Made by a program: the position numbers and the translations under genes | IMG/VR virus record: IMGVR_UViG_3300042691_033915 | Location: 1 to 64,000 of that record | Direction: 5' to 3' (one strand) | DNA: 64,000 nucleotides | Source of the DNA: a virus | In this document: positions 1 through 64,000 of the stretch, piece after piece | How positions within the stretch are numbered: the first letter of the stretch is position 1 | How the letters are laid out: each line of letters starts with the position of its first letter | The notes under the pieces: model-generated | Database searches by the model: none | The model's input: only the letters and a program-made list of their open reading frames with translations | What the model was told of the DNA's origin: nothing

Positions 1-2
1 CT

Positions 3-251
3 ATTGCGTTCACCTATCAGGCATCGTTCCATTGCGTAGAGTGCGCGAAGGAGCGATGGGGCGATGATGTGGCGAAGGGCGACACCTATGACGCGGAGTT
101 GAACCCTGTACGCGCTGTGTATAGTTTTGATGATGTCCGTGAGGATGGTGAGTCCTGTGGTACTTGCTTGCGCTGGGCTGTGGAGCCTGTCCAGCACATT
201 GCTGGCGAGTGTTCTGAGGGCGGTGCGTGCCGCTTCTTGGTGCTGGTCTAG
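3..251 (+). CDS. Zinc-ribbon-like small protein, 5' end outside the window
   Basis: The frame is open from the left edge to TAG at 249-251, so the start lies before the window; GTG at 69 is an internal codon. The visible 82 residues contain CVEC near the start and CGTC about 40 residues later, a spacing typical of small two-knuckle zinc-binding phage proteins, with an acidic stretch between them. Two more Cys follow near the C-terminus. The function is unknown; nucleic-acid or protein binding would fit but is inference. The stop overlaps a possible start of a tiny downstream frame. Confidence 0.6.
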   Translation: MAFTYQASFHCVECAKERWGDDVAKGDTYDAELNPVRAVYSFDDVREDGESCGTCLRWAVEPVQHIAGECSEGGACRFLVLV

Positions 252-322
252 TGGATGGCGCGGGCGGTCTTGGTGGGCTCATCCTGCTGCTGGTAGTCTG
301 GGCGGCTGTTAGCCGCCGATAG
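251..322 (+). CDS. Possible 23-residue single-span membrane peptide
   Basis: GTG at 251 overlaps the TAG of the previous gene by one base. The 23-codon frame encodes a Gly-rich start, a hydrophobic stretch (GLILLLVVWAAV) and a basic end (SRR), the layout of a minimal membrane peptide. There is no clear Shine-Dalgarno, so it would depend on coupled translation. Its last codons lie in a GC-rich inverted repeat (301-317). This may be chance coding. Confidence 0.25.
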   Translation: MDGAGGLGGLILLLVVWAAVSRR

Positions 323-336
323 AACACCTGTTCTAT
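301..336. repeat. Two adjacent perfect short palindromes
   Basis: Positions 301-317 read GGCGGCT-gtt-AGCCGCC. Positions 319-336 read ATAGAACA-cc-TGTTCTAT. Both arms match perfectly in each. The second has the size and symmetry of a dimeric repressor site. Confidence 0.6.
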
Positions 337-344
337 TTAGGGGT

Positions 345-361
345 TGGCACAAGTTGTGCCA
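345..361. repeat. 17-bp palindrome, copy 1
   Basis: TGGCACAA-g-TTGTGCCA has perfect 8-bp arms. A second site with the same outer half-sites, TGGCAC and GTGCCA, and the same length lies at 435-451. Two matching palindromes in one intergenic region suggest a protein-binding site pair. Confidence 0.6.
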
Positions 362-371
362 CGCTTGTTAG

Positions 372-424
372 GGCTTATGACTTACGGCTTATGGCTTATG
401 GCTTATCTGTAACAATGTAACAAT
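372..424 (+). repeat. Tandem 7-mers followed by tandem 8-mers
   Basis: Five 7-base units run from 372 to 406: GGCTTAT at 372, 386, 393 and 400, with the variant GACTTAC at 379. They are followed by two exact copies of GTAACAAT at 409-416 and 417-424. Such iteron-like arrays occur at replication origins and at multi-site regulatory regions. The sequence does not decide between these. Confidence 0.6.
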
Positions 425-434
425 CGCGCGCGGC

Positions 435-478
435 TGGCACGGGCTGTGCCACTATCCACGATGGATAGAATCTATCCA
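435..478. repeat. Overlapping operator-like palindromes
   Basis: 435-451 is TGGCAC-gggct-GTGCCA, copy 2 of the 345-361 palindrome. 452-468 is CTATCCA-cga-TGGATAG. It shares an arm with 462-478, TGGATAGA-a-TCTATCCA. The CTATC/GATAG half-site recurs at the leftward early promoter at 7493-7520. The sites lie just upstream of the -35 box at 490. Confidence 0.6.
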
Positions 479-489
479 CCACTAGGGGC

Positions 490-518
490 TTGACGGCATT
501 GCGGCGATGTGGGAGAAT
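490..518 (+). promoter_or_regulatory. Sigma-70-like promoter for the SH3-like gene, copy A
   Basis: TTGACG (490-495), a 17-base spacer, then GAGAAT (513-518). The block from 486 to about 530 strongly resembles 1032-1076, which precedes another small gene. Common elements are GGGGCTTG, CGATGTG, GA-AATC and TCAGCGG. The duplicate supports a real regulatory unit. Confidence 0.55.
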
Positions 519-568
519 CGTTTCAGCGGCGCAGGAGAAGCGACCGCAATAGGAGAGAGGAGAACACA

Positions 569-847
569 ATGGCACTCATTACACCAGAGGAAGCAACGGC
601 GTTGATTCTCGCCACGAAGGGCAAGATTTTCAGCGTTGAGTTTGTGAAGCGCACCACGGGTGAGCACCGCAAGATGGTAGCCCGCCTCGGGGTGAAGAAG
701 CACCTCGCAGGGGGCGACGCAGCCTATAACTTCATTGAGAAGGGGCTGGTCAGCGTCTTTGACGTTCAGAAGGGCGACTATCGGGCTATCCCGCTAGACG
801 CTATCAGCACCCTAGTAGTAGGGGGAGAGACCTACACCATCGCCTAA
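569..847 (+). CDS. Small SH3-like beta-barrel phage protein
   Basis: The 92-residue product starts at ATG 569, after the purine-rich ribosome site AGGAGAGAGGAG. It resembles small phage proteins annotated as SH3 beta-barrel fold proteins. Strands around FSVEFVKR and MVARLGVKKH are followed by a Gly-rich turn, then VSVFDVQK and the closing strand YRAIPLDAI. It has no signal peptide or membrane segment, so it is probably cytoplasmic. The function is unknown; a DNA- or protein-binding accessory role is plausible. It has its own promoter and a strong terminator, so it is a single-gene unit. Confidence 0.75.
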   Translation: MALITPEEATALILATKGKIFSVEFVKRTTGEHRKMVARLGVKKHLAGGDAAYNFIEKGLVSVFDVQKGDYRAIPLDAISTLVVGGETYTIA

Positions 848-868
848 GGGTTAGGCGGGTTAGCACCA

Positions 869-905
869 GAGGCTAGGGGATTCTCCACCCCTAGCCTCGC
901 TTTTT
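869..905 (+). terminator. Rho-independent terminator
   Basis: GAGGCTAGGGG (869-879) pairs perfectly with CCCCTAGCCTC (888-898) across an 8-base loop. GC and five T follow. It closes the transcript of the gene ending at 847. Confidence 0.85.
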
Positions 906-950
906 AGGGGTTAGGGGTTATCAGTTAGGGGTTAGTTAGTTAGGGGTTAG
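904..950 (+). repeat. TTAGGGG repeat array 1
   Basis: TTAGGGG occurs at 904, 911, 925 and 940, with shorter TTAG units between. Isolated GGGTTAG units already begin at the stop codon of the preceding gene. The rest of the gap between 848 and 1111 is G/A-rich DNA (950-1000) without a supported gene, and then a promoter. Confidence 0.7.
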
Positions 951-1036
951 GCGACACAGGGGAGAGGCAAGAAGGGGAGAGGGGGAGAAGGGGAGAGCAG
1001 GGGCGCACCACCACCAGAGAGGGCGAGGGCTGGGGC

Positions 1037-1065
1037 TTGCGGGATTGCCGACGATGTGCGACAAT
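1037..1065 (+). promoter_or_regulatory. Sigma-70-like promoter, copy B
   Basis: TTGCGG (1037-1042), a 17-base spacer, then GACAAT (1060-1065). It is a diverged duplicate of the promoter block at 486-530 and precedes the gene starting at 1112. Confidence 0.5.
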
Positions 1066-1111
1066 CTCATCAGCGGGGCAAGTGATCCCGTCAATGGAGA
1101 GGAGCGGAACG

Positions 1112-1288
1112 ATGAAGGAAGGACAGACCTGCGAGAGCACCACGAACGAGGAGAGTATCTGCTACGACCCGAAGGGGCTGGACACCTGCGACGAACCCGC
1201 AGTCTGGGGGCAGGTGAACGAGGAGACAGGCGCAACCATCTGGCATTGCCAGACGCACGCCGACGCGGTGATGAGTTTCCGCCCATAG
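1112..1288 (+). CDS. Small Cys/His-rich zinc-binding-like protein
   Basis: The 58-residue product starts at ATG 1112, after GGAGAGGAG. An upstream ATG at 1037 sits inside the promoter and lacks a ribosome site. Cys residues precede a C-x-x-P-A-x-W segment, and the sequence ends with a C-x-x-H motif (WHCQTHAD). That arrangement is common in short phage or actinobacterial proteins and suggests one zinc site. The function is unknown. The gene is transcribed alone from the copy B promoter and is followed by TTAGGG repeats and a hairpin. Confidence 0.65.
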   Translation: MKEGQTCESTTNEESICYDPKGLDTCDEPAVWGQVNEETGATIWHCQTHADAVMSFRP

Positions 1289-1325
1289 TTAGGGGTTAGG
1301 TTAGGGTTAGGGTTAGGGTTAGGGG
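1289..1325 (+). repeat. Telomere-like TTAGGG array 2
   Basis: Consecutive units are TTAGGGG, TTAGG, three TTAGGG and TTAGGGG. The last unit is also the left arm of the hairpin at 1319-1345. The G-rich strand is the coding-sense strand. Four or more G-triplets in a row could form a quadruplex in DNA or RNA. Confidence 0.75.
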
Positions 1326-1345
1326 CGGGGTTATCCCGCCCCTAA
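1319..1345 (+). terminator. GC-rich hairpin, terminator-like
   Basis: TTAGGGGCGGG (1319-1329) pairs perfectly with CCCGCCCCTAA (1335-1345) across five bases. No T-run follows, so intrinsic termination is uncertain. The rest of the gap to 1581 holds a GA-rich tract (about 1398-1425), a short inverted repeat (1372-1377 with 1387-1392) and T9 at about 1518-1526. I see no gene in it. Confidence 0.5.
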
Positions 1346-1581
1346 TCGCTACCCTTCGGGATCGCGTGGGATCGGCTGGGACTAGGAGCCGACTAGTCAG
1401 AGAGTCAGAGAGAGAGTCAATCAGAGGCCGACAGAGTTTCGGAGTTTGTGCTAGACCCCCTAACCCCCCGCAGGATTCCGACGAAGTACCCGAGGTGGCT
1501 CGCGCTAGGGCCATACTTTTTTTTTACCAAATCTGTGTCGTAGAAGCCCAACCCCTTGCCCTCTGCTATGCTGGGCGTAAC

Positions 1582-1836
1582 ATGTCCACCATGAACTACG
1601 TTATTCGCTACGAAAACGGGAACATCGGCACCTGGCGCGTGACGTCTGACGACTGGGAAGAGGTAGCTCTGACCCCCCGACAAGCGCTGGAAATGATTGC
1701 CACACGGGAAATCAGCGACCGGAACAACGATATCGCCACGATGTCGATTCGCTGGCTGGATGTCCCTGAATGGGAAGAGATCCCAAGTCCCGATGACTTT
1801 GAGGCGTTCCACCCTGCGAGGATTCCTCAGCAGTGA
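1582..1836 (+). CDS. Hypothetical acidic protein
   Basis: The frame encodes 84 residues from ATG 1582 (MSTMNYVIRY), or 81 from the next ATG at 1591. Neither has a strong Shine-Dalgarno. The sequence is a compact acidic protein with two Trp-containing strands near the N-terminus (GTWRVTSDDW), a helix (PRQALEMIATREI), and a Pro-rich acidic end. It has no membrane segment or recognised motif. Its stop overlaps the GTG start of the next gene by 4 bases, so the two are probably translationally coupled. The function is unknown. Confidence 0.55.
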   Translation: MSTMNYVIRYENGNIGTWRVTSDDWEEVALTPRQALEMIATREISDRNNDIATMSIRWLDVPEWEEIPSPDDFEAFHPARIPQQ

Positions 1837-2096
1837 GCAAACACGCTCTTTCCGGTATCAGTGCGAAGGCTGTCGTGGAAGCAGTGGCAAAAGCCCGGCC
1901 TGGTTCGGATATAATCGTTTGGTATTATGCGATTGAGGCGATCAAGGCCATACAACTTGGACATCCAGAGCGCGTACCGCTCGTGAACGGGCGTCCGTTT
2001 ATGGAGCTGGGCGACCTACGCGGGCTTACCGCTTCCGAGATCGCTTCCCGCCTTTCCCTCCCAGAGGAACTTCTGCACCGCATTTCGGACATGTAA
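1833..2096 (+). CDS. Hypothetical protein coupled to the upstream gene
   Basis: GTG at 1833 overlaps the TGA of the preceding gene (GTGA). The product is 87 residues, helical in outlook, ending in a segment that looks like a small helix-turn-helix (LTASEIASRLSLPEELLHRI). No family is recognised. Its last 71 bases overlap, convergently, the end of the ParB-like gene, which is unusual for two real genes. One of the two stop regions may be non-essential. Confidence 0.5.
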   Translation: MSKHALSGISAKAVVEAVAKARPGSDIIVWYYAIEAIKAIQLGHPERVPLVNGRPFMELGDLRGLTASEIASRLSLPEELLHRISDM

Positions 2097-2532
2097 GCGG
2101 CTCTCGTTCGGGCTTCTCCATCTCCCCGGAAGCAGCGAGAATATCTTCGATATCCTGGCTATCAAACCCCGTACCGGCAATGGCGTCTTGCTGGGCAAGG
2201 AGCGTCAGCATGTCTGCGAGATACGGCTCGTCCCAGCTGGCAAGGTCGCTCATCCGGTTGTCGGCAATCAGGATCTTCCGGGCCTGGGTATCGTCGCAAT
2301 CAACCCAGAAGACGGGGATGGTCGCCAACCCCGCAATCCTAGCGGCCTGGAGACGATGATTCCCAGCGAGTACCCTTCGGGAAGAAATTTGGGCGACGAC
2401 GGTGCCAAACCATCCGTTCTCGGTGATGGATGTGGAGATGGCGCCGATATCCCCCTGTCTCGGGTTCTCCGGGTGTGTCTCCAGGCTGTCGATGTTGACG
2501 TACTCGACGTTTCCGTGCAGGGGGGTTGTCAT
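2026..2532 (-). CDS. ParB-like nuclease-domain protein
   Basis: The 168-residue product starts at ATG 2532 with GAGG upstream. The N-terminal half matches the ParB/sulfiredoxin-like fold: IDSLETHPENPR, then a strand, then the signature AGNHRLQAA (around residue 57) that binds nucleotide in ParB-type CTPases or catalyses cleavage in ParB-like nucleases. The C-terminus carries a CPKC knuckle and a basic tail. There is no long helix-turn-helix domain as in a partition ParB. It is therefore more likely a phage ParB-like DNA-binding or nuclease accessory protein than a plasmid partition protein. It is the last gene of the leftward operon. Confidence 0.8.
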   Translation of the reverse strand: MTTPLHGNVEYVNIDSLETHPENPRQGDIGAISTSITENGWFGTVVAQISSRRVLAGNHRLQAARIAGLATIPVFWVDCDDTQARKILIADNRMSDLASWDEPYLADMLTLLAQQDAIAGTGFDSQDIEDILAASGEMEKPEREPLTCPKCGAEVPLGGKGGKRSRKR

Positions 2533-2544
2533 GGCTATCCTCTT

Positions 2545-2880
2545 TCATCGTAGCTTGTCGAAATCAAACGCCTTGGCAATCTTCTCCATTGGGTAGCACC
2601 CAAGAAGCACCCGGGGCGACTGAACGCCAACCGGATAGTAGAGCAAGGCCGGAACAGAGGTAATCCCTGCTGCCGCCATGCCTGCTGCCATGCGTGAATT
2701 TTCGTCAAAATTTATTTTTGCAATAAAGATCTTCTCGCCGTACTTATTGTCGAGACGCGTCAGCTCGGCATCTAGCATGAGGCAGGGTTCGCACCAGGGC
2801 GCCCATACATCCACCAGGATCGGCTTGGTTGAGCCAAGAACGACTGGGCCAAACGTCTCGTCGGTAATGCTAAAGATCAT
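2545..2880 (-). CDS. Thioredoxin-like protein 1 (WCEPC)
   Basis: The 111-residue product has the size of a single thioredoxin domain. The active site is W-C-E-P-C (Cys30 and Cys33), preceded by the canonical strand ILVDVWAPW. The cis-proline loop is TSVPALLYYP. The N-terminus lacks a signal peptide, so it acts in the cytoplasm as a thiol reductant. Glu replaces the usual Gly between the cysteines, which should shift the redox potential. It follows the second thioredoxin gene directly and probably arose by tandem duplication, though the two have diverged widely. In phages thioredoxins can support ribonucleotide reduction or polymerase processivity; neither partner is in this window. Confidence 0.9.
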   Translation of the reverse strand: MIFSITDETFGPVVLGSTKPILVDVWAPWCEPCLMLDAELTRLDNKYGEKIFIAKINFDENSRMAAGMAAAGITSVPALLYYPVGVQSPRVLLGCYPMEKIAKAFDFDKLR

Positions 2881-2884
2881 GGGG

Positions 2885-3217
2885 TTATTTTACCAGTTCC
2901 GAGAGCCGGAAGCGTCGCTCTAGCTCAATTGCTGTGGTGGCACCCACGACCGAGAGTGGGGCCTCTTTGCCGCCCGGATAGAAGATGATGGTAGGGATGG
3001 AGCGGATATAGAGGCTGCGTGGGGTGAGGGGGTTCTCGTCGACGTTGACCTTGGCGATGCGGAGTTTGCCTCCGTACTGTGCTTCCAGTTTCTCAAGCTC
3101 TGTCGAAATCATCACACAGGGCTTGCACCAAGGGGCCCAGAAATCTACAAGGATTGGACCAGTCGATTCAAGAACGTCGTGCTGAAATTGTGCATCGGTT
3201 GTAGAAAAAATCGACAT
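2885..3217 (-). CDS. Thioredoxin-like protein 2 (WCKPC)
   Basis: ATG 3217 was chosen because GGAGG lies 6 bases upstream; the frame opens 13 codons earlier without a ribosome site. The product is 110 residues with WCKPC (Cys31 and Cys34), strand ILVDFWAPW and cis-Pro loop RSIPTIIFYP. It is closer to standard bacterial thioredoxins than its neighbour, which starts 5 bases after its stop. A 126-base gap with a hairpin separates it from SSB upstream, so the pair may have separate expression control. Confidence 0.9.
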   Translation of the reverse strand: MSIFSTTDAQFQHDVLESTGPILVDFWAPWCKPCVMISTELEKLEAQYGGKLRIAKVNVDENPLTPRSLYIRSIPTIIFYPGGKEAPLSVVGATTAIELERRFRLSELVK

Positions 3218-3306
3218 ACGGTCCTCCACAGACACTGTAGGGCCGGAGGCGTTCAACCCCCGACCCTACGATTGCTCTTCCTCCGTTAATCGGTAGAAGA
3301 ATATAC

Positions 3307-3327
3307 CGCATGGTACGAATCCATGCG
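3307..3327 (-). other. Hairpin between SSB and the thioredoxins
   Basis: CGCATGG (3307-3313) pairs with CCATGCG (3321-3327) across 7 bases, just after the SSB stop. No T-run follows, so it may attenuate or protect mRNA ends rather than terminate. Confidence 0.35.
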
Positions 3328-3343
3328 AGACGCAATCAATCTG

Positions 3344-3733
3344 TTAGAACGGCAGCTCGTCGAGGTCCTCTTCGACCTTTGGAGCGTTCATCCCGCCGTT
3401 GCCTTCGTTGATGTTCTTCACACTGCGTGACAACACCTGGAAGTACTTCGCGTGAATGTTCAAGTCAGTCCGTGTGGTTCCTGACTTGTCCTGCCACGAA
3501 GAAACCTGTGGGGTTCCCTCGATCCAGATAAGGTCACCCTTCTTGACAACCTTCTCTGCAAGCTCTGCGCGACCATCCCAGCAGGTAATCGGATACCAGG
3601 TGGCTTCCGACTCGCCCTTCTCATTCTTCGCGCCGTGTACGGCAACGTTGAAGTTAGCGACTGGGCGACCCTTTGCGGTCTGTCGCGTGGTTGGCTCACC
3701 GCCGACGCGGCCGATCATCTGTACCTTGATCAT
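3344..3733 (-). CDS. ssb: Single-stranded DNA-binding protein
   Basis: The 129-residue product starts at ATG 3733 with AAGAAGGG upstream. It shows the OB-fold of bacterial SSB: start strand IKVQMIGRVGGEPTTR, the core PVANFNVAVHG, the WYPITCWDGRAELA segment and the GDLIWIEGTPQV strand. After about residue 110 comes a short disordered tail ending in DLDELPF, which corresponds to the acidic tip (DDLPF type) that recruits replication and repair enzymes. It is shorter than E. coli SSB, as is usual in phages. It sits in the replication/recombination operon between RusA and the thioredoxins. Confidence 0.92.
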   Translation of the reverse strand: MIKVQMIGRVGGEPTTRQTAKGRPVANFNVAVHGAKNEKGESEATWYPITCWDGRAELAEKVVKKGDLIWIEGTPQVSSWQDKSGTTRTDLNIHAKYFQVLSRSVKNINEGNGGMNAPKVEEDLDELPF

Positions 3734-3758
3734 TGCTTAACCCTTCTTCCTGATCGGA

Positions 3759-4205
3759 TTAATATGCGCCAAGGTGCTCTGCATGGCGTAGGGTGACGTG
3801 GACACCGATCTTGTCCAAATCAACATACTCCTTGGATGCGACAATCCGCACAACATGCGAATCGTCCACCCACACCTTTGCGTCTGTTACACCGTCAAGC
3901 ACGGCTCGGACTAACTTGTCCAAATCGGGCTTTGACGTATGGCTCGTGGGGGATGAATCTTTCACCCCCTTTGCGCCGTAGTGATGCTTGGGGCGTGGCA
4001 GACAAAACCGCAACACGACCCAATATGGACTGCTTGGCGGGGTCTGTCGGTGCAGGGCAATTGCCGTGCGCACCTTGGTCCGCCAACCCTTCAGCTTGCG
4101 GTTTGCCGATGTAATCACCGGCCTACCGTTATGCATGAAAGCAGTAGAGGAGCCCTGGGGGATGGGGAGCCCAGGGATAAAGAGAGAGAACGTTACTTCT
4201 TCCAT
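3759..4205 (-). CDS. RusA-like Holliday junction resolvase
   Basis: The product is 148 residues from ATG 4205, 13 bases inside the end of the DnaC-like gene; the longer frame to 4250 begins within that gene. RusA features are the opening strand TFSLFIPGLPIPQGS and the metal-binding core KPDLDKLVRAVLDGVTD followed by KVWVDDSHVV. The Asp residues of PDLDKL, LDG and VDDS match the catalytic acidic set. It would resolve branched replication and recombination intermediates before packaging. Start choice is moderately certain because no strong ribosome site exists and coupling is likely. Confidence 0.87.
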   Translation of the reverse strand: MEEVTFSLFIPGLPIPQGSSTAFMHNGRPVITSANRKLKGWRTKVRTAIALHRQTPPSSPYWVVLRFCLPRPKHHYGAKGVKDSSPTSHTSKPDLDKLVRAVLDGVTDAKVWVDDSHVVRIVASKEYVDLDKIGVHVTLRHAEHLGAY

Positions 4206-4882
4206 TGCAGTGGGCGGTGGTCCGCCGTCTCCAACTTGATGGTGCGGCACATCTGCTGTAGCCGCGATACGGTTGCCCCATAGCCAAGGGAGTCCAACTC
4301 GTCGAGCGTCCGATTGGACGTGACAAGCATGGGGAGCATGTTCTGGTAGCGAGACTCCACAAGCACGTAGAGGCGCTCGGTTGCCCAGTCCGTGGCCTTC
4401 TCCTTACCGAAGTCGTCAAGCACCACAAGCGATGCCTTGGTGCAGGCAAACTCGAACAGGTCTTGGGCTGCGGACTCTGAGAACTTGAAGGATGCGCGAA
4501 TACGGTCAAGGAAGATCGGCACGTTCAGGTACCGAATGCCTGACTGACCCTTGCGGACGCGCTCCATTGCTGCTGCGCATACCAAGTGAGTCTTACCCGT
4601 GCCTGGCTCGCCCAGCAGGAAGAAGCCTTCGCCACGTGTCTGGTTTGCGGTGCTGTTGGACCAGTCGAGTGCCACGTCGTAGGCCTTCTGGTTGCCCTTC
4701 TCTGTTCCGAACTCAAGAAATGTAGCGCCCACATAGCGTGGGGGAATAAGGGTTGCCTTCGTCATGCGCTCCAGTACATCTCGCTGTCGAGCAAGGTGCA
4801 GCTCTTCGGCATTCGGAACATCGTGTTCGCCAAGCTGGAATGACCCAGCAATGCGGTCTAGCTCAGGACTCAATGAATGCAT
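4193..4882 (-). CDS. DnaC/IstB-type AAA+ ATPase, putative helicase loader
   Basis: The 229-residue product starts at ATG 4882 after AGGAGGAAGGG. Walker A is GEPGTGKT (residues 91-98), Walker B VVLDDFG (about 153-159) and sensor 1 VTSN (187-190). The size and order match DnaC-like loaders, which place a replicative helicase on DNA. No DnaB helicase is in the window, so the partner is either host DnaB or lies elsewhere. It overlaps the upstream replisome-organiser-like gene by 20 bases. This is the usual pairing of initiator and loader in phages. Confidence 0.9.
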   Translation of the reverse strand: MHSLSPELDRIAGSFQLGEHDVPNAEELHLARQRDVLERMTKATLIPPRYVGATFLEFGTEKGNQKAYDVALDWSNSTANQTRGEGFFLLGEPGTGKTHLVCAAAMERVRKGQSGIRYLNVPIFLDRIRASFKFSESAAQDLFEFACTKASLVVLDDFGKEKATDWATERLYVLVESRYQNMLPMLVTSNRTLDELDSLGYGATVSRLQQMCRTIKLETADHRPLQWKK

Positions 4883-5621
4883 CCCTTCCTCCTACTTTCT
4901 TTTCAGGCTCCCACTTCTTAAAGCCGCTCATCTTCTGTACGTATGCCAACGGGTCTCCTGTGACGTCCCGCAGGGCTGCGTCAGCCATTGCAGACATGAT
5001 AGCAGGAATTCCGCCTGGGTAGGTTTTCATCAACTTGGCGATTCGGCTGTAGTCTCCACGCTGAAGCACAATGCCAAACATTGCCCCCATAAACTCGCCA
5101 AGCCGGCCTTGCGTGTTTGGGCCAGAGACGACATATTCCAACCACTCCTTCATCGTGCGGTAGACAATTTCTGTTCCCTCTTCGTCGCGCAAGCCAAGGC
5201 GTTCCAGTCGGGCAATTGCCGCCGCTGCCTTCTCTGCGCGCTCCTGCGCACCGACGGAGTCTGGGGTCTCCTGCCACTCGTCCCAGTCGTGTACCACCAG
5301 GCCGTCCAGCAGCCCAACCCGTCGGAAGATGGGCAGGTACTTGGCGTTTTGGGTGCCGACCATTGCCTCAATGTGCTGGTCAGACTCAAAGACGCCGCCG
5401 CACTCTGACGCCGCACAAAGCACGGTGACCCACGCCCAGCGAGCACTGTGGTCTGGCAACCGCCAGATCTTCTTATGACGCGGTAGGTCGGCGTAGCACT
5501 TCCAATAGTGCCGCGCGATTACTTCAGGCGACCGCGCAGATTCTCCGAGATACGCACCACTGGCAGGAGCTTCTTCAAGCCCTCCTCCGTTTGCGGTAGC
5601 TGTTGCGGGTGACTCTCCCAT
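4863..5621 (-). CDS. Replisome-organiser-like replication protein
   Basis: ATG 5621 was chosen with AAGGAGG 11 bases upstream; a TTG three codons earlier is too close to that site. The product has 252 residues. After a flexible Ala/Gly-rich start it has a segment resembling the N-terminal winged helix of phage replisome organisers (LPRHKKIWRLPDHSARWAWV to GLLDGLVVHDWDEWQ). A helical region and a C-terminal stretch resembling the DnaD-like YVQKMSGFKKWEP follow. The place just before the DnaC-like gene supports origin binding and helicase recruitment. It overlaps the end of the nuclease gene by 103 bases, longer than usual. Assignment rests on pattern and context. Confidence 0.65.
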   Translation of the reverse strand: MGESPATATANGGGLEEAPASGAYLGESARSPEVIARHYWKCYADLPRHKKIWRLPDHSARWAWVTVLCAASECGGVFESDQHIEAMVGTQNAKYLPIFRRVGLLDGLVVHDWDEWQETPDSVGAQERAEKAAAAIARLERLGLRDEEGTEIVYRTMKEWLEYVVSGPNTQGRLGEFMGAMFGIVLQRGDYSRIAKLMKTYPGGIPAIMSAMADAALRDVTGDPLAYVQKMSGFKKWEPEKKVGGRDAFIES

Positions 5622-6391
5622 CGGTTGCAAGCCTCCTTATACTCGCACGTGGCGTGCGCAAACGCCGTTGGATTAGGATACACAATCCCTTGTTCCATTG
5701 CAGTCAGGACCACTCGCGCCTGCGTGTACAGGCGGTCAATGTCGCCCTGGTTTCGTGTTGTGACCCGTCGATCTACAAGCGGACCCTTAGCGTTCTTGCT
5801 AATAATGTTAAAGGTCACGCTTGGGTCATGCTCGTAGTTCTGGCGAACCGCCATCGTGTAGGCAGTCGCCTGAATGTCGCCATGCTCTCGACCCTCTTCC
5901 CACTTGCGCGATGCGGTCTTGTGCTCGACCACATCGTTGGTATCAAGCAGCAGGTCAACCTGCGCCTTCAACTTAATAGGAAGCTTGCCAAGGCGACTAT
6001 GGGTAATGTCGGCAAACATCGTGTGTTCAATGTGCTTGCCGTTCCAGTCGTCGCCAGCATAGATTGCGGCCTGGAGCATCGTCTTGCCCATTTGGCCTTG
6101 ACCAATCGGATCGGCGTCCTTCTCGGCAGCCCAGTCAACCTTGGCGGACTCCTCAGCAAACGTCTTGTCGTATTGCCGATATGCCAGCCCAATGTCGCCA
6201 GTCAACTTACCCCCGTGAAGCGGCGCGTACCAGCCAGCAAGGCCAGCGTGCACCGATGTTCCTAAGGCAAAGAATGCCGCAGTCTTATCGGTCCAGAGAC
6301 CAAGGCGATAGCGATACCACCAGCGCAGCGGACACGAGAAGTACTCTCGAATCTCGCTGACGCTAATGTGCTCTACATCACGTTCATGCAT
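5519..6391 (-). CDS. RecB/Cas4-type PD-(D/E)XK nuclease
   Basis: ATG 6391 overlaps the previous stop as TAATG; the product is 290 residues. RecB-family motifs occur in order: SCPLRWWYRYRLGL (Cys20), GTSVHAGL (His48), QVDLLLD (Asp146), VEHKT (Glu156, Lys158) and QATAYTM. C-EYKEA-C near the C-terminus, with Cys20, recalls the iron-sulfur staple of AddB/Cas4 nucleases, although only three Cys are visible instead of four. With the Erf-like protein encoded directly upstream it probably forms an exonuclease/annealase recombination pair. It acts on linear DNA ends in the cytoplasm. Confidence 0.87.
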   Translation of the reverse strand: MHERDVEHISVSEIREYFSCPLRWWYRYRLGLWTDKTAAFFALGTSVHAGLAGWYAPLHGGKLTGDIGLAYRQYDKTFAEESAKVDWAAEKDADPIGQGQMGKTMLQAAIYAGDDWNGKHIEHTMFADITHSRLGKLPIKLKAQVDLLLDTNDVVEHKTASRKWEEGREHGDIQATAYTMAVRQNYEHDPSVTFNIISKNAKGPLVDRRVTTRNQGDIDRLYTQARVVLTAMEQGIVYPNPTAFAHATCEYKEACNRWESHPQQLPQTEEGLKKLLPVVRISENLRGRLK

Positions 6392-6978
6392 TACAAGGCA
6401 GCCTTGCGGCTCTTGTACACGCTCTGAAGATAGGTCTTGTCGTCGTCGGAAATCTTGGCCGTCGCAATCTGCTGACCAATCTTGCCAAGCTCCGCTGCAG
6501 TCGTCGCACCGTTGATGGCGTCTGCCCACTCAATGGCGGCAGGGCTTGGTCCGTCAAACACAGCCGCTGCTGCGCGGAGAACCTCTTCGTCATCAATCTT
6601 CTGCTTCTCGCGCTCCTGCATTGGGCTGGTCTTGGCAACCCCTGCCTTGGAACGAATCTCGTCGTCAGAAGCGATGCGCTTGGATGGCAAGCCAGCCATA
6701 ACTAGCGCACGACCAACAGCAGAGGTCTCGCAGTTCTCAATCTCCGAGCCGCGCGTGTATGGGGTGCTGCCAGGGATCTGCATGGCGCTATGGCCAACCC
6801 CTGCTGGCTTCTCGTCTGGGACGTCGCCGCGATACGCCTTAGCCTCAATCACAACGCGCTTGTCGTCATGCTCCAGCACGGCAGTCTCAATACGACCGTT
6901 TGGGTAGGCTTCATACCACGCGCGAATCCGCTCCGCGACATCAACGTAATCCTTTAGCGCACTCTTATCAAACGCCAC
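6391..6978 (-). CDS. Erf-like single-strand annealing protein
   Basis: GTG 6978 has AGGAGGAAAG upstream; the product has 195 residues. The region GSEIENCETSAVGRALVMAGL is the hallmark ENAETSAVGRAL-type motif of Erf-family annealing proteins. It is preceded by beta-rich sequence (RIETAVLEHDDKRVVIEAKAY). The acidic, Ala-rich C-terminal part is more variable, as in the family. It would bind single-stranded DNA and anneal complementary strands, working with the adjacent RecB-type nuclease and SSB. The start abuts the stop of the HTH regulator gene. Confidence 0.8.
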   Translation of the reverse strand: MAFDKSALKDYVDVAERIRAWYEAYPNGRIETAVLEHDDKRVVIEAKAYRGDVPDEKPAGVGHSAMQIPGSTPYTRGSEIENCETSAVGRALVMAGLPSKRIASDDEIRSKAGVAKTSPMQEREKQKIDDEEVLRAAAAVFDGPSPAAIEWADAINGATTAAELGKIGQQIATAKISDDDKTYLQSVYKSRKAAL

Positions 6979-7236
6979 TTAACTTTCCTCCTTCATATCC
7001 GAGAACAATTCGCTCTCGGGGATTCCTAAATACTCACTCAGGCGCTGGCGCATTGCCCCGCTCATTGGAGCGTGACCATACTGCACCTGGTTAAGATAAC
7101 CATACGACACTCCGAGATGCTTTGCAATCCAGCGTCGCTTAATCCCAGACTCGCGGATAATTTCCCACACCTTTGCGGTCTCCCGCTTCTGTGCGAGGCG
7201 GATCTGCTTAAAGTTGTCTCCGCTTTGCTTACTCAT
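6979..7236 (-). CDS. Cro/CI-type helix-turn-helix regulator
   Basis: ATG 7236 is preferred over ATG 7242 because AAGGTGA is then well spaced. The 85-residue product contains a helix-turn-helix: an N-terminal amphipathic segment, then IKRRWIAKHLGVSYGYLNQVQYG (helices 2 and 3) and MSGAMRQRLSEYLGIP. There is no dimerisation or peptidase domain, so it is Cro-like rather than a full LexA-type repressor. It overlaps the upstream small gene by 8 bases. It is the second gene after a promoter flanked by palindromes (7493-7520), its likely target. Confidence 0.8.
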   Translation of the reverse strand: MSKQSGDNFKQIRLAQKRETAKVWEIIRESGIKRRWIAKHLGVSYGYLNQVQYGHAPMSGAMRQRLSEYLGIPESELFSDMKEES

Positions 7237-7477
7237 CCGCATTCACCTTTGCCAGCACGCCGTCTTCTAGCCATCGCACCGCAACGTGGGAAATACCCTC
7301 GCATGCCGACAGCCAATCCCCGTGCTCCCAATGACCCTTGTTGCCAAGAGCTTCCTGAGCCTTCGGGATAACGTCCTGCAAAACGGCAATCCGCGTTGCG
7401 GGGTCAGCTGGGAGCTCGGCCGGAAGGAGTTCCGCTAGGGCGCTGGCTCCTTGAATGTATGCATCTTCATACTGCAT
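7229..7477 (-). CDS. Hypothetical protein, first gene after the early promoter
   Basis: The 82-residue acidic, helical protein starts at ATG 7477 with GGAGG 4 bases upstream. No family is recognised. Trp residues cluster in KGHWEHGDWLSACEG and VAVRWLEDG. As first gene of the leftward early transcript it would be made first after infection, and it overlaps the regulator gene start. A role in host takeover or regulation is only positional inference. Confidence 0.65.
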   Translation of the reverse strand: MQYEDAYIQGASALAELLPAELPADPATRIAVLQDVIPKAQEALGNKGHWEHGDWLSACEGISHVAVRWLEDGVLAKVNADE

Positions 7478-7492
7478 AAAACCTCCAATACT
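7478..7492 (-). promoter_or_regulatory. Conserved ribosome-binding leader, copy 1
   Basis: The plus strand reads AAAACCTCCAATACT, which on the coding strand is AGTATTGGAGGTTTT directly before the start codon. The identical 15 bases precede the start of the metallophosphoesterase gene at 18428-18442. The copies share nothing obvious beyond this element. Confidence 0.7.
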
Positions 7493-7520
7493 GATAGCAA
7501 AGTGCTATCTGTACGGATAG
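7493..7520. promoter_or_regulatory. Two operator-like palindromes
   Basis: 7493-7509 is GATAGCA-aag-TGCTATC, perfect. 7505-7520 is CTATCTGTACGGATAG, symmetrical apart from one base pair. They overlap each other and overlap the -10 box at 7517-7522, so a bound protein would block the promoter. The Cro-like regulator encoded just downstream is the obvious candidate. Confidence 0.65.
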
Positions 7521-7545
7521 TATCATACCCCTTTGTCGGGGTCAA
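7517..7545 (-). promoter_or_regulatory. Leftward early promoter
   Basis: On the minus strand, TTGACC (7545-7540), a 17-base spacer, then TACTAT (7522-7517). The -35 box lies inside the end of the upstream small gene. Operators cover the -10 and start region. Confidence 0.7.
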
Positions 7546-7765
7546 CTGGCTCCGCACCAGCCTCGTCAATGGCCTGGTGTTCGGTCTTGGCAACAAGGCA
7601 GCTGATGTGCTTTCGCTTAAAGCCAACCTCAACAACCGGACCAAGGTCTCTAAAATATGCAGTCTTTTCGGAAGAGCCGCTTGTCTTGTTTAGGCAATCG
7701 GGCATGTCACAGACCAGCCTGCCAAACATCTTCTTGTTCCCGTCCCATCGTCCAAAATTATTCAT
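7523..7765 (-). CDS. Hypothetical small Cys-containing protein
   Basis: ATG 7765 lies within the end of the HNH gene; the frame extends further upstream only inside that gene. The 80-residue product has a C-x4-C (CDMPDC) near residue 20 and a short basic segment (GFKRKHISC), ending acidic. This could be a single zinc site, but there are too few ligands to be sure. No family is recognised. The -35 element of the early promoter lies within its last codons, so transcription of the two units is linked. Confidence 0.55.
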   Translation of the reverse strand: MNNFGRWDGNKKMFGRLVCDMPDCLNKTSGSSEKTAYFRDLGPVVEVGFKRKHISCLVAKTEHQAIDEAGAEPVDPDKGV

Positions 7766-8054
7766 AGTGCCCCCGCAGGTATTCGTTAATTGCCGCTCGC
7801 CAGACCCGACTTGCTTCGGTCTTGATGCGATGGTGATAACCGCATAATACCACAAGATTTTCTTCTACGGAAGGCCCACGCTTGCCAAACCCAGCGTTGT
7901 TTACGTGGTCAATCTCTAAGACAACAGGCCTTCCCGGCCCCCACTGGCTACCGCACTCTCCAGTCATGCCAATGCTTGGTCCAATGCAGGATCGCTCGTC
8001 CCGCAACATAACGGCCGCATACACGTCTGGGGTGACGGGGTCTTTATGCGCCAC
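7758..8054 (-). CDS. HNH endonuclease
   Basis: GTG 8054 overlaps the end of the small Lys-rich gene. The 98-residue product shows the HNH core: LEIDHVNNAG (His50), the middle Asn in EENLVVLC and the final YHHRIKTE (His74, His75). Cys23, Cys34 and Cys71 may supply structural metal ligands. It is single-domain, as in phage HNH proteins that assist terminase during packaging. Those are normally beside terminase, however, and here terminase is 49 kb away, so a homing-type or recombination role is equally possible. Confidence 0.82.
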   Translation of the reverse strand: MAHKDPVTPDVYAAVMLRDERSCIGPSIGMTGECGSQWGPGRPVVLEIDHVNNAGFGKRGPSVEENLVVLCGYHHRIKTEASRVWRAAINEYLRGHYE

Positions 8055-8190
8055 GTTTCTTCTTCTTAGGCTTCTTGGCTGGCTCCTCTTCCGGAACCGC
8101 CTTCTTGGCGGGCTTGGCTACGCCTTCTTGGCGAAGAGCGCGGCAAGGCAGGCAAAAGCATGTTGCTGGATGGTAGAACTTGTCGCTCAT
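8044..8190 (-). CDS. Short CxCxxC protein with a Lys-rich tail
   Basis: This short gene lies between the glycosyltransferase and HNH genes. ATG 8190 overlaps the glycosyltransferase TGA by 4 bases (ATGA) and the stop overlaps the HNH GTG start. The 48 residues start MSDKFYHPATCFCLPC and end in PAKK repeats and KKPKKKKRGA. The Cys cluster could bind a metal, and the basic tail suggests nucleic-acid or membrane-surface binding. The tail resembles the Lys/Ala/Pro-rich protein at 51430-51639 in composition only. The overlap on both sides argues for a real gene. Confidence 0.6.
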   Translation of the reverse strand: MSDKFYHPATCFCLPCRALRQEGVAKPAKKAVPEEEPAKKPKKKKRGA

Positions 8191-8954
8191 ACCCGGAAGT
8201 TCGGGTCGAAGACAATGCGCTTGCCATTTTTGCGCATGCGCTCATGCAGCCCAACATGCTCGCACACCTTGCGGCCCAAAAGGTCTTCTGTAGTGTATTT
8301 CAGGAAATGCTCAAACGCGTCTGCGCGGTACAGGGCGGCAGCATTGAACGCTGACCACACTTCCATAGGCTTCTCAACGGTTGGCATATAGTCCTTCCAC
8401 TGCTCAACTGCCTCATAGGTTGCGGCAGCCTCGCCCCAGCCCTGAATCTGTACAAGCCAGTACTTGCGGTCCCAGCAGTCATACTCCAGCAACTCTGGGA
8501 TTCGCAGTGCATAAATGTCATAGTACCCGCCATAGCCGTTAGCGGTCACAACATCACACTCTGTCAAAGTGTTCATTGCCGAAACAAGCGACTGGGTTTC
8601 AATCGGCCGAGCAAACACATCATCCATATCTACGTTAAGAATCATCTTTGCCTTAGAGAAATCTACGGCGGCAAGGGCAACGTTGCGGGCGTAGCAAATG
8701 CGATCAACTCGGTCCTTGATTCGCTCTGCCAGGTCGTCTTCAGTCGCAAGGTGTGCGTTGGGCCGCCCGGCAACCCAGCTCTGCAGGCGTGCGCGTGTGT
8801 CGTCGTCTGAGTCGTTTTCAAACAGGCTGAAGTGGATGTCTGGGTAAATCTGAGCGAGCCGCTCAAAGTTTTCAAAGACTGCGTCTAGGTGTGGGCCAAC
8901 ATTCCTTGCCACTCCTGTGACCCAAAGCTGGTCTGCAAATGAGAGCGGCTGCAC
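8187..8954 (-). CDS. Glycosyltransferase, CMT1/GT69-like
   Basis: GTG 8954 was chosen; it follows the portal stop by 1 base and has GGGAAAGAAG upstream. The longer frame lies inside the portal gene. The 255-residue product has a GT-A layout: HFSLFENDSDDDT near residue 42, ICYARNVALAA at about 87 and the metal-binding DMDD at 109-112. The RN-VAL segment recalls capsule-associated mannosyltransferases of the CMT1 type. It could glycosylate virion proteins or alter the host surface. It sits between portal and HNH genes, and a second glycosyltransferase lies at 61836-62672. Confidence 0.8.
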   Translation of the reverse strand: MQPLSFADQLWVTGVARNVGPHLDAVFENFERLAQIYPDIHFSLFENDSDDDTRARLQSWVAGRPNAHLATEDDLAERIKDRVDRICYARNVALAAVDFSKAKMILNVDMDDVFARPIETQSLVSAMNTLTECDVVTANGYGGYYDIYALRIPELLEYDCWDRKYWLVQIQGWGEAAATYEAVEQWKDYMPTVEKPMEVWSAFNAAALYRADAFEHFLKYTTEDLLGRKVCEHVGLHERMRKNGKRIVFDPNFRV

Positions 8955-8955
8955 G

Positions 8956-11103
8956 CTACTTCTTTCCCTTGCTTTGGCGAGATACCTTTGTTGACCACGT
9001 CTTCCCAGGGTCTCCGCCCCATAGTGCCCATGCGATGCGGCCATTGCTCGGGAATCCCTCTGACCCTGGAGCCCAGCCCTTGCCCTGCTTGTCAACTTCG
9101 TGGCGGGCAAAGTACGCGCTCATCTTTCGGATTCGGGCTAGTGTCAAACGGTTGCCAATAATCATCCGTGCGGTAGCCTGGCCTGGGCCAATGCCGCCAC
9201 GGCCAAACTCCTCGCGCCACTTCAAGCCCTTTCGGGCTTCTGCCTTAGCGCCGGCTGGGGCGACAGTGCTTGCGCCCTCCTTCTGGGTCTCAATCGGGTC
9301 GTTCTCAATGTTGACTGCCACAAACGAGGCGCCAATCTTCTTGTACTCTTCGGCAAGCTCGCTAGTCTTTTCAATAATCTCCAGTTCGCCGTTTCGCATT
9401 AGCTTACTTGCGGCGTAGAGTCGGAAGCGATTTTCGGTGCCCTCTGGCCACGTGTTGATAATCAAATCGTCATACGGGATCTTGTCTTCTTGAAGCCACT
9501 CGGCAATCTCTTCCTTGTCGTTCTTAAACCCGACAACAATGGCAATGCGTCGACCGGAATCCTTTGCCTCAGTGATTGCCTCGGCAACCTTTGGGCGAAC
9601 TTCCCAGTCCTCGTCGTAGAGAGCCTCAATGCCAATCATCAAGCCAAGGAGTGCCTTGCTGGTTTGCTGTTGTGGGCTCATGGTTTCGCCCTGATTTGGC
9701 TCTTCGCCTGGGTTGTCTGGCCCGCCCTGCGCCGGTGCTGCCCCGCCGCCGTCTGGCTCGTTAGGGTCAGTTGGTGGGGTTGGACCGTCCGGGCCTTCAG
9801 GCTTGGCAAGCGCAACGTCAAGATACTCTTCGTAGCGAGAGAGCGGGATATAGCCCTTGGGCGAAGGAACAAAGATGTCATCGCCCATGCCGCCAATGCC
9901 CTCATGACCACGCTCCTGCAAAGCCTCGTTCAGCTTCAGCCACGGCATGCCCGAAAGCGCAGCCTTGTAATAGCTAGACATAGTGCTTTGGCTTTCTCGG
10001 CCAACCTCTGTGTAGACAAAGCGAAGGTTCTTGTCGTAGCGCCAAATGATTTCTCGGGTCATGTATTCAGCAATCAGGTCAAGCAGCGGGGCAATGCCGT
10101 TGTCGGCGGTAAATGCTGCTCCAACCTCTGCGCTTGCACGGTTGACGTCCATAGTAATGCCGATGTCTTGTGGCTGCACGCCAAATACGGCGCAGATCTT
10201 GCGGGCGAGGTAGACCTGCCACTCCATGAACTGCATGTCGCGGTTCGACGAGGCAAGTGGAATCCATTGCACGCCCTTGCCGCCGCCGGTAATGGCAATC
10301 TGGCTGCGTCCGGAAATCTCCGTGTCCCAATACGCCTTAAATGAATCAACCTGGTCTGCGCGGATGCCTTCGCCAAGATGCAATACGCCCGGAGGCGCTG
10401 CCTGGGAAACTGCCTTTGCGTTGTAGGCGGCAGCCGTAAGGTCAGCCTCAATCGTGTCCGCAAGAACTTCTAGCGGAGAGAGTCCGATAGGCGAATAAGT
10501 AACAGGGTTTGCAATGATGACCAAAAGCTCATGGTTCTTAAACTTGCGAATCTGCCGACCAGTTTCGTCAACCTCAAAATATCGCGGGTCGGTGTCGTTT
10601 TCCCCGTCCCACTCATTATTGAAAGCAATGCTGCCCCCGTTCTTTGCAATGAGTTCGGCTACTGGCTTTGCTCCTTCAAGCCCAATAGCGCCACCACGCG
10701 TCGGAATGACTTCAATGCAGCCCTGATCAAGCACGAGAATGTCTTCGACAACTGGCTCAATAAGGGAGCGCCAGGAGTCCATGCGGCGGTTTGGGTAGCG
10801 CAAAAGCTCCTTGACCTGGTTAATCTTTCGAATTGTGCCGCGCTGCTCTCCGTCGTAGGTAACAATGTCCCACTTGGCGCGACTAACTTGCTGGCGGCGA
10901 AGGTTGATTGCAGCGCGAATCCATGGGTTGCTGCGGGACCACTTGCGGAGCTGGAGTACGCTTCTGCGAGTCATTTGAACGCTGCCTACGCCACGGGCGT
11001 ATGGCCCAATGTCATAGTCAGGAACAATGGCTGACCCACCGCTCTTTACGCTTGTGGTGTCTCGATTCAGTATCCGGTCAATTAGCGACCTATCGTCTGC
11101 CAT
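8956..11103 (-). CDS. HK97-type portal protein with C-terminal extra domains
   Basis: The 715-residue product starts at ATG 11103, next to the previous stop. Residues 1-430 resemble HK97-family portals: SNPWIRAAINLRRQQVSRAKW, the PIGLSPLEVLADTIEADL stretch, then KICAVFGVQPQDIGI and NRASAEV. A Pro/Gly-rich linker follows at about 440-490. Residues about 500-600 resemble a HAD/polynucleotide-kinase-phosphatase fold (AITEAKDSGRRIAIVVG, then EWLQEDKIPYDDLI), but the catalytic DxD is not evident. The last 90 residues contain a GRGGIGPGQATARMI and YFARHEVDKQGKGW module found in other phage structural proteins; I cannot name the family. The portal is transcribed away from the protease and capsid genes. 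Confidence 0.85.
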   Translation of the reverse strand: MADDRSLIDRILNRDTTSVKSGGSAIVPDYDIGPYARGVGSVQMTRRSVLQLRKWSRSNPWIRAAINLRRQQVSRAKWDIVTYDGEQRGTIRKINQVKELLRYPNRRMDSWRSLIEPVVEDILVLDQGCIEVIPTRGGAIGLEGAKPVAELIAKNGGSIAFNNEWDGENDTDPRYFEVDETGRQIRKFKNHELLVIIANPVTYSPIGLSPLEVLADTIEADLTAAAYNAKAVSQAAPPGVLHLGEGIRADQVDSFKAYWDTEISGRSQIAITGGGKGVQWIPLASSNRDMQFMEWQVYLARKICAVFGVQPQDIGITMDVNRASAEVGAAFTADNGIAPLLDLIAEYMTREIIWRYDKNLRFVYTEVGRESQSTMSSYYKAALSGMPWLKLNEALQERGHEGIGGMGDDIFVPSPKGYIPLSRYEEYLDVALAKPEGPDGPTPPTDPNEPDGGGAAPAQGGPDNPGEEPNQGETMSPQQQTSKALLGLMIGIEALYDEDWEVRPKVAEAITEAKDSGRRIAIVVGFKNDKEEIAEWLQEDKIPYDDLIINTWPEGTENRFRLYAASKLMRNGELEIIEKTSELAEEYKKIGASFVAVNIENDPIETQKEGASTVAPAGAKAEARKGLKWREEFGRGGIGPGQATARMIIGNRLTLARIRKMSAYFARHEVDKQGKGWAPGSEGFPSNGRIAWALWGGDPGKTWSTKVSRQSKGKK

Positions 11104-11328
11104 TTAGCCTCTCCCTCGAATTCCGCCTCGCAGTGCCCTGCGGAAGATTGAATCCGTCATTTGCTTGTTTACGTGGTCTTGCATTTCTGCTCTCGTGCAG
11201 GATACCACTCTTCTCCCGTTGCGATACGTTACCGTGTGCTGCGACATGTATTGGCTCCACCATACAGGAACTACGCAGGTAATATCAACAAACTCAACCT
11301 CTACGGTTGATTGAATGTCAGGATTCAT
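11104..11328 (-). CDS. Hypothetical protein upstream of portal
   Basis: The 74-residue product has ATG 11328 inside the end of the upstream gene (11-base overlap), and its TAA abuts the portal ATG. It has an N-terminal beta-like part (VEVEFVDITCVVPVWWSQYM) and an Arg-rich C-terminus (RRALRGGIRGRG). No family is recognised. Tight packing on both sides indicates cotranslation with the portal, so a head-related role is possible. Confidence 0.6.
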   Translation of the reverse strand: MNPDIQSTVEVEFVDITCVVPVWWSQYMSQHTVTYRNGRRVVSCTRAEMQDHVNKQMTDSIFRRALRGGIRGRG

Positions 11329-11752
11329 TATCTGTCAATGACTCCAACGCCCAAGCCCTGGCTTCGGCTTCGGCTTCTTCTAGGGTTGGCAAATTCGCCT
11401 CTTCTATCTCTTCTTCCTTTTGCAATATTTCGTCAAGTCTCTGGTGGTATTTTCTTGCCTGAGGAACGCTCATCCGAAGGGACTTTAAATGCTTGTGGCA
11501 ATTCGGGCAAACCGCGTAACGCTTTTGACCCTTGGCCCGTGGGACCATTGGTTCAAGGACTAGGTTTTGCTCCGTGTGGGATTCCCCGACCAGGATGGTG
11601 CACAGGGCGCACCGGAAGTGGGCCTTGCGCTGGTGATCGTAGCTTTCCAAGATTGGCTGGATGGTTCTTTGTAGGCGAAGGAGCGCCGACGCCAAGTCCT
11701 GGACCTCAGAACCCGACTCGCGTATCTGTTCGCAAAGTATGCATTTTTCCAT
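11318..11752 (-). CDS. Zinc-binding protein with three CxxC motifs
   Basis: The 144-residue product starts at ATG 11752. CILC (residues 4-7), CALC (about 48-51) and CPNC (about 83-86) can form one or two zinc sites. The last 50 residues are a Glu/Ala-rich helix, probably a coiled coil (EEIEEANLPTLEEAEAEARAW). HNH-like history is possible from the His-rich middle (HQRKAHFRC, GESHTEQNL), but no complete HNH set is visible. It is the first gene leftward of the divergent promoter region. Confidence 0.6.
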   Translation of the reverse strand: MEKCILCEQIRESGSEVQDLASALLRLQRTIQPILESYDHQRKAHFRCALCTILVGESHTEQNLVLEPMVPRAKGQKRYAVCPNCHKHLKSLRMSVPQARKYHQRLDEILQKEEEIEEANLPTLEEAEAEARAWALESLTDNES

Positions 11753-11756
11753 AGGG

Positions 11757-11769
11757 GGTATGTTATCAT
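11757..11769 (+). repeat. 13-bp element shared with the terminase promoter region
   Basis: GGTATGTTATCAT occurs here and, identically, at 57044-57056, just before the small terminase gene. Both lie in divergent intergenic regions. Confidence 0.5.
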
Positions 11770-11790
11770 GCTTTCAAGATGGTATGACAC

Positions 11791-11818
11791 TAGACACACA
11801 ACTGCGTGCAGATACTAT
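11791..11818 (+). promoter_or_regulatory. Structural operon promoter
   Basis: TAGACA (11791-11796), a 16-base spacer, then TACTAT (11813-11818). The same ATACTAT core is present in leftward promoters at 7517, 18464 and 63370. An alternative, TTGTGT (11839) with TATTAT (11863-11868) at 18 bases, lies closer to the gene. Together they give a leader of about 40-85 bases before ATG 11910. No gene lies in the 11753-11909 gap. Confidence 0.55.
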
Positions 11819-11909
11819 AGGTATAGATTTGTAGCGCGTTGTGTTACAGGATAAAGCATGTGTATTATCTATCCGCTGACCAAGTTGCGTCGGCCATATA
11901 GGGGGAATC

Positions 11910-13676
11910 ATGTCTGATTTCAAGATCTATACAAACGCGTTGAAGGCCTACGAGGCTGATAACGGCGACCGATTCGTAACTGGAACTACCTCCTCAACAA
12001 TTAGGGACCTTCATGGAGATGAGATGACCCTATCTGCCTTGAAGAGCATGGAAGCTACCGCCAAGCAGAATATGACTATTTGGCTAAATCACGAATACCA
12101 GGTTCCGGACGACCTTTTTGGCTCCGTCAAGGACGCGCGCATTGTGAAGCGCATTGACGCAACCGGCCAAGAGGTCTTTGACCTTGATGTCGATATATCT
12201 GTTGTTTCTGAGGACGAGAACCCAGAAGCAATTCGTGCTTACCGCGCAATCAAGCGCGGTGTCAAGCTCGGGCTTTCAATTGGTGCGAAGGTTGACAGAG
12301 TTAGCAAAAAGGTTGACAAGTCAACTGGAGAAGAGACATATGTCATTGACAGTGTCAAGTTGATGGAGGCATCGGTTGTTGGTATTCCGGCAAACCAGCG
12401 TTCATATCTACAGAATGCTGTAAAGAGCCTTCGTGGTGCTTCCCGGGCGGAAATGGACGAGCTCGTGGCTAAGGCTGTTGAGGTCGAGGGCCAGGCTGGA
12501 GCCGATAAGGCCCCGCTTATTGGCGCGCTGTACACGCTCCTTGCCGAGGCAACCAGTTTCTACCTAAAGGCGCATGGCGCCCATTGGAACGTTGTCGGCG
12601 AAGAGTTTGCCCAATATCATGAGCTCTTCCAGGAAATTTACGAAGACGTTCATGAATCACTTGATCCAATTGCAGAAAACCTTCGCAAGCTAAACTCGGC
12701 AGCTCCTTTTGAGCTGAAGGATTTGGCCCGAATGACCAACGACGCCCCACAGGCGGAGGGCTACGAAGCCGAAGCCCTTGCCTCTAATCTTTATGCTGCC
12801 AACGAATCACTGCTGGAAAACATCATGGTTGCCTTTAAGGCTGCCACTGATGCCAACCAGCAGGGGGTTGCTAATTTCCTGGCCGAGCGCCAGGACATGC
12901 ACCAGAAGTGGTCGTGGCAGCTCCGGGCTTCTCTTACTGAGGAGTCGGGCGAGGCTGAAAAGTCAGGCGAGGCAGAAGTACTGTCCTCAGCAATGAAGCA
13001 AAACAAAGGCCCACAGGGCAACCCATTGGAGGTAAAGAGCGTGGAAAACGAGACCATTAACCCTGAGGCTATTGAGCCTGCCGCCGAGGAGGTTGTCGCC
13101 GTTGAGGAGACTGCCGCCGAAGAGGAGCCAAAGCCACATCACATTGCCGTACTTGAAGAGTTCGGCGCAGAAGTTGTCAAGGATACCGACCTAGAGATTG
13201 CCGCTCGGCAGGCCCAGGCGGCCGCCGATGCAGCAGCTGCTGTAGAGCCAGAGGCACCAGCAGAAGAGAAGGTCGAAGAAGCCCCCGTTGTGGAGGCACC
13301 AGCCGTTGAGCCAGAGGCTCCGGCGGAAGCTCCAGCAACGGAAATTGAACATGCCGCAGAGCCTGAAGCTGCTGCGGATGATAAGTCGGCCGATACAGCA
13401 GCCCTTGCCGAGGTCGCCGAAATTGCCAAGTCTGCGCTAGATGCAGCACTTGCCGCACAGGCAGAAGTAACTGCTCTTAAGAAGAGCGTTGCCGAAGTCA
13501 TTGCTGCAAAGGCCAAGGTCGAGCTGGAGTTGGAAAAGACATTGGACCTGGTTGGCAGACTGATTGACGTCCCCGTCGGTCATGTTCCAGCCTTCAAGCG
13601 CGCCACGGGAGAGATGGCAACATCCGCCCCTTGGCTAAGCCCATACATCCAGCGTGTGCTGGAGACTCAGGAGTAA
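11910..13676 (+). CDS. HK97 prohead protease fused to a Dps/ferritin-like domain
   Basis: The product has 588 residues. Residues 1-170 are the U35-type prohead protease: TIWLNHEYQVP supplies His61, and GVKLGLSIGAKV supplies Ser123, followed by MEASVVGIPANQ. Residues about 200-345 resemble Dps: AHGAHWNVVGEEFAQYHELF, then DVHESLDPIAENL. Aligned to E. coli Dps, His225, His237, Asp252 and Glu256 match His51, His63, Asp78 and Glu82, while Gln241 replaces Asp67. Residues 380-500 are Ala/Glu/Pro-rich. Residues 500-588 contain a coiled coil and a conserved-looking end, probably the scaffold-like delta domain. It should cleave capsid and itself during head maturation. The Dps part suggests iron binding or DNA protection in the prohead; whether it survives maturation is unknown. 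Confidence 0.88.
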   Translation: MSDFKIYTNALKAYEADNGDRFVTGTTSSTIRDLHGDEMTLSALKSMEATAKQNMTIWLNHEYQVPDDLFGSVKDARIVKRIDATGQEVFDLDVDISVVSEDENPEAIRAYRAIKRGVKLGLSIGAKVDRVSKKVDKSTGEETYVIDSVKLMEASVVGIPANQRSYLQNAVKSLRGASRAEMDELVAKAVEVEGQAGADKAPLIGALYTLLAEATSFYLKAHGAHWNVVGEEFAQYHELFQEIYEDVHESLDPIAENLRKLNSAAPFELKDLARMTNDAPQAEGYEAEALASNLYAANESLLENIMVAFKAATDANQQGVANFLAERQDMHQKWSWQLRASLTEESGEAEKSGEAEVLSSAMKQNKGPQGNPLEVKSVENETINPEAIEPAAEEVVAVEETAAEEEPKPHHIAVLEEFGAEVVKDTDLEIAARQAQAAADAAAAVEPEAPAEEKVEEAPVVEAPAVEPEAPAEAPATEIEHAAEPEAAADDKSADTAALAEVAEIAKSALDAALAAQAEVTALKKSVAEVIAAKAKVELELEKTLDLVGRLIDVPVGHVPAFKRATGEMATSAPWLSPYIQRVLETQE

Positions 13677-13682
13677 TAAATC

Positions 13683-14909
13683 ATGAGCGACCACCGAGAG
13701 ATCCTAGGCGGATTCGAGAAGGGTCTTGAAACCCTTAACGAGTCCGTAGTGACCCGCGATTCGGGCACCGGGAAGACTTTCGACGCCGCCGAGGCCTACG
13801 CGATTCAGAAGGACCTTCGCAAGAAGTTCTCGAAGATGAACACGTCCGACCTTCACGAGATGCTTGACATTCAGGCAGCCCGCGAGACCGGCAAGCAGGC
13901 TTCGTCCGACGTCCTTAATCAGTTGGCAGTTGCTAATCCCAACATTGCCAAGCTTCTTGACAGCAGCGGCGGCGCGGCTCTTATCCGACAGGACTTGGAG
14001 CCAATCCTCTATTCGCTGTTTGTAAAGAAGTTCCCATTCTTCGAGCGCATTCGCAAGGAGCCGGCAAACGGCCTCGTGCACGCGTTCAACCAGCAGACCG
14101 CTTACGGTACCGCCGTCTTCCAGACGGAAAGCGGCACCGTGACCGATGATGCCGCGACCTACGTTCGCCAGACGACCAATGTGGCCGTTCTTGCGACACG
14201 ACGCGGTATCACGCTGAAGTCGCAGTTCGCCCTTAACCAGGGTGGCGGCCCATTCAACGGGCTTTCGACCGAGCTTGCCTCGGGCGTAACTGCTATTGCA
14301 GCGAAGCTCCAGACTTCTCTCTTCCAGGGCAACGCCACTGTCACCACGGGTGCAGGCGCAGCCACCGAGCTTGGCGCGTATGACGCGAACGGGTTTGATG
14401 GTCTTCGCAAGCAGCTTGGTAACGCAGCTGGTACGTCCCAGCGAGTCAACAAGTCATCCGCTACGTATCTTTCAACGATCAATTCGAACGTTGCATCGAT
14501 TCTTAACGCGGGTGGAAACCCAACGGCAATCCTTGCTTCGCCAACGGATTACGCTGGTCTTGTTAACGAAGTAACCAACCTTGTTCGATACAATGCCCCA
14601 TCGCAGGGCCAGCAGGTTATGGGCCTCACCCTTGGCACCGTTGTTACGGCTGCCGGTGAGCTTCCAATCCTGTCGGTTCCTGGCGACAGCATTGGTTCGT
14701 ACTCGATCAGCACAGACTCGTACCGCGACATGTATGTCGTAGACGAGGATTCCTGGTCGATGCCGTACCTCGGCTCGGACTCGATCACGACGCTGGAGAT
14801 TCCAGTCGGCGTGAACGGTGCCCTTTCGCGCCTTTACATTATGTATGTAATGTTTGGTCTTGCGAACAAGGCACCTCAGTTCAACGGCAAGATCCGCGTC
14901 ACCGCGTAA
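13683..14909 (+). CDS. Major capsid protein, HK97 fold
   Basis: The 408-residue product starts at ATG 13683, after AGGAG, 6 bases behind the protease gene. The N-terminal 100 residues are helical and charged, typical of a delta domain removed by the prohead protease. The mature part begins near LDSSGGAALIRQDLEPILYSLFVKKFPFFERI. It contains the E-loop-like segment (HAFNQQTAYGTAVFQTESG) and the A-domain stretch AILASPTDYAGL to YRDMYVVDEDSWSMPYLG. Placement after the protease is canonical. Codon use is GC-rich and regular, as expected for a highly expressed gene. Confidence 0.9.
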   Translation: MSDHREILGGFEKGLETLNESVVTRDSGTGKTFDAAEAYAIQKDLRKKFSKMNTSDLHEMLDIQAARETGKQASSDVLNQLAVANPNIAKLLDSSGGAALIRQDLEPILYSLFVKKFPFFERIRKEPANGLVHAFNQQTAYGTAVFQTESGTVTDDAATYVRQTTNVAVLATRRGITLKSQFALNQGGGPFNGLSTELASGVTAIAAKLQTSLFQGNATVTTGAGAATELGAYDANGFDGLRKQLGNAAGTSQRVNKSSATYLSTINSNVASILNAGGNPTAILASPTDYAGLVNEVTNLVRYNAPSQGQQVMGLTLGTVVTAAGELPILSVPGDSIGSYSISTDSYRDMYVVDEDSWSMPYLGSDSITTLEIPVGVNGALSRLYIMYVMFGLANKAPQFNGKIRVTA

Positions 14910-14930
14910 TCTTTTCGATAGGAACTTACG

Positions 14931-14965
14931 TAGAGGCGGGGCTTATGCCCCGCCTCTACTATTTA
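14931..14965 (+). terminator. Terminator-like hairpin after the capsid gene
   Basis: TAGAGGCGGGGC (14931-14942) pairs perfectly with GCCCCGCCTCTA (14947-14958) across TTAT. The tail CTATTT is a poor T-run, so partial termination reducing downstream expression relative to capsid is likely. Confidence 0.65.
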
Positions 14966-14974
14966 GAGGTAAAA

Positions 14975-15226
14975 ATGCCGCGTAAGAAAATCATTAAACC
15001 GCTTACCATGGAAGAGCATGCAGCCAACCTTGCCAAAAAGCACATTCGGCAAGTTGCCTTCAGGAAATCAGAACAGATTGTTGAAGTAGAATGGAGCATG
15101 GATGGCGTACTTGGGCTGGACGACGGATACTTTGCGCGCTTTGTAAACAAAAGAGCAAAGATACCTGCGCGATATCTGGACAGCGCCGAGCGCAGCGGTT
15201 GCCGCTTGGTACGTAGCGAAACGTAG
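14975..15226 (+). CDS. Hypothetical basic protein after capsid
   Basis: ATG 14975 follows GAGGTAAAA; an ATG ten codons upstream lies in the hairpin loop. The 83-residue product is Lys/Arg-rich at the N-terminus (MPRKKIIKPLT). It then has a helix (MEEHAANLAKKHIRQVAFRKS) and a strand-rich half (IVEVEWSMDGVLGLDDGYFARFV). No family is recognised. Position suggests a minor head or head-tail protein. Confidence 0.6.
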   Translation: MPRKKIIKPLTMEEHAANLAKKHIRQVAFRKSEQIVEVEWSMDGVLGLDDGYFARFVNKRAKIPARYLDSAERSGCRLVRSET

Positions 15227-15273
15227 ATAGACTCCCTATGGCGTCAAACCGATAAATTTTGGAGAATACGAAT

Positions 15274-16209
15274 ATGGCTGTAAAACTGACAATCAACGTT
15301 TCAGACATCCAGACCGCCGTGGCAACGTATAACGCCATCCAGGTGGGCAGGGCAGCCACGTCCGCAGATGCTGCGGCTCAAAATGGCACATTCACCAATC
15401 TTGGCTCTGTCATTACCCTTAACGCCGTTGTCTCTGCCTATGAATACACGGACACCGGCTGCGCAAGCAACCAGTGGAGCACGTGGCGCTTGTACAACAC
15501 CAGCACCCTTGCGGGCGGCTCCTGGGCAACCCCCGTGCAGGGTCAACCGCTCGGCTACATCACGGTTGACGAGTTCCGATCCTATGAGATTGGTGACCTG
15601 ACCGACCCAGACGGCACCCCACTTAGCGACCAGAAGATTGAGCGCCTTATTAAGGCTGCCGGCGGGCTTGCTGACTCCTACGTGGGCTACTCGTTTGAGT
15701 ACGTGCAGAACAAGGAGAAGCACCCATGGAACCAAAAGAACCGCCGGATTTACGTGCGCCAGCGGCCCATCATTTCGGTTTCAGAGGTAAGCGTTCACGT
15801 CAGCGCCCAGCAAAGCGCTAAATTCACCATCAACGATTTCTACATTAACGAGGATCGCGGATACGTTGAGGTTACATCTCTTGCTGCTGTTACTTACTCG
15901 TTGTTCCCCGCCATTGTGGCCCTGGGAATGATCGAGCCCGTGGTAGAGATTACCTACACACACGGCTATCAGTCCGCCCCGCAGCCAGTAAAGGACGCCG
16001 TGGCACTGATCACTGTAGACTTGCTGGCAAAGGACAACCTTATTAAGCAGGGTATGGGCGGGCTTTCCCGATTCCGTATTGGTGAGTTTGAGATGTACGC
16101 CGCAAACCCACAAGGGGAGCGCGAAGGCGGTAAGGCGGGAAACAGCATCAGAATCCCACGTTCCGCTATGGCTCTTCTTGACCAGTATCAGGGGACAGCA
16201 CTGCGATGA
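15274..16209 (+). CDS. Head-tail connector (adaptor) with an extra N-terminal domain
   Basis: ATG 15274 has GGAG upstream; a TTG five codons earlier overlaps that site. The 311-residue product has a C-terminal part (from about residue 90) resembling the gp6/gp15-type adaptor: YITVDEFRSYEIGDL, SDQKIERLIKAAGGLADSYVGY, then PQPVKDAVALITVDLLAKDN. The first 85 residues are beta-rich (VSAYEYTDTGCASNQWSTWRLY) and not part of the usual fold. They could be a surface domain on the neck. The start of the next gene overlaps the stop by 4 bases. Confidence 0.75.
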   Translation: MAVKLTINVSDIQTAVATYNAIQVGRAATSADAAAQNGTFTNLGSVITLNAVVSAYEYTDTGCASNQWSTWRLYNTSTLAGGSWATPVQGQPLGYITVDEFRSYEIGDLTDPDGTPLSDQKIERLIKAAGGLADSYVGYSFEYVQNKEKHPWNQKNRRIYVRQRPIISVSEVSVHVSAQQSAKFTINDFYINEDRGYVEVTSLAAVTYSLFPAIVALGMIEPVVEITYTHGYQSAPQPVKDAVALITVDLLAKDNLIKQGMGGLSRFRIGEFEMYAANPQGEREGGKAGNSIRIPRSAMALLDQYQGTALR

Positions 16210-16532
16210 TTCCTGGATTCAATGCGTCTATCCAGCTTGCCCGTCCCGGGACAATATCGCAAGACGCCATGGGCACGCCCATCCGCACCACGTCGATAGT
16301 GTGGACCAAGAAGGGGCACTACCAGAAGCGATACAACATTGAGAACCAGAATGACACCGGCCGCCGCGCGGAAGAGTTTTACGAGTTCTACCTTCCGTTC
16401 CTGACTGGAACAAGCAGACCGGCGCCAGACGACCGCCTGGTTGTCCACGGCAAGACTTTTATTGTCATTGGTATCCTGCAAGAATCCCTGCGCCATCATC
16501 TAACAGTGAAGGCAAGAATCTCCGAGGTATAA
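16206..16532 (+). CDS. Head-tail joining (head closure) protein
   Basis: The 108-residue product is coupled by ATGA to the adaptor gene. It has the size and beta-barrel pattern of SPP1 gp16/HK97-type head closure proteins: SIQLARPGTISQDAMG, then EEFYEFYLPFLTGTSRPAPDDRLVVHGKTFIVIGI. The DRLVVHGKTFIVIGI stretch matches the usual DRI-x-x-x-G-x-x-Y core. It would close the portal channel after packaging. Confidence 0.72.
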   Translation: MIPGFNASIQLARPGTISQDAMGTPIRTTSIVWTKKGHYQKRYNIENQNDTGRRAEEFYEFYLPFLTGTSRPAPDDRLVVHGKTFIVIGILQESLRHHLTVKARISEV

Positions 16533-17147
16533 ATGAGCAAGGCCGTCAGGGTGCGCGTCAAAGGTGTGATTGGCGGACTTAGCGCGCTTGCAAAAAACTT
16601 AGGGGGAATACCCAAAGAGGCAGAGGCGCAATTTGCTCGGGCGGTCCAGGTTGCTGCGTTCCAGGCGGTGTATTCAGAAGTTGCCCCAAAGGCCGCGCAG
16701 GCCGCCCCGGTTGACTCTGGCGCATTTCAGGCCGGTCTCTCTGGTCAGTGGGGGGCATTTACCTCCAGCAAGCGCAAGGCTGCCAGATACTCAAACCCGG
16801 TTTTTGATCTAACGCCATACGGTGACGACATCACTGTCGAGTACGGAAGCGACCCATTTGAGGAATCAAAAGATGGTGGAGAGCATTACTACGGGCAGTA
16901 TGTAAAGTTTAACGTTCAGAAGTACCGACCCATGATCAATCAAGCTGTAACCGGCGCGGTCAAAAGCGCTGCAGAAGAATTTCTGGTGCAACTTTTCGAG
17001 AGAGCGTTAGACAGGGCCTTTTTCCCAACGAAAACTGGGCGCGGATACGGAGCAGCAAAGCTTGCAACGCTGCCCCGTTCCCGTCAGTTAAAGATCTTCC
17101 GCCAGAGAAAGTACATGTTTATGAAGAGGCAACGTGGTGCCGCCTAG
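16533..17147 (+). CDS. HK97 gp10-like tail completion protein
   Basis: The 204-residue product starts immediately after the previous stop. The N-terminal half (LSALAKNLGGIPKEAEAQFARAVQVAA to APVDSGAFQAGLSGQWG) matches HK97-gp10-like/minor tail proteins, with the typical PVDSGAF turn. The middle, about residues 95-125, contains VEYGSDPFEESKDGGEHYYGQYVKF, a frequent C-terminal motif. The last 30 residues are very basic. Its last 4 bases overlap the convergent metallophosphoesterase gene. Confidence 0.75.
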   Translation: MSKAVRVRVKGVIGGLSALAKNLGGIPKEAEAQFARAVQVAAFQAVYSEVAPKAAQAAPVDSGAFQAGLSGQWGAFTSSKRKAARYSNPVFDLTPYGDDITVEYGSDPFEESKDGGEHYYGQYVKFNVQKYRPMINQAVTGAVKSAAEEFLVQLFERALDRAFFPTKTGRGYGAAKLATLPRSRQLKIFRQRKYMFMKRQRGAA

Positions 17148-18427
17148 GTAAGGCGAATCAGGTACTCCGCAGATACGCCGTCTGGGTGCTGGAACAACAG
17201 CCACTGGCATGGCTCGCCAGCAGAAGCAAGCTGCTCCTGGGCGTAGGTGTTGCTGCTCTCTGTTGAGCCACCGTTCCAATGCACGATGCCGTTGAGGTAC
17301 ATCCGCACTGGCGTGTGGAAGTGACCAGCAACGCTGTAATCAAACGGGGCAACGGTCATATTCCAGCCCTGAATCTTCTTTCCAAATCCGTACCAAGGGA
17401 AGCCAGCAAAGCCGCCGCCAACCTGGTCGCCATGGAATAGGAACCAACGCTTGCCGTACACCTCGTCGGTGCCAAACCAAGCCCGCTCGCCCTTGGAGAT
17501 GGTCTCTACCCAATCAACGTGCTTGATGTCCTTAACCAACATAGAAGCAACCTTGTACATCATTGCGTCGGCATTGGACTCTGGGTGGAACGTGCCCTTT
17601 CGGCCAAGTCGCCCATGGTTGCCAATTGCGCCAACAACACGGATGTTCTCAAAGGTTGCCGCCAATCGGCGAACAAGCCCAGCAAGGATTTCCGCGCCAC
17701 GGAAGGTCTGGTTGTAGAGAGATGCGTCAATCAAGTGCGCCTGCCCAGGGAAGATGTCTTCTCCCTCAACTAGGTCGCCAAGCAGATACACCCGCAAATC
17801 CGTTACTGGGTGGTCTGCTCGCTGAATCGCCACAAGTGACTCTACCTTTGCCGCAAGCAGCTCAATTCGCTCTGCGCAAATGTCGCTGTTGTAGGTTGGG
17901 GTAATCTTGCCAAGCTGCCAGTCAGACAAAAGCAAGATGGCGGTTTCAGGTGCGCTCTTGCGCTTATCCTTGGCCGGAGCCTTAACGGTAGGAAGCGTAA
18001 TGGCAGCAGCAGCGTCGCTTGCGGCCTGGTAAACAGCGCGAACCAGCTCTGCTCGGTCGTCGTCCTTTTGGGACAACTTGCGAAGGGCCGCGCGATGAGC
18101 CTGCTTCAACTGTTCAATCTCGCTTCGCACCGCTTCTGATGACAGCTCATCTTCTACAACCTTGGCAACAGCGTTGCGGTCAATTCGACCCTCGCTTGCA
18201 ACCTTGGCGGCAAGCGTTCCAGGGAACACGTTGCGCACTGAGCCGTTGTGAACCCGCCTGTCAATAAACGAAGCCTTCCCGTTTAGAAGGGTGTTGCGCT
18301 TAATGCGATAGGCGTTGGGTGTTCGGGTTGGATACTTTGCATGGAAATCTTCCCACTCCATGCTCACGGCATCCGCCTTCTCTTGGGGGGTCCATGAGAG
18401 CACTAATCGGTCATGACCTTTTTCCAC
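17144..18427 (-). CDS. Calcineurin-like metallophosphoesterase on the opposite strand
   Basis: GTG 18427 is fixed by GGAGG 4 bases upstream; the longer frame crosses the tail terminator gene. The 427-residue product has an N-terminal helix-turn-helix-like segment (FHAKYPTRTPNAYRIKRNTLL) and a coiled region, then the phosphoesterase core. Its motifs are SDWQLGK (Asp169), GDLVEG (Asp218), GNHG (Asn270, His271), HGD (332-334) and GHFH (369-371). The first motif has Gln where many family members have DxH. It could act on DNA ends, nucleotides or protein phosphates. It interrupts the structural operon and has its own leader, so it looks like a later insertion (moron). Confidence 0.87.
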   Translation of the reverse strand: MEKGHDRLVLSWTPQEKADAVSMEWEDFHAKYPTRTPNAYRIKRNTLLNGKASFIDRRVHNGSVRNVFPGTLAAKVASEGRIDRNAVAKVVEDELSSEAVRSEIEQLKQAHRAALRKLSQKDDDRAELVRAVYQAASDAAAAITLPTVKAPAKDKRKSAPETAILLLSDWQLGKITPTYNSDICAERIELLAAKVESLVAIQRADHPVTDLRVYLLGDLVEGEDIFPGQAHLIDASLYNQTFRGAEILAGLVRRLAATFENIRVVGAIGNHGRLGRKGTFHPESNADAMMYKVASMLVKDIKHVDWVETISKGERAWFGTDEVYGKRWFLFHGDQVGGGFAGFPWYGFGKKIQGWNMTVAPFDYSVAGHFHTPVRMYLNGIVHWNGGSTESSNTYAQEQLASAGEPCQWLLFQHPDGVSAEYLIRLT

Positions 18428-18442
18428 AAAACCTCCAATACT
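18428..18442 (-). promoter_or_regulatory. Conserved ribosome-binding leader, copy 2
   Basis: AAAACCTCCAATACT on the plus strand is identical to 7478-7492. It supplies the GGAGG for the GTG start of the phosphoesterase gene. Confidence 0.7.
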
Positions 18443-18463
18443 TCCGGCATAGTTGCCGCGCCC

Positions 18464-18505
18464 ATAGTATACCCGCCACGCAACCTGCACGCATTTTTTT
18501 GCGTG
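18464..18505 (-). promoter_or_regulatory. Candidate leftward -10 box and hairpin
   Basis: On the minus strand a TACTAT/TATACT core lies at 18471-18464, matching the -10 boxes at 7517 and 63370, but no good -35 is visible. Further upstream 18488-18505 reads CACGCA-T6-TGCGTG, a hairpin with a homopolymer loop. No small gene is seen between 18428 and 18554. Confidence 0.4.
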
Positions 18506-18554
18506 TAGATGTCTGTGGGCTGGAATCTTACTGAATAGTTGGTAATCTACACAC

Positions 18555-18953
18555 GTGGACGGTATATATGAAGCTTTCTTTACGGCGCTGAGCGGGGACT
18601 CGTCCCTGCAAACCTTGCTGGGCGGCTCGGCGACAGACAAGAAGGTATATCCGATCACAAACACGGGACGGAGCACGCTTCCTGCGGTGAGAATCGCAGT
18701 AGTAGCGGGTAGTAGCGACTTAGGGCTGCCTATTGACAGACCTGTTGTTGACGTGCTTATTGCAAGCAACGCCAGCGCGACAGAGCTGAATAATATTGGT
18801 AGTGCTATAGATGCGGTACTTAACCGTGAGCGTCTGTCTGGACCAAACGGGGCAGTCTTGCACGTAGCGCGTAAAATCGCACAACGTGACGGATATGACC
18901 CAAACACTTTAGAATATCGGCGAGTAATCCGATATCAAGTCATAAAAACTTAA
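18555..18953 (+). CDS. Tail terminator protein (DUF3168/gpU-like)
   Basis: The 132-residue product starts at GTG 18555, with a weak ribosome site. The sequence matches tail terminators: IYEAFFTALSGDSSLQTLLGG, KKVYPITNTGRSTLPAVRIAVV, then PVVDVLIASNASATELNNIGSAIDAVLNRE and a C-terminal strand EYRRVIRYQVI. It caps the growing tail tube and joins it to the head. It lies just before the tube gene, the normal order. The phosphoesterase insertion separates it from the other connector genes. Confidence 0.78.
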   Translation: MDGIYEAFFTALSGDSSLQTLLGGSATDKKVYPITNTGRSTLPAVRIAVVAGSSDLGLPIDRPVVDVLIASNASATELNNIGSAIDAVLNRERLSGPNGAVLHVARKIAQRDGYDPNTLEYRRVIRYQVIKT

Positions 18954-18965
18954 GGGGAGCAAAAA

Positions 18966-19706
18966 ATGCTTACACTTGGTTCCGGTACTATTGATATTGC
19001 TTTCTGGAAGCCTGGCGCAGAAGCCGGCTCGGGCAGCCGCACGGTTCCCTATTTCGATGGGACGACCGGCTACGGCAATTCGGGCGAGCTTGTGACCATT
19101 GGTGAAGTCGGCGGCGACGTCGAGTTCGACATTAACTTCCAGGAGCGCGAGTTCTACGGTCAGCAGAACTTCCCAGTCGCAAAGGCCTTCTTCGGCGGCC
19201 GCTGCGAGGTTCGTGCACGTGGCGTTGAGGTCAACTGGGATAACCTGAAGAACCTCTACCACAACGACCTTGGCGAAGGCACGACGACCACCGCCCTTGT
19301 CTATGGCACCGCCATTGACACCCATGACGCATCCCCAGGAAGCTATTTGTTCCGCCCGTCAACTGGCGCCGGCGTAACGAATGATGCCGCTGAGCCAAAG
19401 CTCTCAGGCATGCTTCCAGGCGCAGGAACCGGCTTTGTCGGTAACACGCGCGTCGCTGGACAGGGTGGACAGTCAGCCCCGATGGGCCTGCCACGTCCTA
19501 TTTACGTTCGCTTTACGCACCGACGCTCGGATGACCCGTCCCAGACGGTCCGCATCCACCTGCCAAAGGCGTACAGCATGCAGCTGATGTTCCCGTTCAC
19601 GCGCGAAGATATCGCAACGATGGACTTGGACTTCTCGGGCACCGTTGATCGAAGCTGCAAGGTTTCGAGCACCGTTACCCCGTCAGTTGTGTTCGTTCAG
19701 GCCTAA
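18966..19706 (+). CDS. Major tail tube protein
   Basis: The 246-residue product starts at ATG 18966 with AGGGGAGC upstream. It resembles siphophage tube proteins: TIDIAFWKPGAE, a strand pair EVGGDVEFDINFQEREFYGQQNFPV, a long middle and a final strand MDLDFSGTVDRS. Length fits a tube protein with a small insertion (a Gly-rich region at about 130-165). It is followed by a hairpin-rich gap and the tail chaperones, the standard tail order. Confidence 0.8.
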   Translation: MLTLGSGTIDIAFWKPGAEAGSGSRTVPYFDGTTGYGNSGELVTIGEVGGDVEFDINFQEREFYGQQNFPVAKAFFGGRCEVRARGVEVNWDNLKNLYHNDLGEGTTTTALVYGTAIDTHDASPGSYLFRPSTGAGVTNDAAEPKLSGMLPGAGTGFVGNTRVAGQGGQSAPMGLPRPIYVRFTHRRSDDPSQTVRIHLPKAYSMQLMFPFTREDIATMDLDFSGTVDRSCKVSSTVTPSVVFVQA

Positions 19707-19733
19707 TTTAGGCTCTTAACGACTAGACAGCAA

Positions 19734-19890
19734 GGGGCCGCTGGGAGTAATCCTGGCGGCCCCAAGCGACCGCTACAAGAGTCGCACCCAATTACCCCCA
19801 ACCGGGGCCACACACCATCTACGCTCCCCGTAGATTCGCACCATCTTGGTGTATCATATGTTTGCAGCAGTGCCGTTACGTTGACGGCAC
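19734..19890 (+). other. Intergenic hairpins between tube and chaperone genes
   Basis: Three inverted repeats lie in the 213-base gap: GGGGCCGC with GCGGCCCC (19734-19741, 19756-19763), ATCTACG with CGTAGAT (19817-19823, 19829-19835) and GTGCCGT with ACGGCAC (19870-19876, 19884-19890). None has a T-run. They may lower read-through from the highly expressed tube gene. No small gene is seen. Confidence 0.5.
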
Positions 19891-19919
19891 GCTATGCAGA
19901 GTAGTAGCAGGAGTAAATC

Positions 19920-20219
19920 ATGGCAAACCTGTCTCAGGTTAGACCTACGAAGGTCCTTACCCTTAATGACCTCGCCGATATCGAGGAGAAGTACGGCTCG
20001 CTTGATCAGATTGACCTGACCAAGTTCACCGTCATTCGTTATATCCTTTGGCTAGTTCTGAAGAAGGACGAGCCGCAGCTTACCGAGCGCGAAGTGGGCG
20101 ACCGCTTCAGCCTCGACACCATGCGAGAAGAGATCGATAAGGTCATGCGCGCAAGCGGTCTTCTTGGCGGTGAGGCTGAGGGCGCTGCGGGAAAAAGCGA
20201 GGAGGCGGCAAAGGCTTAG
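19920..20219 (+). CDS. Tail assembly chaperone, short form (gpG-like)
   Basis: The 99-residue product starts at ATG 19920, with an AGCAGGAG site upstream. It has the shape of gpG-like chaperones: short N-terminal strand, then LNDLADIEEKYGSLDQIDLTKFTVIRYILWLVLKK and helical sequence to the end. It would bind the tape measure protein during tail assembly. Near the 3' end, GGGAAAA (20189-20195) is in the right frame for a -1 shift into the next frame. Short and extended forms from one start are expected. Confidence 0.82.
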   Translation: MANLSQVRPTKVLTLNDLADIEEKYGSLDQIDLTKFTVIRYILWLVLKKDEPQLTEREVGDRFSLDTMREEIDKVMRASGLLGGEAEGAAGKSEEAAKA

Positions 20220-20470
20220 GTTGGAGCGAAATCGACTGGGGGAGCATCATGGCTTCCTACGCGGACAGCTTTGGCTTTACCCCCAGTGATTTTTTCAACT
20301 TAACCCTCGCCCAGCTCAATGCCTTCTCTCAGTACGCTGAGAAGCGCGATGAAGATATGAAAAAGCGTTCCAAGGGCCAAGGAAATAAAAAGGGCGCAGG
20401 AACGTCAAGCATTGACTCCATTGAGCAGTTAGTGGCAACATTCGGTAAGCCGGGATTCGGCTCGTCCTAG
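19920..20470 (+). CDS. Tail assembly chaperone, -1 frameshift extension (gpGT-like)
   Basis: A -1 shift at GGGAAAA (zero-frame codons GGA AAA at 20190-20195) joins 92 codons of the first gene to the frame ending at 20470, giving about 183 residues. After the slip the frame stays open across the first gene's stop. It reads KRGGGKGLGWSEIDWGSI before MASYADSFGFTP, which looks natural for a gpT-type domain (IDW...SFGFTPSDFFNLTLAQL). Independent initiation at ATG 20249 (73 residues) is possible but lacks a clear ribosome site. This mirrors the lambda G/GT arrangement upstream of the tape measure gene. Confidence 0.8.
20189..20195 (+). promoter_or_regulatory. Slippery heptamer for -1 frameshift
   Basis: GGGAAAA fits the X-XXY-YYZ rule in the zero frame of the first chaperone. 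Purine-rich GGAGG-like sequence just downstream and GC-rich bases could stimulate pausing. Confidence 0.78.
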
Positions 20471-20489
20471 TCTCTTGTGAGGAAAACTC

Positions 20490-23400
20490 GTGGCAGATAC
20501 GGCAGACCAGTCTAGCACTGGACAGATATCCATTGGTCTTGATACCAGTCAATTTAAGGCTGGAACACAGGCCATCCTTGCGGATATTCGACTGCTTACC
20601 CAGGGTCTTAATCAGTTTGAGGCAGCGGGAAGTAAAGTCGGATCGTCTTTCCGGGGGTTGCGACAAGCCTCTCTTTCACTTAGGCAATTCAGAAGTGCGG
20701 TCGACGCGGACGCAATTCCTGCACTGCGAAAACTGCAGCTTCAGGCAAACGCCTCTGCTGCAAGCCTAAGCAGGGTATTCAACGTTGGGGCTCAGCCCAA
20801 TAACGCTGTTTCTGGTATTCAGCGCGTTACCAATGCCTTGGCGGCACAAGAGCGCCAGGCAATGCGAACCGCAGACGCGATGGCGCGTGCAGCGATGTCG
20901 CAAAACCGCACGGGCGCAATGGCATTTAGAAATGCTGGGCGCTCAGGGAGCGGTTCCTTTGGTCGAGGTGGGGCAGGTACGGGAGCCGCAGGAACGCGCG
21001 GCGCCCGCTCCTCACTAGACGATTCCGGGGCGGCTGCCCGCTCTATACCCAGCATAGCGGGCATATCAAGGGCCGCGCTTGGCCTGGAGCTCTCTAAGCG
21101 CTCCGGCATGCGCAAGGCAGGAATTGCCGTTAGGGGCCGGACAGGGGATACGGGACCATCCTTTGACACAGACCAAGGATTTATAGCAAGAGAGTCCAGG
21201 TCGCAGCTTGGTTCCCGTCTTCATGCGCGAGAGCTTGGTCAATATATTTCAAGGTTGCTTGCCTCAGAAACTGGCGACGTCTCGTATCCAGTTGAATCAT
21301 TAGATCTAAGAAACTATGCATTCCGTGGGAGTCGATTTGGACCGCCAAAGCCAAGGCGAAGATCAGGACGCTACGGCACTCAGCAAGCAGACCTAGATCT
21401 CTTTGAAAAGGGATTAGAAGCAGGAGACTTAAACCTTATTGAGCAAGCCTTTGGCGGGCCGCGATCTCGCCTAAGAGAAGACGTCCGGCGTTTGCCTGCG
21501 TATCTGCAAAATTTAATTAAGATGGCTAGAAACGCCAGGAGATCCAGCAGCACTTTCTTCCCGCGCTCTAATCCTGGCAGGCCAATGTCGGTCCACATCC
21601 CCGGTCGAGGCCTAACAGAGCTCTCTAAGAAATCGGGCAGGGGCGGCAGCGGTGGCAACAAGGATATTGACCGCGTAGTTAGCCAGCTATTCCCGCAAGG
21701 ATGGAAATTTGAAAAGCGTAAGGGCGGCCACAACGCCGTCATTGCTCCATCTGGCCAAAAAGTATTCTACCCATCATCAGCCTCAGACCGCCGCGCAGTA
21801 CAAAACTTTATTTCCGAGCTGCGCAAGAAGGGTGCCGTTATCGATGGTCGTGGCTACGGCGGCAAAGAGGGCAAGGGCGGGCCGAGCGAAATGTCACGAC
21901 GCTCTGGCGGGCGACCCGTTGCTGAGACAGCCTTTGGTTTTGTGCCAGACCGCCGACTTCTGGAAGCAATGCGCAGGGGCGACATGTCGTTTGGCCAGGA
22001 GATTGGCGCTCAACGCCTAAACACAAGGAGAGTATCCGCCACTGTTTCTATGGGCGGAAGATCGGGCCCCGGAAGATATAGCGGCACGGCTATTGCCATG
22101 TTCCCAGAGAACGACAGGGGCCTTCGTGGTCAATCGGGGCGAGAGGTTGGAAGAAACCTTGGGCAAGGAGACAGAAAGACTAGGCGCACTAAACTTTCTC
22201 CATATAGCCCGATGGCAGAAAAAGTATACGAGGTTCTTGGCGCAATGCTTGGGGCCCCTACGCCTGCGGTCGTTAGAAGAAGGCTAACTCCACTAGAGCA
22301 GCAACTGGCCACTGGCGGGACACTGCCGCAAGTTGGTTCTTCAGCCAGGGCAAACATTGGAAAAACCCGCAGAGTTGCTTCTGGAAGATTTGAAAACCCA
22401 CAAGTGCGTCAACGCCGACCAATGGGCCGCAATGCATGGATGATCCCGTGGCTTGACGATTTCCAACCAATGAAGAGCGTACTTCGCGGGCACCCGACAT
22501 TTGACAACGAGATTAGAACGCAGGCGACCAGACAACTTGGATCAACACGAGACATGCGACGCATCATGCTCCTTGATCAGATCCTTGGTCAGACAGATCG
22601 ACACGGCTCAAACATGATGGTCGGCAAGGGGCGCGGCGGAAAGCGAAGAATTCTTGGAATTGATAACGAGCATATGTTTAGCATGGGCGGCCTCAATAGG
22701 CCTATCTCAGATCTTGATAGGCAGCTAAACAATACGCCGCAATTCTCGTCATTCTCTGCTCGCTATACGCCGAGAGATGTTCCGCAGGGTGGTGGCACAT
22801 TGCTGCCGTGGATGACAAAAGGGAGCGGCTCCAGCCTTTCAAGAATTAAATTAACAAAGCAGGAGCAAGATGCATCTGCGCGCGAAGCAAAAACCCTAAG
22901 GGGAATCCTTGGCGGCAAGAGGTCAATGAAGATTGTTGAAGAATCCTTCTTGACTGCTGGCTACTCCAAGAGGGACACCGATAGGTACATGGCGGCCCTT
23001 CGAACAAGGCTAGAGGCTGCGGCAATTACAAGAGAGTCAGAGGCATCTTCCGGGAGCAGCGATGCCGGCGATTATTCGAAAATGTTGGAGATGTCGCGCC
23101 GATCTGGTGCACAAAGAAGGCTTGCATCAAGAGCCAGAGCAACTGGTCGCGGGGTCATGCTTCCTCATGATCTTCCTGGTGGCGATTTTGCGGAACTCCC
23201 AAGACCGCTTCGGCTGCTTGGCGAAATGCTGCACAGAAAAGAAGTAAACAGGGTAGCTCGGCCGGTAGAGTTTGAAGATTCAACTAGGTCGTCTTTGGTT
23301 ACGGGAGAAACGTTTACTCCTGGCCGAGCAAGCAGGGGCTCCCGCCCTGTAATTCCTCAAAACCTTGCTGGCCGAAGCCCAGAGCAAATTTTTGCAGAAG

Positions 23401-26400
23401 CGCTTGTTGCTTCGCACAACGCTGGTATGCGGGTTCGAGAGATTGGCGCAGACCCTGAACGTTTGATTAATGCTCAGCTGCAAGCTATGGGTGTTTCCGT
23501 TGCGCAAGATGGAAACGTTAGGAGAATTATTTCTCGATCAGATCAAATGACTGCAGCGCGCGCGTATCAATTGTTTAGGAGACAGCAAAAAGGAATGGGC
23601 TCAATTGCCGCATTGTCGCCTGGCTCAGTTAACGTGAGCTCATGGTTGGGCCAACAAGGCGGCGACGAGGGCTCGCGCAAAGACCTTCTTGGCGGAGCCC
23701 TTGATGCAATGAGCGGTTTTGATGCGTTTAGAGAGGTGAGCGCGGGCACCGCCGGGGCACGCAGAGATAGAAGGGCTGGTCAGAGCGGTAACCGCAGAAT
23801 TGGCCTTACGGGCGGATTTATTGCTACCGCGCCTAATAGATTTTACGTTCCAGGGATGCCCGACGCTGCGGGCTTAAGGAATCTTGTTGTTGGCGCAATG
23901 ACCCACAGAATGCCTGGCACACACGAGCAGGGCAAGCTTGCCGGCCTAAAGGGCATTGGGGTGCCAGGTGTCGGCACTAGCCTTATGGCTTACGAGTTGC
24001 GTCGGCACGCGCGGGCGATCATGGAAGCTCGCAGGCGGTACCCCGGTGCCCTGGAGGCTAAGTACGGTGTAACCCCAGAAGATCTTTCAGCACTAGGCAG
24101 GCCGCAAGGTTCTCCTCGCGGCCTTAGCTTAAAGGCGAGCGGTTCTGGAATGGGCCTGTACGAAGCGCTTGGCTTTAGCTTTAGCGATCCCGTTGACGAA
24201 GACGGGAAACTACCGAGCCGATTTATGCACATGGGCGGGCACGCAGTTGTTGACACGTACGAAAAAATCCGCGCAGAGATTAAGCGCGTAGAGGCGGGCC
24301 TTGCCGCTCAGGGCATTGCTTACAGCCCAATGGAGTTTGCGCGAAGGTCGGGTAAGGCTTGGACCGACCCAAATCTTGAAGACCGAAGAACGAGTATTTC
24401 AAGCAGGCTAGTTCCAATGATTTCAGACCCAGAGCAGCTTCGCGTTTCAGAAGAAGACTTGCTTGGGCCGTTTACCAGGGGGACGCGTTTTAAGCTACAG
24501 AGCGAAACATACACTTCTGGCCCATCGGCAGGCAAGCCAATTGCCCGACCAAAATCCCATCGTGGAGTTAAATACTACACCGCCACAACTCCAGGCGGCA
24601 TAAAGATCGTCAACATCCCCGAGGACATTGACAAGGGAAGATTGCAGCAACTAATTGCCTCTACGGAAACAATGCGCAGAAAATACCCAGACAAGTATTT
24701 TCAGGTAAACCTGCAATACGGCAAGAGCGACAGGGGGGCTCTGGGCACAGCTGATCTTGGCGGGTCATTAATGGAGCTACGCGACTCGCTGTTTTCGGAA
24801 TTTGCAGAACAAACAACGGGGTGGCGAAATGATTTTGAAACATTTGCACCAAAAAACCCCAATCAGGTGCGAGAGCATTATGGGCCTTGGGAAGAGGGAA
24901 AGCGCAGAAAGTTCAGAATGGTCCCTCGTGGCGCCCCAGATGGACGCCACGAAACTCTTGACAACGCACAAACTTTGGTTGCTCACGAATTTGGCCATTT
25001 GTTTTCCCCAGATCAGTGGGGTAGACGGCTTTGGAAAGAGGCAGGATTCCAAGGAACAATGGCTGGCGCCTCGATGCCATACCTTGACTTTAGAAGAAGA
25101 GGTAAGGGCGTCTCAGGGGAATATGGCGACATGGCCACAATTTCCCAATGGCACGACCAGGGACGGAGCCCGGGCGGCGCAATAAAAGATTTCCTTTTGC
25201 CTTACGAAAGAATAAACTCTAGAGGAAGCTACCGGGGTGCTCCGGGGTATTTTGGCGGGGAATACTCTCCAGGGAGTAAAGCGAATAAGGAAATGCTTGG
25301 ATCCCAACATCCGTTGAGAGAAGAAATTTTTCCGGCCATGATGCGGAAGATTGGCGAACTTATGGTCATTGGTGAGTATGGCCCGCTTTCTGCAGTTCTT
25401 CCTAGGTATCAAAAGAAGACAACATCTAAGGGTCGAACACGCATGCCTGGAGACACAAAATTCCAAACCATTGAAGAGGCCATGGACGAACTTTGGAGGA
25501 TTGGCGGATACCGCAACGCGGAAACCACATCCCCTGCTTCGGAGTGGTACGCCTCTATGTTTGAGAGGTACAGCACCAGATCATTTGGTCAACCCGGAGC
25601 TATCCCAAAGCACAACATGCTTGGCTATCGCGTTGCAAGGATAATAGCTAAAAACTCTGGCTGGGCTGAGTACAGCAAGCGCTCAGGTGGTATCGGCGGG
25701 ATGCTTGGCGGTCTCTTTGGTAAGGGCAGACCGAACATCATGCAGCAGATCACGGGCGGACAAACCTATGGGATGACGCTAGAAGACCTGCTGGGCGGAG
25801 AAATTATGCCCGGCATGGGAAAAGCGCCTGAAGGGTTCACGGGCGCAACTGGAAAACAAATCTTTAACCTGAAGACCATGGCTGGAGAAATTAGACAGGT
25901 TCTTGCGCAGCCAATAGGCGGCGAGTACTCCCAGGGTGGTCGATTCCCAAACAAGGCAATGGAGATCCTTGCTGGGCTTCTTGGGGTGGAGACCCCAACA
26001 ATTCTGGAGCGCAGCATTGGCGGCAGGAGATTGGCCATTCAGCCGATAGCCCCAGCGGACACCGCAAGCAGATTTGTCCAGAAGCGCAACGCGCCCCCAT
26101 CCAAGAGGGTTGATGTATGGGAAGACGACGAAATTATTGGCTTCTTCTCTCAGCCCTTAGGCCCGAGCTCAGATGATCCAGACCTTCGCAAGCAGCCGTG
26201 GCTTGCAAGCAGGGGCGGAAGGCGCATGCAGATCCTTGATCACATTGCGCAAACATTCGACCGTCATAATTCAAACTATCTTCTCAATTTAATTGACCCC
26301 CAGGCTGGCCTTGGTCAGCCTGGAAATTATCGCGTTACCGCAATTGACCACGATCTGACCCTTAGCCCACCGGGCACTGGGGTATTAGGTCGGAGTCCAT

Positions 26401-29400
26401 ATCGGCCAGCCAGCAATGTGCCAATTGGCATCCCCGGACAGTTCCGGGACACTCAAACAAAACTCGCAAGGGAAGAAGCCGCTACCCTTGCGGGCGTTAT
26501 GACGCGGCGAAAAGTTATAGAGCCGCAATTGCTTGAAGCATTGCGAGCAGGGGGATATAGTGAGCAGGAAGCACTCGCAACAGTCGATGCTATCTTCAGA
26601 CGCGCACGTGAAGCGTTTAGGAGTCGCATGGCTGAATCGCGGGGCGCAGCCCGGCCGGACGGTCGGGAACTATCACGAAGATCAGGGGGTGGCGGTATGA
26701 ACGGCCTGACGAACCCCTTTGCCGAATACAGCAAGCGCAGCGGCGGCGCAGCCACAAAAGATCCATATACATCCTTGCAGACCGCCTTTGAGCAGGTCAC
26801 CCTTACCGCCATCAAGAACCTGAAGGTATCCCTTGCTGGGCAGAAAGTAAGTCCTCAACTCCTTAGAAGCAGCTTTGCATCTTTCCAGCAAACAATTCTT
26901 GACGCAGCTACGGGCCAGGGAGAATTTGCTGGCGGCTCGATGCAGAAGGCGCTGCGCGGCATTGCACCAAAGGCACGCAAGTCCTTGATGGGCATGTTCA
27001 GCGGCATCCTGCAGGATATGGTGGACACGGGCACCGCCGCATTCAAGCGTGGCGACTTGAAGGGCATCCCTCTTCGCAAAGTGCTGTTCGGCATGCTTGG
27101 CTCAGTGCCGTCAACCTATGCGCCAGACATTGCGCAGATTGCCGCAAACCCAGCGCTTCAAGGAAAGAAGCCGAGCGGGAGCAGGGACAGAATCCCAGGA
27201 ATTGCCGGAATAAATAAATACGCCACTGGGCTACAGCAGCTTGGCGGAGTTCCAATAGCTGCAGGGTTGCGCCTTGCTGGCTCCGCCACGCTTGATCAGC
27301 ACCTATTGGATCAAGGGTTTAACCCAGAAAACTATCGAGGCAGGGCCGGAATTGTTACCGACCTAATGCAAAAATATATGCCGAGCAGCCCAGGACTTCC
27401 TTCGGGCCTTAGATTCACAGACACACTCACCCCAGACAGCGAGGGTCGAAGTTCTTGGGGTAACTACATGCCAAGTAGGGGTGCGGGCATGGTTGGGCCA
27501 GGAACGGCATACCCAGATGATCGCGTTGGGCAAATTTCTCTTGATCTTGGTAGCCAGGGGGGCATGCGGCGAAACGGCCTGGACAGAAGCACAGTAACCA
27601 TTGGCAAGCTACTGGCAACGACGGCACATGAAATTACGCACAAAATGGTTGATGAGGCACAACTAGAAGCCGCAAAACTTTCTATTGGAAAAACTGACGC
27701 AGAGAAAGAAGAAATTCTCAAAAAGGTTACGGCCGCCAGGGGCGTACCGCAGAAAGATAAGTATAGGGCATACTCTGGTATTTCCGGGGAATACATGTTT
27801 GTGCCAAAAGGCAGTGCCCCAATTGGCGCACGTCCAATACCGCTGGGTAGCGGACAAAACCCAGAGGCTTACAGCTACATGGAGCTGCCAAAGGGTTCAA
27901 TTACAGAGTCGGAATACAAGGCTTTAAGCCCCAAGGCCAAGGCATCTTACGAAAAGGGCTACGTAACTGCAGATCAAGCAAGGGCAATTGACTCCAATGC
28001 AGGTGGACAACACATTAACGTCCCTGGACACTTTGGGCCACAGGCAGCAATGCTTGATGATTTTGGTGCCGGAGTTACGGAGTACGCACAGCTTCTTGCA
28101 GCATCTACAAGGATTTTGCAACCAGGAGAAACACAAGCAAGCCTGCTCAGGTCTACGGCACAAATGAATGCTGGGTCCCGAGCAAACATAACTAGCTTCT
28201 CTGCGGCAACCCCAGGGGTTGCGGGAGTTTTGAACCCATTCCAGGGCGGCTTGCTTAAGGCATTTGATCTTTCCAAGGCGACTGGCGTGGGCTCATCCAT
28301 GAAGCCAGTTGCTGAATTCCTTGCAAGGCTTCAAAGGAATATGTCCAGTCAGATGACCGACGCAACGGCCGCTGGTGGGCTTGACCCTAAGGATCTTGGC
28401 TCCATGTTTACAAAGGCGCTTGCAAAAGCAATAGAGGCAACGCCAAAGGGCGAGCGATCCAGCGCTCTTTCGGCAATACGCCCAGACAGAATGCTTGACG
28501 CAGCTGTCATTCTTGACAGCATCGGTAGAGCAAAAAATATTCCGGCGTTGACGCGGATGATTGATGCGGGCGGGGCAGTTCCCGCAGTTTCAAGCCCGCA
28601 TGGCATTATGGGTTCAGACACGGAAACCGACGCAGACGTACAAAAAATTAACCGAGAGCTTGCCCGGGGCGGAGGGTCTCGCAAAAGAAAGCCAGCGCCC
28701 GGACCGGCCCCAACCCCAGGCGCAGGACCTGGACTTGGATCTTTGCCACCAGACAGAATTGCAGTCATTGCCCCTAAGGGCGCTGATTTGCTCAGCAAAC
28801 TCACAGAGATTTTGTCAATGGGTGTTTCTGGCGGCGGGAAGGAAAATATTCCTCTCCGCAAGGTTATTCGCAAGGAAGCCGGACTGCCCGACCGACCACT
28901 CAGGGGAACGCAGCTTGCCACGGATAGCCTGACGAGTTCGGGCATTGCTGCGCTTGCGGAGCAGTTCCCAGAGCTTCTGCCGTTTGTACGAGAGTACAGA
29001 CCAAACCATCCGCTTCTTGGGCCTCAGCCAGGAACCAGGCTTCCTGCCACGAAGCGCGGGCGACGCGGAAGCGTAATTCAGTCACGTATTTCGACCTCAA
29101 CGGCGGTGCAGCCATACGCTGACACCATGGACCCAGACTATTACCAGAATCAGGCCGATGCAATCTTTGGCTCCCGAGTCAACGATGCCTTTAACATGCT
29201 TGGCGGCCAGAACGGTCTTGGCTATTCGCCACGGGGATTTGGCAACCATATGAACGTCCTATTGGACGTAATGCCAGAAGATCAACTTCAGGGAGGCATA
29301 GACAAGCTTAAGCAGTTTGGCGCAACCATGAAGGACGCCTTCCTAAACTCCAAGCCCGTAGTTGGTTTGATGCAGGACTTTGATGATGCAGTGCTTAGGG

Positions 29401-32400
29401 CGGCAGACGGATCGCTGGACTTCAGTAAATCACTTGATGCGGCAACCGCGAGTAGCGGTGGGTTGGTAAATCAGCTGAAAGAAACGGTAAAACTTGCCGT
29501 TGCATTCGTTCTTACGCAGAACGCTGCTAATGCTATTTACCGATCTATTAGCCACCTTTCCTCAGGTTTTATCCAGTTTAACCAGTCGCTTGAAGACGCC
29601 AAGGTAGGCTTCTCGACACTGTTCTACAACGCTGGCGATTCCATGGGCGTGGCCGAAGGTCGCGCAACTGGAATGATCGAACGCTTGAAGGAATTTGCTA
29701 ACGTAACGCCGTTCTACTTCACGCAGCTGCAAGAAGCAGCTGTCCGAATGCAGGCTTTCGGTCTTGACATCGGGCAGGTTCTGCAGAGAGACCCGAATAC
29801 GGGCGAGCTTGTTGGTTACATTAAGAACATCGGAGACGCAGTAGCCGCACTCGGTGGTGGCGATGAAAAGATCATGCGCATTACGTATGCGCTTGGTCAG
29901 ATGAACTCCGCTGGTCGCGTATACCAAAACGACATGATGCAGCTGGCAAACGCCGGTATCGCTGGATACGAAATCCTTGCTGAGGCTCTTATTAATGAGC
30001 TTGAAGCCAAGGGCAAGGACATGACTAATGAGGATAAGAAGATCCTCAACGACTTGTACACAAACCGCGTAGAGGCAATTCGAAAGCTGACAACTTCAGG
30101 AAGAATTTCTGGTAAGGCTTCGGCTGCTGCCATCCTTTCTGGACTTGGCGAAAAGTACGGCGGCGGAATGGAGCGGTTGTCTAAGACGATGACGGGTGCG
30201 TTGAGCACCGTTTCCGACATGTCTCAGTCGCTTGTTGCAACCTTGACTGGGCCTCTGTACAACGCAATTAGAGACCTAGTTGTTGAGTTCGCAGGCGTTT
30301 TGCAAAGACCAGAAACCTTGGCCGTTTTTGTTACGATGAGCCAAAAGTTGCAAGGCTTTGCTGCTACGATAAAAGAAGCAATTCCCGCAACAGTTGCTAC
30401 AATCGTTAATGCGTTTACCTACCTTGGCGGAATTATTGCTAAGGTCTTTGGTGGATCTGGAACCGCAAGCGCTGTTGACCTCCTAAGGTCAGGCCTACAG
30501 ACAATAGGGGATCTCCTTTCTAACAATGTAGTAAGAGCCGCTATCCTGGCAAGCGTTGCACTAAAGGCAATGATGTCAGTTGTTTCGGCAAACCCGCTTG
30601 TTGCGACTATTGGCATTGTTCTTGCGGCCCTTGGGGCCCTCCGTCAAGCCTACGAAAGTAACTTCCTTGGCTTTGCGGATACAGTCGACAACGCAATGGC
30701 ACCGCTTGCGGAGATGGGCCCGGATATTGCCGAGTCTATTATCCCGGCGCTCAAAGAACTTATTGCTGCTGCGGCTCAGGTTATTGGCGGCGGTTTGGTT
30801 CTTGCGCTAAAGGCGGCATTGCCGATTATCTCCGCTCTTGCCAGCGCTCTTGGCGGCATGGCTGGAATCCTTGAAAAACTAGCCCCGCTCATTGGTGCAT
30901 TCATGGGGGCGTGGATTGTAAAGAAGGTTGCCATTGAAGGAATGGCTATTCTATTTACCAAACTGCAGAATGCAGCCGCATCAGCCGCAATGGCTGCTGG
31001 TGTTGCTGGGGTTCAGATGTCTTCGTGGGGCAAGCCTGGGGCAACCTACTACTCGCAGAAAATCCCTGTTCGAGCAGAAACCGTGGAGACAGAAGATGGA
31101 CCGGTAACTGTATATAGGTCTGCCGCCCCAGAGGAGGGCCCAGGTGCAATCTCTAAGGGTGTTTCAATTGGCGATACGGACAAGGCCAGAGGCGCCATTG
31201 CTGGGCACATGCCGTTTGAGAAAATGTATGCCCTACCGCCAGAGCTTGCAAAAGTTCGATTGCAGTATTTGTCTAACGAAGGAATTATTGACCCAGCAAC
31301 CGGAAAGCTGGCCGGGCTTGATGAGCAAGCCGGCACTGCGCAAGGTGCGCGCACGGAAAACAAAATTTTGCGATCAAGAAGCATGGAAGAAATTCTTGCT
31401 GCGTCAGGACGAGTTACGGTAGAGCAAATTGTAGAAGCAAGAAAGCAGCTAAGAGGGGACCAGGCACTTCAAGAGGCAGGTCTTGTTGATGTAAGTGAAA
31501 CTGGAGAAGTTACCGCAAGCGAGCGAGGGAGAAGGTTCCTTCGAGAAAAACTTGAAAACGAACGTCAACGCCGAGCATTTGATAATGATATTTCAGTAGA
31601 GGAGCAGGTAAAGCGCGACCAGGCAGAGGCTGCCAGCATTAGGCAGGCCAATAAAGAGGGCCAAAAAGTTCTTGGGTATGTGCCAAGGCAGATTCCTGAT
31701 TATGCCATAACCCCAGCTCAGCTAACCCCCGAAGAGGAGCTACAGGCGCTTCGTGGGCTAAAGGGAAGAACCTTTAAGGAAGGGTTTAATTACAACTATA
31801 CGGCAGAGCTTTCTAGGCGCCATGCCGAGGCTAGGGCGGCGGGCAGGTATAGAACCGGCCTGGACGGATCAGAAATTCCAAACCTTGGGCTTACAGGAAA
31901 ACTGCGAGCGCGAGGCGTTGCCACCGTTAAGACAATAAGCGACATGTTCGCCATGGGCGGACAAACCGAAATGATTGGCACGGCAGCTGATAAGTTTGGC
32001 AGCCTCGCCATGGCCACAAGCGGATTGCTGATGGGCTTTGAGGCCCTTGGCTCTACCGTTGGAATTAGCAGCAAGGAGCTGCAGGGCGTCTCAACGGCCC
32101 TTATGGGTCTGGCTATTGTCTCAAAGGGTGTTGCTGCCGCAATGGCGGGAATTAGTGCCGCTGGCGGCCTAAAGAACGCCCTTAGTGGTCTACTTGGCTC
32201 CATGGGCGGGCCTATCGGCGCATCAATTATGGCCGCAATGGCTGGGGCCGTTTTTGTTGCGTCTGAAGTCTCTAAGCACGAAGCAGAGGCGCAAGCGTAT
32301 AAGAATCAAAGGAAAGATGACAAAGAGCGAGAAAAAGCAATTAAGACCAATTGGAACGAAAGCGGGCTTGGCTATCAAGTTCCGCTGATGGCTGGCGGCG

Positions 32401-35400
32401 AAGCGCAATATGACCTTTATGGTTTCTCCGATGGGAAGACCCTTGGTGGAAACATGGGCCAATCCAAGATTGACGAGCTCGTCGCGCAAGGATTGTTTAA
32501 GAAGGAAGCCGGCGCAATACCTGGAAGATTTACTTACACCCCAACAGAGGCAGGTAGGGCAAAGGGATACATTAGCGCAAAGGCGCTAACGCAAGCCGCA
32601 ACCCCAACGTTTGGCTCTGCCCCAACTGCGGCTGTTAATAGGGTAGACGACCTTCTTGTCAGCTCCACTGGCGGAATTATGGAAGCCACGCCAGCGGAAA
32701 GAATGGGTCAGGACAATGCAGACAAGCTGCAAACACTTCTTGAAATGGGTGTTGTCAGCGAAGATTTTATTAATCAACTTGTTACAGACATCCGCATATC
32801 AGACAACGCCAGTTTCTCTGGTACTTATAGAGACATGTACGAGAAATCAGGGGTTATACCGGCTATGCGCGAGAGGTATGGCGCGGCCTACGATAAGTCG
32901 TTTGATCAGCAACTGTTTGGCTTGTTTAGTACGTTCGATCCAAAAGATTTCATGACCGAAATCTTAAAATCGGAAAACACAGATCGGGCAATCCTTAATA
33001 AGCATGGACTCAGCCAATACTCGTTTACTGGAGAATATGGAAAAGAGGGCGTGCCAAACGAGGCAATCTTCTCAACGTCTGAATCTCTAAAGCTTCTTAA
33101 CGAAAGCCTAGACGACGCAAGCAAGGCGCTTGACGAAGCAAAGAAAAAGCTGTCTAAGCTGTTTGACCCATTTGCAACTGCCTTTGAGCAGTTGATGGGC
33201 AGGGCTAAAGAGCTTCTCCAGCAAGAGTTCCAAGTGGAGCAGGAGCAGCTTAACGCCGAAATGGAAGACGCGTTGTACAACGTTGACGCGCTGTACAACG
33301 GGGAAACCATGCGCCTGGGTGTTTTGGAAGAGCAATACAAACTGCTCCAGGAGCAAAAAGCAGAGCAGGAAAAACTTAATGCTCTTAACGACGCGCAGGA
33401 AAATGCCGCACGGGCAACCCTTGGGTTGTTTGACGCACAGCAAGACCCAATCCAGGCAGCCATCGCCGCAAGAGAGGCTGCTCAGAAACTGCAAAAAGAA
33501 GAGCAAAACTATCAGCTTAACCAGATGTCTGAATCAATTGATCAGGCAAAGAATAGCGTTCAGTATCAACAGACAACAACGTATTACGACGAGAAGAAAG
33601 AAACTCTTACGGCAGATCAGGCAGAGCGCTCTAGGCGCCTAGAGGAGCGAGCGCAGCAACTTCTTAAGGATATCCAAGAGGGCAAGATTACTGTAGCCGC
33701 AGCTCAGGAAGAGTTCATGGCAATGTTTGGCGATGCCGGCTTGCCACTTGAATCTATTCTTGAAACTGGCCAGTTCCAAGGCGAAGCCCTTGCGGACATT
33801 ATGGGCACAGCGTTTGCCACAAGATTCCAAGAGCTTGGCGACATTATTGTCACCACAATGGCGGATGTGGTCAAGGCTGGTATTGCGGCGGCGGCAGCTG
33901 AGGCAAACGTCGACGCCATTGTAGATCAGATTGACAAAATTGAAAACAAGAAAGACAAGATTAAGAAAAAGGATGTTGAAGCTGAACGAGACCGGATGAA
34001 GCAGGTCCTCATAAAGTCTCGGGCTTCTCTTGACGCATACTCAATTAGCGAGGGTGTTCTTGGCACAGAAGCTGGTAGAAAAGCTAACGCTGCGTCGGAA
34101 AGCCTTGTATCGCTGATTTCCGATTTGGGCAAAATGGACTTTTCTCAGTACGGCGAGTACCTAACAAGGGCTCAGTTCGGTACAGAGTTTGACCGCATTT
34201 ACAGCGTCATGGATAACATTTACAAGACCTTTGGTCCATTGCAAATGATTAGCCCGACCTACGGCGATAGCCGTGATCGAACCGATCCAACGCAGCCAGT
34301 AATCAGAACAAGACCACCAAAGCCAACAACATACCCAGTGGGGCACCATGCGGGCAGTGGGTACTGGTATCCGCTCGGCGACGTTGAGTGGGCGTTCTAC
34401 GATTCTATGGGTAACTTTGTTGAAAAGCGCGCCAAGGGCGGACCGGTTGGTGCCGGTCAATACATTGTCGGAGAGCGTGGGCCAGAAATGCTCACAATGT
34501 TCCCCAATGGTGGTGGCTACGTCACGCCAAACCATGAGCTTCCAAATAGCATTCAATCCTCTGCTGGCGCGCTTAAGGCAGGCAAGCAGGGACGATACTA
34601 CGGCGGCCTGGTTGGTGTAACTGGTCGAGCTGGCGGCGGATATGTCGGTCCAAACCGAGACACCTGGAACTACGATACCCCGTCGGAGAGCTTTACTAGA
34701 AGCTTGGGCTTCGTTGGCGATCCTGTGGGCTTCCAGCAGCACTCGTTCAACGAGTTTATGGATAGCCCGAGCAGGACAAAGGTCGAGAAGAATGAACTAG
34801 CCCGTAGGTTCCCAAAGAACTACGCTCGCTATGTGGCAAGCAAAGTTCGCAGTGGCGGACCAAGGGGCTGGAGCCCAGTCGTCGGTAGAGCCGATGGCGG
34901 ATACCTTGGGGGATGGGATTCTTGGGATAGGCCACAGCCAGCCGAGACGCCAATTCCAGACAAAAAGGGTGGCTATGGGATAGATAGTTGGGGCGCAAGA
35001 ATTCAAGACGAAAATCTTGTTAACGGCATCCCTTCGGGAAGAGTTCATTTCCTCGGCGACCTAGACCCTATTCAAAAAATTTGGAACAAGCTTGGTCCAA
35101 ACGAAGGGAAAATCGGCGGAAGCGGAGATAAAATTCGCTTTGACTGGGGCGACGTAATTATCTCAGACGACTACAGAAGAACGGGCCAGACGGTTGACTT
35201 GGCAGCTCTATCTGAAGCTGCAAGGCTATCGCTTGCGGCAGCTCCGGAAAACATGTTTGACCCGAGCGATAGAACAAAAAGGGTAACAATTGTTATTACG
35301 CCAGATTTAGGGGAGTCAGTAACGGGTCGAGTAAAATACCCAACTGGGCCAAGGAAAAATCACATTTACCTTAACCCCAGAGGAAGCACAAAGAGCGGCA

Positions 35401-36977
35401 CCACTTGGGATATGAACAAGCGCGGGGCCGCTAACACTAGCGGGTATCTGTCAACTCTTGCTCATGAAACCGGCCATTTAGTTCATTCAAGAAAACACGG
35501 GACGCCGTTCCTCAGGGGGCAAGGGATCTTTTCTCCGCTTGTTAGCTTGTTAAGCCTTGGAACTCAGGGCGGCATAGGTTTGCCCATGGGACTCCTACAG
35601 AAAATTGAGGCTGTAAATCCAAAGCTGGCAGTAGCACTGGCGAGAACTTTCCGACTACCTGGTCTTGCGGTAAATACTCAGGGTCGACTTGCTGATCTGA
35701 ATAGAGAAGCTTTCTTGCGATCAGCAGCAGGCCAGGGAGGAGATACCTTAAGTTGGGCGAAGTTCTCTGGCGGCAGTCCCTCCGTAAGCTTCTATGGAAT
35801 GGGTTCGCCAGCAGAAAACTATGCAGATTCATTTAAGTATCACGTATTAAATCAGGTTCCGGGGACGCAAGGGAAAACCCTTGGGGAACAAATTCTTGGT
35901 CCTGAGCCAACTATGGAGGATCAGAGATACAGGACTGGAACCGGATGGGATCTGGTCCCAGAAAATAACCCAAGGGCGCAATATGAAAAAGACTTGCTGG
36001 AATATAGAAAAAAGAAAGCCGTTGCCGGAACCTCTAGAGTCCTGGCAATAAGGGAGGGATGGCAAAACATTGAGCAAAACCTAAACAAGCAGTCGCTGTC
36101 CCCTGTTGGCGGTAAGGACGTTGCATATACTCGTGTAGCTGGTGGGCAGCGGCCCGATTCCTTTACGCCAACCTACAGGACCAGCTCGGGCTCTAGCGCA
36201 GTAGGCGCTGGGTTAAAAGTCTTTGACAAAAATATGAACACGAAGAAAGGCAACGTCTTTGCCTCTATTGCTGCTGATATTGGTCAAATGGCAGCATCTG
36301 GCCAGTGGGATTTTGGCAGACTCATCTTTAACAGAATTTTTGATTTGCTTGGCGCAATACCAATGATTGGCGGTAAGCTATCTGTTATCGCTGGTCTTGC
36401 AACAACGCTACTGAGTGGTGGCGACGTCGGCAGGGCTGGGGTTGGCATGATTGGCTCTCTGCTTGGCGAGTTCCTTGGCTCCATGGCCCTTGCCCCGATT
36501 GGCATGCCATGGCTTGGTGGATTTGTCGGCGGCGCGCTTGGCGGCTTGTTGGCTGACGCAATTTATGCTAATATTATAAATCCGGCTGCAGCGTCAAAGC
36601 CAAACGTAATGGTTGGTGGCGGCAAATATGGCGTGTATAACCCTGGCCCAAGCATGCCAGATATTACCAAAATCCTGCCAGAGCAGCGAGCCTTTGGTGG
36701 GTCGATTGGCAAGAACATGCCATACCTTGTTGGCGAGCGTGGGCCAGAGCTCATGATCCCTGACAGCAGTGGCTACATGTTGCCAAATACCGGTCTTCGA
36801 GCATTGCAGGCGCCTGGGGACTTGCGAATGGCTGGCGGAGGCGCGACAATCAATGCGTCCGTCACCATTAACAACCCTGTTGTGTCGGATGCCGCAGATA
36901 TTGATAAACTTGCCGAGAAGGTAAGTTCGGCACAGGTACGCACCCTCCGTGCGGCAGGCTTCATGAGGCCAAGTTGA
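20490..36977 (+). CDS. Giant tape measure protein with a chain of enzyme-like modules
   Basis: GTG 20490 with GAGGAAA upstream opens a 5495-residue product. Residues 1-200 are Ala/Gln-rich helical tape-measure sequence. Residues 200-2085 hold eight linkers E-[LMFY]-[SA]-[KR]-[KR]-S-G separating a HicA-like, a kinase-like, a GNAT-like, a metallopeptidase-like and a second kinase-like module. A second HExxH module lies at about 2090-2560 and a Pro-rich hinge at about 2730. The classical tape-measure domain (about 3020-3250: SLEDAKVGFSTLFYNAG, NVTPFYFTQLQEAAVRMQAF) follows. Then come hydrophobic helices (about 3350-3500), coiled coils (about 4180-4450), two GERGPE repeats (4661, 5415) and a third HExxH module (4992). 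It is read between chaperone and tail-tip genes, as expected. Chaperones cap it in the tail, and it would be ejected before DNA. Arg codons in the module region include many AGA/AGG, unlike the capsid genes. Confidence 0.9.
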   Translation: MADTADQSSTGQISIGLDTSQFKAGTQAILADIRLLTQGLNQFEAAGSKVGSSFRGLRQASLSLRQFRSAVDADAIPALRKLQLQANASAASLSRVFNVGAQPNNAVSGIQRVTNALAAQERQAMRTADAMARAAMSQNRTGAMAFRNAGRSGSGSFGRGGAGTGAAGTRGARSSLDDSGAAARSIPSIAGISRAALGLELSKRSGMRKAGIAVRGRTGDTGPSFDTDQGFIARESRSQLGSRLHARELGQYISRLLASETGDVSYPVESLDLRNYAFRGSRFGPPKPRRRSGRYGTQQADLDLFEKGLEAGDLNLIEQAFGGPRSRLREDVRRLPAYLQNLIKMARNARRSSSTFFPRSNPGRPMSVHIPGRGLTELSKKSGRGGSGGNKDIDRVVSQLFPQGWKFEKRKGGHNAVIAPSGQKVFYPSSASDRRAVQNFISELRKKGAVIDGRGYGGKEGKGGPSEMSRRSGGRPVAETAFGFVPDRRLLEAMRRGDMSFGQEIGAQRLNTRRVSATVSMGGRSGPGRYSGTAIAMFPENDRGLRGQSGREVGRNLGQGDRKTRRTKLSPYSPMAEKVYEVLGAMLGAPTPAVVRRRLTPLEQQLATGGTLPQVGSSARANIGKTRRVASGRFENPQVRQRRPMGRNAWMIPWLDDFQPMKSVLRGHPTFDNEIRTQATRQLGSTRDMRRIMLLDQILGQTDRHGSNMMVGKGRGGKRRILGIDNEHMFSMGGLNRPISDLDRQLNNTPQFSSFSARYTPRDVPQGGGTLLPWMTKGSGSSLSRIKLTKQEQDASAREAKTLRGILGGKRSMKIVEESFLTAGYSKRDTDRYMAALRTRLEAAAITRESEASSGSSDAGDYSKMLEMSRRSGAQRRLASRARATGRGVMLPHDLPGGDFAELPRPLRLLGEMLHRKEVNRVARPVEFEDSTRSSLVTGETFTPGRASRGSRPVIPQNLAGRSPEQIFAEALVASHNAGMRVREIGADPERLINAQLQAMGVSVAQDGNVRRIISRSDQMTAARAYQLFRRQQKGMGSIAALSPGSVNVSSWLGQQGGDEGSRKDLLGGALDAMSGFDAFREVSAGTAGARRDRRAGQSGNRRIGLTGGFIATAPNRFYVPGMPDAAGLRNLVVGAMTHRMPGTHEQGKLAGLKGIGVPGVGTSLMAYELRRHARAIMEARRRYPGALEAKYGVTPEDLSALGRPQGSPRGLSLKASGSGMGLYEALGFSFSDPVDEDGKLPSRFMHMGGHAVVDTYEKIRAEIKRVEAGLAAQGIAYSPMEFARRSGKAWTDPNLEDRRTSISSRLVPMISDPEQLRVSEEDLLGPFTRGTRFKLQSETYTSGPSAGKPIARPKSHRGVKYYTATTPGGIKIVNIPEDIDKGRLQQLIASTETMRRKYPDKYFQVNLQYGKSDRGALGTADLGGSLMELRDSLFSEFAEQTTGWRNDFETFAPKNPNQVREHYGPWEEGKRRKFRMVPRGAPDGRHETLDNAQTLVAHEFGHLFSPDQWGRRLWKEAGFQGTMAGASMPYLDFRRRGKGVSGEYGDMATISQWHDQGRSPGGAIKDFLLPYERINSRGSYRGAPGYFGGEYSPGSKANKEMLGSQHPLREEIFPAMMRKIGELMVIGEYGPLSAVLPRYQKKTTSKGRTRMPGDTKFQTIEEAMDELWRIGGYRNAETTSPASEWYASMFERYSTRSFGQPGAIPKHNMLGYRVARIIAKNSGWAEYSKRSGGIGGMLGGLFGKGRPNIMQQITGGQTYGMTLEDLLGGEIMPGMGKAPEGFTGATGKQIFNLKTMAGEIRQVLAQPIGGEYSQGGRFPNKAMEILAGLLGVETPTILERSIGGRRLAIQPIAPADTASRFVQKRNAPPSKRVDVWEDDEIIGFFSQPLGPSSDDPDLRKQPWLASRGGRRMQILDHIAQTFDRHNSNYLLNLIDPQAGLGQPGNYRVTAIDHDLTLSPPGTGVLGRSPYRPASNVPIGIPGQFRDTQTKLAREEAATLAGVMTRRKVIEPQLLEALRAGGYSEQEALATVDAIFRRAREAFRSRMAESRGAARPDGRELSRRSGGGGMNGLTNPFAEYSKRSGGAATKDPYTSLQTAFEQVTLTAIKNLKVSLAGQKVSPQLLRSSFASFQQTILDAATGQGEFAGGSMQKALRGIAPKARKSLMGMFSGILQDMVDTGTAAFKRGDLKGIPLRKVLFGMLGSVPSTYAPDIAQIAANPALQGKKPSGSRDRIPGIAGINKYATGLQQLGGVPIAAGLRLAGSATLDQHLLDQGFNPENYRGRAGIVTDLMQKYMPSSPGLPSGLRFTDTLTPDSEGRSSWGNYMPSRGAGMVGPGTAYPDDRVGQISLDLGSQGGMRRNGLDRSTVTIGKLLATTAHEITHKMVDEAQLEAAKLSIGKTDAEKEEILKKVTAARGVPQKDKYRAYSGISGEYMFVPKGSAPIGARPIPLGSGQNPEAYSYMELPKGSITESEYKALSPKAKASYEKGYVTADQARAIDSNAGGQHINVPGHFGPQAAMLDDFGAGVTEYAQLLAASTRILQPGETQASLLRSTAQMNAGSRANITSFSAATPGVAGVLNPFQGGLLKAFDLSKATGVGSSMKPVAEFLARLQRNMSSQMTDATAAGGLDPKDLGSMFTKALAKAIEATPKGERSSALSAIRPDRMLDAAVILDSIGRAKNIPALTRMIDAGGAVPAVSSPHGIMGSDTETDADVQKINRELARGGGSRKRKPAPGPAPTPGAGPGLGSLPPDRIAVIAPKGADLLSKLTEILSMGVSGGGKENIPLRKVIRKEAGLPDRPLRGTQLATDSLTSSGIAALAEQFPELLPFVREYRPNHPLLGPQPGTRLPATKRGRRGSVIQSRISTSTAVQPYADTMDPDYYQNQADAIFGSRVNDAFNMLGGQNGLGYSPRGFGNHMNVLLDVMPEDQLQGGIDKLKQFGATMKDAFLNSKPVVGLMQDFDDAVLRAADGSLDFSKSLDAATASSGGLVNQLKETVKLAVAFVLTQNAANAIYRSISHLSSGFIQFNQSLEDAKVGFSTLFYNAGDSMGVAEGRATGMIERLKEFANVTPFYFTQLQEAAVRMQAFGLDIGQVLQRDPNTGELVGYIKNIGDAVAALGGGDEKIMRITYALGQMNSAGRVYQNDMMQLANAGIAGYEILAEALINELEAKGKDMTNEDKKILNDLYTNRVEAIRKLTTSGRISGKASAAAILSGLGEKYGGGMERLSKTMTGALSTVSDMSQSLVATLTGPLYNAIRDLVVEFAGVLQRPETLAVFVTMSQKLQGFAATIKEAIPATVATIVNAFTYLGGIIAKVFGGSGTASAVDLLRSGLQTIGDLLSNNVVRAAILASVALKAMMSVVSANPLVATIGIVLAALGALRQAYESNFLGFADTVDNAMAPLAEMGPDIAESIIPALKELIAAAAQVIGGGLVLALKAALPIISALASALGGMAGILEKLAPLIGAFMGAWIVKKVAIEGMAILFTKLQNAAASAAMAAGVAGVQMSSWGKPGATYYSQKIPVRAETVETEDGPVTVYRSAAPEEGPGAISKGVSIGDTDKARGAIAGHMPFEKMYALPPELAKVRLQYLSNEGIIDPATGKLAGLDEQAGTAQGARTENKILRSRSMEEILAASGRVTVEQIVEARKQLRGDQALQEAGLVDVSETGEVTASERGRRFLREKLENERQRRAFDNDISVEEQVKRDQAEAASIRQANKEGQKVLGYVPRQIPDYAITPAQLTPEEELQALRGLKGRTFKEGFNYNYTAELSRRHAEARAAGRYRTGLDGSEIPNLGLTGKLRARGVATVKTISDMFAMGGQTEMIGTAADKFGSLAMATSGLLMGFEALGSTVGISSKELQGVSTALMGLAIVSKGVAAAMAGISAAGGLKNALSGLLGSMGGPIGASIMAAMAGAVFVASEVSKHEAEAQAYKNQRKDDKEREKAIKTNWNESGLGYQVPLMAGGEAQYDLYGFSDGKTLGGNMGQSKIDELVAQGLFKKEAGAIPGRFTYTPTEAGRAKGYISAKALTQAATPTFGSAPTAAVNRVDDLLVSSTGGIMEATPAERMGQDNADKLQTLLEMGVVSEDFINQLVTDIRISDNASFSGTYRDMYEKSGVIPAMRERYGAAYDKSFDQQLFGLFSTFDPKDFMTEILKSENTDRAILNKHGLSQYSFTGEYGKEGVPNEAIFSTSESLKLLNESLDDASKALDEAKKKLSKLFDPFATAFEQLMGRAKELLQQEFQVEQEQLNAEMEDALYNVDALYNGETMRLGVLEEQYKLLQEQKAEQEKLNALNDAQENAARATLGLFDAQQDPIQAAIAAREAAQKLQKEEQNYQLNQMSESIDQAKNSVQYQQTTTYYDEKKETLTADQAERSRRLEERAQQLLKDIQEGKITVAAAQEEFMAMFGDAGLPLESILETGQFQGEALADIMGTAFATRFQELGDIIVTTMADVVKAGIAAAAAEANVDAIVDQIDKIENKKDKIKKKDVEAERDRMKQVLIKSRASLDAYSISEGVLGTEAGRKANAASESLVSLISDLGKMDFSQYGEYLTRAQFGTEFDRIYSVMDNIYKTFGPLQMISPTYGDSRDRTDPTQPVIRTRPPKPTTYPVGHHAGSGYWYPLGDVEWAFYDSMGNFVEKRAKGGPVGAGQYIVGERGPEMLTMFPNGGGYVTPNHELPNSIQSSAGALKAGKQGRYYGGLVGVTGRAGGGYVGPNRDTWNYDTPSESFTRSLGFVGDPVGFQQHSFNEFMDSPSRTKVEKNELARRFPKNYARYVASKVRSGGPRGWSPVVGRADGGYLGGWDSWDRPQPAETPIPDKKGGYGIDSWGARIQDENLVNGIPSGRVHFLGDLDPIQKIWNKLGPNEGKIGGSGDKIRFDWGDVIISDDYRRTGQTVDLAALSEAARLSLAAAPENMFDPSDRTKRVTIVITPDLGESVTGRVKYPTGPRKNHIYLNPRGSTKSGTTWDMNKRGAANTSGYLSTLAHETGHLVHSRKHGTPFLRGQGIFSPLVSLLSLGTQGGIGLPMGLLQKIEAVNPKLAVALARTFRLPGLAVNTQGRLADLNREAFLRSAAGQGGDTLSWAKFSGGSPSVSFYGMGSPAENYADSFKYHVLNQVPGTQGKTLGEQILGPEPTMEDQRYRTGTGWDLVPENNPRAQYEKDLLEYRKKKAVAGTSRVLAIREGWQNIEQNLNKQSLSPVGGKDVAYTRVAGGQRPDSFTPTYRTSSGSSAVGAGLKVFDKNMNTKKGNVFASIAADIGQMAASGQWDFGRLIFNRIFDLLGAIPMIGGKLSVIAGLATTLLSGGDVGRAGVGMIGSLLGEFLGSMALAPIGMPWLGGFVGGALGGLLADAIYANIINPAAASKPNVMVGGGKYGVYNPGPSMPDITKILPEQRAFGGSIGKNMPYLVGERGPELMIPDSSGYMLPNTGLRALQAPGDLRMAGGGATINASVTINNPVVSDAADIDKLAEKVSSAQVRTLRAAGFMRPS
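21639..21893 (+). other. HicA-like module in the tape measure protein
   Basis: Residues 384-468. GWKFEKRKGGHNAVIAPSG followed by a helix ending ELRKKG matches the HicA/YcfA double-stranded-RNA-binding-like fold. His in GGH corresponds to the HicA catalytic His. It is flanked by linkers 2 and 3. Whether it is active as an RNase is inference. Confidence 0.65.
21909..23093 (+). other. Kinase-like module 1
   Basis: Residues 474-868. LLDQILGQTDRHGSNMM (Asp703, Asn708) and GIDNEHMF (Asp725) match the catalytic and metal-binding loops of PI4K/FAM20/HipA-type kinases. The preceding YEVLGAMLGAPTPAVVRR is shared with module 2. Confidence 0.65.
23109..24338 (+). other. GNAT acetyltransferase-like module
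   Basis: Residues 874-1283. KGIGVPGVGTSLMAYELRRHA (from 1154) fits the acetyl-CoA loop and helix of GNAT enzymes. GLSLKASGSGMGLYEALGF (Tyr1224) fits the final strand and helix. The first 250 residues of the module are unassigned. Confidence 0.6.
24354..25673 (+). other. Zinc-metallopeptidase-like module 1
   Basis: Residues 1289-1728. The motif is LVAHEFGHLF (His1499, Glu1500, His1503). A later SEWYASMFERY could supply the third ligand. Linkers 5 and 6 flank the module. Confidence 0.65.
25689..26672 (+). other. Kinase-like module 2
   Basis: Residues 1734-2061. ILDHIAQTFDRHNSNYLL (Asp1924, Asn1929) and AIDHDLTL (Asp1953) match module 1. AMEILAGLLGVETPTILER aligns with module 1's upstream motif, so the two are paralogous. 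Confidence 0.65.
26745..28170 (+). other. Zinc-metallopeptidase-like module 2
   Basis: Residues about 2086-2560. The motif is TTAHEITHKM (His2380, Glu2381, His2384). GAGVTEYAQLL further on is a possible third-ligand helix. The right boundary is uncertain because no linker follows. Confidence 0.6.
34980..35860 (+). other. Zinc-metallopeptidase-like module 3
   Basis: Located near the C-terminus of the tape measure protein, around YLSTLAHETGHLV (His4992, Glu4993, His4996). SPAENYADSFKYHVL at about 5108 is a candidate third-ligand helix. It sits between the two GERGPE tail-tape repeats. Confidence 0.6.
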
Positions 36978-39900
36978 TGAATATAACAAAAGACCTGAAA
37001 GTAGAAATACAGCCCAGGTTTGAAGGTGCTACCGACCCGTTGGCGTTTTACGACGTCACGGGTCGAGTAGACGCCGACGCTTTTGAGTTTACATCAAGTG
37101 CCGACGGATCAACCGCCAATGCGGACATTGGCATCTATACGCTATTCCCCTTTTCAGGCAAGCGCTGGAATGAGTACGCAGCAACAGAAGCAGAGTCTAT
37201 TGCCGAGGCGTTGCTTGACCCTACGTTTAGGTTTGAAATTCCTCTTCGCAGCGAGATAAAGATATCGCAGTCGTATGGCGATCTGGCAAAGTATTATGCG
37301 GTTACGCACTACAGTCAAAGCGGCACTACGGTAACGCTTACACTCAACCAGTCCCACACGCTTATTGTTGGCAACTCGCTGGTAGTCACCTTGGCCGGAG
37401 ATGCCTCTCGCTCCCCTAACCCCCTGACTCTTGGTGGGCAGCGGACCATTACCGCTGTTACCAGCACGACTATTAGCTACGCAGAAACCACGTCCAGAAC
37501 TATCTCTCAGACCGCCGTTGCTTCTGGGACAAACTCCGCCGTGCTGTACGCGCAAGTAACCGAACTGCTCTTTGGCGGAATCATGATGTCCGTTGAGGAG
37601 AAGCGCGCTGGCGGAGTAATTTTGCAGCAAGTCACGTGTGCGGACTACACCGCCCTGCTCGACGAGCGAGTCATTGACCGATACCGCGTACCGCAGGACA
37701 CCTACGGCTGGGAGATGATTGTTGGCGGAGAGCTGTATGAGGCAGGAAAGATAGGCGTTAATAGAATTTCTACCAGCACACCAGATGTTCCTCTGTACAC
37801 GTTTACCCAGGTCTCATATAACTCGGACAACGGAGTGCAAAAAGCCGCAACGACAACCACCCACGGCATCCGTCGTAACGAAAGATTTAAGTACAGCACC
37901 AGCGGCTATGAGTATCAAGTTGTTGGGCTTTGGGAAGATACAAACTCTTCTGGTATTTACTACCAAGTGTGCGATTCCTTAAATGCTGGGGCTATGATCG
38001 CGGACGGCCAGCAGTTTAAGCTGTGGAACCATGAGGTAGTGGTTGACAGCGCGGAAGACCACCAGCTGCAAGTTGGGCAGGCGTTTAAGGTAAACAACGA
38101 ATCGCACACAGATCCAAGCCTATGGAACGGCATTGCCAAACTTGCTAACACAAAATACATTGTTGACATTATTGAAAACTCTCGCAAGTTTTTCTTTTCC
38201 CACCGCGTAGCAACCCCCTCCGCAACCGCCTCTAGCCCGTTTACAAACGCAAGTATTCTCTCCCCATTCCTTGCCTCTGGATATGATCCCGTTCGCAAGA
38301 AAGAGAGCACAGATAAAGCTACATTTACAACCGCCACTCCGCATGGTCTTTCTGGCTCGGACACCGTATTAATATCTCCTGAAACCTACGATCAGCTTGC
38401 GCCTTGGACGGGAGGGTTTTCTGCCGTATCAACCGCCGATGGAACCTGGTACACGGGAACAGTTTCAGACGTTGCGGACGCAAACAATTTTCAGATGCTG
38501 TATGCAAGTTCTGGCGGCGAATCGGAAGCACGATTGCAATTTTATCAAGAGGAGTATCCGCTTGAAATTCAGGCGATTACTACTTCTATCTTTGAATCTA
38601 TTCGATCAACAGACCCGTACAATGAAAACTACGATGGGCTTGGAATTAACTACCTTGACAAAATTGATCATGTAGAAAACGTTCGCTACAACCCCATCCT
38701 TCGGCAATGGATGCCTGGATACCCAACAAAAGCCTACGAGGACAGCGACGCTATTGATCGAATTACAACAGTTGCAGATTTTGTTGCAGAGCTTTCGCCG
38801 ACCTTAAACCCCTATGCCTACGACCCTATTGTTTCAACAAACACTAGCAACGTTAAGCACATGCCAAAAGTAGTCATTAACCAAGGCTCCCCAAAGCAGC
38901 ACCTCTTGCAGAAGTCGCTTGTTTTGCCTGTTTACATTGAGGCAGGAGAGCTTATTATTACCGCGTTCAATGACTGCGCTGAAGGAGATAAATTCTATTT
39001 GAAGAAAATAGAAGGCATTACCAGCGGTGCAAGCCCGGCGTTTAAAACATTCACCGCCAACGAGAATACAAGCGCAACTGAAATACGAGCAACTATTGAG
39101 CCAGAGGACGCAACGTTTGACATGGCGTCTGGCGGAACAGCAGAAGTTGTCTTTCTTCCTGTTCACAACGAGCAAACTGGAAGACTAAAACTTTATACCA
39201 GCAGACATCACGCCATAAGGGTTGGAGACACAATTAAAATAAATAATTACGATATTACAGAAAGCCAGCAGTACGAGGGTGGGCTTGACAACGAGTTTGT
39301 TGTTGAAGAAGTTTCGTCAAAGCTTGAAGACGCCACCAAGTCATTTAGCAGCATTAGCATTGCCGTTGGTTCAGAAGACCCTGGAATGCAAATATTCCCC
39401 AATCAGGAAACTCCGAGCAGCGCAACAACTTTCGAGGAAAGCGAGAAGTTCCTTGGCACTAGGTCAAACCGATACCGAATTATCCACGCCCGCAAGCAGA
39501 GCGGCGTTGCAGAGCTTACTGTTGTCATTGCGGAAGTCATCGTTGCATACGAAATTGTTGACGATAAGCAAATCAAGATAACGCTTAACGTAGAAGCCGA
39601 CTCGTTTTCAGAAAATCAGGTTGTCCGAATACTTGGCTTAATACCCCCGCTTTCTGCTCTCTATTCCGTCGTTGCCGTAAGCGGAAAGACCATTACCCTA
39701 GCATCGTATTCAAACGCTACTATTTTTAGGTCGGCAAGCGCTGCGCTATCCGGGACCCCAACGTGGAATAGCTCTACAAAGAGGCTGACTATTACCTCCG
39801 GAACGCATCCTTTTTCAGTTGGGGAGTATGTAAACATTTACCAAAGCAGCGGCGGCACCAGCCCCGTTATTTACAGAGAAAAGATTGTTGATAAAACAAA

Positions 39901-42900
39901 CAACACATTTACAATCCACAGGCCGTATAACCCAGGCCTTGGATCTCTCACTGGATACCGAGCGGCCTCTGGCTACCTCTGCGCATTTACCGCACAATCC
40001 TATAGCCCTGGAACCCTAAAAACAACGTTCACCGCCGCCGCCCACCCGTTTGCACTGGGAGATAAGGTTTCCATTCCCGGAAATGTTTATTGCACAAACG
40101 CTGAGGTAACTCTTGTTACTACGGATACCGTCGTTGTGGCTACGGGTGCAAACGTTGGGGTTGCAAGCGGAACTCTGGTGCTTGGGGAAGTCCCAGCTCG
40201 CACAACAGCATCTGGCCTAATAAGAAATTTTGACGCAAATTTTAAACGCGACGTTTTGCAAATTGCAACAACTGATAGCCACGGGTTTGTTAGAAACCCA
40301 GCCTCTTTGATCGACATTGTCCCGCTTGACGTCATTGGGGAATTAGAATCAGAAGGCGGCATTGCCACTATCTTGCAAGTTCTTAACGCTCGGGAATTTG
40401 TTGTTGGGGCGGACTCGACGGGAACATTGACATCTGCCGGAACCCCGTTCGACATGATCATTGATAAAAATGTTGGCAATTTTGGCGCTGAAACCTCTTC
40501 CGCCCTGGGCATTGTTATGTCCAGAGTTGGCGAAGGCATGGTTGAGCATGAGGCTATTACCGTTAGTGGCGTTGGTGGTTCAATTTTTGACACAAGTTCC
40601 CCAAGAAGAATTGGCGGGATTAAGCACCGTGGGGTGACCTATGGACAAAACGCTATGTCGCTCTGGTGGGAAGCAAACGGCATAGTGACGTTGTATTTTG
40701 CGGAAGAATTAGGCACGGAGCTTGAAAGCGCGTTTATGCAAGGCCGATCTGTATACCTGGACATTAGCTCTGCCGAGTTTGGATATGAAAACAAGTTTGC
40801 CGGTATCCGCACATTGATAAATTCTGGTGCGGTAAAAGAGCATGATGAACACGATGATTTGCGCGGCAGGGCAGTTGGCGATCAATACATCCAATGGAAG
40901 CAAGACGCCCCTGCAGCATCAGAGGTTGGGGCATACGCTGTTCGCCCAGGGTCTGTTGTTAGCGCCGACGTTATTGAGTACGTAGACACGCAAAAAAAGG
41001 ACTCGCAAGATTATGTGGTGGCTGAGCCAGCGTCGGAAAACAAGGGCATTGCAAATCTTAGCAATGTGCCAATTAGTCATTGGAGCTACCTCAATGGCGT
41101 GTTTAGATTTACCACAACAAAAAAGCATAAAAGGAAAGCCGGAGACACGGTGTATTTCTCTTCAATCGGGTCTATGGTTCTAAATGGGCAATGGAACTTT
41201 AACAACATTTCCCCAACAACCGCAAAAAAGAAGATCACCATTGTTGGCACTGCCGGAAATGTATTTGGCGTTTCTGTAGGAGACGGGTCGTACAAGATTA
41301 AGTCTATCCGCTGTACTAACCCAACAACGGACAGAGACGCTTTTGAGGTTGAGCTATCAGAAGATTGCGCGGAGCTTGATTTTCCAACCCTTGGGTTTAC
41401 CCTTAAGGGAACATTGGGGAGCCTGCAAAACATTAATAATCTTTCAGGAGCCTCCAGGGTTAGCGCAAGAAAGTTTTTGTTTGAAACACAGTTTCCTGTT
41501 TCGGGAATACTTGCTGCTGGAAAAGTATTTGTAAACGCCGGTGCAACAATAACGTTTAAAGAAAAAATTAAAACAGCCTTTGCTACAAATTTAAAAGCGT
41601 TTTTCAGGGGAATAAGACCAAGCTCAACATCTACCTCTGATTGGTCTAAGGTAAATATTGATTCTCCATTTACGCAAACAGCAACAGATGGGACTTCAGA
41701 AAAAAATTACGTTAACGATTTAAAAATACCGAAAGGCAACAGTGGCGCTTTTGCGGAAATGTATTACTACGAGTACCTTGCTAAGGCAAGAAACGGGTCT
41801 TATACAGCAAGTCTTGGGCATTACTACGTTACAACCGATGAGCCGCACAACCTTGGTGATCGGCAGCCCGAAGTTGTGTTTACTCCCAATGGCGGAAGCC
41901 CAATTAACGTTAGCGCAATCGCCGATGAAGAATTGCAAATGGTTGTTACGGGCAACAATACGTTTGAGTTTATAAGTGGAAGCGCAACTGTTTCTCCTGC
42001 GGCGGATTGCACGGTGCAAACTAGGGCGGCATACGTTCCCGGTGCGACACGGCCAACCATGCCTAGGAACCCAGATGTTTTTGTTGGCGGGAGAAAAGGG
42101 CTGAATTTTGTAAAAAGTAAGTGGAGTCTTTTGAGAACAGATACAGCGTATCCATCATTTAAAGACAATTCTGTTGAGGGGTTCTTTAGCCCAAGCCTGG
42201 ACTACCATCAGTGGTGGACATTTGTCATAAGGCCAAATACCACCACGTCTGACATGAAGATACTTCAACGCGGAGATCGATCTACGTACATGGCATTTGG
42301 CATAAATTCATCTAATCATCCATTTGTCGAGCTGTGCGTAGGGAACACTGCTACATTTACAAAATACTCAATTGACGACATTACCATCGAGGACGAAGAA
42401 GAATGCGTTTTGCAATTTGTGGTTGACGTCGATTCTGTGTACAGAACAGCATCAATAACAGCTTACAAAAATTTTGACGAGAGCGGCACGGCGGTAAGTG
42501 GAGCGCTGTATCAAACCGACGGGTTAGAAATTGATCACGACAGCCTAGACACCCTTGGGTATGGCCCAGGGACAGTTGTGGTCGGCGCGGGGATCGAATC
42601 TGCCAACACATACGAAGAGCCGTTTGATGGGTACATTGCAGAAATTATTGGTTTTGATCGACTGCCAGCAACGAGCCCAAAGCCAGAGTCCGAGCTGTTG
42701 CGCGCTTGGCTGTTACACAAGTACGGTCTTTCTTCGTTGATTGACCCGGACTACGAGCCAGATTACAGGGACATTAATAATGTTCCAAATCAACGTTTGT
42801 CTGAAGCATCGCAAGTGAAGGACACACAATTTGGCGGCAGGACACTGCGCCAAGTTCTTGACTTTATTTCAAAAAACAGCGGGGCTCAGTTCTGGGTTAA

Positions 42901-44923
42901 CAAGAATAAAGAATTAGAATACCGAAAAATTAGCACGACAAACTTGGTGAAAAATCCAATGTTTGAGAATGATCGTGGAACCGGCAGCGTTAAAAGGTGG
43001 AACGGCACTGTCGAGGGTCATACCCTGGCAAAAAATGGCGCCCTTGAATTTGATAGAACCGCAGGCCCGTGGGGATATGGATACGCAATGGAGGCGTCTG
43101 GCACTGCTGCAACGTCAGTCTATTCAGACTTTATTAATATTGGCCCATCAGAAGAAACCCTTGCGGCGGGAGACAAGTTCTTTATTTCTGCATATGTAAA
43201 ATCTTCTGACGTTGCGCGCATGGCAGTGCGCGTGCATTTTTACTCTTCGGCTACAAACACAGTTGGCGCTGGATATTCTACCAGCTACGAAGACTTATAT
43301 GACGGATGGTGCAATAACAACGAATGGCGAAGGGTATGGAAGATTGTTCAAATTCCAGCTGGAAGCGCTAAGTTTACCGTAGGTCTTCTTGCCCTTGCTG
43401 GGGCCACGTCTGCAACGCACTACTGGACAGACATTCGCGCTGTTAAGCTGACTGGAGAGTTTGGTTTTGCCGACGAAGGGAACTACAGCCCCAACGTATT
43501 GCTGCTCAACAACGGTGGCACCAGTGCAGATTTGCCAATAGCGACTTATCCGTTTGAGTCTCCTGACAATATTCGCAGCGCAGGTGCCTCGGCAAACAGG
43601 CTGTACCTGTACACTACTATCCCAGACTCTGACGAAAACGGGATAACAACTACTGCTGTTTCCTCTAATCAGGAGCTAATGGAATATACATTTGATCACG
43701 TTCAAGGCGTGTGGAACTCTCACGGAAAAATTGTAGAAGGAAGCAAGGCAGAGGAGTCCGCCCGAACGCTCAAAGAAGTTTCCGGAAAAGCAGGTGCGTT
43801 CTTTAGCGAAAGCGGCCAGGCCGCAGCAAGCTATCAATTTGAGCATCCAAACAACGGCTTGCCTGGTCTTCTCACCCCCGGCTCTGTGGTTCCATACTTC
43901 TGGTCAGAGGTTGACATTTGGGAGCCAATGATTGTAAAGAGTCAAAGCACCAAACTAATTGGCCCAGAGATGTATCACACGGTTACGCTGCAGCAAGAGC
44001 CAGACTACCAAAAGAACGCGCTGGTGCTAATTGGAAGGCGAATTATATCGGTAGACCTTGCATCCGCCGCGCCTGCTTCCGAAAGGCCACCAGCACCACA
44101 AAGATTTAATGTTGAAGCAAAAGACCCTGACGGTTTTGCCAGCACTGTTGACACGCTGTTTGACCTTACTTGGTCGTACCCATTTGGCGATGCAACAACT
44201 AAGGGGGTGGAGGTTGGCGGTTTCCAGGTCCAGGTTCGCAAGCGAAAGCGCGCCCAGGTAACATTAAGCAAAAAGCAAATAGGCACTACAGAAAAAAAGG
44301 GGAAAACGGTGGCTTGGTCCGCCTCAAACGGAGAGCCACAAACTCTTGTTTCAATGTACGGTAAATTCTCAGGAATTGGGGTTGGGAATCCCGTAACAAT
44401 TACAGGGGTTCCGGAAAATAGCGCAAAAAATAAGATTACGCCTAGCGGCATGAGTTTTAATGGTACATTTAGAGTTCACAGTTTGATATATGGTGACGAG
44501 AATGAAACAATTGTGGTAGGATTTAAGTATTACGTTATGACTCCGCCAGAAACAAACGAGGCAACTGAAGAGACGTTTGTAAGCACTCCTGCGGGGTATT
44601 ATCTCAATAAAACACTCGATGCAAAATTTACCGTTTCGTACAAAAAGGAACAAAAGGGAAGCTTTGGGCCATGGCTAACAAATACCAGCGAGACGTTGTC
44701 GGTCAGCGGCGCGGCCACTCGGGCGTCGTGGGACCCGTCTAAGCTTGCCGTGGACCCGTCTAGCGGCACTGGGGATCAAAACCCTGATCAGGACTATCAA
44801 TTCCGCATTCGCGCTATTTCAAGAACCGGAGCGGGACAGACAAAAGTAGATACTTACTCGGAGTGGGTACAATACCCAATGGCCGATGATGCCATCTCCG
44901 TTGGTGGCAAGGGAGTACTGTAA
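36974..44923 (+). CDS. Very large tail-tip (baseplate hub) protein
   Basis: The 2649-residue product starts at ATG 36974, overlapping the tape measure stop. The N-terminus is beta-rich and includes GGIMMSVEEKRAGGVILQQVTCADYTALLDERVI, like distal-tail/hub proteins. At least ten repeats of a small beta module with consensus T-x-H-x-[FL]-x-x-G-D-x-V follow between about residues 120 and 1630 (for example TPHGLSGSDTVLI and AAHPFALGDKVSI). A LamG/concanavalin-like domain lies at about 1735-1930, then a carbohydrate-binding-like sandwich starting NLVKNPMFENDRGTG at about 1985-2165. A fibronectin-type region (ERPPAPQRFNV onward) is at about 2370-2630. Together these suggest host-surface polysaccharide binding at the tail tip. 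Confidence 0.78.
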   Translation: MMNITKDLKVEIQPRFEGATDPLAFYDVTGRVDADAFEFTSSADGSTANADIGIYTLFPFSGKRWNEYAATEAESIAEALLDPTFRFEIPLRSEIKISQSYGDLAKYYAVTHYSQSGTTVTLTLNQSHTLIVGNSLVVTLAGDASRSPNPLTLGGQRTITAVTSTTISYAETTSRTISQTAVASGTNSAVLYAQVTELLFGGIMMSVEEKRAGGVILQQVTCADYTALLDERVIDRYRVPQDTYGWEMIVGGELYEAGKIGVNRISTSTPDVPLYTFTQVSYNSDNGVQKAATTTTHGIRRNERFKYSTSGYEYQVVGLWEDTNSSGIYYQVCDSLNAGAMIADGQQFKLWNHEVVVDSAEDHQLQVGQAFKVNNESHTDPSLWNGIAKLANTKYIVDIIENSRKFFFSHRVATPSATASSPFTNASILSPFLASGYDPVRKKESTDKATFTTATPHGLSGSDTVLISPETYDQLAPWTGGFSAVSTADGTWYTGTVSDVADANNFQMLYASSGGESEARLQFYQEEYPLEIQAITTSIFESIRSTDPYNENYDGLGINYLDKIDHVENVRYNPILRQWMPGYPTKAYEDSDAIDRITTVADFVAELSPTLNPYAYDPIVSTNTSNVKHMPKVVINQGSPKQHLLQKSLVLPVYIEAGELIITAFNDCAEGDKFYLKKIEGITSGASPAFKTFTANENTSATEIRATIEPEDATFDMASGGTAEVVFLPVHNEQTGRLKLYTSRHHAIRVGDTIKINNYDITESQQYEGGLDNEFVVEEVSSKLEDATKSFSSISIAVGSEDPGMQIFPNQETPSSATTFEESEKFLGTRSNRYRIIHARKQSGVAELTVVIAEVIVAYEIVDDKQIKITLNVEADSFSENQVVRILGLIPPLSALYSVVAVSGKTITLASYSNATIFRSASAALSGTPTWNSSTKRLTITSGTHPFSVGEYVNIYQSSGGTSPVIYREKIVDKTNNTFTIHRPYNPGLGSLTGYRAASGYLCAFTAQSYSPGTLKTTFTAAAHPFALGDKVSIPGNVYCTNAEVTLVTTDTVVVATGANVGVASGTLVLGEVPARTTASGLIRNFDANFKRDVLQIATTDSHGFVRNPASLIDIVPLDVIGELESEGGIATILQVLNAREFVVGADSTGTLTSAGTPFDMIIDKNVGNFGAETSSALGIVMSRVGEGMVEHEAITVSGVGGSIFDTSSPRRIGGIKHRGVTYGQNAMSLWWEANGIVTLYFAEELGTELESAFMQGRSVYLDISSAEFGYENKFAGIRTLINSGAVKEHDEHDDLRGRAVGDQYIQWKQDAPAASEVGAYAVRPGSVVSADVIEYVDTQKKDSQDYVVAEPASENKGIANLSNVPISHWSYLNGVFRFTTTKKHKRKAGDTVYFSSIGSMVLNGQWNFNNISPTTAKKKITIVGTAGNVFGVSVGDGSYKIKSIRCTNPTTDRDAFEVELSEDCAELDFPTLGFTLKGTLGSLQNINNLSGASRVSARKFLFETQFPVSGILAAGKVFVNAGATITFKEKIKTAFATNLKAFFRGIRPSSTSTSDWSKVNIDSPFTQTATDGTSEKNYVNDLKIPKGNSGAFAEMYYYEYLAKARNGSYTASLGHYYVTTDEPHNLGDRQPEVVFTPNGGSPINVSAIADEELQMVVTGNNTFEFISGSATVSPAADCTVQTRAAYVPGATRPTMPRNPDVFVGGRKGLNFVKSKWSLLRTDTAYPSFKDNSVEGFFSPSLDYHQWWTFVIRPNTTTSDMKILQRGDRSTYMAFGINSSNHPFVELCVGNTATFTKYSIDDITIEDEEECVLQFVVDVDSVYRTASITAYKNFDESGTAVSGALYQTDGLEIDHDSLDTLGYGPGTVVVGAGIESANTYEEPFDGYIAEIIGFDRLPATSPKPESELLRAWLLHKYGLSSLIDPDYEPDYRDINNVPNQRLSEASQVKDTQFGGRTLRQVLDFISKNSGAQFWVNKNKELEYRKISTTNLVKNPMFENDRGTGSVKRWNGTVEGHTLAKNGALEFDRTAGPWGYGYAMEASGTAATSVYSDFINIGPSEETLAAGDKFFISAYVKSSDVARMAVRVHFYSSATNTVGAGYSTSYEDLYDGWCNNNEWRRVWKIVQIPAGSAKFTVGLLALAGATSATHYWTDIRAVKLTGEFGFADEGNYSPNVLLLNNGGTSADLPIATYPFESPDNIRSAGASANRLYLYTTIPDSDENGITTTAVSSNQELMEYTFDHVQGVWNSHGKIVEGSKAEESARTLKEVSGKAGAFFSESGQAAASYQFEHPNNGLPGLLTPGSVVPYFWSEVDIWEPMIVKSQSTKLIGPEMYHTVTLQQEPDYQKNALVLIGRRIISVDLASAAPASERPPAPQRFNVEAKDPDGFASTVDTLFDLTWSYPFGDATTKGVEVGGFQVQVRKRKRAQVTLSKKQIGTTEKKGKTVAWSASNGEPQTLVSMYGKFSGIGVGNPVTITGVPENSAKNKITPSGMSFNGTFRVHSLIYGDENETIVVGFKYYVMTPPETNEATEETFVSTPAGYYLNKTLDAKFTVSYKKEQKGSFGPWLTNTSETLSVSGAATRASWDPSKLAVDPSSGTGDQNPDQDYQFRIRAISRTGAGQTKVDTYSEWVQYPMADDAISVGGKGVL

Positions 44924-44924
44924 T

Positions 44925-47150
44925 ATGGCAATAAACAGAAGATCTGGAAACAAGAAAAGAACCAGGTTTCGCAGCGATGCCGTTGCGGCTGCGGGGCAAT
45001 CAGTTTCAGGTTTTTCAATTGACGGCCCAAACATAAGTATTGTCAACCCTTCCACAACGCAGGACTCTTCGGGGAATATTGTCCCCCCAGGCTCTTCCAT
45101 TATGTCCGTAGGGCCAAACAGCGCAACGATTAATGCTTCATACATTAAAACAGGCGTCCTTGATGCCAACCTTATGCGCACCGGGCAAATACAAACTATT
45201 GCCTCCTGGAACAGCCGATCTTACGGATCTGACTTTGATGCCATTGAGGCGCAGCAGGGCTTTACTGGCGGCTACGTCTACCTGCAGAACTGGTCAACGG
45301 TCTCAGAGAACACGGTCTACGCGGAGTTTGCCCCGTGGGCGACCTATGAGTCCGGCACCACTACTGCTACGGTTGGGGCAAGCGCAATGTTTGAAGTTGG
45401 CGATTACGTCCGCGTTACCGGCGCCTATTTTGGCGATCCAGACAACCTTACCCGATCTATTGGGCAAAACGCTAACGTTGGAATTATTGACCAGAATGAT
45501 GGCCCGCTTGGCTATGGAGAAATTGTTGCGGTCGATACCGTAGGAACTGGCGTTACCTACACGGTTGGCGATACCAGAAAAAGCCTTTTGGAATCTGGTT
45601 TGGTTGCACAAACGCAACAGTACATACCAACAATGTCCAGAGCAAACCAGGTTCTCTCTATTGATGCGCAAAGAATCTCTGGGCCCAACCCGGCAGGGAT
45701 CTATTCTGTATTTGTCACAACGGTAAAAGAGCACGACCTTGTTGTTGGCGATTACGCTGAGCTGGCTTCGTGTGGCCCTGTCTACTCGGGCGTCTGGTAC
45801 ATCGTTAGCGTTCCGTCAACTAGGCAGTTTGTCTTCCGCCACCGCTTTAACCTTGATTTCGGTGCGCAAATTTCTTCCGATTCCCTGCCGTCTATTGACG
45901 CCCCTGTGGCTATCCGCGTGCGCAAGGCCTACTCCGTTACCTCTAACGGCGACCTAACCTCAGCCTCATTGAACATCCGCACCGCTAAGACCCAGGACGG
46001 CGGAGAGCCGGTCTTCCAGGTGCTTAACGACAGCATTGTTATCCGCAAGCCTGACGGCAGCATCCTGCTTGGAGTAACCGCTGGCGGATCGTTCATTGAC
46101 ATCGGCACCGTCACCGCAGACGAAATTACCGTGGGCGGAGACATTGACGCAAACCAGGTCGTGCGCGTCGGCACCAACGCCAGCCCTGCGTTCCAGGGAA
46201 TCTGGGCGGGGAACGCCAACCCTACGTCGGCAGAGTTCTCGGTTGACCTTGACGGCAACCTTGTGGCCAGCAACGCCACTATTAGCGGCACAATCCGCGC
46301 TACTACCGGTCAGATTGGCGGCTTTACGATTGGCGCAACTGCCCTGACTGCCACCAACATTGTTGCAGACAGCTCAGGCTATGTCAGCGTTGGCTCAGGC
46401 GACGACGTTGCGGTCATGAGCGGGGCAGACGCCGCATACAGGTTCTGGGCAGGTAAGGCAGATGCCGCCACTGCCAACTTCGTCGTTGACAAGGCGGGAA
46501 ACATTACCGCACGTGCCTTTAACCTTACCGGAATCGGCAGCATCAGTGCTATTAATGCCATCACCGTTTCAGACGTGCTAGGCACTGGAGTCGTTACTAA
46601 CGCAAAGATTAAAGATCTGACCGCTGATAAAATTACCTCTGGAACAATTGACGCAAACGTTATTGACGTAGCAAACCTCAACGCAGGTCAGATCAGGGCC
46701 GGAGACATTCAGTTCCTTTCAGACACCGGCACGCGCTCCGCAGGCGCCTCGACAATCATATTCTTTGGCCCAGGTGAAGGAAACACGTCACGAGGCGCAG
46801 TTTGGGACGTAGACAAGCTTGTGCTTAACGACCTGGACACTTATGAATATGGGCCGGATCGATCTAGCAACCGTATAGAAATTGAAAACGGTGCAATCAA
46901 CGTATTTTCTGATAACGTTCCTTCTGTTGCACTTGACGGGAATGGTATTAACGCTTCGGTGATTTCCAGGGGCGCAATGCCAGGCGGATCAAATATGATT
47001 CCAAACTCTTCGTTCGAGCTATCTGGATTTGTTACGCCAACAGCTTCGGTGAAGACTACAACTGCAGAGCTGGGGACATGGCTAAGCGGCTCTGCTATTA
47101 ACATTACAGCGGTTAGCAATGCGCTAACGCTAACAACATACGGGTACTAA
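44925..47150 (+). CDS. Tail-tip/central fibre protein
   Basis: ATG 44925 follows GGGAG and lies 1 base after the hub stop; the longer frame is inside the hub gene. The 741-residue product starts with a basic stretch (MAINRRSGNKKRTRFR). It contains one HD-x-x-x-GD beta module near residue 268. It then has repeats typical of tail-tip proteins such as lambda J C-terminal regions: IGGFTIGATALTATNI, DLTADKITSGTIDANVID, LNAGQIRAGDIQF. The last 60 residues begin a carbohydrate-binding-like domain (MIPNSSFELSGFV) but stop early. It lies in order between hub and side-fibre genes. Confidence 0.72.
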   Translation: MAINRRSGNKKRTRFRSDAVAAAGQSVSGFSIDGPNISIVNPSTTQDSSGNIVPPGSSIMSVGPNSATINASYIKTGVLDANLMRTGQIQTIASWNSRSYGSDFDAIEAQQGFTGGYVYLQNWSTVSENTVYAEFAPWATYESGTTTATVGASAMFEVGDYVRVTGAYFGDPDNLTRSIGQNANVGIIDQNDGPLGYGEIVAVDTVGTGVTYTVGDTRKSLLESGLVAQTQQYIPTMSRANQVLSIDAQRISGPNPAGIYSVFVTTVKEHDLVVGDYAELASCGPVYSGVWYIVSVPSTRQFVFRHRFNLDFGAQISSDSLPSIDAPVAIRVRKAYSVTSNGDLTSASLNIRTAKTQDGGEPVFQVLNDSIVIRKPDGSILLGVTAGGSFIDIGTVTADEITVGGDIDANQVVRVGTNASPAFQGIWAGNANPTSAEFSVDLDGNLVASNATISGTIRATTGQIGGFTIGATALTATNIVADSSGYVSVGSGDDVAVMSGADAAYRFWAGKADAATANFVVDKAGNITARAFNLTGIGSISAINAITVSDVLGTGVVTNAKIKDLTADKITSGTIDANVIDVANLNAGQIRAGDIQFLSDTGTRSAGASTIIFFGPGEGNTSRGAVWDVDKLVLNDLDTYEYGPDRSSNRIEIENGAINVFSDNVPSVALDGNGINASVISRGAMPGGSNMIPNSSFELSGFVTPTASVKTTTAELGTWLSGSAINITAVSNALTLTTYGY

Positions 47151-47151
47151 A

Positions 47152-50025
47152 ATGGCAACAAAAACATTTGCTATATCTAAGGACTCAATAGTAGTCGTCA
47201 GGGGCATAGACGGAGCGTCATTTGGCGCCGGTAAGGACTATCACAACTACGTTGGCGACAGCGGCGACTATACAATCCGCTCGCTTCTGCAATTTACTCT
47301 TGACTTCACAAACGTTGCATCAATCAACAGCGCAACGTTGTACCTCAAAACCCCAAGGTCAAGCGACGGCACGGTAAATGGTGTTCTTCGAGACACGCAC
47401 GGCACGTGGAATTCCGGTTCAATAAAATTCAGCCGCGTCACAAGCACTTGGACAGAAGGAACTTACGGCACCGACGAAGGATTTAACGGAGTTAACTCTG
47501 TTGAGTGGGACAACCAACCGAGCACAACAACTACTGGTGCGGTTAACTTTACCACCAGAGCATCTCGCCCATCAAGCCCTTCTAACGACACTATTGTTAT
47601 TACTGACATTGTCAAGGCTTGGGCCCCGCTTACCGTTACCGGCGGCGGTAACGCAACTAACTACGGTATTCAAATTCGCAACAACACCGAGGGCGGATCG
47701 GACTATTGCGAGTGGTACAGCCTTGAAGGCGGCGCCAGCGGCATTTCCGGAGCTGTCGCTCCATACATTGTTATTGATTACAACCCAGCCGTTCCAACCG
47801 TATCAATTGGCGGCGCAAGCACTCCTGCAAGCGCAGGGATTGCAAGAGTTGTTAACCTTAATGACACCACCGAATGGTCGGCCTCTACGGAGCTTGCAAG
47901 GCCAAGACTTGGCTGGAACTACGCAAGTGCTGCCGGCCTCACCCAGGGAGCATGGAGAGTAAGAATTTATTCCGCATCTACTGGTGGCACAACGTATTAC
48001 GACTCTGGGTTGGTGACTAATGCAGCATATAAAACGGCTACATTTTTTGATATTCCAACCAACGCCGGGGCAGAAACTTGGCTGACATCTGCCGCTGGAT
48101 ATACGGGCTGGAGCACAATTACTGGCTTGGTTAACGGAACTGAGTATTGGTGGACTATTGAAGTTCAAGACTCATCAGGTCAAACGTCCTCAGAGTCGGC
48201 TCGATACGCCTTTAAGGTCCGGTGGGGCCAAGTCATTCACTCATGGGATTCTGGTTCTACAAGCAGTTCACAATGGGATCTTGACTACCCAGCAGCACCG
48301 GCGGGCACTCAGACTATAGTCCTGTATCGATCTACCACAACGTCTACGGAAACAACCGGGACCTGGTATTCGTCCCTTTCCGATGTTGACACTGGAAAGA
48401 GATATCTGCAGACAATGTTGCGGCTTTCCACTGATGCTGGGGCACAGCCGTCTACTGCAGACATGACCTTTAGCTATCTTGGAACATCAGTTTCCCCTGA
48501 CAATTGGGAAGTAGATGCCAACGGAACGCTTGTTCTTGACAATTCTACGTATCGCTTTGGAACAAAGTCTGGATACCTAGAGGCAACAAGCTCTGCGGCG
48601 ACATTGATTCAACCAAAGAGAAACACTTCTGAGTGGGATGTTTCGGTGATTCCTGGAAACTCTTATATTTTCTCTGCTTACGTTCGACCAAGCACCCAAA
48701 CGCTTGCGTCATCCAGGACAATTAAACTGAGAATATACAACGGTAGCGGTAGCAGCTCGTCTCCTGAGGCAGAGGTTGGGTTGGGCTCGGATAATTACAC
48801 CGATTTTGAGGTCCAAGACGGTTGGTATCGTTTGTCTTACTCATTTATCGCACCTGGGCACTGGGCAAAGCCAGTCATTGAGCTTGGCACCGGAGCGGGC
48901 GCCGCTGCTCTTGACGCAATGCACGTTGACGGAGCACAAATTGAAGAAGGTAACGTTGTGCGTTCATGGACCCCGGGCTTTGTCACGCAAGCTATTACCA
49001 TGGAAGGCTCTGGCATTGCAATTGACAAGCAGGGTGGCGGCTCGCTTAGGCTTCGTGGCTCTGATACAATTGGCACTAGAAACATTATTGAACTTGGCGC
49101 AAACGGGCTTGACTTTGGCGGATCGATTAACCCTGCCAAGATTTACGGCGGTGCGGAATACCAGCTAACCCTTGCTGGTCACCTTCGCTCACTCAGCGGC
49201 ACAACAACATCAGGTGCTTTCTATTCTTCAATAGAATCAGACACCGTTGATAGGTTTGCCATTCTTGCAGACGGGCAGCATGAGTGGGGGGCCGGCGGGT
49301 CAACGGCAAGAGATGCAAACCTGTACCGCAGCGAAGCCAACGTTCTTAAGACAGACGACTCTTTGTGGGTTGCCGGAAACACCCTCAGCTCGGTTGATAG
49401 GTCTGGCTCAGCAGACAGCACTACAATTACATATGCCACAGAATATTATGCGCTTACAAACGCAGAGGTTTCATTTACCCCAGCTTTTGTCGGTCAAAGA
49501 TGGCTCCTAACATTAACTGGATCTGTCTCGCTGAACACCACGACCGTTCAATATGCTTTTATTCGCGGCTCGGTTAACAACTCAGCGGTTGCTGTTTCTA
49601 CCGCAGCAAGATCCAGCACAACCGCGACAATTAACACATCAACCGCCCACGGAATGACTGCTGGTGATACGTTTATCCTTGCGCTGACAAGCGGACCGAC
49701 AAACTTTGCGCAACTCAACGGTCTGTATACGGTTGCAACTGCCCCGACAACTACTTCATTTACGTATACCGCACCATCAAGCGGAACAATCACCTCTGGT
49801 GCTACTGTTGGGAGCGTGTACAAGCAAGTAGCAAACATGGGCTTCAGTAGGGCAGATAACTATGGCTATAGCGGAAGAGGCGGTACTGTCGCACTTACAA
49901 GGGTGTACACGGCCACTGCCGCTGGGGTCCCACTTGTGTTTAAGTTTACAGGCACAGTGCAAACAACCGCTGGTCTAACCCTTTCGCTGGCATACACCCA
50001 AATCAATGCGTATCCACTGGGGTAA
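47152..50025 (+). CDS. Tail fibre with DNRLRE and carbohydrate-binding domains
   Basis: The 957-residue product starts at ATG 47152 directly after the previous stop. The N-terminal 210 residues match a DNRLRE/CBM96-type domain: SLLQFTLDFTNVASINSATLYLKT, TWTEGTYG, VEWDNQP, IVITDIVKAW, YGIQIRN. A fibronectin-type repeat follows (about 215-360), then a jelly-roll-like domain with SGYLEATSSAATLIQ and NSYIFSAYVRPST. The C-terminal end carries an HGMTAGDTF module near residue 830 and a final beta domain. It is probably a side fibre for glycan binding at adsorption. Confidence 0.75.
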   Translation: MATKTFAISKDSIVVVRGIDGASFGAGKDYHNYVGDSGDYTIRSLLQFTLDFTNVASINSATLYLKTPRSSDGTVNGVLRDTHGTWNSGSIKFSRVTSTWTEGTYGTDEGFNGVNSVEWDNQPSTTTTGAVNFTTRASRPSSPSNDTIVITDIVKAWAPLTVTGGGNATNYGIQIRNNTEGGSDYCEWYSLEGGASGISGAVAPYIVIDYNPAVPTVSIGGASTPASAGIARVVNLNDTTEWSASTELARPRLGWNYASAAGLTQGAWRVRIYSASTGGTTYYDSGLVTNAAYKTATFFDIPTNAGAETWLTSAAGYTGWSTITGLVNGTEYWWTIEVQDSSGQTSSESARYAFKVRWGQVIHSWDSGSTSSSQWDLDYPAAPAGTQTIVLYRSTTTSTETTGTWYSSLSDVDTGKRYLQTMLRLSTDAGAQPSTADMTFSYLGTSVSPDNWEVDANGTLVLDNSTYRFGTKSGYLEATSSAATLIQPKRNTSEWDVSVIPGNSYIFSAYVRPSTQTLASSRTIKLRIYNGSGSSSSPEAEVGLGSDNYTDFEVQDGWYRLSYSFIAPGHWAKPVIELGTGAGAAALDAMHVDGAQIEEGNVVRSWTPGFVTQAITMEGSGIAIDKQGGGSLRLRGSDTIGTRNIIELGANGLDFGGSINPAKIYGGAEYQLTLAGHLRSLSGTTTSGAFYSSIESDTVDRFAILADGQHEWGAGGSTARDANLYRSEANVLKTDDSLWVAGNTLSSVDRSGSADSTTITYATEYYALTNAEVSFTPAFVGQRWLLTLTGSVSLNTTTVQYAFIRGSVNNSAVAVSTAARSSTTATINTSTAHGMTAGDTFILALTSGPTNFAQLNGLYTVATAPTTTSFTYTAPSSGTITSGATVGSVYKQVANMGFSRADNYGYSGRGGTVALTRVYTATAAGVPLVFKFTGTVQTTAGLTLSLAYTQINAYPLG

Positions 50026-50034
50026 GAGGATTAT

Positions 50035-50154
50035 ATGTGGGTTTTAATTTGCTTTTTAGAAAATTGTCCAGCCGGCGGATCTGAGCAGGAAGCAAAAGGT
50101 TCTTCTTACGCTTGCGTGGGTTGCGGGGCACTCTACGAACGCCCATCTGCCTGA
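50035..50154 (+). CDS. Tiny zinc-knuckle protein
   Basis: A 39-residue frame starts at ATG 50035 with AGAGGATT upstream, 9 bases after the fibre stop. Sequence features are an N-terminal hydrophobic start (MWVLICFLENC) and CVGCGALYERPSA at the end. Cys6, Cys11, Cys27 and Cys30 could bind one zinc. A similar ending, CGGCNTVYARPE, closes the 46-residue protein at 53908-54048, so the two small genes are probably related. The function is unknown. No gene is seen between 50155 and 50242. Confidence 0.65.
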   Translation: MWVLICFLENCPAGGSEQEAKGSSYACVGCGALYERPSA

Positions 50155-50242
50155 TCGCAGAACTCGAAGCGCGTGAATAAATAACTACCTCCAGGTAAAA
50201 TACTGTAAGCCCCAGAGAGGGCAATTCAGCATGGAGGTTGAC

Positions 50243-50968
50243 ATGGGAGTTCGATTTAGAGTCAAGTCACAGCTTGACCACGAGGAGAAGGGCGGCATTC
50301 TTGATGACTGCGGCCCATCGTCTATAGCAGCATGCGTTTCCTGGGTAAACAAGTACGCTCCTGGCGGAGATTTTACCGCAGCGCAGGGCATTGCAGCTAA
50401 GACTAAGGCAACCGGAAAGATTGACAAGCAGGGCGTGAGCGACAATGGCTCGACCCTTGGCGACCTTATCCTCACCGCACGTCAGCTTGGCGCAAAGGCG
50501 CGCTGGGCCAAGGACTGGAACGACGTCATTACTAGCGCCAAGAAGGGCGCAGCAATTGGCGTTTGGGTTGAGCAGCCGTTTGGTTACCCGAAGGACCTTG
50601 AAGTGTCTGAGTGGCATGCCAAGTGGCAGCGCTGGTGGTGGGTTAAGCAGAAGCAGCCTACCCGCACCTACGGCCACATGACTGCGGCTGTTTGGGACCC
50701 AGAGCTTGGATGGCAGTGGGCGTGCCCAACGCGATCCGGCAAGGGCAAGGAGCAGTTCGGCGTGCAAATCAGCGAAGAGACGCTGCTAAAGCTTTGCGAC
50801 AGCAAGCGCCTCTCAAAGAAGCACATTGCTCCGGCGTTTAAGCACACTATCATTATCGAGGCGGGCACCGTTGTGGCTGCTGCGCCCGCACCAACCCCAG
50901 CACCAGCGCCAGTTCCGGTTGCCCCGGTTCCGTGCCCTGCCTGCGGCGGTACTGGCATCAAGAAGTAA
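50243..50968 (+). CDS. C39-like cysteine peptidase, probable endolysin
   Basis: ATG 50243 has GGAGG 7 bases upstream; an ATG four codons earlier contains that site. The 241-residue product begins RFRVKSQLDHEEKGGILDDCGPSSIAACVSWV, a C39-like papain fold with nucleophile Cys23. His145 in TYGHMTAAVWDP and Asp152 complete the triad. A Pro/Ala linker (about 212-230) leads to CPACGGTGIKK, a small zinc knuckle that may bind wall or target. C39-like endolysins cut peptidoglycan peptides. Position before a membrane protein gene supports a lysis role. It lacks a signal peptide, so it needs a holin. Confidence 0.75.
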   Translation: MGVRFRVKSQLDHEEKGGILDDCGPSSIAACVSWVNKYAPGGDFTAAQGIAAKTKATGKIDKQGVSDNGSTLGDLILTARQLGAKARWAKDWNDVITSAKKGAAIGVWVEQPFGYPKDLEVSEWHAKWQRWWWVKQKQPTRTYGHMTAAVWDPELGWQWACPTRSGKGKEQFGVQISEETLLKLCDSKRLSKKHIAPAFKHTIIIEAGTVVAAAPAPTPAPAPVPVAPVPCPACGGTGIKK

Positions 50969-50982
50969 TTTGGAGGTACAAC

Positions 50983-51378
50983 ATGAGCGCACTAATTTCA
51001 AAGGTTAAGTGGATTTTTGACAACACGGGGATTGACGAGGCGCTTCTTGAAGCGTTCCGCGTTGGACTTGCAACGGGTATCGCCGTTATGCTTGCCACCG
51101 GTGCACCAATCCTTGACATGACCAACGACGACTTCCGAACGGTTGCTTCGGGTGCCATTGCGGCAACCCTCCAGGTGATCGTCCGCGCCCTCAACCCAGA
51201 GGACACGAAGTTTGGTGTTGGCAAGGCAAAGGCCGCAAAGGCTGAGGAGAAGGCCGCCCTTGCGGATACCTCTCACATTGCCGGCTCCGCCATTGACACT
51301 GACGGCGATGGCATCCCTGATGAGCTTGCTGGCAGCCTTGCTGGCGAGACCGCATGGGAAGACGAAGCCGCAAAGTAA
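50983..51378 (+). CDS. Holin-like or small membrane protein with a calcium-loop tail
   Basis: ATG 50983 follows TTTGGAGG. The 131-residue product has one predicted membrane segment (VGLATGIAVMLATGAPIL, about 27-44) and possibly a second, weaker one (VASGAIAATLQVIV, 54-67). A Lys/Ala-rich helix follows. DTDGDGIPDEL at 105-115 is a thrombospondin-3/dockerin-like calcium loop. The order after the endolysin suggests holin or spanin-like function, but the calcium loop is not typical of holins. Confidence 0.55.
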   Translation: MSALISKVKWIFDNTGIDEALLEAFRVGLATGIAVMLATGAPILDMTNDDFRTVASGAIAATLQVIVRALNPEDTKFGVGKAKAAKAEEKAALADTSHIAGSAIDTDGDGIPDELAGSLAGETAWEDEAAK

Positions 51379-51383
51379 TGTGG

Positions 51384-51389
51384 TATAGT
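51384..51389 (+). promoter_or_regulatory. Possible extended -10 promoter
   Basis: TGG-TATAGT at 51381-51389 fits an extended -10 box, with no convincing -35. It lies just after the previous stop and 40 bases before the Lys/Ala-rich gene, which has AAGGAGG. Confidence 0.35.
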
Positions 51390-51429
51390 TGTCTTACGGC
51401 AGAAAGCCGCAAGTACAAGGAGGCCAGTA

Positions 51430-51639
51430 ATGGTCAAGAATAACAAGGTGGCCCCAAAGGCCCCAGTTAAGCCGGCTGCAAAGCCTGCTGTGAAGGCTGC
51501 CGCTAAGCCAGCTGCGAAGCCTGCCGTTAAGGCAGCTGCAAAGCCGGTGAAGAAGGCTCCTGCCAAGAAGGCCGTTGTGGCCCCAAAGGCTGAAAAGAAG
51601 TCCCTTCTTGGGAAGGTCGGGTCCTGGTTTAAGCGTTAA
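51430..51639 (+). CDS. Lys/Ala/Pro-rich histone-H1-like small protein
   Basis: The 69-residue product starts at ATG 51430 with AAGGAGG upstream. Residues 1-50 consist of imperfect repeats of PAAKPAVKA and similar units. The C-terminus KKSLLGKVGSWFKR is a short amphipathic basic helix. Composition resembles bacterial H1-like or AlgP-like DNA-compacting tails. The amphipathic end could alternatively disrupt membranes, and the gene lies next to lysis genes. The function is not decided by sequence. Confidence 0.7.
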   Translation: MVKNNKVAPKAPVKPAAKPAVKAAAKPAAKPAVKAAAKPVKKAPAKKAVVAPKAEKKSLLGKVGSWFKR

Positions 51640-51667
51640 CGCCAACTAGGACGGCTGATACGGAGAG

Positions 51668-51696
51668 CGCCCCGCATGTGCGGGGCGTTTCTCTTT
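51668..51696 (+). terminator. Terminator of the structural/lysis operon
   Basis: CGCCCCGC (51668-51675) pairs with GCGGGGCG (51680-51687) across ATGT, followed by TTTCTCTTT. It ends the rightward block at the point where the leftward block also ends. Confidence 0.85.
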
Positions 51697-51898
51697 AGTC
51701 GAGATAAATGTCGGTGCCTGTGCCCCTGCGGTCGATCTTGGACCAACCCTCTCCCTTGAACACGACGCCGCTAAGAGAAATGATTTTGCGCATAGCCTTT
51801 TCGCAACGCGGGCAGGGGTGCTCCGACTCATCGGACATTGGGTGAACGATCTCCACCACTACTTTACACTCTTTGCATGCGTAGTCATATGTCGCCAT
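51695..51898 (-). CDS. FmdB-type zinc-ribbon protein
   Basis: ATG 51898 gives 67 residues starting MATYDYACKECKVVVEIVHPM, the typical start of FmdB/CxxC_CxxC family proteins. CKEC and CPRC (about 31-34) form one zinc ribbon. The short Ser/Gly-rich end continues. The family is small and regulatory or accessory in bacteria; phage copies are common and uncharacterised. It is the last gene of the leftward lysis/fibre block. Confidence 0.8.
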   Translation of the reverse strand: MATYDYACKECKVVVEIVHPMSDESEHPCPRCEKAMRKIISLSGVVFKGEGWSKIDRRGTGTDIYLD

Positions 51899-51912
51899 AC
51901 GGCGATTATACA

Positions 51913-52113
51913 CTACTCTTCGTCGTCAAACGACACGCGGAGCGGCATGGTTACTGCCCAAGCCAACGTCAGAACTGCAAGGGTTGCCCCTACAAAGTTG
52001 CGCGTCTCGCCGTCTGGCAGAACAATCCAACCAACCAGAAGACCAAAAATGGTCCACGACTGGCTTACCACGTCATTTACCGCCTGAATCAACAGGCTCT
52101 TCCACTTGCTCAT
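51913..52113 (-). CDS. Holin-like protein with two membrane segments
   Basis: The 66-residue product starts at ATG 52113, overlapping the next upstream gene's stop. Two hydrophobic segments ([15 protein letters not shown] and [19 protein letters not shown]) are joined by a short acidic turn. The N-terminus is amphipathic and the C-terminus acidic (SFDDEE). Size and topology fit a class II holin. A better holin candidate than the gene at 50983, though it lies on the opposite strand from the endolysin. Confidence 0.65.
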
Positions 52114-53630
52114 TTTACAATTCTCCTCTGCCCGTTCTGGGCAACTTTTCCTTGTGCCTTGGCCTGCTGTAGCTTTGCTCCACTGACGCGCTTTGCTCCG
52201 CCGCGTCCGCCACGACCCTTGCCGCCACCGTCTCCACCACCACCGCTAAAGCCACCACCAGAACTGGCGGCACCTTTTGCGGCAGCTGCTGACACTGCGG
52301 CTTGTGCAATAGTCGTCATGATTACTGCGGGCCCAACAACCGTGCGGGCCTCTTCTTTTTCTTCTTCGGTGATATCATTACCAAGATTGGCAACAGTGTC
52401 AACAGCAGCACCTACTGCTTCTCCAACTGCTGCAACAGCTTCTCCAACCGCTTCCGTAACCGCCTCTACAGCAGCGCCCGGATCAATCGGTCCAGGTGCG
52501 TCAGTAGGTACAGGGCTGGGATCAGGAGAAGGGGAAGGAGGGTCCGTAGGGGTGGCCGTTGGCTCGGGCGTCGGCTCGGGTGTGGCAGTCGGGTCCGGTG
52601 TTGGCTCATTGGTGACCTCCGGGGTTGGCGTCGGTGTTGGCACCGGCGACGGGCTTACAGACGGCTCTGGCGTGGGCGTAGGAGCCACGCTAGGGCTTGG
52701 TGTTGGTGGTTCTGGGGTAGGAGAAGGGGTCGGCTCAGGTGTGGGCTCTGGGGTCGGCGTAGGGGTTGGTTCAGGTGTCGGGCTTGGGGTCGGTGGCGGC
52801 GGGGCCGGCACAAACACGGACACCGTGTCTGAGTTGGGCGAATACACGCTAAGCGTGTCGTTGTCAGCCCTTACCCAGAATGTGTACGTTTGGTCAACGC
52901 CGCCCGTAATAACAAAGACGTTACTGGCAATGCCCATATTGGTCTCTGTGGATGCAGCGCCCCAGCCCGACAGATTCCCCGTAGTCCAGAACACGCCGTA
53001 TCGCTCAATGTCGGTACCGCTTGCCTCTGGGGCGTTCCACGTCAGATAGACGTTGCCATCTGTGTACACGGTGACCATGAGGCCCGTAGGGGCGTTGAGG
53101 TATGGGCTCGGCACGGGCGTGGGCGTTGGCTCTGGTGTCGGGGTGGGAGTTGGCTCAGGCGTTGGCGTCCACGTCGCAGACGGCGTTCCAGGAGCAAGCT
53201 CAGCGTCAAAATTGCTAATGAGGTAGTAGTGATTGCCGTAGAAGCGGTCTGCCGTTGGGTCACCGCAGCACACCCCAGCGCGCACGCGATACTCGCCGGC
53301 GTCTACGGTAATGATGATGGTTGAGGCAAGGGAGTAACCGCCAGTGTGATCCGTGTACGAGTCGTCGTTGGCAGCGAGAAGCGTGCCGTTGCTGTCGTAC
53401 AGCCAAAGCATGGAGTCAACCGTGCCGGGGCACCAAGGGGCGGTGCTGTCGTCGCACAAGTCGGTCCAAAGGTGCAGCGACCCAGCTTCTGGAACGGTAA
53501 TCCAGAAGTCTTTGGTTGCATCTACGTAGTTGCTTTGTGCGCCAGAAACTGGCGAGGCAATGACGCTGTACGCAAGCGTTGCTACAATAAGCCAAATAGA
53601 GGCAAGGATAGTAAGAAATTTAGTATTCAT
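52110..53630 (-). CDS. Secreted or surface PPC/FN3 protein with Pro/Thr-rich repeats
   Basis: ATG 53630 overlaps the XhlA-like stop. The 506-residue product starts with a signal-like helix ([23 protein letters not shown]). Residues 40-140 resemble a PPC domain ([54 protein letters not shown]). Two Pro/Glu/Thr-rich hinges (units PTPEPTPT) flank a fibronectin-like domain ([19 protein letters not shown] to [10 protein letters not shown]). The C-terminal part has Ala-rich helices, then a Gly-rich and basic tail. It could be a host-surface-modifying protein or virion decoration. The signal suggests export by the host. The repeated DNA strongly resembles low-complexity coding, not a CRISPR. Confidence 0.72.
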
Positions 53631-53812
53631 TGTCCCTGCCCCGATAGCCACGTAACGAGTCCGCCAACTCCTGAAAGTCCGAGAATGGCGAGGACAAACT
53701 TTGCGAGTCGAAAGGCCCCCCTCGTTTCGGCCATTTCGTTTTTGAGCGCGTCAATGTCTCGCTGAATGCGATCAAGACGATCCAAAATAATATCTGATTG
53801 TGATTTTGTCAT
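53627..53812 (-). CDS. XhlA-like small membrane protein
   Basis: The 61-residue product has an N-terminal coiled coil ([28 protein letters not shown]) and one C-terminal membrane segment ([18 protein letters not shown]). This is the layout of haemolysin XhlA-type lysis accessory proteins that work with a holin and endolysin. It overlaps the secreted protein gene by 4 bases and starts at ATG 53812 with GGAG upstream. Confidence 0.72.
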
Positions 53813-53853
53813 GCGCCCTCCATCTCCTTGGTGACGCGTCTATTGTCTCAAAT

Positions 53854-53882
53854 AAAAAACGCAATTGCATTAGCAATTGCGT
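53854..53882 (-). terminator. Leftward rho-independent terminator
   Basis: ACGCAATTGC (53859-53868) and GCAATTGCGT (53873-53882) pair perfectly across four bases. On the minus strand a T-run follows (A-run at 53854-53858 on the plus strand). It ends the unit containing the 46-residue gene and fibre genes. The rest of 53813-53907 holds no gene. Confidence 0.82.
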
Positions 53883-53907
53883 CTACAAAAAAAAGATTAT
53901 GTTTGTA

Positions 53908-54048
53908 TTATTCTGGTCGAGCGTACACCGTATTGCAACCACCGCATTCCGCTTCTTCGCCGGAGATAGGAAAACTAATCCCGGAAAGTTCGCACCCGTC
54001 TGTGGTGCACGTTAAATGCCAGAAATTAAGCTCAACGACTTTACTCAT
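53908..54048 (-). CDS. Small zinc-knuckle protein
   Basis: A 46-residue frame starts at ATG 54048 with TAAGGAG 5 bases upstream and ends at a TAA just before a terminator. Cys14, Cys19, Cys35 and Cys38 are arranged as two pairs, ending CGGCNTVYARPE. It resembles the 39-residue protein at 50035-50154 in its last ten residues. Function unknown. The good ribosome site and paralogue support it. Confidence 0.7.
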   Translation of the reverse strand: MSKVVELNFWHLTCTTDGCELSGISFPISGEEAECGGCNTVYARPE

Positions 54049-54057
54049 GTTTACTCC

Positions 54058-54588
54058 TTACGCACTCATGTTGCCCATATAGACAACCGAGCATGCGGAA
54101 ATTCTTGACCCACCAATTGTCTTGGCGGTTGTTGACGCAGATGCTCGGAAAACCAATGAGTCCGCTGCAGTTAGGTACTGGATTGTAGTAATCGCAGGAG
54201 TGTCATTGTTGGTGTTTGCTTGTGCCTGCGTCTCATTTCTCGCAACTACGGTTCCGTTCACCACAACGTACAGCCTAAATGCAAAACCGGTACCGAGGCC
54301 GCCGCCGCTGGTGAGGTGGCAAGTAATGCTGTACCAGCCAGTCAATGGAATAGTAATGGTTGAGCCAGAGGACCAGTAGGCATAGAGAGCAGTGTTTTTG
54401 ATTGCACTAGACCAAGTAATTGCCGTTGCGGATGCATCCGTAGATGTGTTTACGGTCAGGGTAGTAGTTCGTTGCAGGGTAATCCCGTGAACAAGGTCGG
54501 TTGTGACGCCGTCACCAGTAATCGCGCCAACAACGGTTAGATCGTCTGTTGTTGCGGGCAAAACGAGGTCGCTAAGAATTCTTACCAT
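54058..54588 (-). CDS. C1q/TNF-like fibre-tip protein
   Basis: The 176-residue product starts at ATG 54588. The C-terminal 110 residues have the jelly-roll pattern of C1q/TNF-like phage fibre heads: GWYSITCHLTSGG, FRLYVVVNGTVVARNE, IQYLTAADSLVFRASASTTAKTIGGSRISACSVVYMG. The N-terminus (ILSDLVLPATTDDLTVVGAITG) looks like an attachment region. It is probably a trimeric receptor-binding tip, following two other fibre genes in the same direction. Confidence 0.7.
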   Translation of the reverse strand: MVRILSDLVLPATTDDLTVVGAITGDGVTTDLVHGITLQRTTTLTVNTSTDASATAITWSSAIKNTALYAYWSSGSTITIPLTGWYSITCHLTSGGGLGTGFAFRLYVVVNGTVVARNETQAQANTNNDTPAITTIQYLTAADSLVFRASASTTAKTIGGSRISACSVVYMGNMSA

Positions 54589-54597
54589 AGGGGTATC

Positions 54598-56079
54598 TTA
54601 CCCTAGAACGACGACTCGGTATGTTCCTGCAAGGCTGATTGTGACCGTCAGCGTGTTTGTGGTGGCCGTTACCACATCACAGAACACCTGAGCGTCGCCC
54701 GAATCGTACACGGATACCACTACGTCCTTGGTGCCAAGGTTGTGGGTAACGGTTTTGGCCTCGCCAGCCGTCCACGTTGCGCTGGTGTTGTAGCGAAGTG
54801 CTCCGCCGTAGGTCGAGGCGATAGCCGTACCCTGCCAAGTTCCTGCCGCAATGGTGCCGACCGTTGTAATGCTGTCATCACCGCTGTAGGTTCCGCCAGC
54901 AACCGCAGCAAGCGTGCTGTTGTAGGCCTGGACATTCGTGCCGATTGCAAGGCCAAGGGCTGTTCGTGCAGCGCCGGCGTCAGTTGCGCCAGTACCACCG
55001 TTCGCAATGGCAATTGCAGTACCGTTCCAAGTTCCAGAGGTAATTGTGCCAACCGAGGTTAGGCTTGACCCGGTAACCCCTGAGCCAAGCGCAGTGCCGC
55101 TAAGGACTTCCGTGCCATTGATTCTGTATACTTTGCCATTGGCAATGTTGACATGCTCGGAGAGAGTCCAGGCGTCAGTAGCGTCAACCCAGTTAATCGT
55201 CTTGTCGGTAGTTCCCTTAAGCGTAATACCGCCGCCGTCTGCGGCTGCATCTGACGGCTCGGCAGTTGAGCCGAGCTCAATGTTCTTGTCGTCTACCGAT
55301 AGGGTTGTTGAGTTGATGGTGGTTGTGGTCCCGTTGACCGTCAGATCGCCAGAAAGCACAAGGCTTGTACCGGTTGCCGCGCCAATGTTTGGCGTAACAA
55401 GCGTTGGCGTGTTTGCAAATACCAAGGCGCCCGTTCCGGTCTCGTCGGTTACCGCACTGATAAGGTTGGCCGATGATGGCGTGGCTAGGAACGTTGCAAC
55501 GCCAGTTCCAAGACCGGAAACACCGGTGCTGATTGGCAGTCCGGTTGCGTTTGTAAGCGTCGCGCTCGACGGAGTTCCAAGCGCTGGGGTCACCAACGCT
55601 GGGCTATTAGCAAATACCAGCGCGCCAGTGCCAGTCTCGTCAGAGATAACACCGGCAAGTTCTGCCGATGTGGTAGCTGCAAAGTCGCTCAGCTTATTAG
55701 AGGTGCTGGCCTTTCCAGCAGCGAGGTCATACGCAGCCTTTACGGATGCTGGGACGGCAGCGGTGGTTGTTGAGGTGCTGGAGGTTGAGTTTTCCAGCTG
55801 GACAGCGCCCTTCTGGGAAGTCGTGCCGTCCTGGATGCTGATGGTTGGCGTGCTTCCGCCGGTAGAAGAAAGTGGGCTAGAGGCACTAACCGAGGTGACA
55901 GTTCCTGCGCCAGTTGAGAGCGTTACCCACGCCGCGCCGTCATAGACCTTAATCGCGTCAGAGGCGGTGTTGTAGTAGATCTGCCCCTGAACCGGGGTGC
56001 TTGGGTCTGTAGCTAGGTTCTGAATGACTGCGTTCTGCAGCTCATTTTTCTGCAGGTCTAGAACGGTTAGAAACTTCAT
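54598..56079 (-). CDS. Repetitive tail fibre protein
   Basis: The 493-residue product starts at ATG 56079 with AAGGGGGAGCC upstream. It has a common fibre beginning (TVLDLQKNELQNAVIQNLATDPSTPVQGQIYYNT). Imperfect repeats follow, including two ETGTGALVFANSPALVTP-type units and a TVNGTTTTINSTTLSVDDKNIELG segment seen in many phage fibres. Further repeats such as GTITSGTWNGTAIA come next. The C-terminal beta domain begins at SATWTAGEAKTVTHNLGTKDVVVSVYD. It is probably trimeric and variable in host range. Confidence 0.78.
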   Translation of the reverse strand: MKFLTVLDLQKNELQNAVIQNLATDPSTPVQGQIYYNTASDAIKVYDGAAWVTLSTGAGTVTSVSASSPLSSTGGSTPTISIQDGTTSQKGAVQLENSTSSTSTTTAAVPASVKAAYDLAAGKASTSNKLSDFAATTSAELAGVISDETGTGALVFANSPALVTPALGTPSSATLTNATGLPISTGVSGLGTGVATFLATPSSANLISAVTDETGTGALVFANTPTLVTPNIGAATGTSLVLSGDLTVNGTTTTINSTTLSVDDKNIELGSTAEPSDAAADGGGITLKGTTDKTINWVDATDAWTLSEHVNIANGKVYRINGTEVLSGTALGSGVTGSSLTSVGTITSGTWNGTAIAIANGGTGATDAGAARTALGLAIGTNVQAYNSTLAAVAGGTYSGDDSITTVGTIAAGTWQGTAIASTYGGALRYNTSATWTAGEAKTVTHNLGTKDVVVSVYDSGDAQVFCDVVTATTNTLTVTISLAGTYRVVVLG

Positions 56080-56088
56080 GGCTCCCCC

Positions 56089-56622
56089 TTAATTCAGATA
56101 GGCTTTGCCGCCAAAAGCGGCAACAAATTGGACAGTCAAACTATTATTATCTATATACGTGATATCGCCAATGACTAGCGTTCCTGCACTGTCAACGACT
56201 TCGACGGACGGAAAACATGCCAAGTTGTGCGTAATTGTCCACGTGGCAGACGCGGAGTTTTGCGTGTGCGTATAAGTTGAGTGCGAAGCACCGCTTCCTT
56301 GTATTCCCTGCGGCCCCGTTGCTCCGGTTGCTCCGGTTGGCCCCTGAACACCCTGCTCTCCTTGCGGTCCGGTCGCCCCCGTTGCCCCAGTAGCACCCGT
56401 TGAGCCAGTGGCGCCCGTTGCCCCGGTGGGTCCGGTGGCTCCCGTTGGTCCCTGTGGCCCAGTTGGGCCTTGGAGGCCCTGCACTGTTCCCCCGCTGGCG
56501 CTTGTTATGGTCAGGGTGGGTGCGCTAACGGACACGGAAACAGGGTTAGTTGTTGCAGTAACGCTATTGCTTTGCTGCGTTACGTTGATATTCTTCGTCT
56601 GCTCTGAAACCTCTACGGTCAT
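56089..56622 (-). CDS. Collagen-like fibre protein
   Basis: The 177-residue product has a Gly-X-Y repeat from about residue 48 to 108 ([16 protein letters not shown] units), flanked by an N-terminal Thr/Val-rich attachment segment and a C-terminal beta domain ([35 protein letters not shown]). The end matches the C-terminal beta domain of the neighbouring fibre in the ITHNL pattern. Collagen-like stalks in phages are structural spacers. The start overlaps the previous stop by 4 bases. Confidence 0.8.
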
Positions 56623-56975
56623 CTGGTTACTTCTCCGGACACTGTAAACAGGCCAGAGATAAGCTTCACCATGGCTCCGCCAACAGGGTTTACTTCAAGG
56701 TCGTAGACATAGGTCCCTGGGGCAATGAGGCTAAGGGCTTCGTCTGATACGTAAACGGTTATTGCGCCATTGGTGGTTCCAAGGGCAATGCCGGTTGTGG
56801 TTCCGTTTGTGCTGGAAAGACGCAAGAATGCCTCTTGCGCGCCCTGCCTTCTTCGAACGTGCATGGCCGCAGTGGCCCCCGTAAGATTGACAAGGCTGCC
56901 AGCCGCGTCACGGTATTCAAGGCTGATGGTCAGGTAGCTGCCTTGTTCCGCTGTAATATCGTAAGTCGTGGCCAT
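56619..56975 (-). CDS. Fibre-associated beta-sandwich protein
   Basis: ATG 56975 was chosen; seven codons of upstream open frame lack a ribosome site while GGGGGAT precedes this ATG. The 118-residue product starts [26 protein letters not shown] and has [14 protein letters not shown] and [26 protein letters not shown]. This pattern is common in phage proteins next to fibre genes and resembles the N-terminal domain of BppU-type baseplate proteins. It is the first gene of the leftward fibre block and diverges from terminase. Confidence 0.65.
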
Positions 56976-57043
56976 AGGAATCCCCCTTGCCCGCATTTTA
57001 TGGTGCGGACAGGCAAATGACCAGAACGGTAGTTTCTACGATT

Positions 57044-57056
57044 GGTATGTTATCAT
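57044..57056 (+). promoter_or_regulatory. 13-bp element upstream of terminase
   Basis: GGTATGTTATCAT, identical to 11757-11769. It ends 6 bases before ATG 57063, so it may be part of a promoter or translation-control site. No good -35 is visible. Confidence 0.4.
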
Positions 57057-57062
57057 TGTTAC

Positions 57063-57575
57063 ATGGCAAGACCAGGCCGCATGCCGGCAGAACAACTAGC
57101 AGCACTCCGGGAGCGCATTAAAATGTTGATGCTCCAAGGTGTTTCCCTGTCCGAAATCGCCGGGATCGTTAGCCTGAGCGAGGAAACAGTTCGAAAACAC
57201 AGCTACGTGATTAAGAAATCATGGGTTGACCCCAACCCAGACCCCGCAACCAACAAGGGCGAACTGATTGAGCGTGCAAACCTGGTCTCCAAGATGGCTG
57301 CTGCGGCTGCTGCGCGCGCCAAAGGGACCAGCAATGAGGCGCAGTTCCTAAAGATTCAGCTAGAAGTCATTGACCGTATAGCCAGGCTAACTGGCGCTTA
57401 TGAGCCAGACCGCACTGAGATCACGGGCAAGAACGGGGCAGCAATCCAACTATCCGCTGTTCCCCACGAGATCGACACCCTTCCTAGGGAGCAGCTGGCA
57501 ACACGCCTGCAGGCCTGGGCAGAGGCAATGAAAGAAGAGCCCATTGAGGGCAAGGCGACAGAAATTGAGCCTTAG
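57063..57575 (+). CDS. Terminase small subunit
   Basis: ATG 57063 was chosen over ATG 57042, which lies in the shared 13-bp element. The 170-residue product has an N-terminal helix-turn-helix (ALRERIKMLMLQGVSLSEIAGIVSLSEETVRKH), a helical oligomerisation region (LIERANLVSKMAAAAAARAKGTSNEAQFLKIQLEVIDRIARLTG) and an acidic tail. Layout and position just before the large subunit support DNA recognition for packaging. It overlaps the large-subunit start. Confidence 0.82.
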   Translation: MARPGRMPAEQLAALRERIKMLMLQGVSLSEIAGIVSLSEETVRKHSYVIKKSWVDPNPDPATNKGELIERANLVSKMAAAAAARAKGTSNEAQFLKIQLEVIDRIARLTGAYEPDRTEITGKNGAAIQLSAVPHEIDTLPREQLATRLQAWAEAMKEEPIEGKATEIEP

Positions 57576-58992
57576 CATTAGCAACAGCGAATACCGAGAG
57601 TGGCTACGCAAGAAGGCAGCCACATCTGATGCTGCTTTTGCCGAGTACATGAGCGGCTTGGTGTTCCCTAAGCATCTGCGCGAAATGGAAAAGTTCATGG
57701 ATAGCCACGACCGCGCTCTGGTGCTTATGCCCCGTGGTCACGCAAAAACTACTGCGCTAATCTTCCGGGCGGCACGAATCATTGGCATGACTAAGGGGAA
57801 TATTCGCATCGGCATCCTTACGGCTGTGCTTGCCGACTCAATGTCAAGATCCCGAGCCATCAAAACGCTTATTGAGAGCCCGCTCTTTGCTGAAGTGTTC
57901 CCCTGGGCAGCCGACGGCGTAGTTGGAAACAAGTGGACCGACGAAACTTGGACCATTAAGGGCGTAAACATGGGCAAAGATGCCACGTGCTTTGCCGATG
58001 GCCTTGGCTCAATTAAGCCGGGAGCGCGTCTTGACCTCTTGTTTGCGGACGACATGGTTGGCATGAAGGAGAATGCCACTGCTGGTCAACGGCAAAAGGC
58101 GTCAGATACTTACTGGCAGGTTGTCGACCCAATGCTTGTCCCGGGATCAAAGAAGTGGTACGTTGGGACGCGCTGGCATGAGGACGATTTCTACGCTGAG
58201 CTTATGCGCAAAGGAATTCAGGAGTATCAGCGCAGGGCCCTGGAAGATGGTCAGCCATTGTGGCCAGAGATGTACACGGTTGATGCCCTTAACCAGAAGA
58301 AAGAGGAGCTTGGCACGCCAATCTTCATGCTTCAATTCCAAAATGACGTTACCTCTATGGGCGGGAACATCTTCCGGCACGACTGGTTCCAGCGCACGGA
58401 CAAACTCCCGGAAGGCGCTAGGCGAATTGGCGTTGACCTTGCCTCTTCTATTAGCGAACGCAGCGACTATACGACCGCAGTAGAAGTACTAGAGGACGAT
58501 GACCACAACCTTTACGTTATTGGCGCTTGGAAAGAGCGCATCAACGAAGGCCATCAGGAGTGGCTGACTGGCATTAATCGTCACGGGGAGATTGGCAGCT
58601 CTAAGGGCCCTAAGATCCTTTGGCCGCAACGGATGCTCAGCCTGCGGGGTCTTAACTACGAGGCGGAAGAGCCACGGTTCATTGAGTCACTCAACATTGA
58701 AGCCGTGCAGCACCAAAGCACGTTTGTTCGGGAGATCCTGGGGACCACTAGCCTTCCTGCCCGCGCTATCCGACCAGATAAAGACAAGGTCAGCCGAAGC
58801 CGCGCGCTTGCGGCGCGATACGAGGCGGGTAAGGTCTTCCACCTTAACGGCGCCCCTGGGATTGATAGCCTGGAGCACGAAATGCTGTCGTTCCCAAATG
58901 GGGAACACGACGACCTTGTTGACGCGCTGGTGTATGCGGCGGACCTAAGCGGTAACTCGTTCTACTTTACTTCTGGCAGAAGGTTCTTTTAG
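57565..58992 (+). CDS. Terminase large subunit
   Basis: TTG 57565 was chosen with AAGG 9 bases upstream and an 11-base overlap with the small subunit; a TTG 7 codons earlier also exists. The product has 475 residues. The ATPase half has Walker A-like LMPRGHAKTT (about residues 54-63) and Walker B LDLLFADD (about 156-163). The nuclease half has RIGVDLASS and, near the end, GEHDDLVDAL, the RNase H-like metal ligands. It pumps DNA into the prohead and cuts it. The stop overlaps a convergent gene by 4 bases. Confidence 0.92.
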   Translation: MSLSISNSEYREWLRKKAATSDAAFAEYMSGLVFPKHLREMEKFMDSHDRALVLMPRGHAKTTALIFRAARIIGMTKGNIRIGILTAVLADSMSRSRAIKTLIESPLFAEVFPWAADGVVGNKWTDETWTIKGVNMGKDATCFADGLGSIKPGARLDLLFADDMVGMKENATAGQRQKASDTYWQVVDPMLVPGSKKWYVGTRWHEDDFYAELMRKGIQEYQRRALEDGQPLWPEMYTVDALNQKKEELGTPIFMLQFQNDVTSMGGNIFRHDWFQRTDKLPEGARRIGVDLASSISERSDYTTAVEVLEDDDHNLYVIGAWKERINEGHQEWLTGINRHGEIGSSKGPKILWPQRMLSLRGLNYEAEEPRFIESLNIEAVQHQSTFVREILGTTSLPARAIRPDKDKVSRSRALAARYEAGKVFHLNGAPGIDSLEHEMLSFPNGEHDDLVDALVYAADLSGNSFYFTSGRRFF

Positions 58993-59921
58993 TCCCACCA
59001 GTCAGCCCACCACTCCCCGTCACTGACGTTGTATAGGTCAGTATTTAGGTAGAGCAAGTCGCTTGACGTAGTGCGATAGCCGCAGCAGATTGCCCCGACG
59101 GTTGTTCCCAAAAACAATACTGACATGGCGTCGTATGTCTCTAGGCCGTACATGGAAGCCGTGGCAGCAATAGCGCCGCTTACAAATGCCGCAGCGCCCG
59201 ATGTTCCCGTCTGCTTAATTTGCCCCTTTAAGGGGTGGTAAACGGTAATGTTTTCTCCAGGGGCATACAGGGAAATGCATGGACCAATGTTGCTGCTCCT
59301 AGATCGCAAATCGAGGCGGGTAGAGGCGCCAATTGTAAGCGCCCCATCGGCTCGTCCTGGGCTGTAGCGGCAGGCATCCCGCCCGTCGTTCCCAGAGGCA
59401 ACAACTACTGGGAAACCAGCATCAACCATCTCGTTTACCTTATCGTCAAGGGACTGCGTCGCCGCACCGCTAATAGACATGTTTACAACAGATGTTCCTG
59501 GGTCGGCATTTTGCAAAATCCAATCAAGCCCAGCAATGATGTTCTTTGGGTTCCCCTTACCCGCGCAATTCATAACGCGCACGGATACAATCTTTGCCTT
59601 TTGTGCAAGCCCTAGATTGCGACCAGCAATAATTGAAGCAATCATGCTGCCGTGATAGGCCCCGCACGTAACCTTCCCGTCGGAGAATGCATTGAATCCC
59701 TGCTCTACTCCGCCCCTAAACATTCCGGAATCGTATACTCCGCTGTCCACAACGTAGACGGTAATGCCGGCGCCGTAGTCCTTTCCGTTCCAGCTCTTGC
59801 CATCCATAATGTGGGCGCGCTGATTAACTCGATCATGTTCCCACCCAGCAACAGAAAACTGGTTCGGGTCAGGGGTGTTCGGGACTGCCAGCAGGGCAGC
59901 CGCAAGGATAAGGCGAATCAT
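58989..59921 (-). CDS. Secreted subtilisin-like serine protease
   Basis: The 310-residue product starts at ATG 59921, coupled to the upstream gene. A short signal-like start (MIRLILAAALLAVPNTP) precedes the S8 domain without an obvious I9 propeptide. Catalytic residues are Asp59 (VVDSGVYDSG), His90 (GAYHGSMIASIIAG) and Ser241 (TGTSGAAAFVSGA), with oxyanion Asn178 (ASGNDGRD). Cys86, Cys119, Cys184 and Cys215 could form disulfides, consistent with export. Its substrate is unknown; digestion of host-surface proteins, superinfection exclusion or processing of phage proteins are possible. It ends the leftward accessory operon. Confidence 0.88.
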   Translation of the reverse strand: MIRLILAAALLAVPNTPDPNQFSVAGWEHDRVNQRAHIMDGKSWNGKDYGAGITVYVVDSGVYDSGMFRGGVEQGFNAFSDGKVTCGAYHGSMIASIIAGRNLGLAQKAKIVSVRVMNCAGKGNPKNIIAGLDWILQNADPGTSVVNMSISGAATQSLDDKVNEMVDAGFPVVVASGNDGRDACRYSPGRADGALTIGASTRLDLRSRSSNIGPCISLYAPGENITVYHPLKGQIKQTGTSGAAAFVSGAIAATASMYGLETYDAMSVLFLGTTVGAICCGYRTTSSDLLYLNTDLYNVSDGEWWADWWD

Positions 59922-60253
59922 GCCAACTGCTCGTTAATGGTTTCGGGAGTGTTGGCATCTTCGTCAACAAAGACTGGGGTTGAATCGCCCACCCAAGCGC
60001 CCTGGATGTTGAACGAAAAGTATTCTTCGGCTTCCGCAAAGAAGTCTCGGTCCCCACGGTAGACGTCGTTGTCGTCAAACTCCTTGTTGTCGCGGGCATC
60101 TGCAGCAAACTCATTAACAAGCTTTGCCAGGATCTTGTTCTTGCTGTAGACAATAAGCGGCTTATTAAACTGCCACCCTAGGCCAATGATGCAGTCGTCC
60201 CAGCCATCAGCCAGCAAGACATCGTAAGCAGGAACGCTAGACTTCTCGTTCAT
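59918..60253 (-). CDS. Hypothetical acidic protein
   Basis: The 111-residue product starts at ATG 60253. It has segments typical of an uncharacterised phage family: DVLLADGWDDCIIGLGWQFNKPLIVYSKNKILAKLV and DDNDVYRGDRDFFAEAEEYFSFNIQGAWVGDSTPVFV. The GAWVGDSTPVFV end is a recurrent motif in actinophage-like genomes. No catalytic residues are assigned. It overlaps both neighbours by a few bases, so it is cotranslated. Confidence 0.7.
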   Translation of the reverse strand: MNEKSSVPAYDVLLADGWDDCIIGLGWQFNKPLIVYSKNKILAKLVNEFAADARDNKEFDDNDVYRGDRDFFAEAEEYFSFNIQGAWVGDSTPVFVDEDANTPETINEQLA

Positions 60254-60449
60254 CTTCCCTCCTTTTTACGCGGAACAGCCGCGTTGCCCGACACACCATG
60301 CAAGAGGCGTGCTTAAAGTCTTGGTGCAAGGTATTGCTTCGAACGGATTGCACTACATCGCTTTGTCGGTCATCCCCGCACACCGAGCAAACCCATACCT
60401 CTTGGGGCTGGGTGTAAGCGTATCCGATAGTGTCACTCTTCTTCAACAA
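60237..60449 (-). CDS. Small zinc-ribbon protein
   Basis: The 70-residue product has CSVC (about 21-24) and, 26 residues later, CMVC, a simple zinc ribbon. The C-terminus is basic (RLFRVKRRED). It begins at ATG 60449 inside the end of the previous gene. Nucleic-acid binding is plausible; no family is recognised. Confidence 0.65.
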   Translation of the reverse strand: MLKKSDTIGYAYTQPQEVWVCSVCGDDRQSDVVQSVRSNTLHQDFKHASCMVCRATRLFRVKRREDEREV

Positions 60450-60741
60450 CGCGAGCCTCGCAGGTATTTACCCACCTGGAAACGGCAATAATCTTGTCGT
60501 CGCGGGTTTGCAGAACACCCTTGTTTACAAGCTGGCGAACAAGTTCTTCATTTTCGCTCCACCACTTCAGCCAAAACCAGCCTTCGATAGGCGTCTGCTT
60601 TTCAACGACACAGGAGATGCGCGCGTATGGCTCGCCAGTGTCTGCCATAACAGCCTCACAGGAATCCCCGTCTTGCACAACCCTAATGAGGGCGTCACCA
60701 GACTTGTCGTCTACGTACTGGAACACTCGCTCAACCAACAT
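60433..60741 (-). CDS. Hypothetical protein
   Basis: ATG 60741 was chosen because AGGAGAGGGC precedes it and the 34-codon extension is Arg-rich and lies in the next gene. The 102-residue product has mixed strands (VERVFQYVDDKSGDALIRVVQDGDS) and a Trp-rich centre (EGWFWLKWWSENEELVRQLV). No family is recognised. Confidence 0.6.
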   Translation of the reverse strand: MLVERVFQYVDDKSGDALIRVVQDGDSCEAVMADTGEPYARISCVVEKQTPIEGWFWLKWWSENEELVRQLVNKGVLQTRDDKIIAVSRWVNTCEARVVEEE

Positions 60742-61123
60742 CTGCCCTCTCCTTTTGCTTCTTAGTAAGCTGCGTCTTGCGCGCAACAACGTGGTTTGCC
60801 CACGCGCTTGCCGCGTCAATAAGCCCAGCAGGGCTCTTGGCACTTACCATACAGGTAAATGGGATCTTGTTCAACTTGACAACTGCAATAAAACGCCAAT
60901 TAGAGTGCCCCTCGGATGGCGGGAGAATTGCCCCCTCAATCTCGCACTTCTCGTAATTACCAATCAGCAAAATGTCTGCAATGTTTTGGCTAATCTCGCC
61001 TTCAAGAACCGCCTCTGCTCCTGGAGTCCAACGCTCTGGGAGGAGGCCAAGGGTCCTTGCGGTTGAGCTGTAGGCTGCGTTAAGCCAGCCGCGCAGCCAG
61101 TCGTGATCATAGTCCTGGGTCAT
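60731..61123 (-). CDS. Hypothetical protein
   Basis: ATG 61123 was preferred over ATG 61144 because AAGAAG lies at a good distance. The product is 130 residues: MTQDYDHDWLRGWLNAAYSS, then an acidic helix, a strand region (NWRFIAVVKLNKIPFTCMVSA), and a final helix with basic tail. No family is recognised. It overlaps both neighbours slightly. Confidence 0.58.
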   Translation of the reverse strand: MTQDYDHDWLRGWLNAAYSSTARTLGLLPERWTPGAEAVLEGEISQNIADILLIGNYEKCEIEGAILPPSEGHSNWRFIAVVKLNKIPFTCMVSAKSPAGLIDAASAWANHVVARKTQLTKKQKERADVG

Positions 61124-61343
61124 CTTTGCTTTCTTCTTGCTCATTCAGCACGTACCCTTTCAATAAAGACGGGGAATCCGACACATACCTTACAAATGAA
61201 AGCAGTCTTTCGGTCTCGGCATAAACCCTTTCTGCTTCCCCCGAGGCAATAGAGCCAATGACCATCATTGTTTCGCTGTCATACACCTCGGAGGAGCATT
61301 GTCCGTCTTCCAGCGTTGTATAGACGGTGGGGAACCAGACCAT
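61107..61343 (-). CDS. Hypothetical small protein
   Basis: ATG 61343 is coupled to the upstream stop as TAATG. The 78-residue product begins MVWFPTVYTTLEDGQCSSEVYDSETMMVIGSI, strand-like, and continues in a helix (EAERVYAETERLLSFVRYVS). It is acidic overall. No family is recognised. Confidence 0.58.
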   Translation of the reverse strand: MVWFPTVYTTLEDGQCSSEVYDSETMMVIGSIASGEAERVYAETERLLSFVRYVSDSPSLLKGYVLNEQEESKDDPGL

Positions 61344-61846
61344 TACATCCTCTTGGCGTTTGGCGATAGCCGCATGTCGCTGTATTCGCGCAGGGAGCAA
61401 TTGCTCCAATGGCAATAGCTGTCCTTGCTTTCAGCAGACCCGCCGACACAATCCTCGCACATCTTGCGAATAGCAAGCAACATTCCAGCCGCCTGCGTAG
61501 CGCCCTGCAGCTTATTGACAGACTTCTCAATCTTATCTACCGTCTCCGTCAGCGTGTCAATCTTAGAAATCACACTGCTGACTTCTGCGCCGCTGTCCTC
61601 TTCCGCCTCGGCAATGATGTCAACAAGCTCTGGGTGATTGTTCTTGACGTATTCAATGACTGCCACTGAGTAATCAGCGGGGATAGAACGCTGGTTGCTT
61701 GCGTATGCCTCCACCGTTCGTGGGGAGCGGCGGTGCTCTGGCGATAGGACCTCGTTCATTCGCTGGGCAAACATCTTTGCCGCGCTTCCGCGTGAATTGT
61801 GCGGGAATACCGATTGAGCAATTTGTGCCAGCAAATCAGACCGCAT
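61343..61846 (-). CDS. Hypothetical protein with coiled coil and Cys-rich end
   Basis: ATG 61846 has AAAGGAGAAG upstream. The 167-residue product has an N-terminal helical part containing a possible helix-turn-helix (RSPRTVEAYASNQRSIPADYSVAVIEYV). A coiled coil follows (VISKIDTLTETVDKIEKSVNKLQ), then a Cys cluster (CEDC, C, C) near the C-terminus. It could be a DNA-binding regulator of this accessory operon. No family is recognised. Confidence 0.6.
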   Translation of the reverse strand: MRSDLLAQIAQSVFPHNSRGSAAKMFAQRMNEVLSPEHRRSPRTVEAYASNQRSIPADYSVAVIEYVKNNHPELVDIIAEAEEDSGAEVSSVISKIDTLTETVDKIEKSVNKLQGATQAAGMLLAIRKMCEDCVGGSAESKDSYCHWSNCSLREYSDMRLSPNAKRM

Positions 61847-62672
61847 TCTTCTTCTCCTTTTCTGCCATAAACTCCGTAATCGTTTCCGCAATGCCCTTCC
61901 AATTGAACTCGATAGCCAACTGGCCGTGGTGCTTTGTCTTGGCTGCGACTAGTAGGTCTACCTCTCCGCCAATCTTCCGCCAATTGTTGCAGAAGGTGTA
62001 GTCCTCTCCGTATTGAGTCTTTGTTTCCTCGTCCTGAGAATAACTAAAGAACTGATAAAGCTTTCCTTGCGTTGTGTTGAAATAGTTGTCTGGGTTTTCA
62101 GCCATCAACTTCTCAAAAGCTTCGCGCTTTACCATCATGGCGCCAGTGCCAACCTTCAAGACCTTTGCAAAACCAGCTTCATCCACCTTGAACACATCCT
62201 CCTCCGTGGAGAAGTTCCCTTCGGCAATAAGGGCTGGGTAGAGTTCCAGGCTTGTGTTTGGGTACGCCGAAACGAACTCGCCCAAGCGGTTCCAAACAAC
62301 TTCCCTCTTGGAGCACGGCAGCGCGCTGACCATGCGGTCATGACCGAGTAGGTACAAGATGTGCCTTGGGTCAACCTGGATGTCGCTGTCAATCATAAAC
62401 AGGTGAGTTGCCTTCGTCTCCAAGAATTGCTTAGTAAGTTCGTTTCGCGCAAGCGGAAGAATGGAGTTGCCCGCAAGGACCTTCCACGTAAAGGAAATAC
62501 CCTGCTCAATGCACAGCTTCTGCAACTGCATAACCGTTGCGACGCAGCCAGCGTGTAGCCTGCCGTCCAACGTAGGGGTTGCGACGCAGATGCCGACACT
62601 CTTTTGTGGCGTGCCAACGCTTTGCGCATCAAACGACCTAGGGTTCCTTGCTCGCTTTGACTTCTTACTCAC
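61836..62672 (-). CDS. GT-A glycosyltransferase
   Basis: GTG 62672 overlaps the previous stop (GTGA). The 278-residue product opens with a basic stretch, then KSVGICVATPTLDGRLHAGCVATVMQL and the ATHLFMIDSDIQVDP motif, whose DSD (Asp95-Asp97) binds metal and nucleotide sugar. VLKVGTGAMMVKREAFEKL matches the acceptor-side region of phage/bacterial family-2-like enzymes, and EDYTFCNNWRKIGGEV the C-terminal ED motif. It may modify virion glycoproteins or host sugars. It is not closely similar to the transferase at 8187. Confidence 0.85.
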   Translation of the reverse strand: MSKKSKRARNPRSFDAQSVGTPQKSVGICVATPTLDGRLHAGCVATVMQLQKLCIEQGISFTWKVLAGNSILPLARNELTKQFLETKATHLFMIDSDIQVDPRHILYLLGHDRMVSALPCSKREVVWNRLGEFVSAYPNTSLELYPALIAEGNFSTEEDVFKVDEAGFAKVLKVGTGAMMVKREAFEKLMAENPDNYFNTTQGKLYQFFSYSQDEETKTQYGEDYTFCNNWRKIGGEVDLLVAAKTKHHGQLAIEFNWKGIAETITEFMAEKEKKNAV

Positions 62673-63136
62673 TTCTTCTTCGCTCCCATCACATTCACCC
62701 TAAGGTTTGCCAGCGAGAGATTGGGTGCATCCCCTCGCGGAGCCTTCGTTTCCTTTTCAAAGCGGTGAAGTTCTGCTGGGAGACCATCAAGCGGCCGCCC
62801 CCACTTAGATCGCTGAAGCGCAACGGTGATGAGCGCATAGTTTGCAATATCAAGCATCGTATCGGCAAGCGACTCGTCACCGCCGTCTGGCAGAGGGTCT
62901 AGGGTGACCTCTCCGTCAACAACCTTCCCGTTGAGGAAGCGCTTGGCTCGCTCGATCTTGTCGTAGGCAATGCGGCTAACTACGCCGTGAATTCCAAGCT
63001 GCTGAATGTTTGAGTCTCCGTATCGTTCTTGCTTGCGCACAAGAAGGGCAAACGCTTCGGAGTAGATCTCCGCAAAGGTCGCCTCAAAGCTTTGCTCCGC
63101 CGTAGCTACAACCCGGCCCTTTGTTGGATTAGCCAA
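62669..63136 (-). CDS. DUF1599-like nucleotide-modification-associated protein
   Basis: The start is TTG 63136 with AAGGAGG close upstream. The 155-residue product carries FALLVRKQERYGDSNIQQLG, VVSRIAYDKIERAKRFL and ESLADTMLDIANYALI, matching DUF1599 (nucleotide modification associated domain 1) with its MazG-like acidic helix motifs. Family members are linked to modified-nucleotide metabolism in phages. No other modification gene is in the window, so the substrate is unknown. Confidence 0.75.
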   Translation of the reverse strand: MANPTKGRVVATAEQSFEATFAEIYSEAFALLVRKQERYGDSNIQQLGIHGVVSRIAYDKIERAKRFLNGKVVDGEVTLDPLPDGGDESLADTMLDIANYALITVALQRSKWGRPLDGLPAELHRFEKETKAPRGDAPNLSLANLRVNVMGAKKK

Positions 63137-63360
63137 TTTGCCTCCTTCTCCGTGACTCGCATGAGTACGGCTGCATCGATGTGCTGGCCACAGATTACCA
63201 GATAGGGCTCCAGGTCGTCCTCGGAGCGGGGCTCCAAGGTAAGGGTGATTGGATTGTCCTGCGACCAGAGAATCCAGATAGCGCGAGCGCGTTGACTTGG
63301 GAACGAATGACTTTCCATTGGCGCAGTATGGCAGATTTGTGAGAAGTCCACAAGTCTCAT
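63106..63360 (-). CDS. Hypothetical protein, first gene of the accessory operon
   Basis: ATG 63360 gives 84 residues; ATG 63318 gives 70. Neither has a ribosome site. The -10 box ends at 63370, so the message would begin within a few bases of ATG 63360, consistent with leaderless translation. The sequence has a strand-rich core (AIWILWSQDNPITLTLEP, LEPYLVICGQHIDAAVLMRV) and no recognised family. Its end overlaps the DUF1599 gene by 31 bases. Confidence 0.55.
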   Translation of the reverse strand: MRLVDFSQICHTAPMESHSFPSQRARAIWILWSQDNPITLTLEPRSEDDLEPYLVICGQHIDAAVLMRVTEKEANWLIQQRAGL

Positions 63361-63369
63361 AGGGCCATG

Positions 63370-63398
63370 ATAGTATGTAATTTGCCGCCCCTCCTCAA
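63370..63398 (-). promoter_or_regulatory. Promoter of the leftward accessory operon
   Basis: On the minus strand TTGAGG (63398-63393), a 17-base spacer, then TACTAT (63375-63370). It matches the early promoter at 7517-7545 in box sequence and spacing. It should drive the genes from 63360 down to 58989. Confidence 0.68.
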
Positions 63399-63545
63399 CG
63401 GGAGGCAGCTTGCCGACGGTATGGTCGGCTAGGGCGGGAAGGTTAACGAGGCTTTGAGGGCCTCATGAAACGGTGTTGGCGGCCGCGCGAGCCGACGGGC
63501 TGCGTCGCATCCAGGCGTTCCTCCGTTGCCTTCCCGCCGACCTAT
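63385..63545 (+). ncRNA. Possible structured RNA upstream of a small gene
   Basis: GGCGGGAAGG (63433-63442) pairs perfectly with CCTTCCCGCC (63529-63538), enclosing GAGGC...GCCTC (63448-63452 with 63460-63464) and AGCC-GACG-GGCT (63490-63501). Before it lies GCCGAC-GGTATG-GTCGGC. The stretch has no convincing coding frame and precedes ATG 63560. It could be a riboswitch-like leader or an independent small RNA; the family is unknown to me. Strand is assumed from the downstream gene. Confidence 0.42.
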
Positions 63546-63559
63546 TGATAGAGGTGTTT

Positions 63560-63745
63560 ATGGCTGGTAAGAAAACTCTTGCAAAGAACAAAGGCGAAAA
63601 GAAAGCCGAAACGCTTACGAAGCGTATTTGCTCAGTATGCGATCAGCCGATGCTCGCAAGCCAAATAAGGGCTAAGTATGTAATTAGCTTTGTTGGCGCA
63701 AAGAGCAGCTCGCGTCTTTTGCACCATCACGCAAAGTGCGCCTAG
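63560..63745 (+). CDS. Small basic zinc-finger-like protein
   Basis: ATG 63560 with a GAGGTG site upstream; an earlier ATG lies in the structured region. The 61-residue product begins MAGKKTLAKNKGEKKAETLTKR, then CSVCDQPM and ends HHHAKCA. Cys and His can bind one zinc. It is the only rightward gene in this section and its last 4 bases overlap a convergent gene. Nucleic-acid binding is likely but unproven. Confidence 0.62.
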   Translation: MAGKKTLAKNKGEKKAETLTKRICSVCDQPMLASQIRAKYVISFVGAKSSSRLLHHHAKCA

Positions 63746-63999
63746 CCCCACAACCCGTATTCTGACGGTGGCGGCGGCACGTATCCTGGAAGCGTTGTGA
63801 TGTCATGCAGATGAGCCTTGGGCACAAAGTACAGCGCCTTGTCTTCGTGGTAGTACTTCTCCTCCATGCCTTCTTTCGCAGACATCCATCCAACCACTTC
63901 AAAAATAAAATTCTTCATATCCGCCGGCAAGACAAGAACGTAGATTGACTTCTTGCTATCTGCCTTGCGGATAGACAAATCCTGATAGTGGCCAGGGCG
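63742..63999 (-). CDS. Conserved phage protein, 5' end outside the window
   Basis: The frame is open to the right edge, so the TTG at 63978 is probably internal. The visible sequence contains IYVLVLPADMKNFIFEVVGWMSAKEGMEEKYYHEDKALYFVP, a pattern I know from uncharacterised phage proteins in which a VGW strand is followed by a YW/YY and an A-Y-F-V-P motif. It is Pro-rich at the C-terminus (PPPPSEYGLWG). Function unknown. Confidence 0.65.
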   Translation of the reverse strand, partial: RPGHYQDLSIRKADSKKSIYVLVLPADMKNFIFEVVGWMSAKEGMEEKYYHEDKALYFVPKAHLHDITTLPGYVPPPPSEYGLWG

Positions 64000-64000
64000 G

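What the first reader, a model, noticed from the sequence alone, without database searches (positions are those of the whole stretch)
11910..13676. Prohead protease fused to a Dps/ferritin-like domain
Residues 200-345 keep four of five Dps ferroxidase-site positions (His225, His237, Asp252, Glu256; Gln241 replaces Asp). Dps binds DNA and oxidises iron. Inside a prohead, such a domain could be proteolysed with the scaffold or remain and protect DNA. I know of no characterised phage protease with this fusion.
Basis: partly seen in the sequence, partly recalled or inferred. Interest (0 to 1): 0.75.

Follow-up and report, generated by a model that had tools for sequence, protein, structure and literature searches.

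The report
Iron-protection domain inside phage head protease
A water-borne bacterial virus has an iron-oxidising, DNA-protecting bacterial protein (Dps) built into the enzyme that matures its DNA container, and dozens of uncultivated relatives have the same join in several layouts, which suggests these viruses load a protective enzyme into their own shells.

Summary
ORF 11910-13676 (588 aa) is a prohead protease (aa 1-175), a Dps domain (200-345) and an acidic scaffold-like tail, immediately before the major capsid gene. The Dps part matches Pfam Ferritin (E 3.7e-12). It is predicted as a Dps fold (pLDDT 94; best PDB matches are Dps, TM about 0.9). His225, His237, Asp252 and Glu256 are invariant in 98 of 98 distinct relatives; position 241 varies freely.

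It is not unique. At least 68 distinct fused domain sequences were found, with Dps either after or before the protease, in portal-protease-capsid modules. No fusion turned up in my tblastn searches of 50,697 annotated phage records.

(1) Six close relatives carry a Tudor-type cassette at exactly the same borders (window 12433/12956), so Dps is an exchangeable accessory. (2) All 21 family members tested have a Shine-Dalgarno plus start codon just after the cassette (window GTG 13041), predicting a separate scaffold-only product, as in lambda C/Nu3.

Best reading: Dps is low-copy enzymatic cargo carried into the prohead by the protease-scaffold. Iron chemistry is likely. DNA binding is unsupported (domain charge -13, no Lys-rich tail). 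Persistence in virions is untested.

The parts
11910..13676 (+). Whole ORF, 588 aa: prohead protease - Dps domain - acidic coiled-coil scaffold
   Evidence: strong SD (AGGGGGA) before ATG
11910..12434 (+). Protease domain (aa 1-175), S78-like; His61 (12090-12092), Ser123 (12276-12278) and Glu153 (12366-12368) are the likely catalytic residues
   Evidence: Pfam S78 E 3.7e-7; H61, S123, E153 invariant in 19 family members; weak profile alignment with type II S78 proteases lines up the same motifs
12434..12955 (+). Exchangeable cassette (522 nt, in frame) holding the Dps domain; replaced by a 291-nt Hva1_TUDOR cassette in six relatives
   Evidence: blastn of window against L015-L020: homology stops at 12433 and resumes at 12956 in all six; Tudor by Pfam in L017, same sequence type in the others
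12507..12944 (+). Dps domain (aa 200-345)
12582..12677 (+). Ferroxidase-site residues H225 (12582), H237 (12618), Q241 (12630), D252 (12663), E256 (12675)
   Evidence: 98 of 98 keep H, H, D, E; 241 is variable
12442..12471 (+). Stretch at which relatives L003 and L004 carry a Tudor domain in addition to Dps
   Evidence: Pfam on L003
13028..13043 (+). Predicted internal translation start: GGAGGT then GTG (aa 378)
   Evidence: conserved in position in 21 of 21 family members with different sequences around it
13041..13676 (+). Predicted scaffold-only product, 211 aa: acidic Ala/Glu-rich part, long helix and conserved C-terminal tail APWLSPYIQRVLETQE
   Evidence: net charge -33
13683..14909 (+). 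Major capsid protein (SU10-type, HK97 fold family)
   Evidence: Pfam SU10_MCP E 2e-10, PHROG 752
8956..11103 (-). Portal protein, divergent from the protease gene; its C-terminal ~90 aa belong to the same kind of domain as the N-terminus of type II Dps-protease fusions
   Evidence: Pfam Phage_portal E 8.6e-38; sequence comparison by eye

Best explanation
The Dps domain is accessory enzymatic cargo. The gene makes a long, probably scarce protein (protease-Dps-scaffold) and, from an internal start at 13041, a scaffold-only protein. Both share the same C-terminal scaffold and tail, so the long form co-assembles inside the prohead and brings the protease and the Dps domain with it. The Dps domain pairs with itself, as it must to form the inter-subunit iron site, and oxidises Fe(II) with peroxide or oxygen. 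This removes Fenton chemistry next to the DNA during packaging and, if the domain survives cutting by its own protease, in the virion or in the next host. Shown: the domains, the predicted fold, the conserved four ligands, purifying selection, the cassette exchange, and the position of the start signal. Inferred: prohead entry, low copy number, ferroxidase activity, survival in the particle.
For: Domains and fold. Four metal ligands invariant in 68 of 68 fused and 30 of 30 stand-alone domains while the fifth position drifts. dN/dS about 0.06-0.23 in the Dps part. The gene lies directly before the capsid gene. Fusions of other layouts also lie between portal and capsid genes, and a stand-alone relative follows the portal gene directly in L092. 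Nested start in 21 of 21. Swap for a Tudor cassette in close relatives shows that Dps is not needed to build the head. Precedents: protease and scaffold in one gene in lambda and P2 (PMC8508860); lambda C and Nu3 in one initiator complex (PMC3224144); T4 internal proteins carried in the head and delivered (PMC9024508).
Against: No virion or prohead protein data exist for any member. The scaffold part of the model is of low confidence. The protease could destroy the Dps domain. Position 241 is Gln here and Gly or Leu in many fusions, so activity may be altered. The internal start has only sequence support; in clades with ATG about half of synonymous shuffles also give a hit. The invariant ligands lie in a domain in which 29 of 152 columns are invariant anyway.
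Confidence: 0.5

Rival explanations
1. Delivered protector: the Dps piece is cut free in the prohead, stays in the capsid and is injected with the DNA, where it shields the entering genome from oxidants or nucleases, as T4 internal proteins or the P1 Dar system do against restriction.
For: T4 internal proteins are packaged, delivered and counter restriction; P1 Dar proteins sit in the head (PMC9024508). The cassette is exchangeable and accessory, as counter-defence genes often are.
Against: No cleavage site or packaging signal identified; no Lys-rich DNA-binding tail; net charge -13. A folded Dps dodecamer would be too wide for a tail tube, so it would have to pass unfolded (general knowledge).
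Confidence: 0.2
2. Cell-side enzyme: the domain acts in the infected cytoplasm before assembly, protecting the host cell from oxidative stress during infection; the join to the protease is a by-product of operon fusion.
For: Stand-alone phage Dps proteins have been explained so (PMC8008677; PMC6669764). In type II fusions SD+ATG pairs sit at the domain borders, as would be left by fused genes.
Against: The joins are to proteases, in more than one order and in portal-protease-capsid modules; a stand-alone copy also follows the portal gene. Late head genes are expressed after most replication (general knowledge).
Confidence: 0.15
3. Structural module: the Dps fold is used only as a self-association device (dimer or dodecamer) that gathers the protease and scaffold into a core.
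For: Dps subunits form dimers and dodecamers (general knowledge); the scaffold is a predicted long helix.
Against: Near relatives replace Dps by a Tudor domain and keep the rest of the structural genes; pure structure would not demand invariant iron ligands.
Confidence: 0.1
4. DNA-binding module: the domain condenses or tethers DNA in the head.
For: Family name; PHROG 3636 is called 'DNA binding protein'.
Against: Acidic domain and flanks, no Lys-rich tail. Some Dps proteins protect without binding DNA; A. tumefaciens Dps (1o9r), whose PDB title says so, is among the fold matches.
Confidence: 0.05

Closest known systems
Dps (DNA-binding protein from starved cells), e.g. P. aeruginosa PA0962 (8ff9), V. 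cholerae Dps (3iq1), L. innocua Dps (1qgh)
   Same: Fold (TM about 0.9 to PA0962 and V. cholerae Dps), short helix between helices B and C, His-His-Asp-Glu ligands; PA0962 and V. cholerae Dps also have Glu, not Asp, at the fifth position
   Different: Joined to a protease and scaffold; acidic; no Lys-rich tail; conserved D-M-H-Q-K-W-S-W helix end typical of this phage subfamily
Stand-alone phage Dps (PHROG 3636; 'Gratiaviridae', Campylobacter CP220, Aeromonas LAh, Proteus, Cronobacter and Synechococcus S-SRM01 phages)
   Same: Same domain family (PMC8008677)
   Different: Separate genes, explained as host oxidative-stress enzymes; here the domain is part of the prohead protease
Lambda C/Nu3 (and P2) protease-scaffold genes
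   Same: Protease and scaffold in one ORF, predicted nested scaffold start, next to the capsid gene
   Different: Different protease (S78-like); extra cargo domain between protease and scaffold
HK97 gp4-type S78 prohead protease
   Same: S78 His/Ser motifs; strong Pfam match in type II fusions
   Different: No known member found with Dps; type II carries it at the N-terminal side
Encapsulins with ferritin-like cargo (known from the literature, not tested here)
   Same: A ferritin-fold enzyme associated with an HK97-fold shell
   Different: Here the carrier is a phage prohead protease-scaffold, and the shell is a virion

Membership tests
Dps family | Four-helix bundle with a short helix between B and C | tested here: met
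   helices 4-33, 39-66, 75-81, 93-120, 124-148; pLDDT 93.6; PDB top matches are Dps
Dps family | Ferroxidase ligands His, His, Asp, Glu | tested here: met
   98 of 98
Dps family | Fifth position Asp (L. innocua Asp47) | tested here: not met
   Gln here, variable in family; also Glu in P. aeruginosa and V. cholerae Dps, so not strictly defining
Dps family | Dodecamer; Fe(II) oxidation with peroxide | not testable with these tools
   needs protein
Dps family | DNA binding by Lys-rich tails (only some Dps) | tested here: not met
   net charge -13, acidic flanks
S78 prohead protease | S78 domain with His and Ser | tested here: met
   Pfam E 3.7e-7; H61 and S123 invariant in 19
S78 prohead protease | Gene next to the major capsid gene | tested here: met
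   capsid gene starts 7 nt after the ORF ends
Lambda C/Nu3-like nested protease-scaffold | Internal in-frame start giving scaffold alone | tested here: inconclusive
   SD+start at the same place in 21 of 21; product not shown
T4-type internal head proteins | Present in mature virion and injected | not testable with these tools
   no virion data

The most novel reading that the evidence does not exclude
Tailed phages run a 'cargo bay' in their prohead protease: an exchangeable site (Dps, Tudor and other small domains) through which enzymes are loaded into the capsid. In this case a working Dps remains in the mature virion and protects the packaged genome from iron and peroxide damage, a viral counterpart of encapsulin-ferritin compartments.
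Probability: 0.25. Interest if true: 0.85.

Novelty: new variant of a known kind. Interest (0 to 1): 0.66.

Why it matters
Phage Dps proteins have been explained as helpers of the infected host cell. Finding the same domain repeatedly built into the capsid-maturation protease, and exchanged as a cassette at a fixed site, points to the inside of the particle instead. It makes a question testable: do virions carry oxidant-protection enzymes? It also offers a natural way to load proteins into phage heads, and a parallel to ferritin-loaded encapsulins, which share the HK97 shell fold.

Tried and rejected
Chance or artefact: rejected (profile E-values, many independent contigs, low dN/dS). Host gene rather than phage gene: rejected (window is a virus record; only 4 hits in the scan of bacterial and archaeal genome contigs, all in MAG contigs). 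'Unique fusion': rejected. Many independent fusions from the Dps tree alone: not established; fused types I, II and III are compatible with one clade of Dps domains (p-AU 0.68), although the order differs (before or after the protease), so at least two joining or rearranging events are needed. Full-length structure: low confidence outside the protease, not used. The Bacteroides phage BS162P1 hit is a stand-alone ~150-aa gene. MT836104 and the cultured-phage hits were not checked one by one for context beyond coverage of the query. Ten paper searches gave no report of this fusion in the open-access library; that does not exclude other papers. The functions of the Tudor and DUF domains were not resolved.

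Full report
OBSERVATION. The ORF at 11910-13676 codes for 588 aa. Pfam finds Peptidase_S78 (aa 48-170, E 3.7e-7) and Ferritin (aa 206-343, E 3.7e-12); PHROGs finds family 3636, 'DNA binding protein', over aa 201-342 (E 1.6e-23) and several head maturation proteases over the first part.

FOLD. AlphaFold2 with 32 aligned phage domains gives mean pLDDT 93.6 and four long helices with a short helix between B and C. Foldseek against the PDB gives P. aeruginosa PA0962, T. elongatus, V. cholerae, N. punctiforme, B. anthracis and other Dps proteins, TM about 0.9. A profile search against PDB sequences agrees (PA0962, E 2.2e-28).

LIGANDS. Over 98 distinct domain sequences, His225, His237, Asp252 and Glu256 are invariant in all, 68 of them fused; position 241 is E, G, Q, L, A, N, D, S or K. 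In alignment A1, 29 of 152 positions are invariant; by my arithmetic four named positions would all be among them by chance about once in 900. dN/dS of the Dps part is 0.06-0.23 where dS can be estimated. The site is kept by selection; whether for iron chemistry is inferred.

CHARGE. The Dps domain is acidic (net -13, pI 4.7), the linkers and scaffold likewise (scaffold net -33); there is no Lys-rich tail. This does not support DNA binding. Dps proteins that protect without binding DNA exist; the PDB title of A. tumefaciens Dps (1o9r) says so.

SURROUNDINGS. The next gene (13683-14909) is the SU10-type capsid protein; the portal is on the other strand (8956-11103). No separate scaffold ORF lies between protease and capsid genes. 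[quoted passage not shown] Lambda and P2 also code protease and scaffold in one gene (PMC8508860), and lambda C and Nu3 work together in the prohead initiator (PMC3224144).

NESTED START. In all 21 family members tested, an in-frame ATG or GTG preceded by GGAG at 5-10 nt lies just after the cassette and before the scaffold part. In the window it is ttGGAGGTaaagagcGTG at 13028-13043. The surrounding amino acids differ between clades (LEVKSVEN, QEKSMDIE, EEKKSVED, SVENSMDS, EGDTIVDT) and the GGAG falls in different codon phases. Synonymous-codon shuffles give a hit at the site in about 0.4-12% of cases for most clades, and about 40-58% in clades with a fixed Met and Glu codons. Together this favours a conserved internal start, so the Dps domain would be only on the long form.

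CASSETTE EXCHANGE. Six relatives (L015-L020) are homologous to the window on both sides (73-95% upstream; 70-91% downstream; 87-89% over 13 kb in L017), but homology stops at 12433 and resumes at 12956 in every one. Instead of 522 nt with Dps they have about 291 nt coding for a Tudor-type domain (Pfam Hva1_TUDOR in L017, the same sequence type in the others). Others have both domains (L003, L022, L025, L027, L030), and a further ~110-aa insert occurs in L007, L021 and L025. Dps is therefore an exchangeable accessory, not a needed part of the head.

DISTRIBUTION. A scan of genome contigs of 84,980 bacterial and archaeal species gave only four, all in MAG contigs. Architectures found: type I protease-[Tudor]-Dps-[Tudor]-scaffold (window); type II [RHEVDK domain]-Dps-[Tudor]-S78 protease; type III S78-Dps (L078; L042 is similar but its protease part has no Pfam match); protease-DUF6321-Dps-scaffold (L049); Dps in a 1766-aa protein (L032), in L076 and in a DUF5824 protein (L093). 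In L108 and L125 (type II), L078, L042 and L050 the fusion lies between portal and major head genes. A stand-alone copy follows the portal gene directly in L092, and one lies beside head morphogenesis genes in L046. The sample is biased towards the window's relatives, so 68 of 98 is not a frequency.

KNOWN PHAGES. tblastn against 50,697 annotated phage records finds stand-alone Dps genes (Campylobacter, Aeromonas, Proteus, Cronobacter, Synechococcus, Streptomyces phages) and S78 proteases without Dps, but no record in which one place covers 80% of a fusion. The literature found treats phage Dps as a host-stress enzyme (PMC8008677, PMC6669764).

ORIGIN. In the Dps tree type I forms one group (support 85) and most of type II with III another (98), but one joint clade of these fused domains is not rejected (p-AU 0.68). 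Order relative to the protease differs, so at least two joining or rearranging events are needed.

HOW IT MOST LIKELY WORKS. The long product enters the prohead through the scaffold tail it shares with the short product, carrying protease and Dps. Dps chains dimerise or form cages and oxidise iron, limiting radical damage to the genome. Whether the protease then frees or destroys the Dps piece is open. The T4 precedent (internal proteins packaged and delivered; PMC9024508) makes survival and delivery possible. I give 0.5 to the cargo reading with iron chemistry, 0.2 to delivery into the next host, 0.15 to a role in the infected cell, 0.1 to pure structure and 0.05 to DNA binding.

VERDICT. The finding is real and broader than stated: a new domain architecture, recurrent in uncultivated phages, with an exchangeable cassette site and a probable nested scaffold gene. 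Function remains to be shown at the bench.

Noticed in passing
window 20490-36977 (+): A single 5495-aa ORF: its second half matches a tape-measure family (TMP_3, E 5.8e-11) and aa 686-731 (about 22545-22682) match the PI3/PI4-kinase catalytic loop (E 2.6e-8; DRHGSNMM...IDNE). A kinase-like core in a giant tape-measure ORF is odd.
   Followed up: partly
window 8956-9250 (-), and N-termini of L080, L082, L045: The C-terminal ~90 aa of the portal (RHEVDKQGKGWAPG...GDPG) are the same kind of small domain as the N-terminus of type II Dps-protease fusions; small domains seem to travel among head proteins.
   Followed up: partly
L080-L136, e.g. L082 aa 123 and 413: Most type II fusions have SD+ATG pairs at domain borders, one just before Dps (often AGGAGG, spacing 5) and one just before the protease, so nested products may be general.
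   Followed up: partly
L036 1964-2266, L041 6436-6726, L135 5377-5700: A gene that looks like DUF6321 by eye lies next to a stand-alone Dps gene; the two domains are fused in the protease of L049, hinting at a shared task.
   Followed up: no
window 8956-13676: Portal and protease/capsid genes are on opposite strands and divergent, unusual for a head module.
   Followed up: no
window 17144-18907 (-): An exonuclease-family (phrog_284) gene on the minus strand inside the structural module.
   Followed up: no
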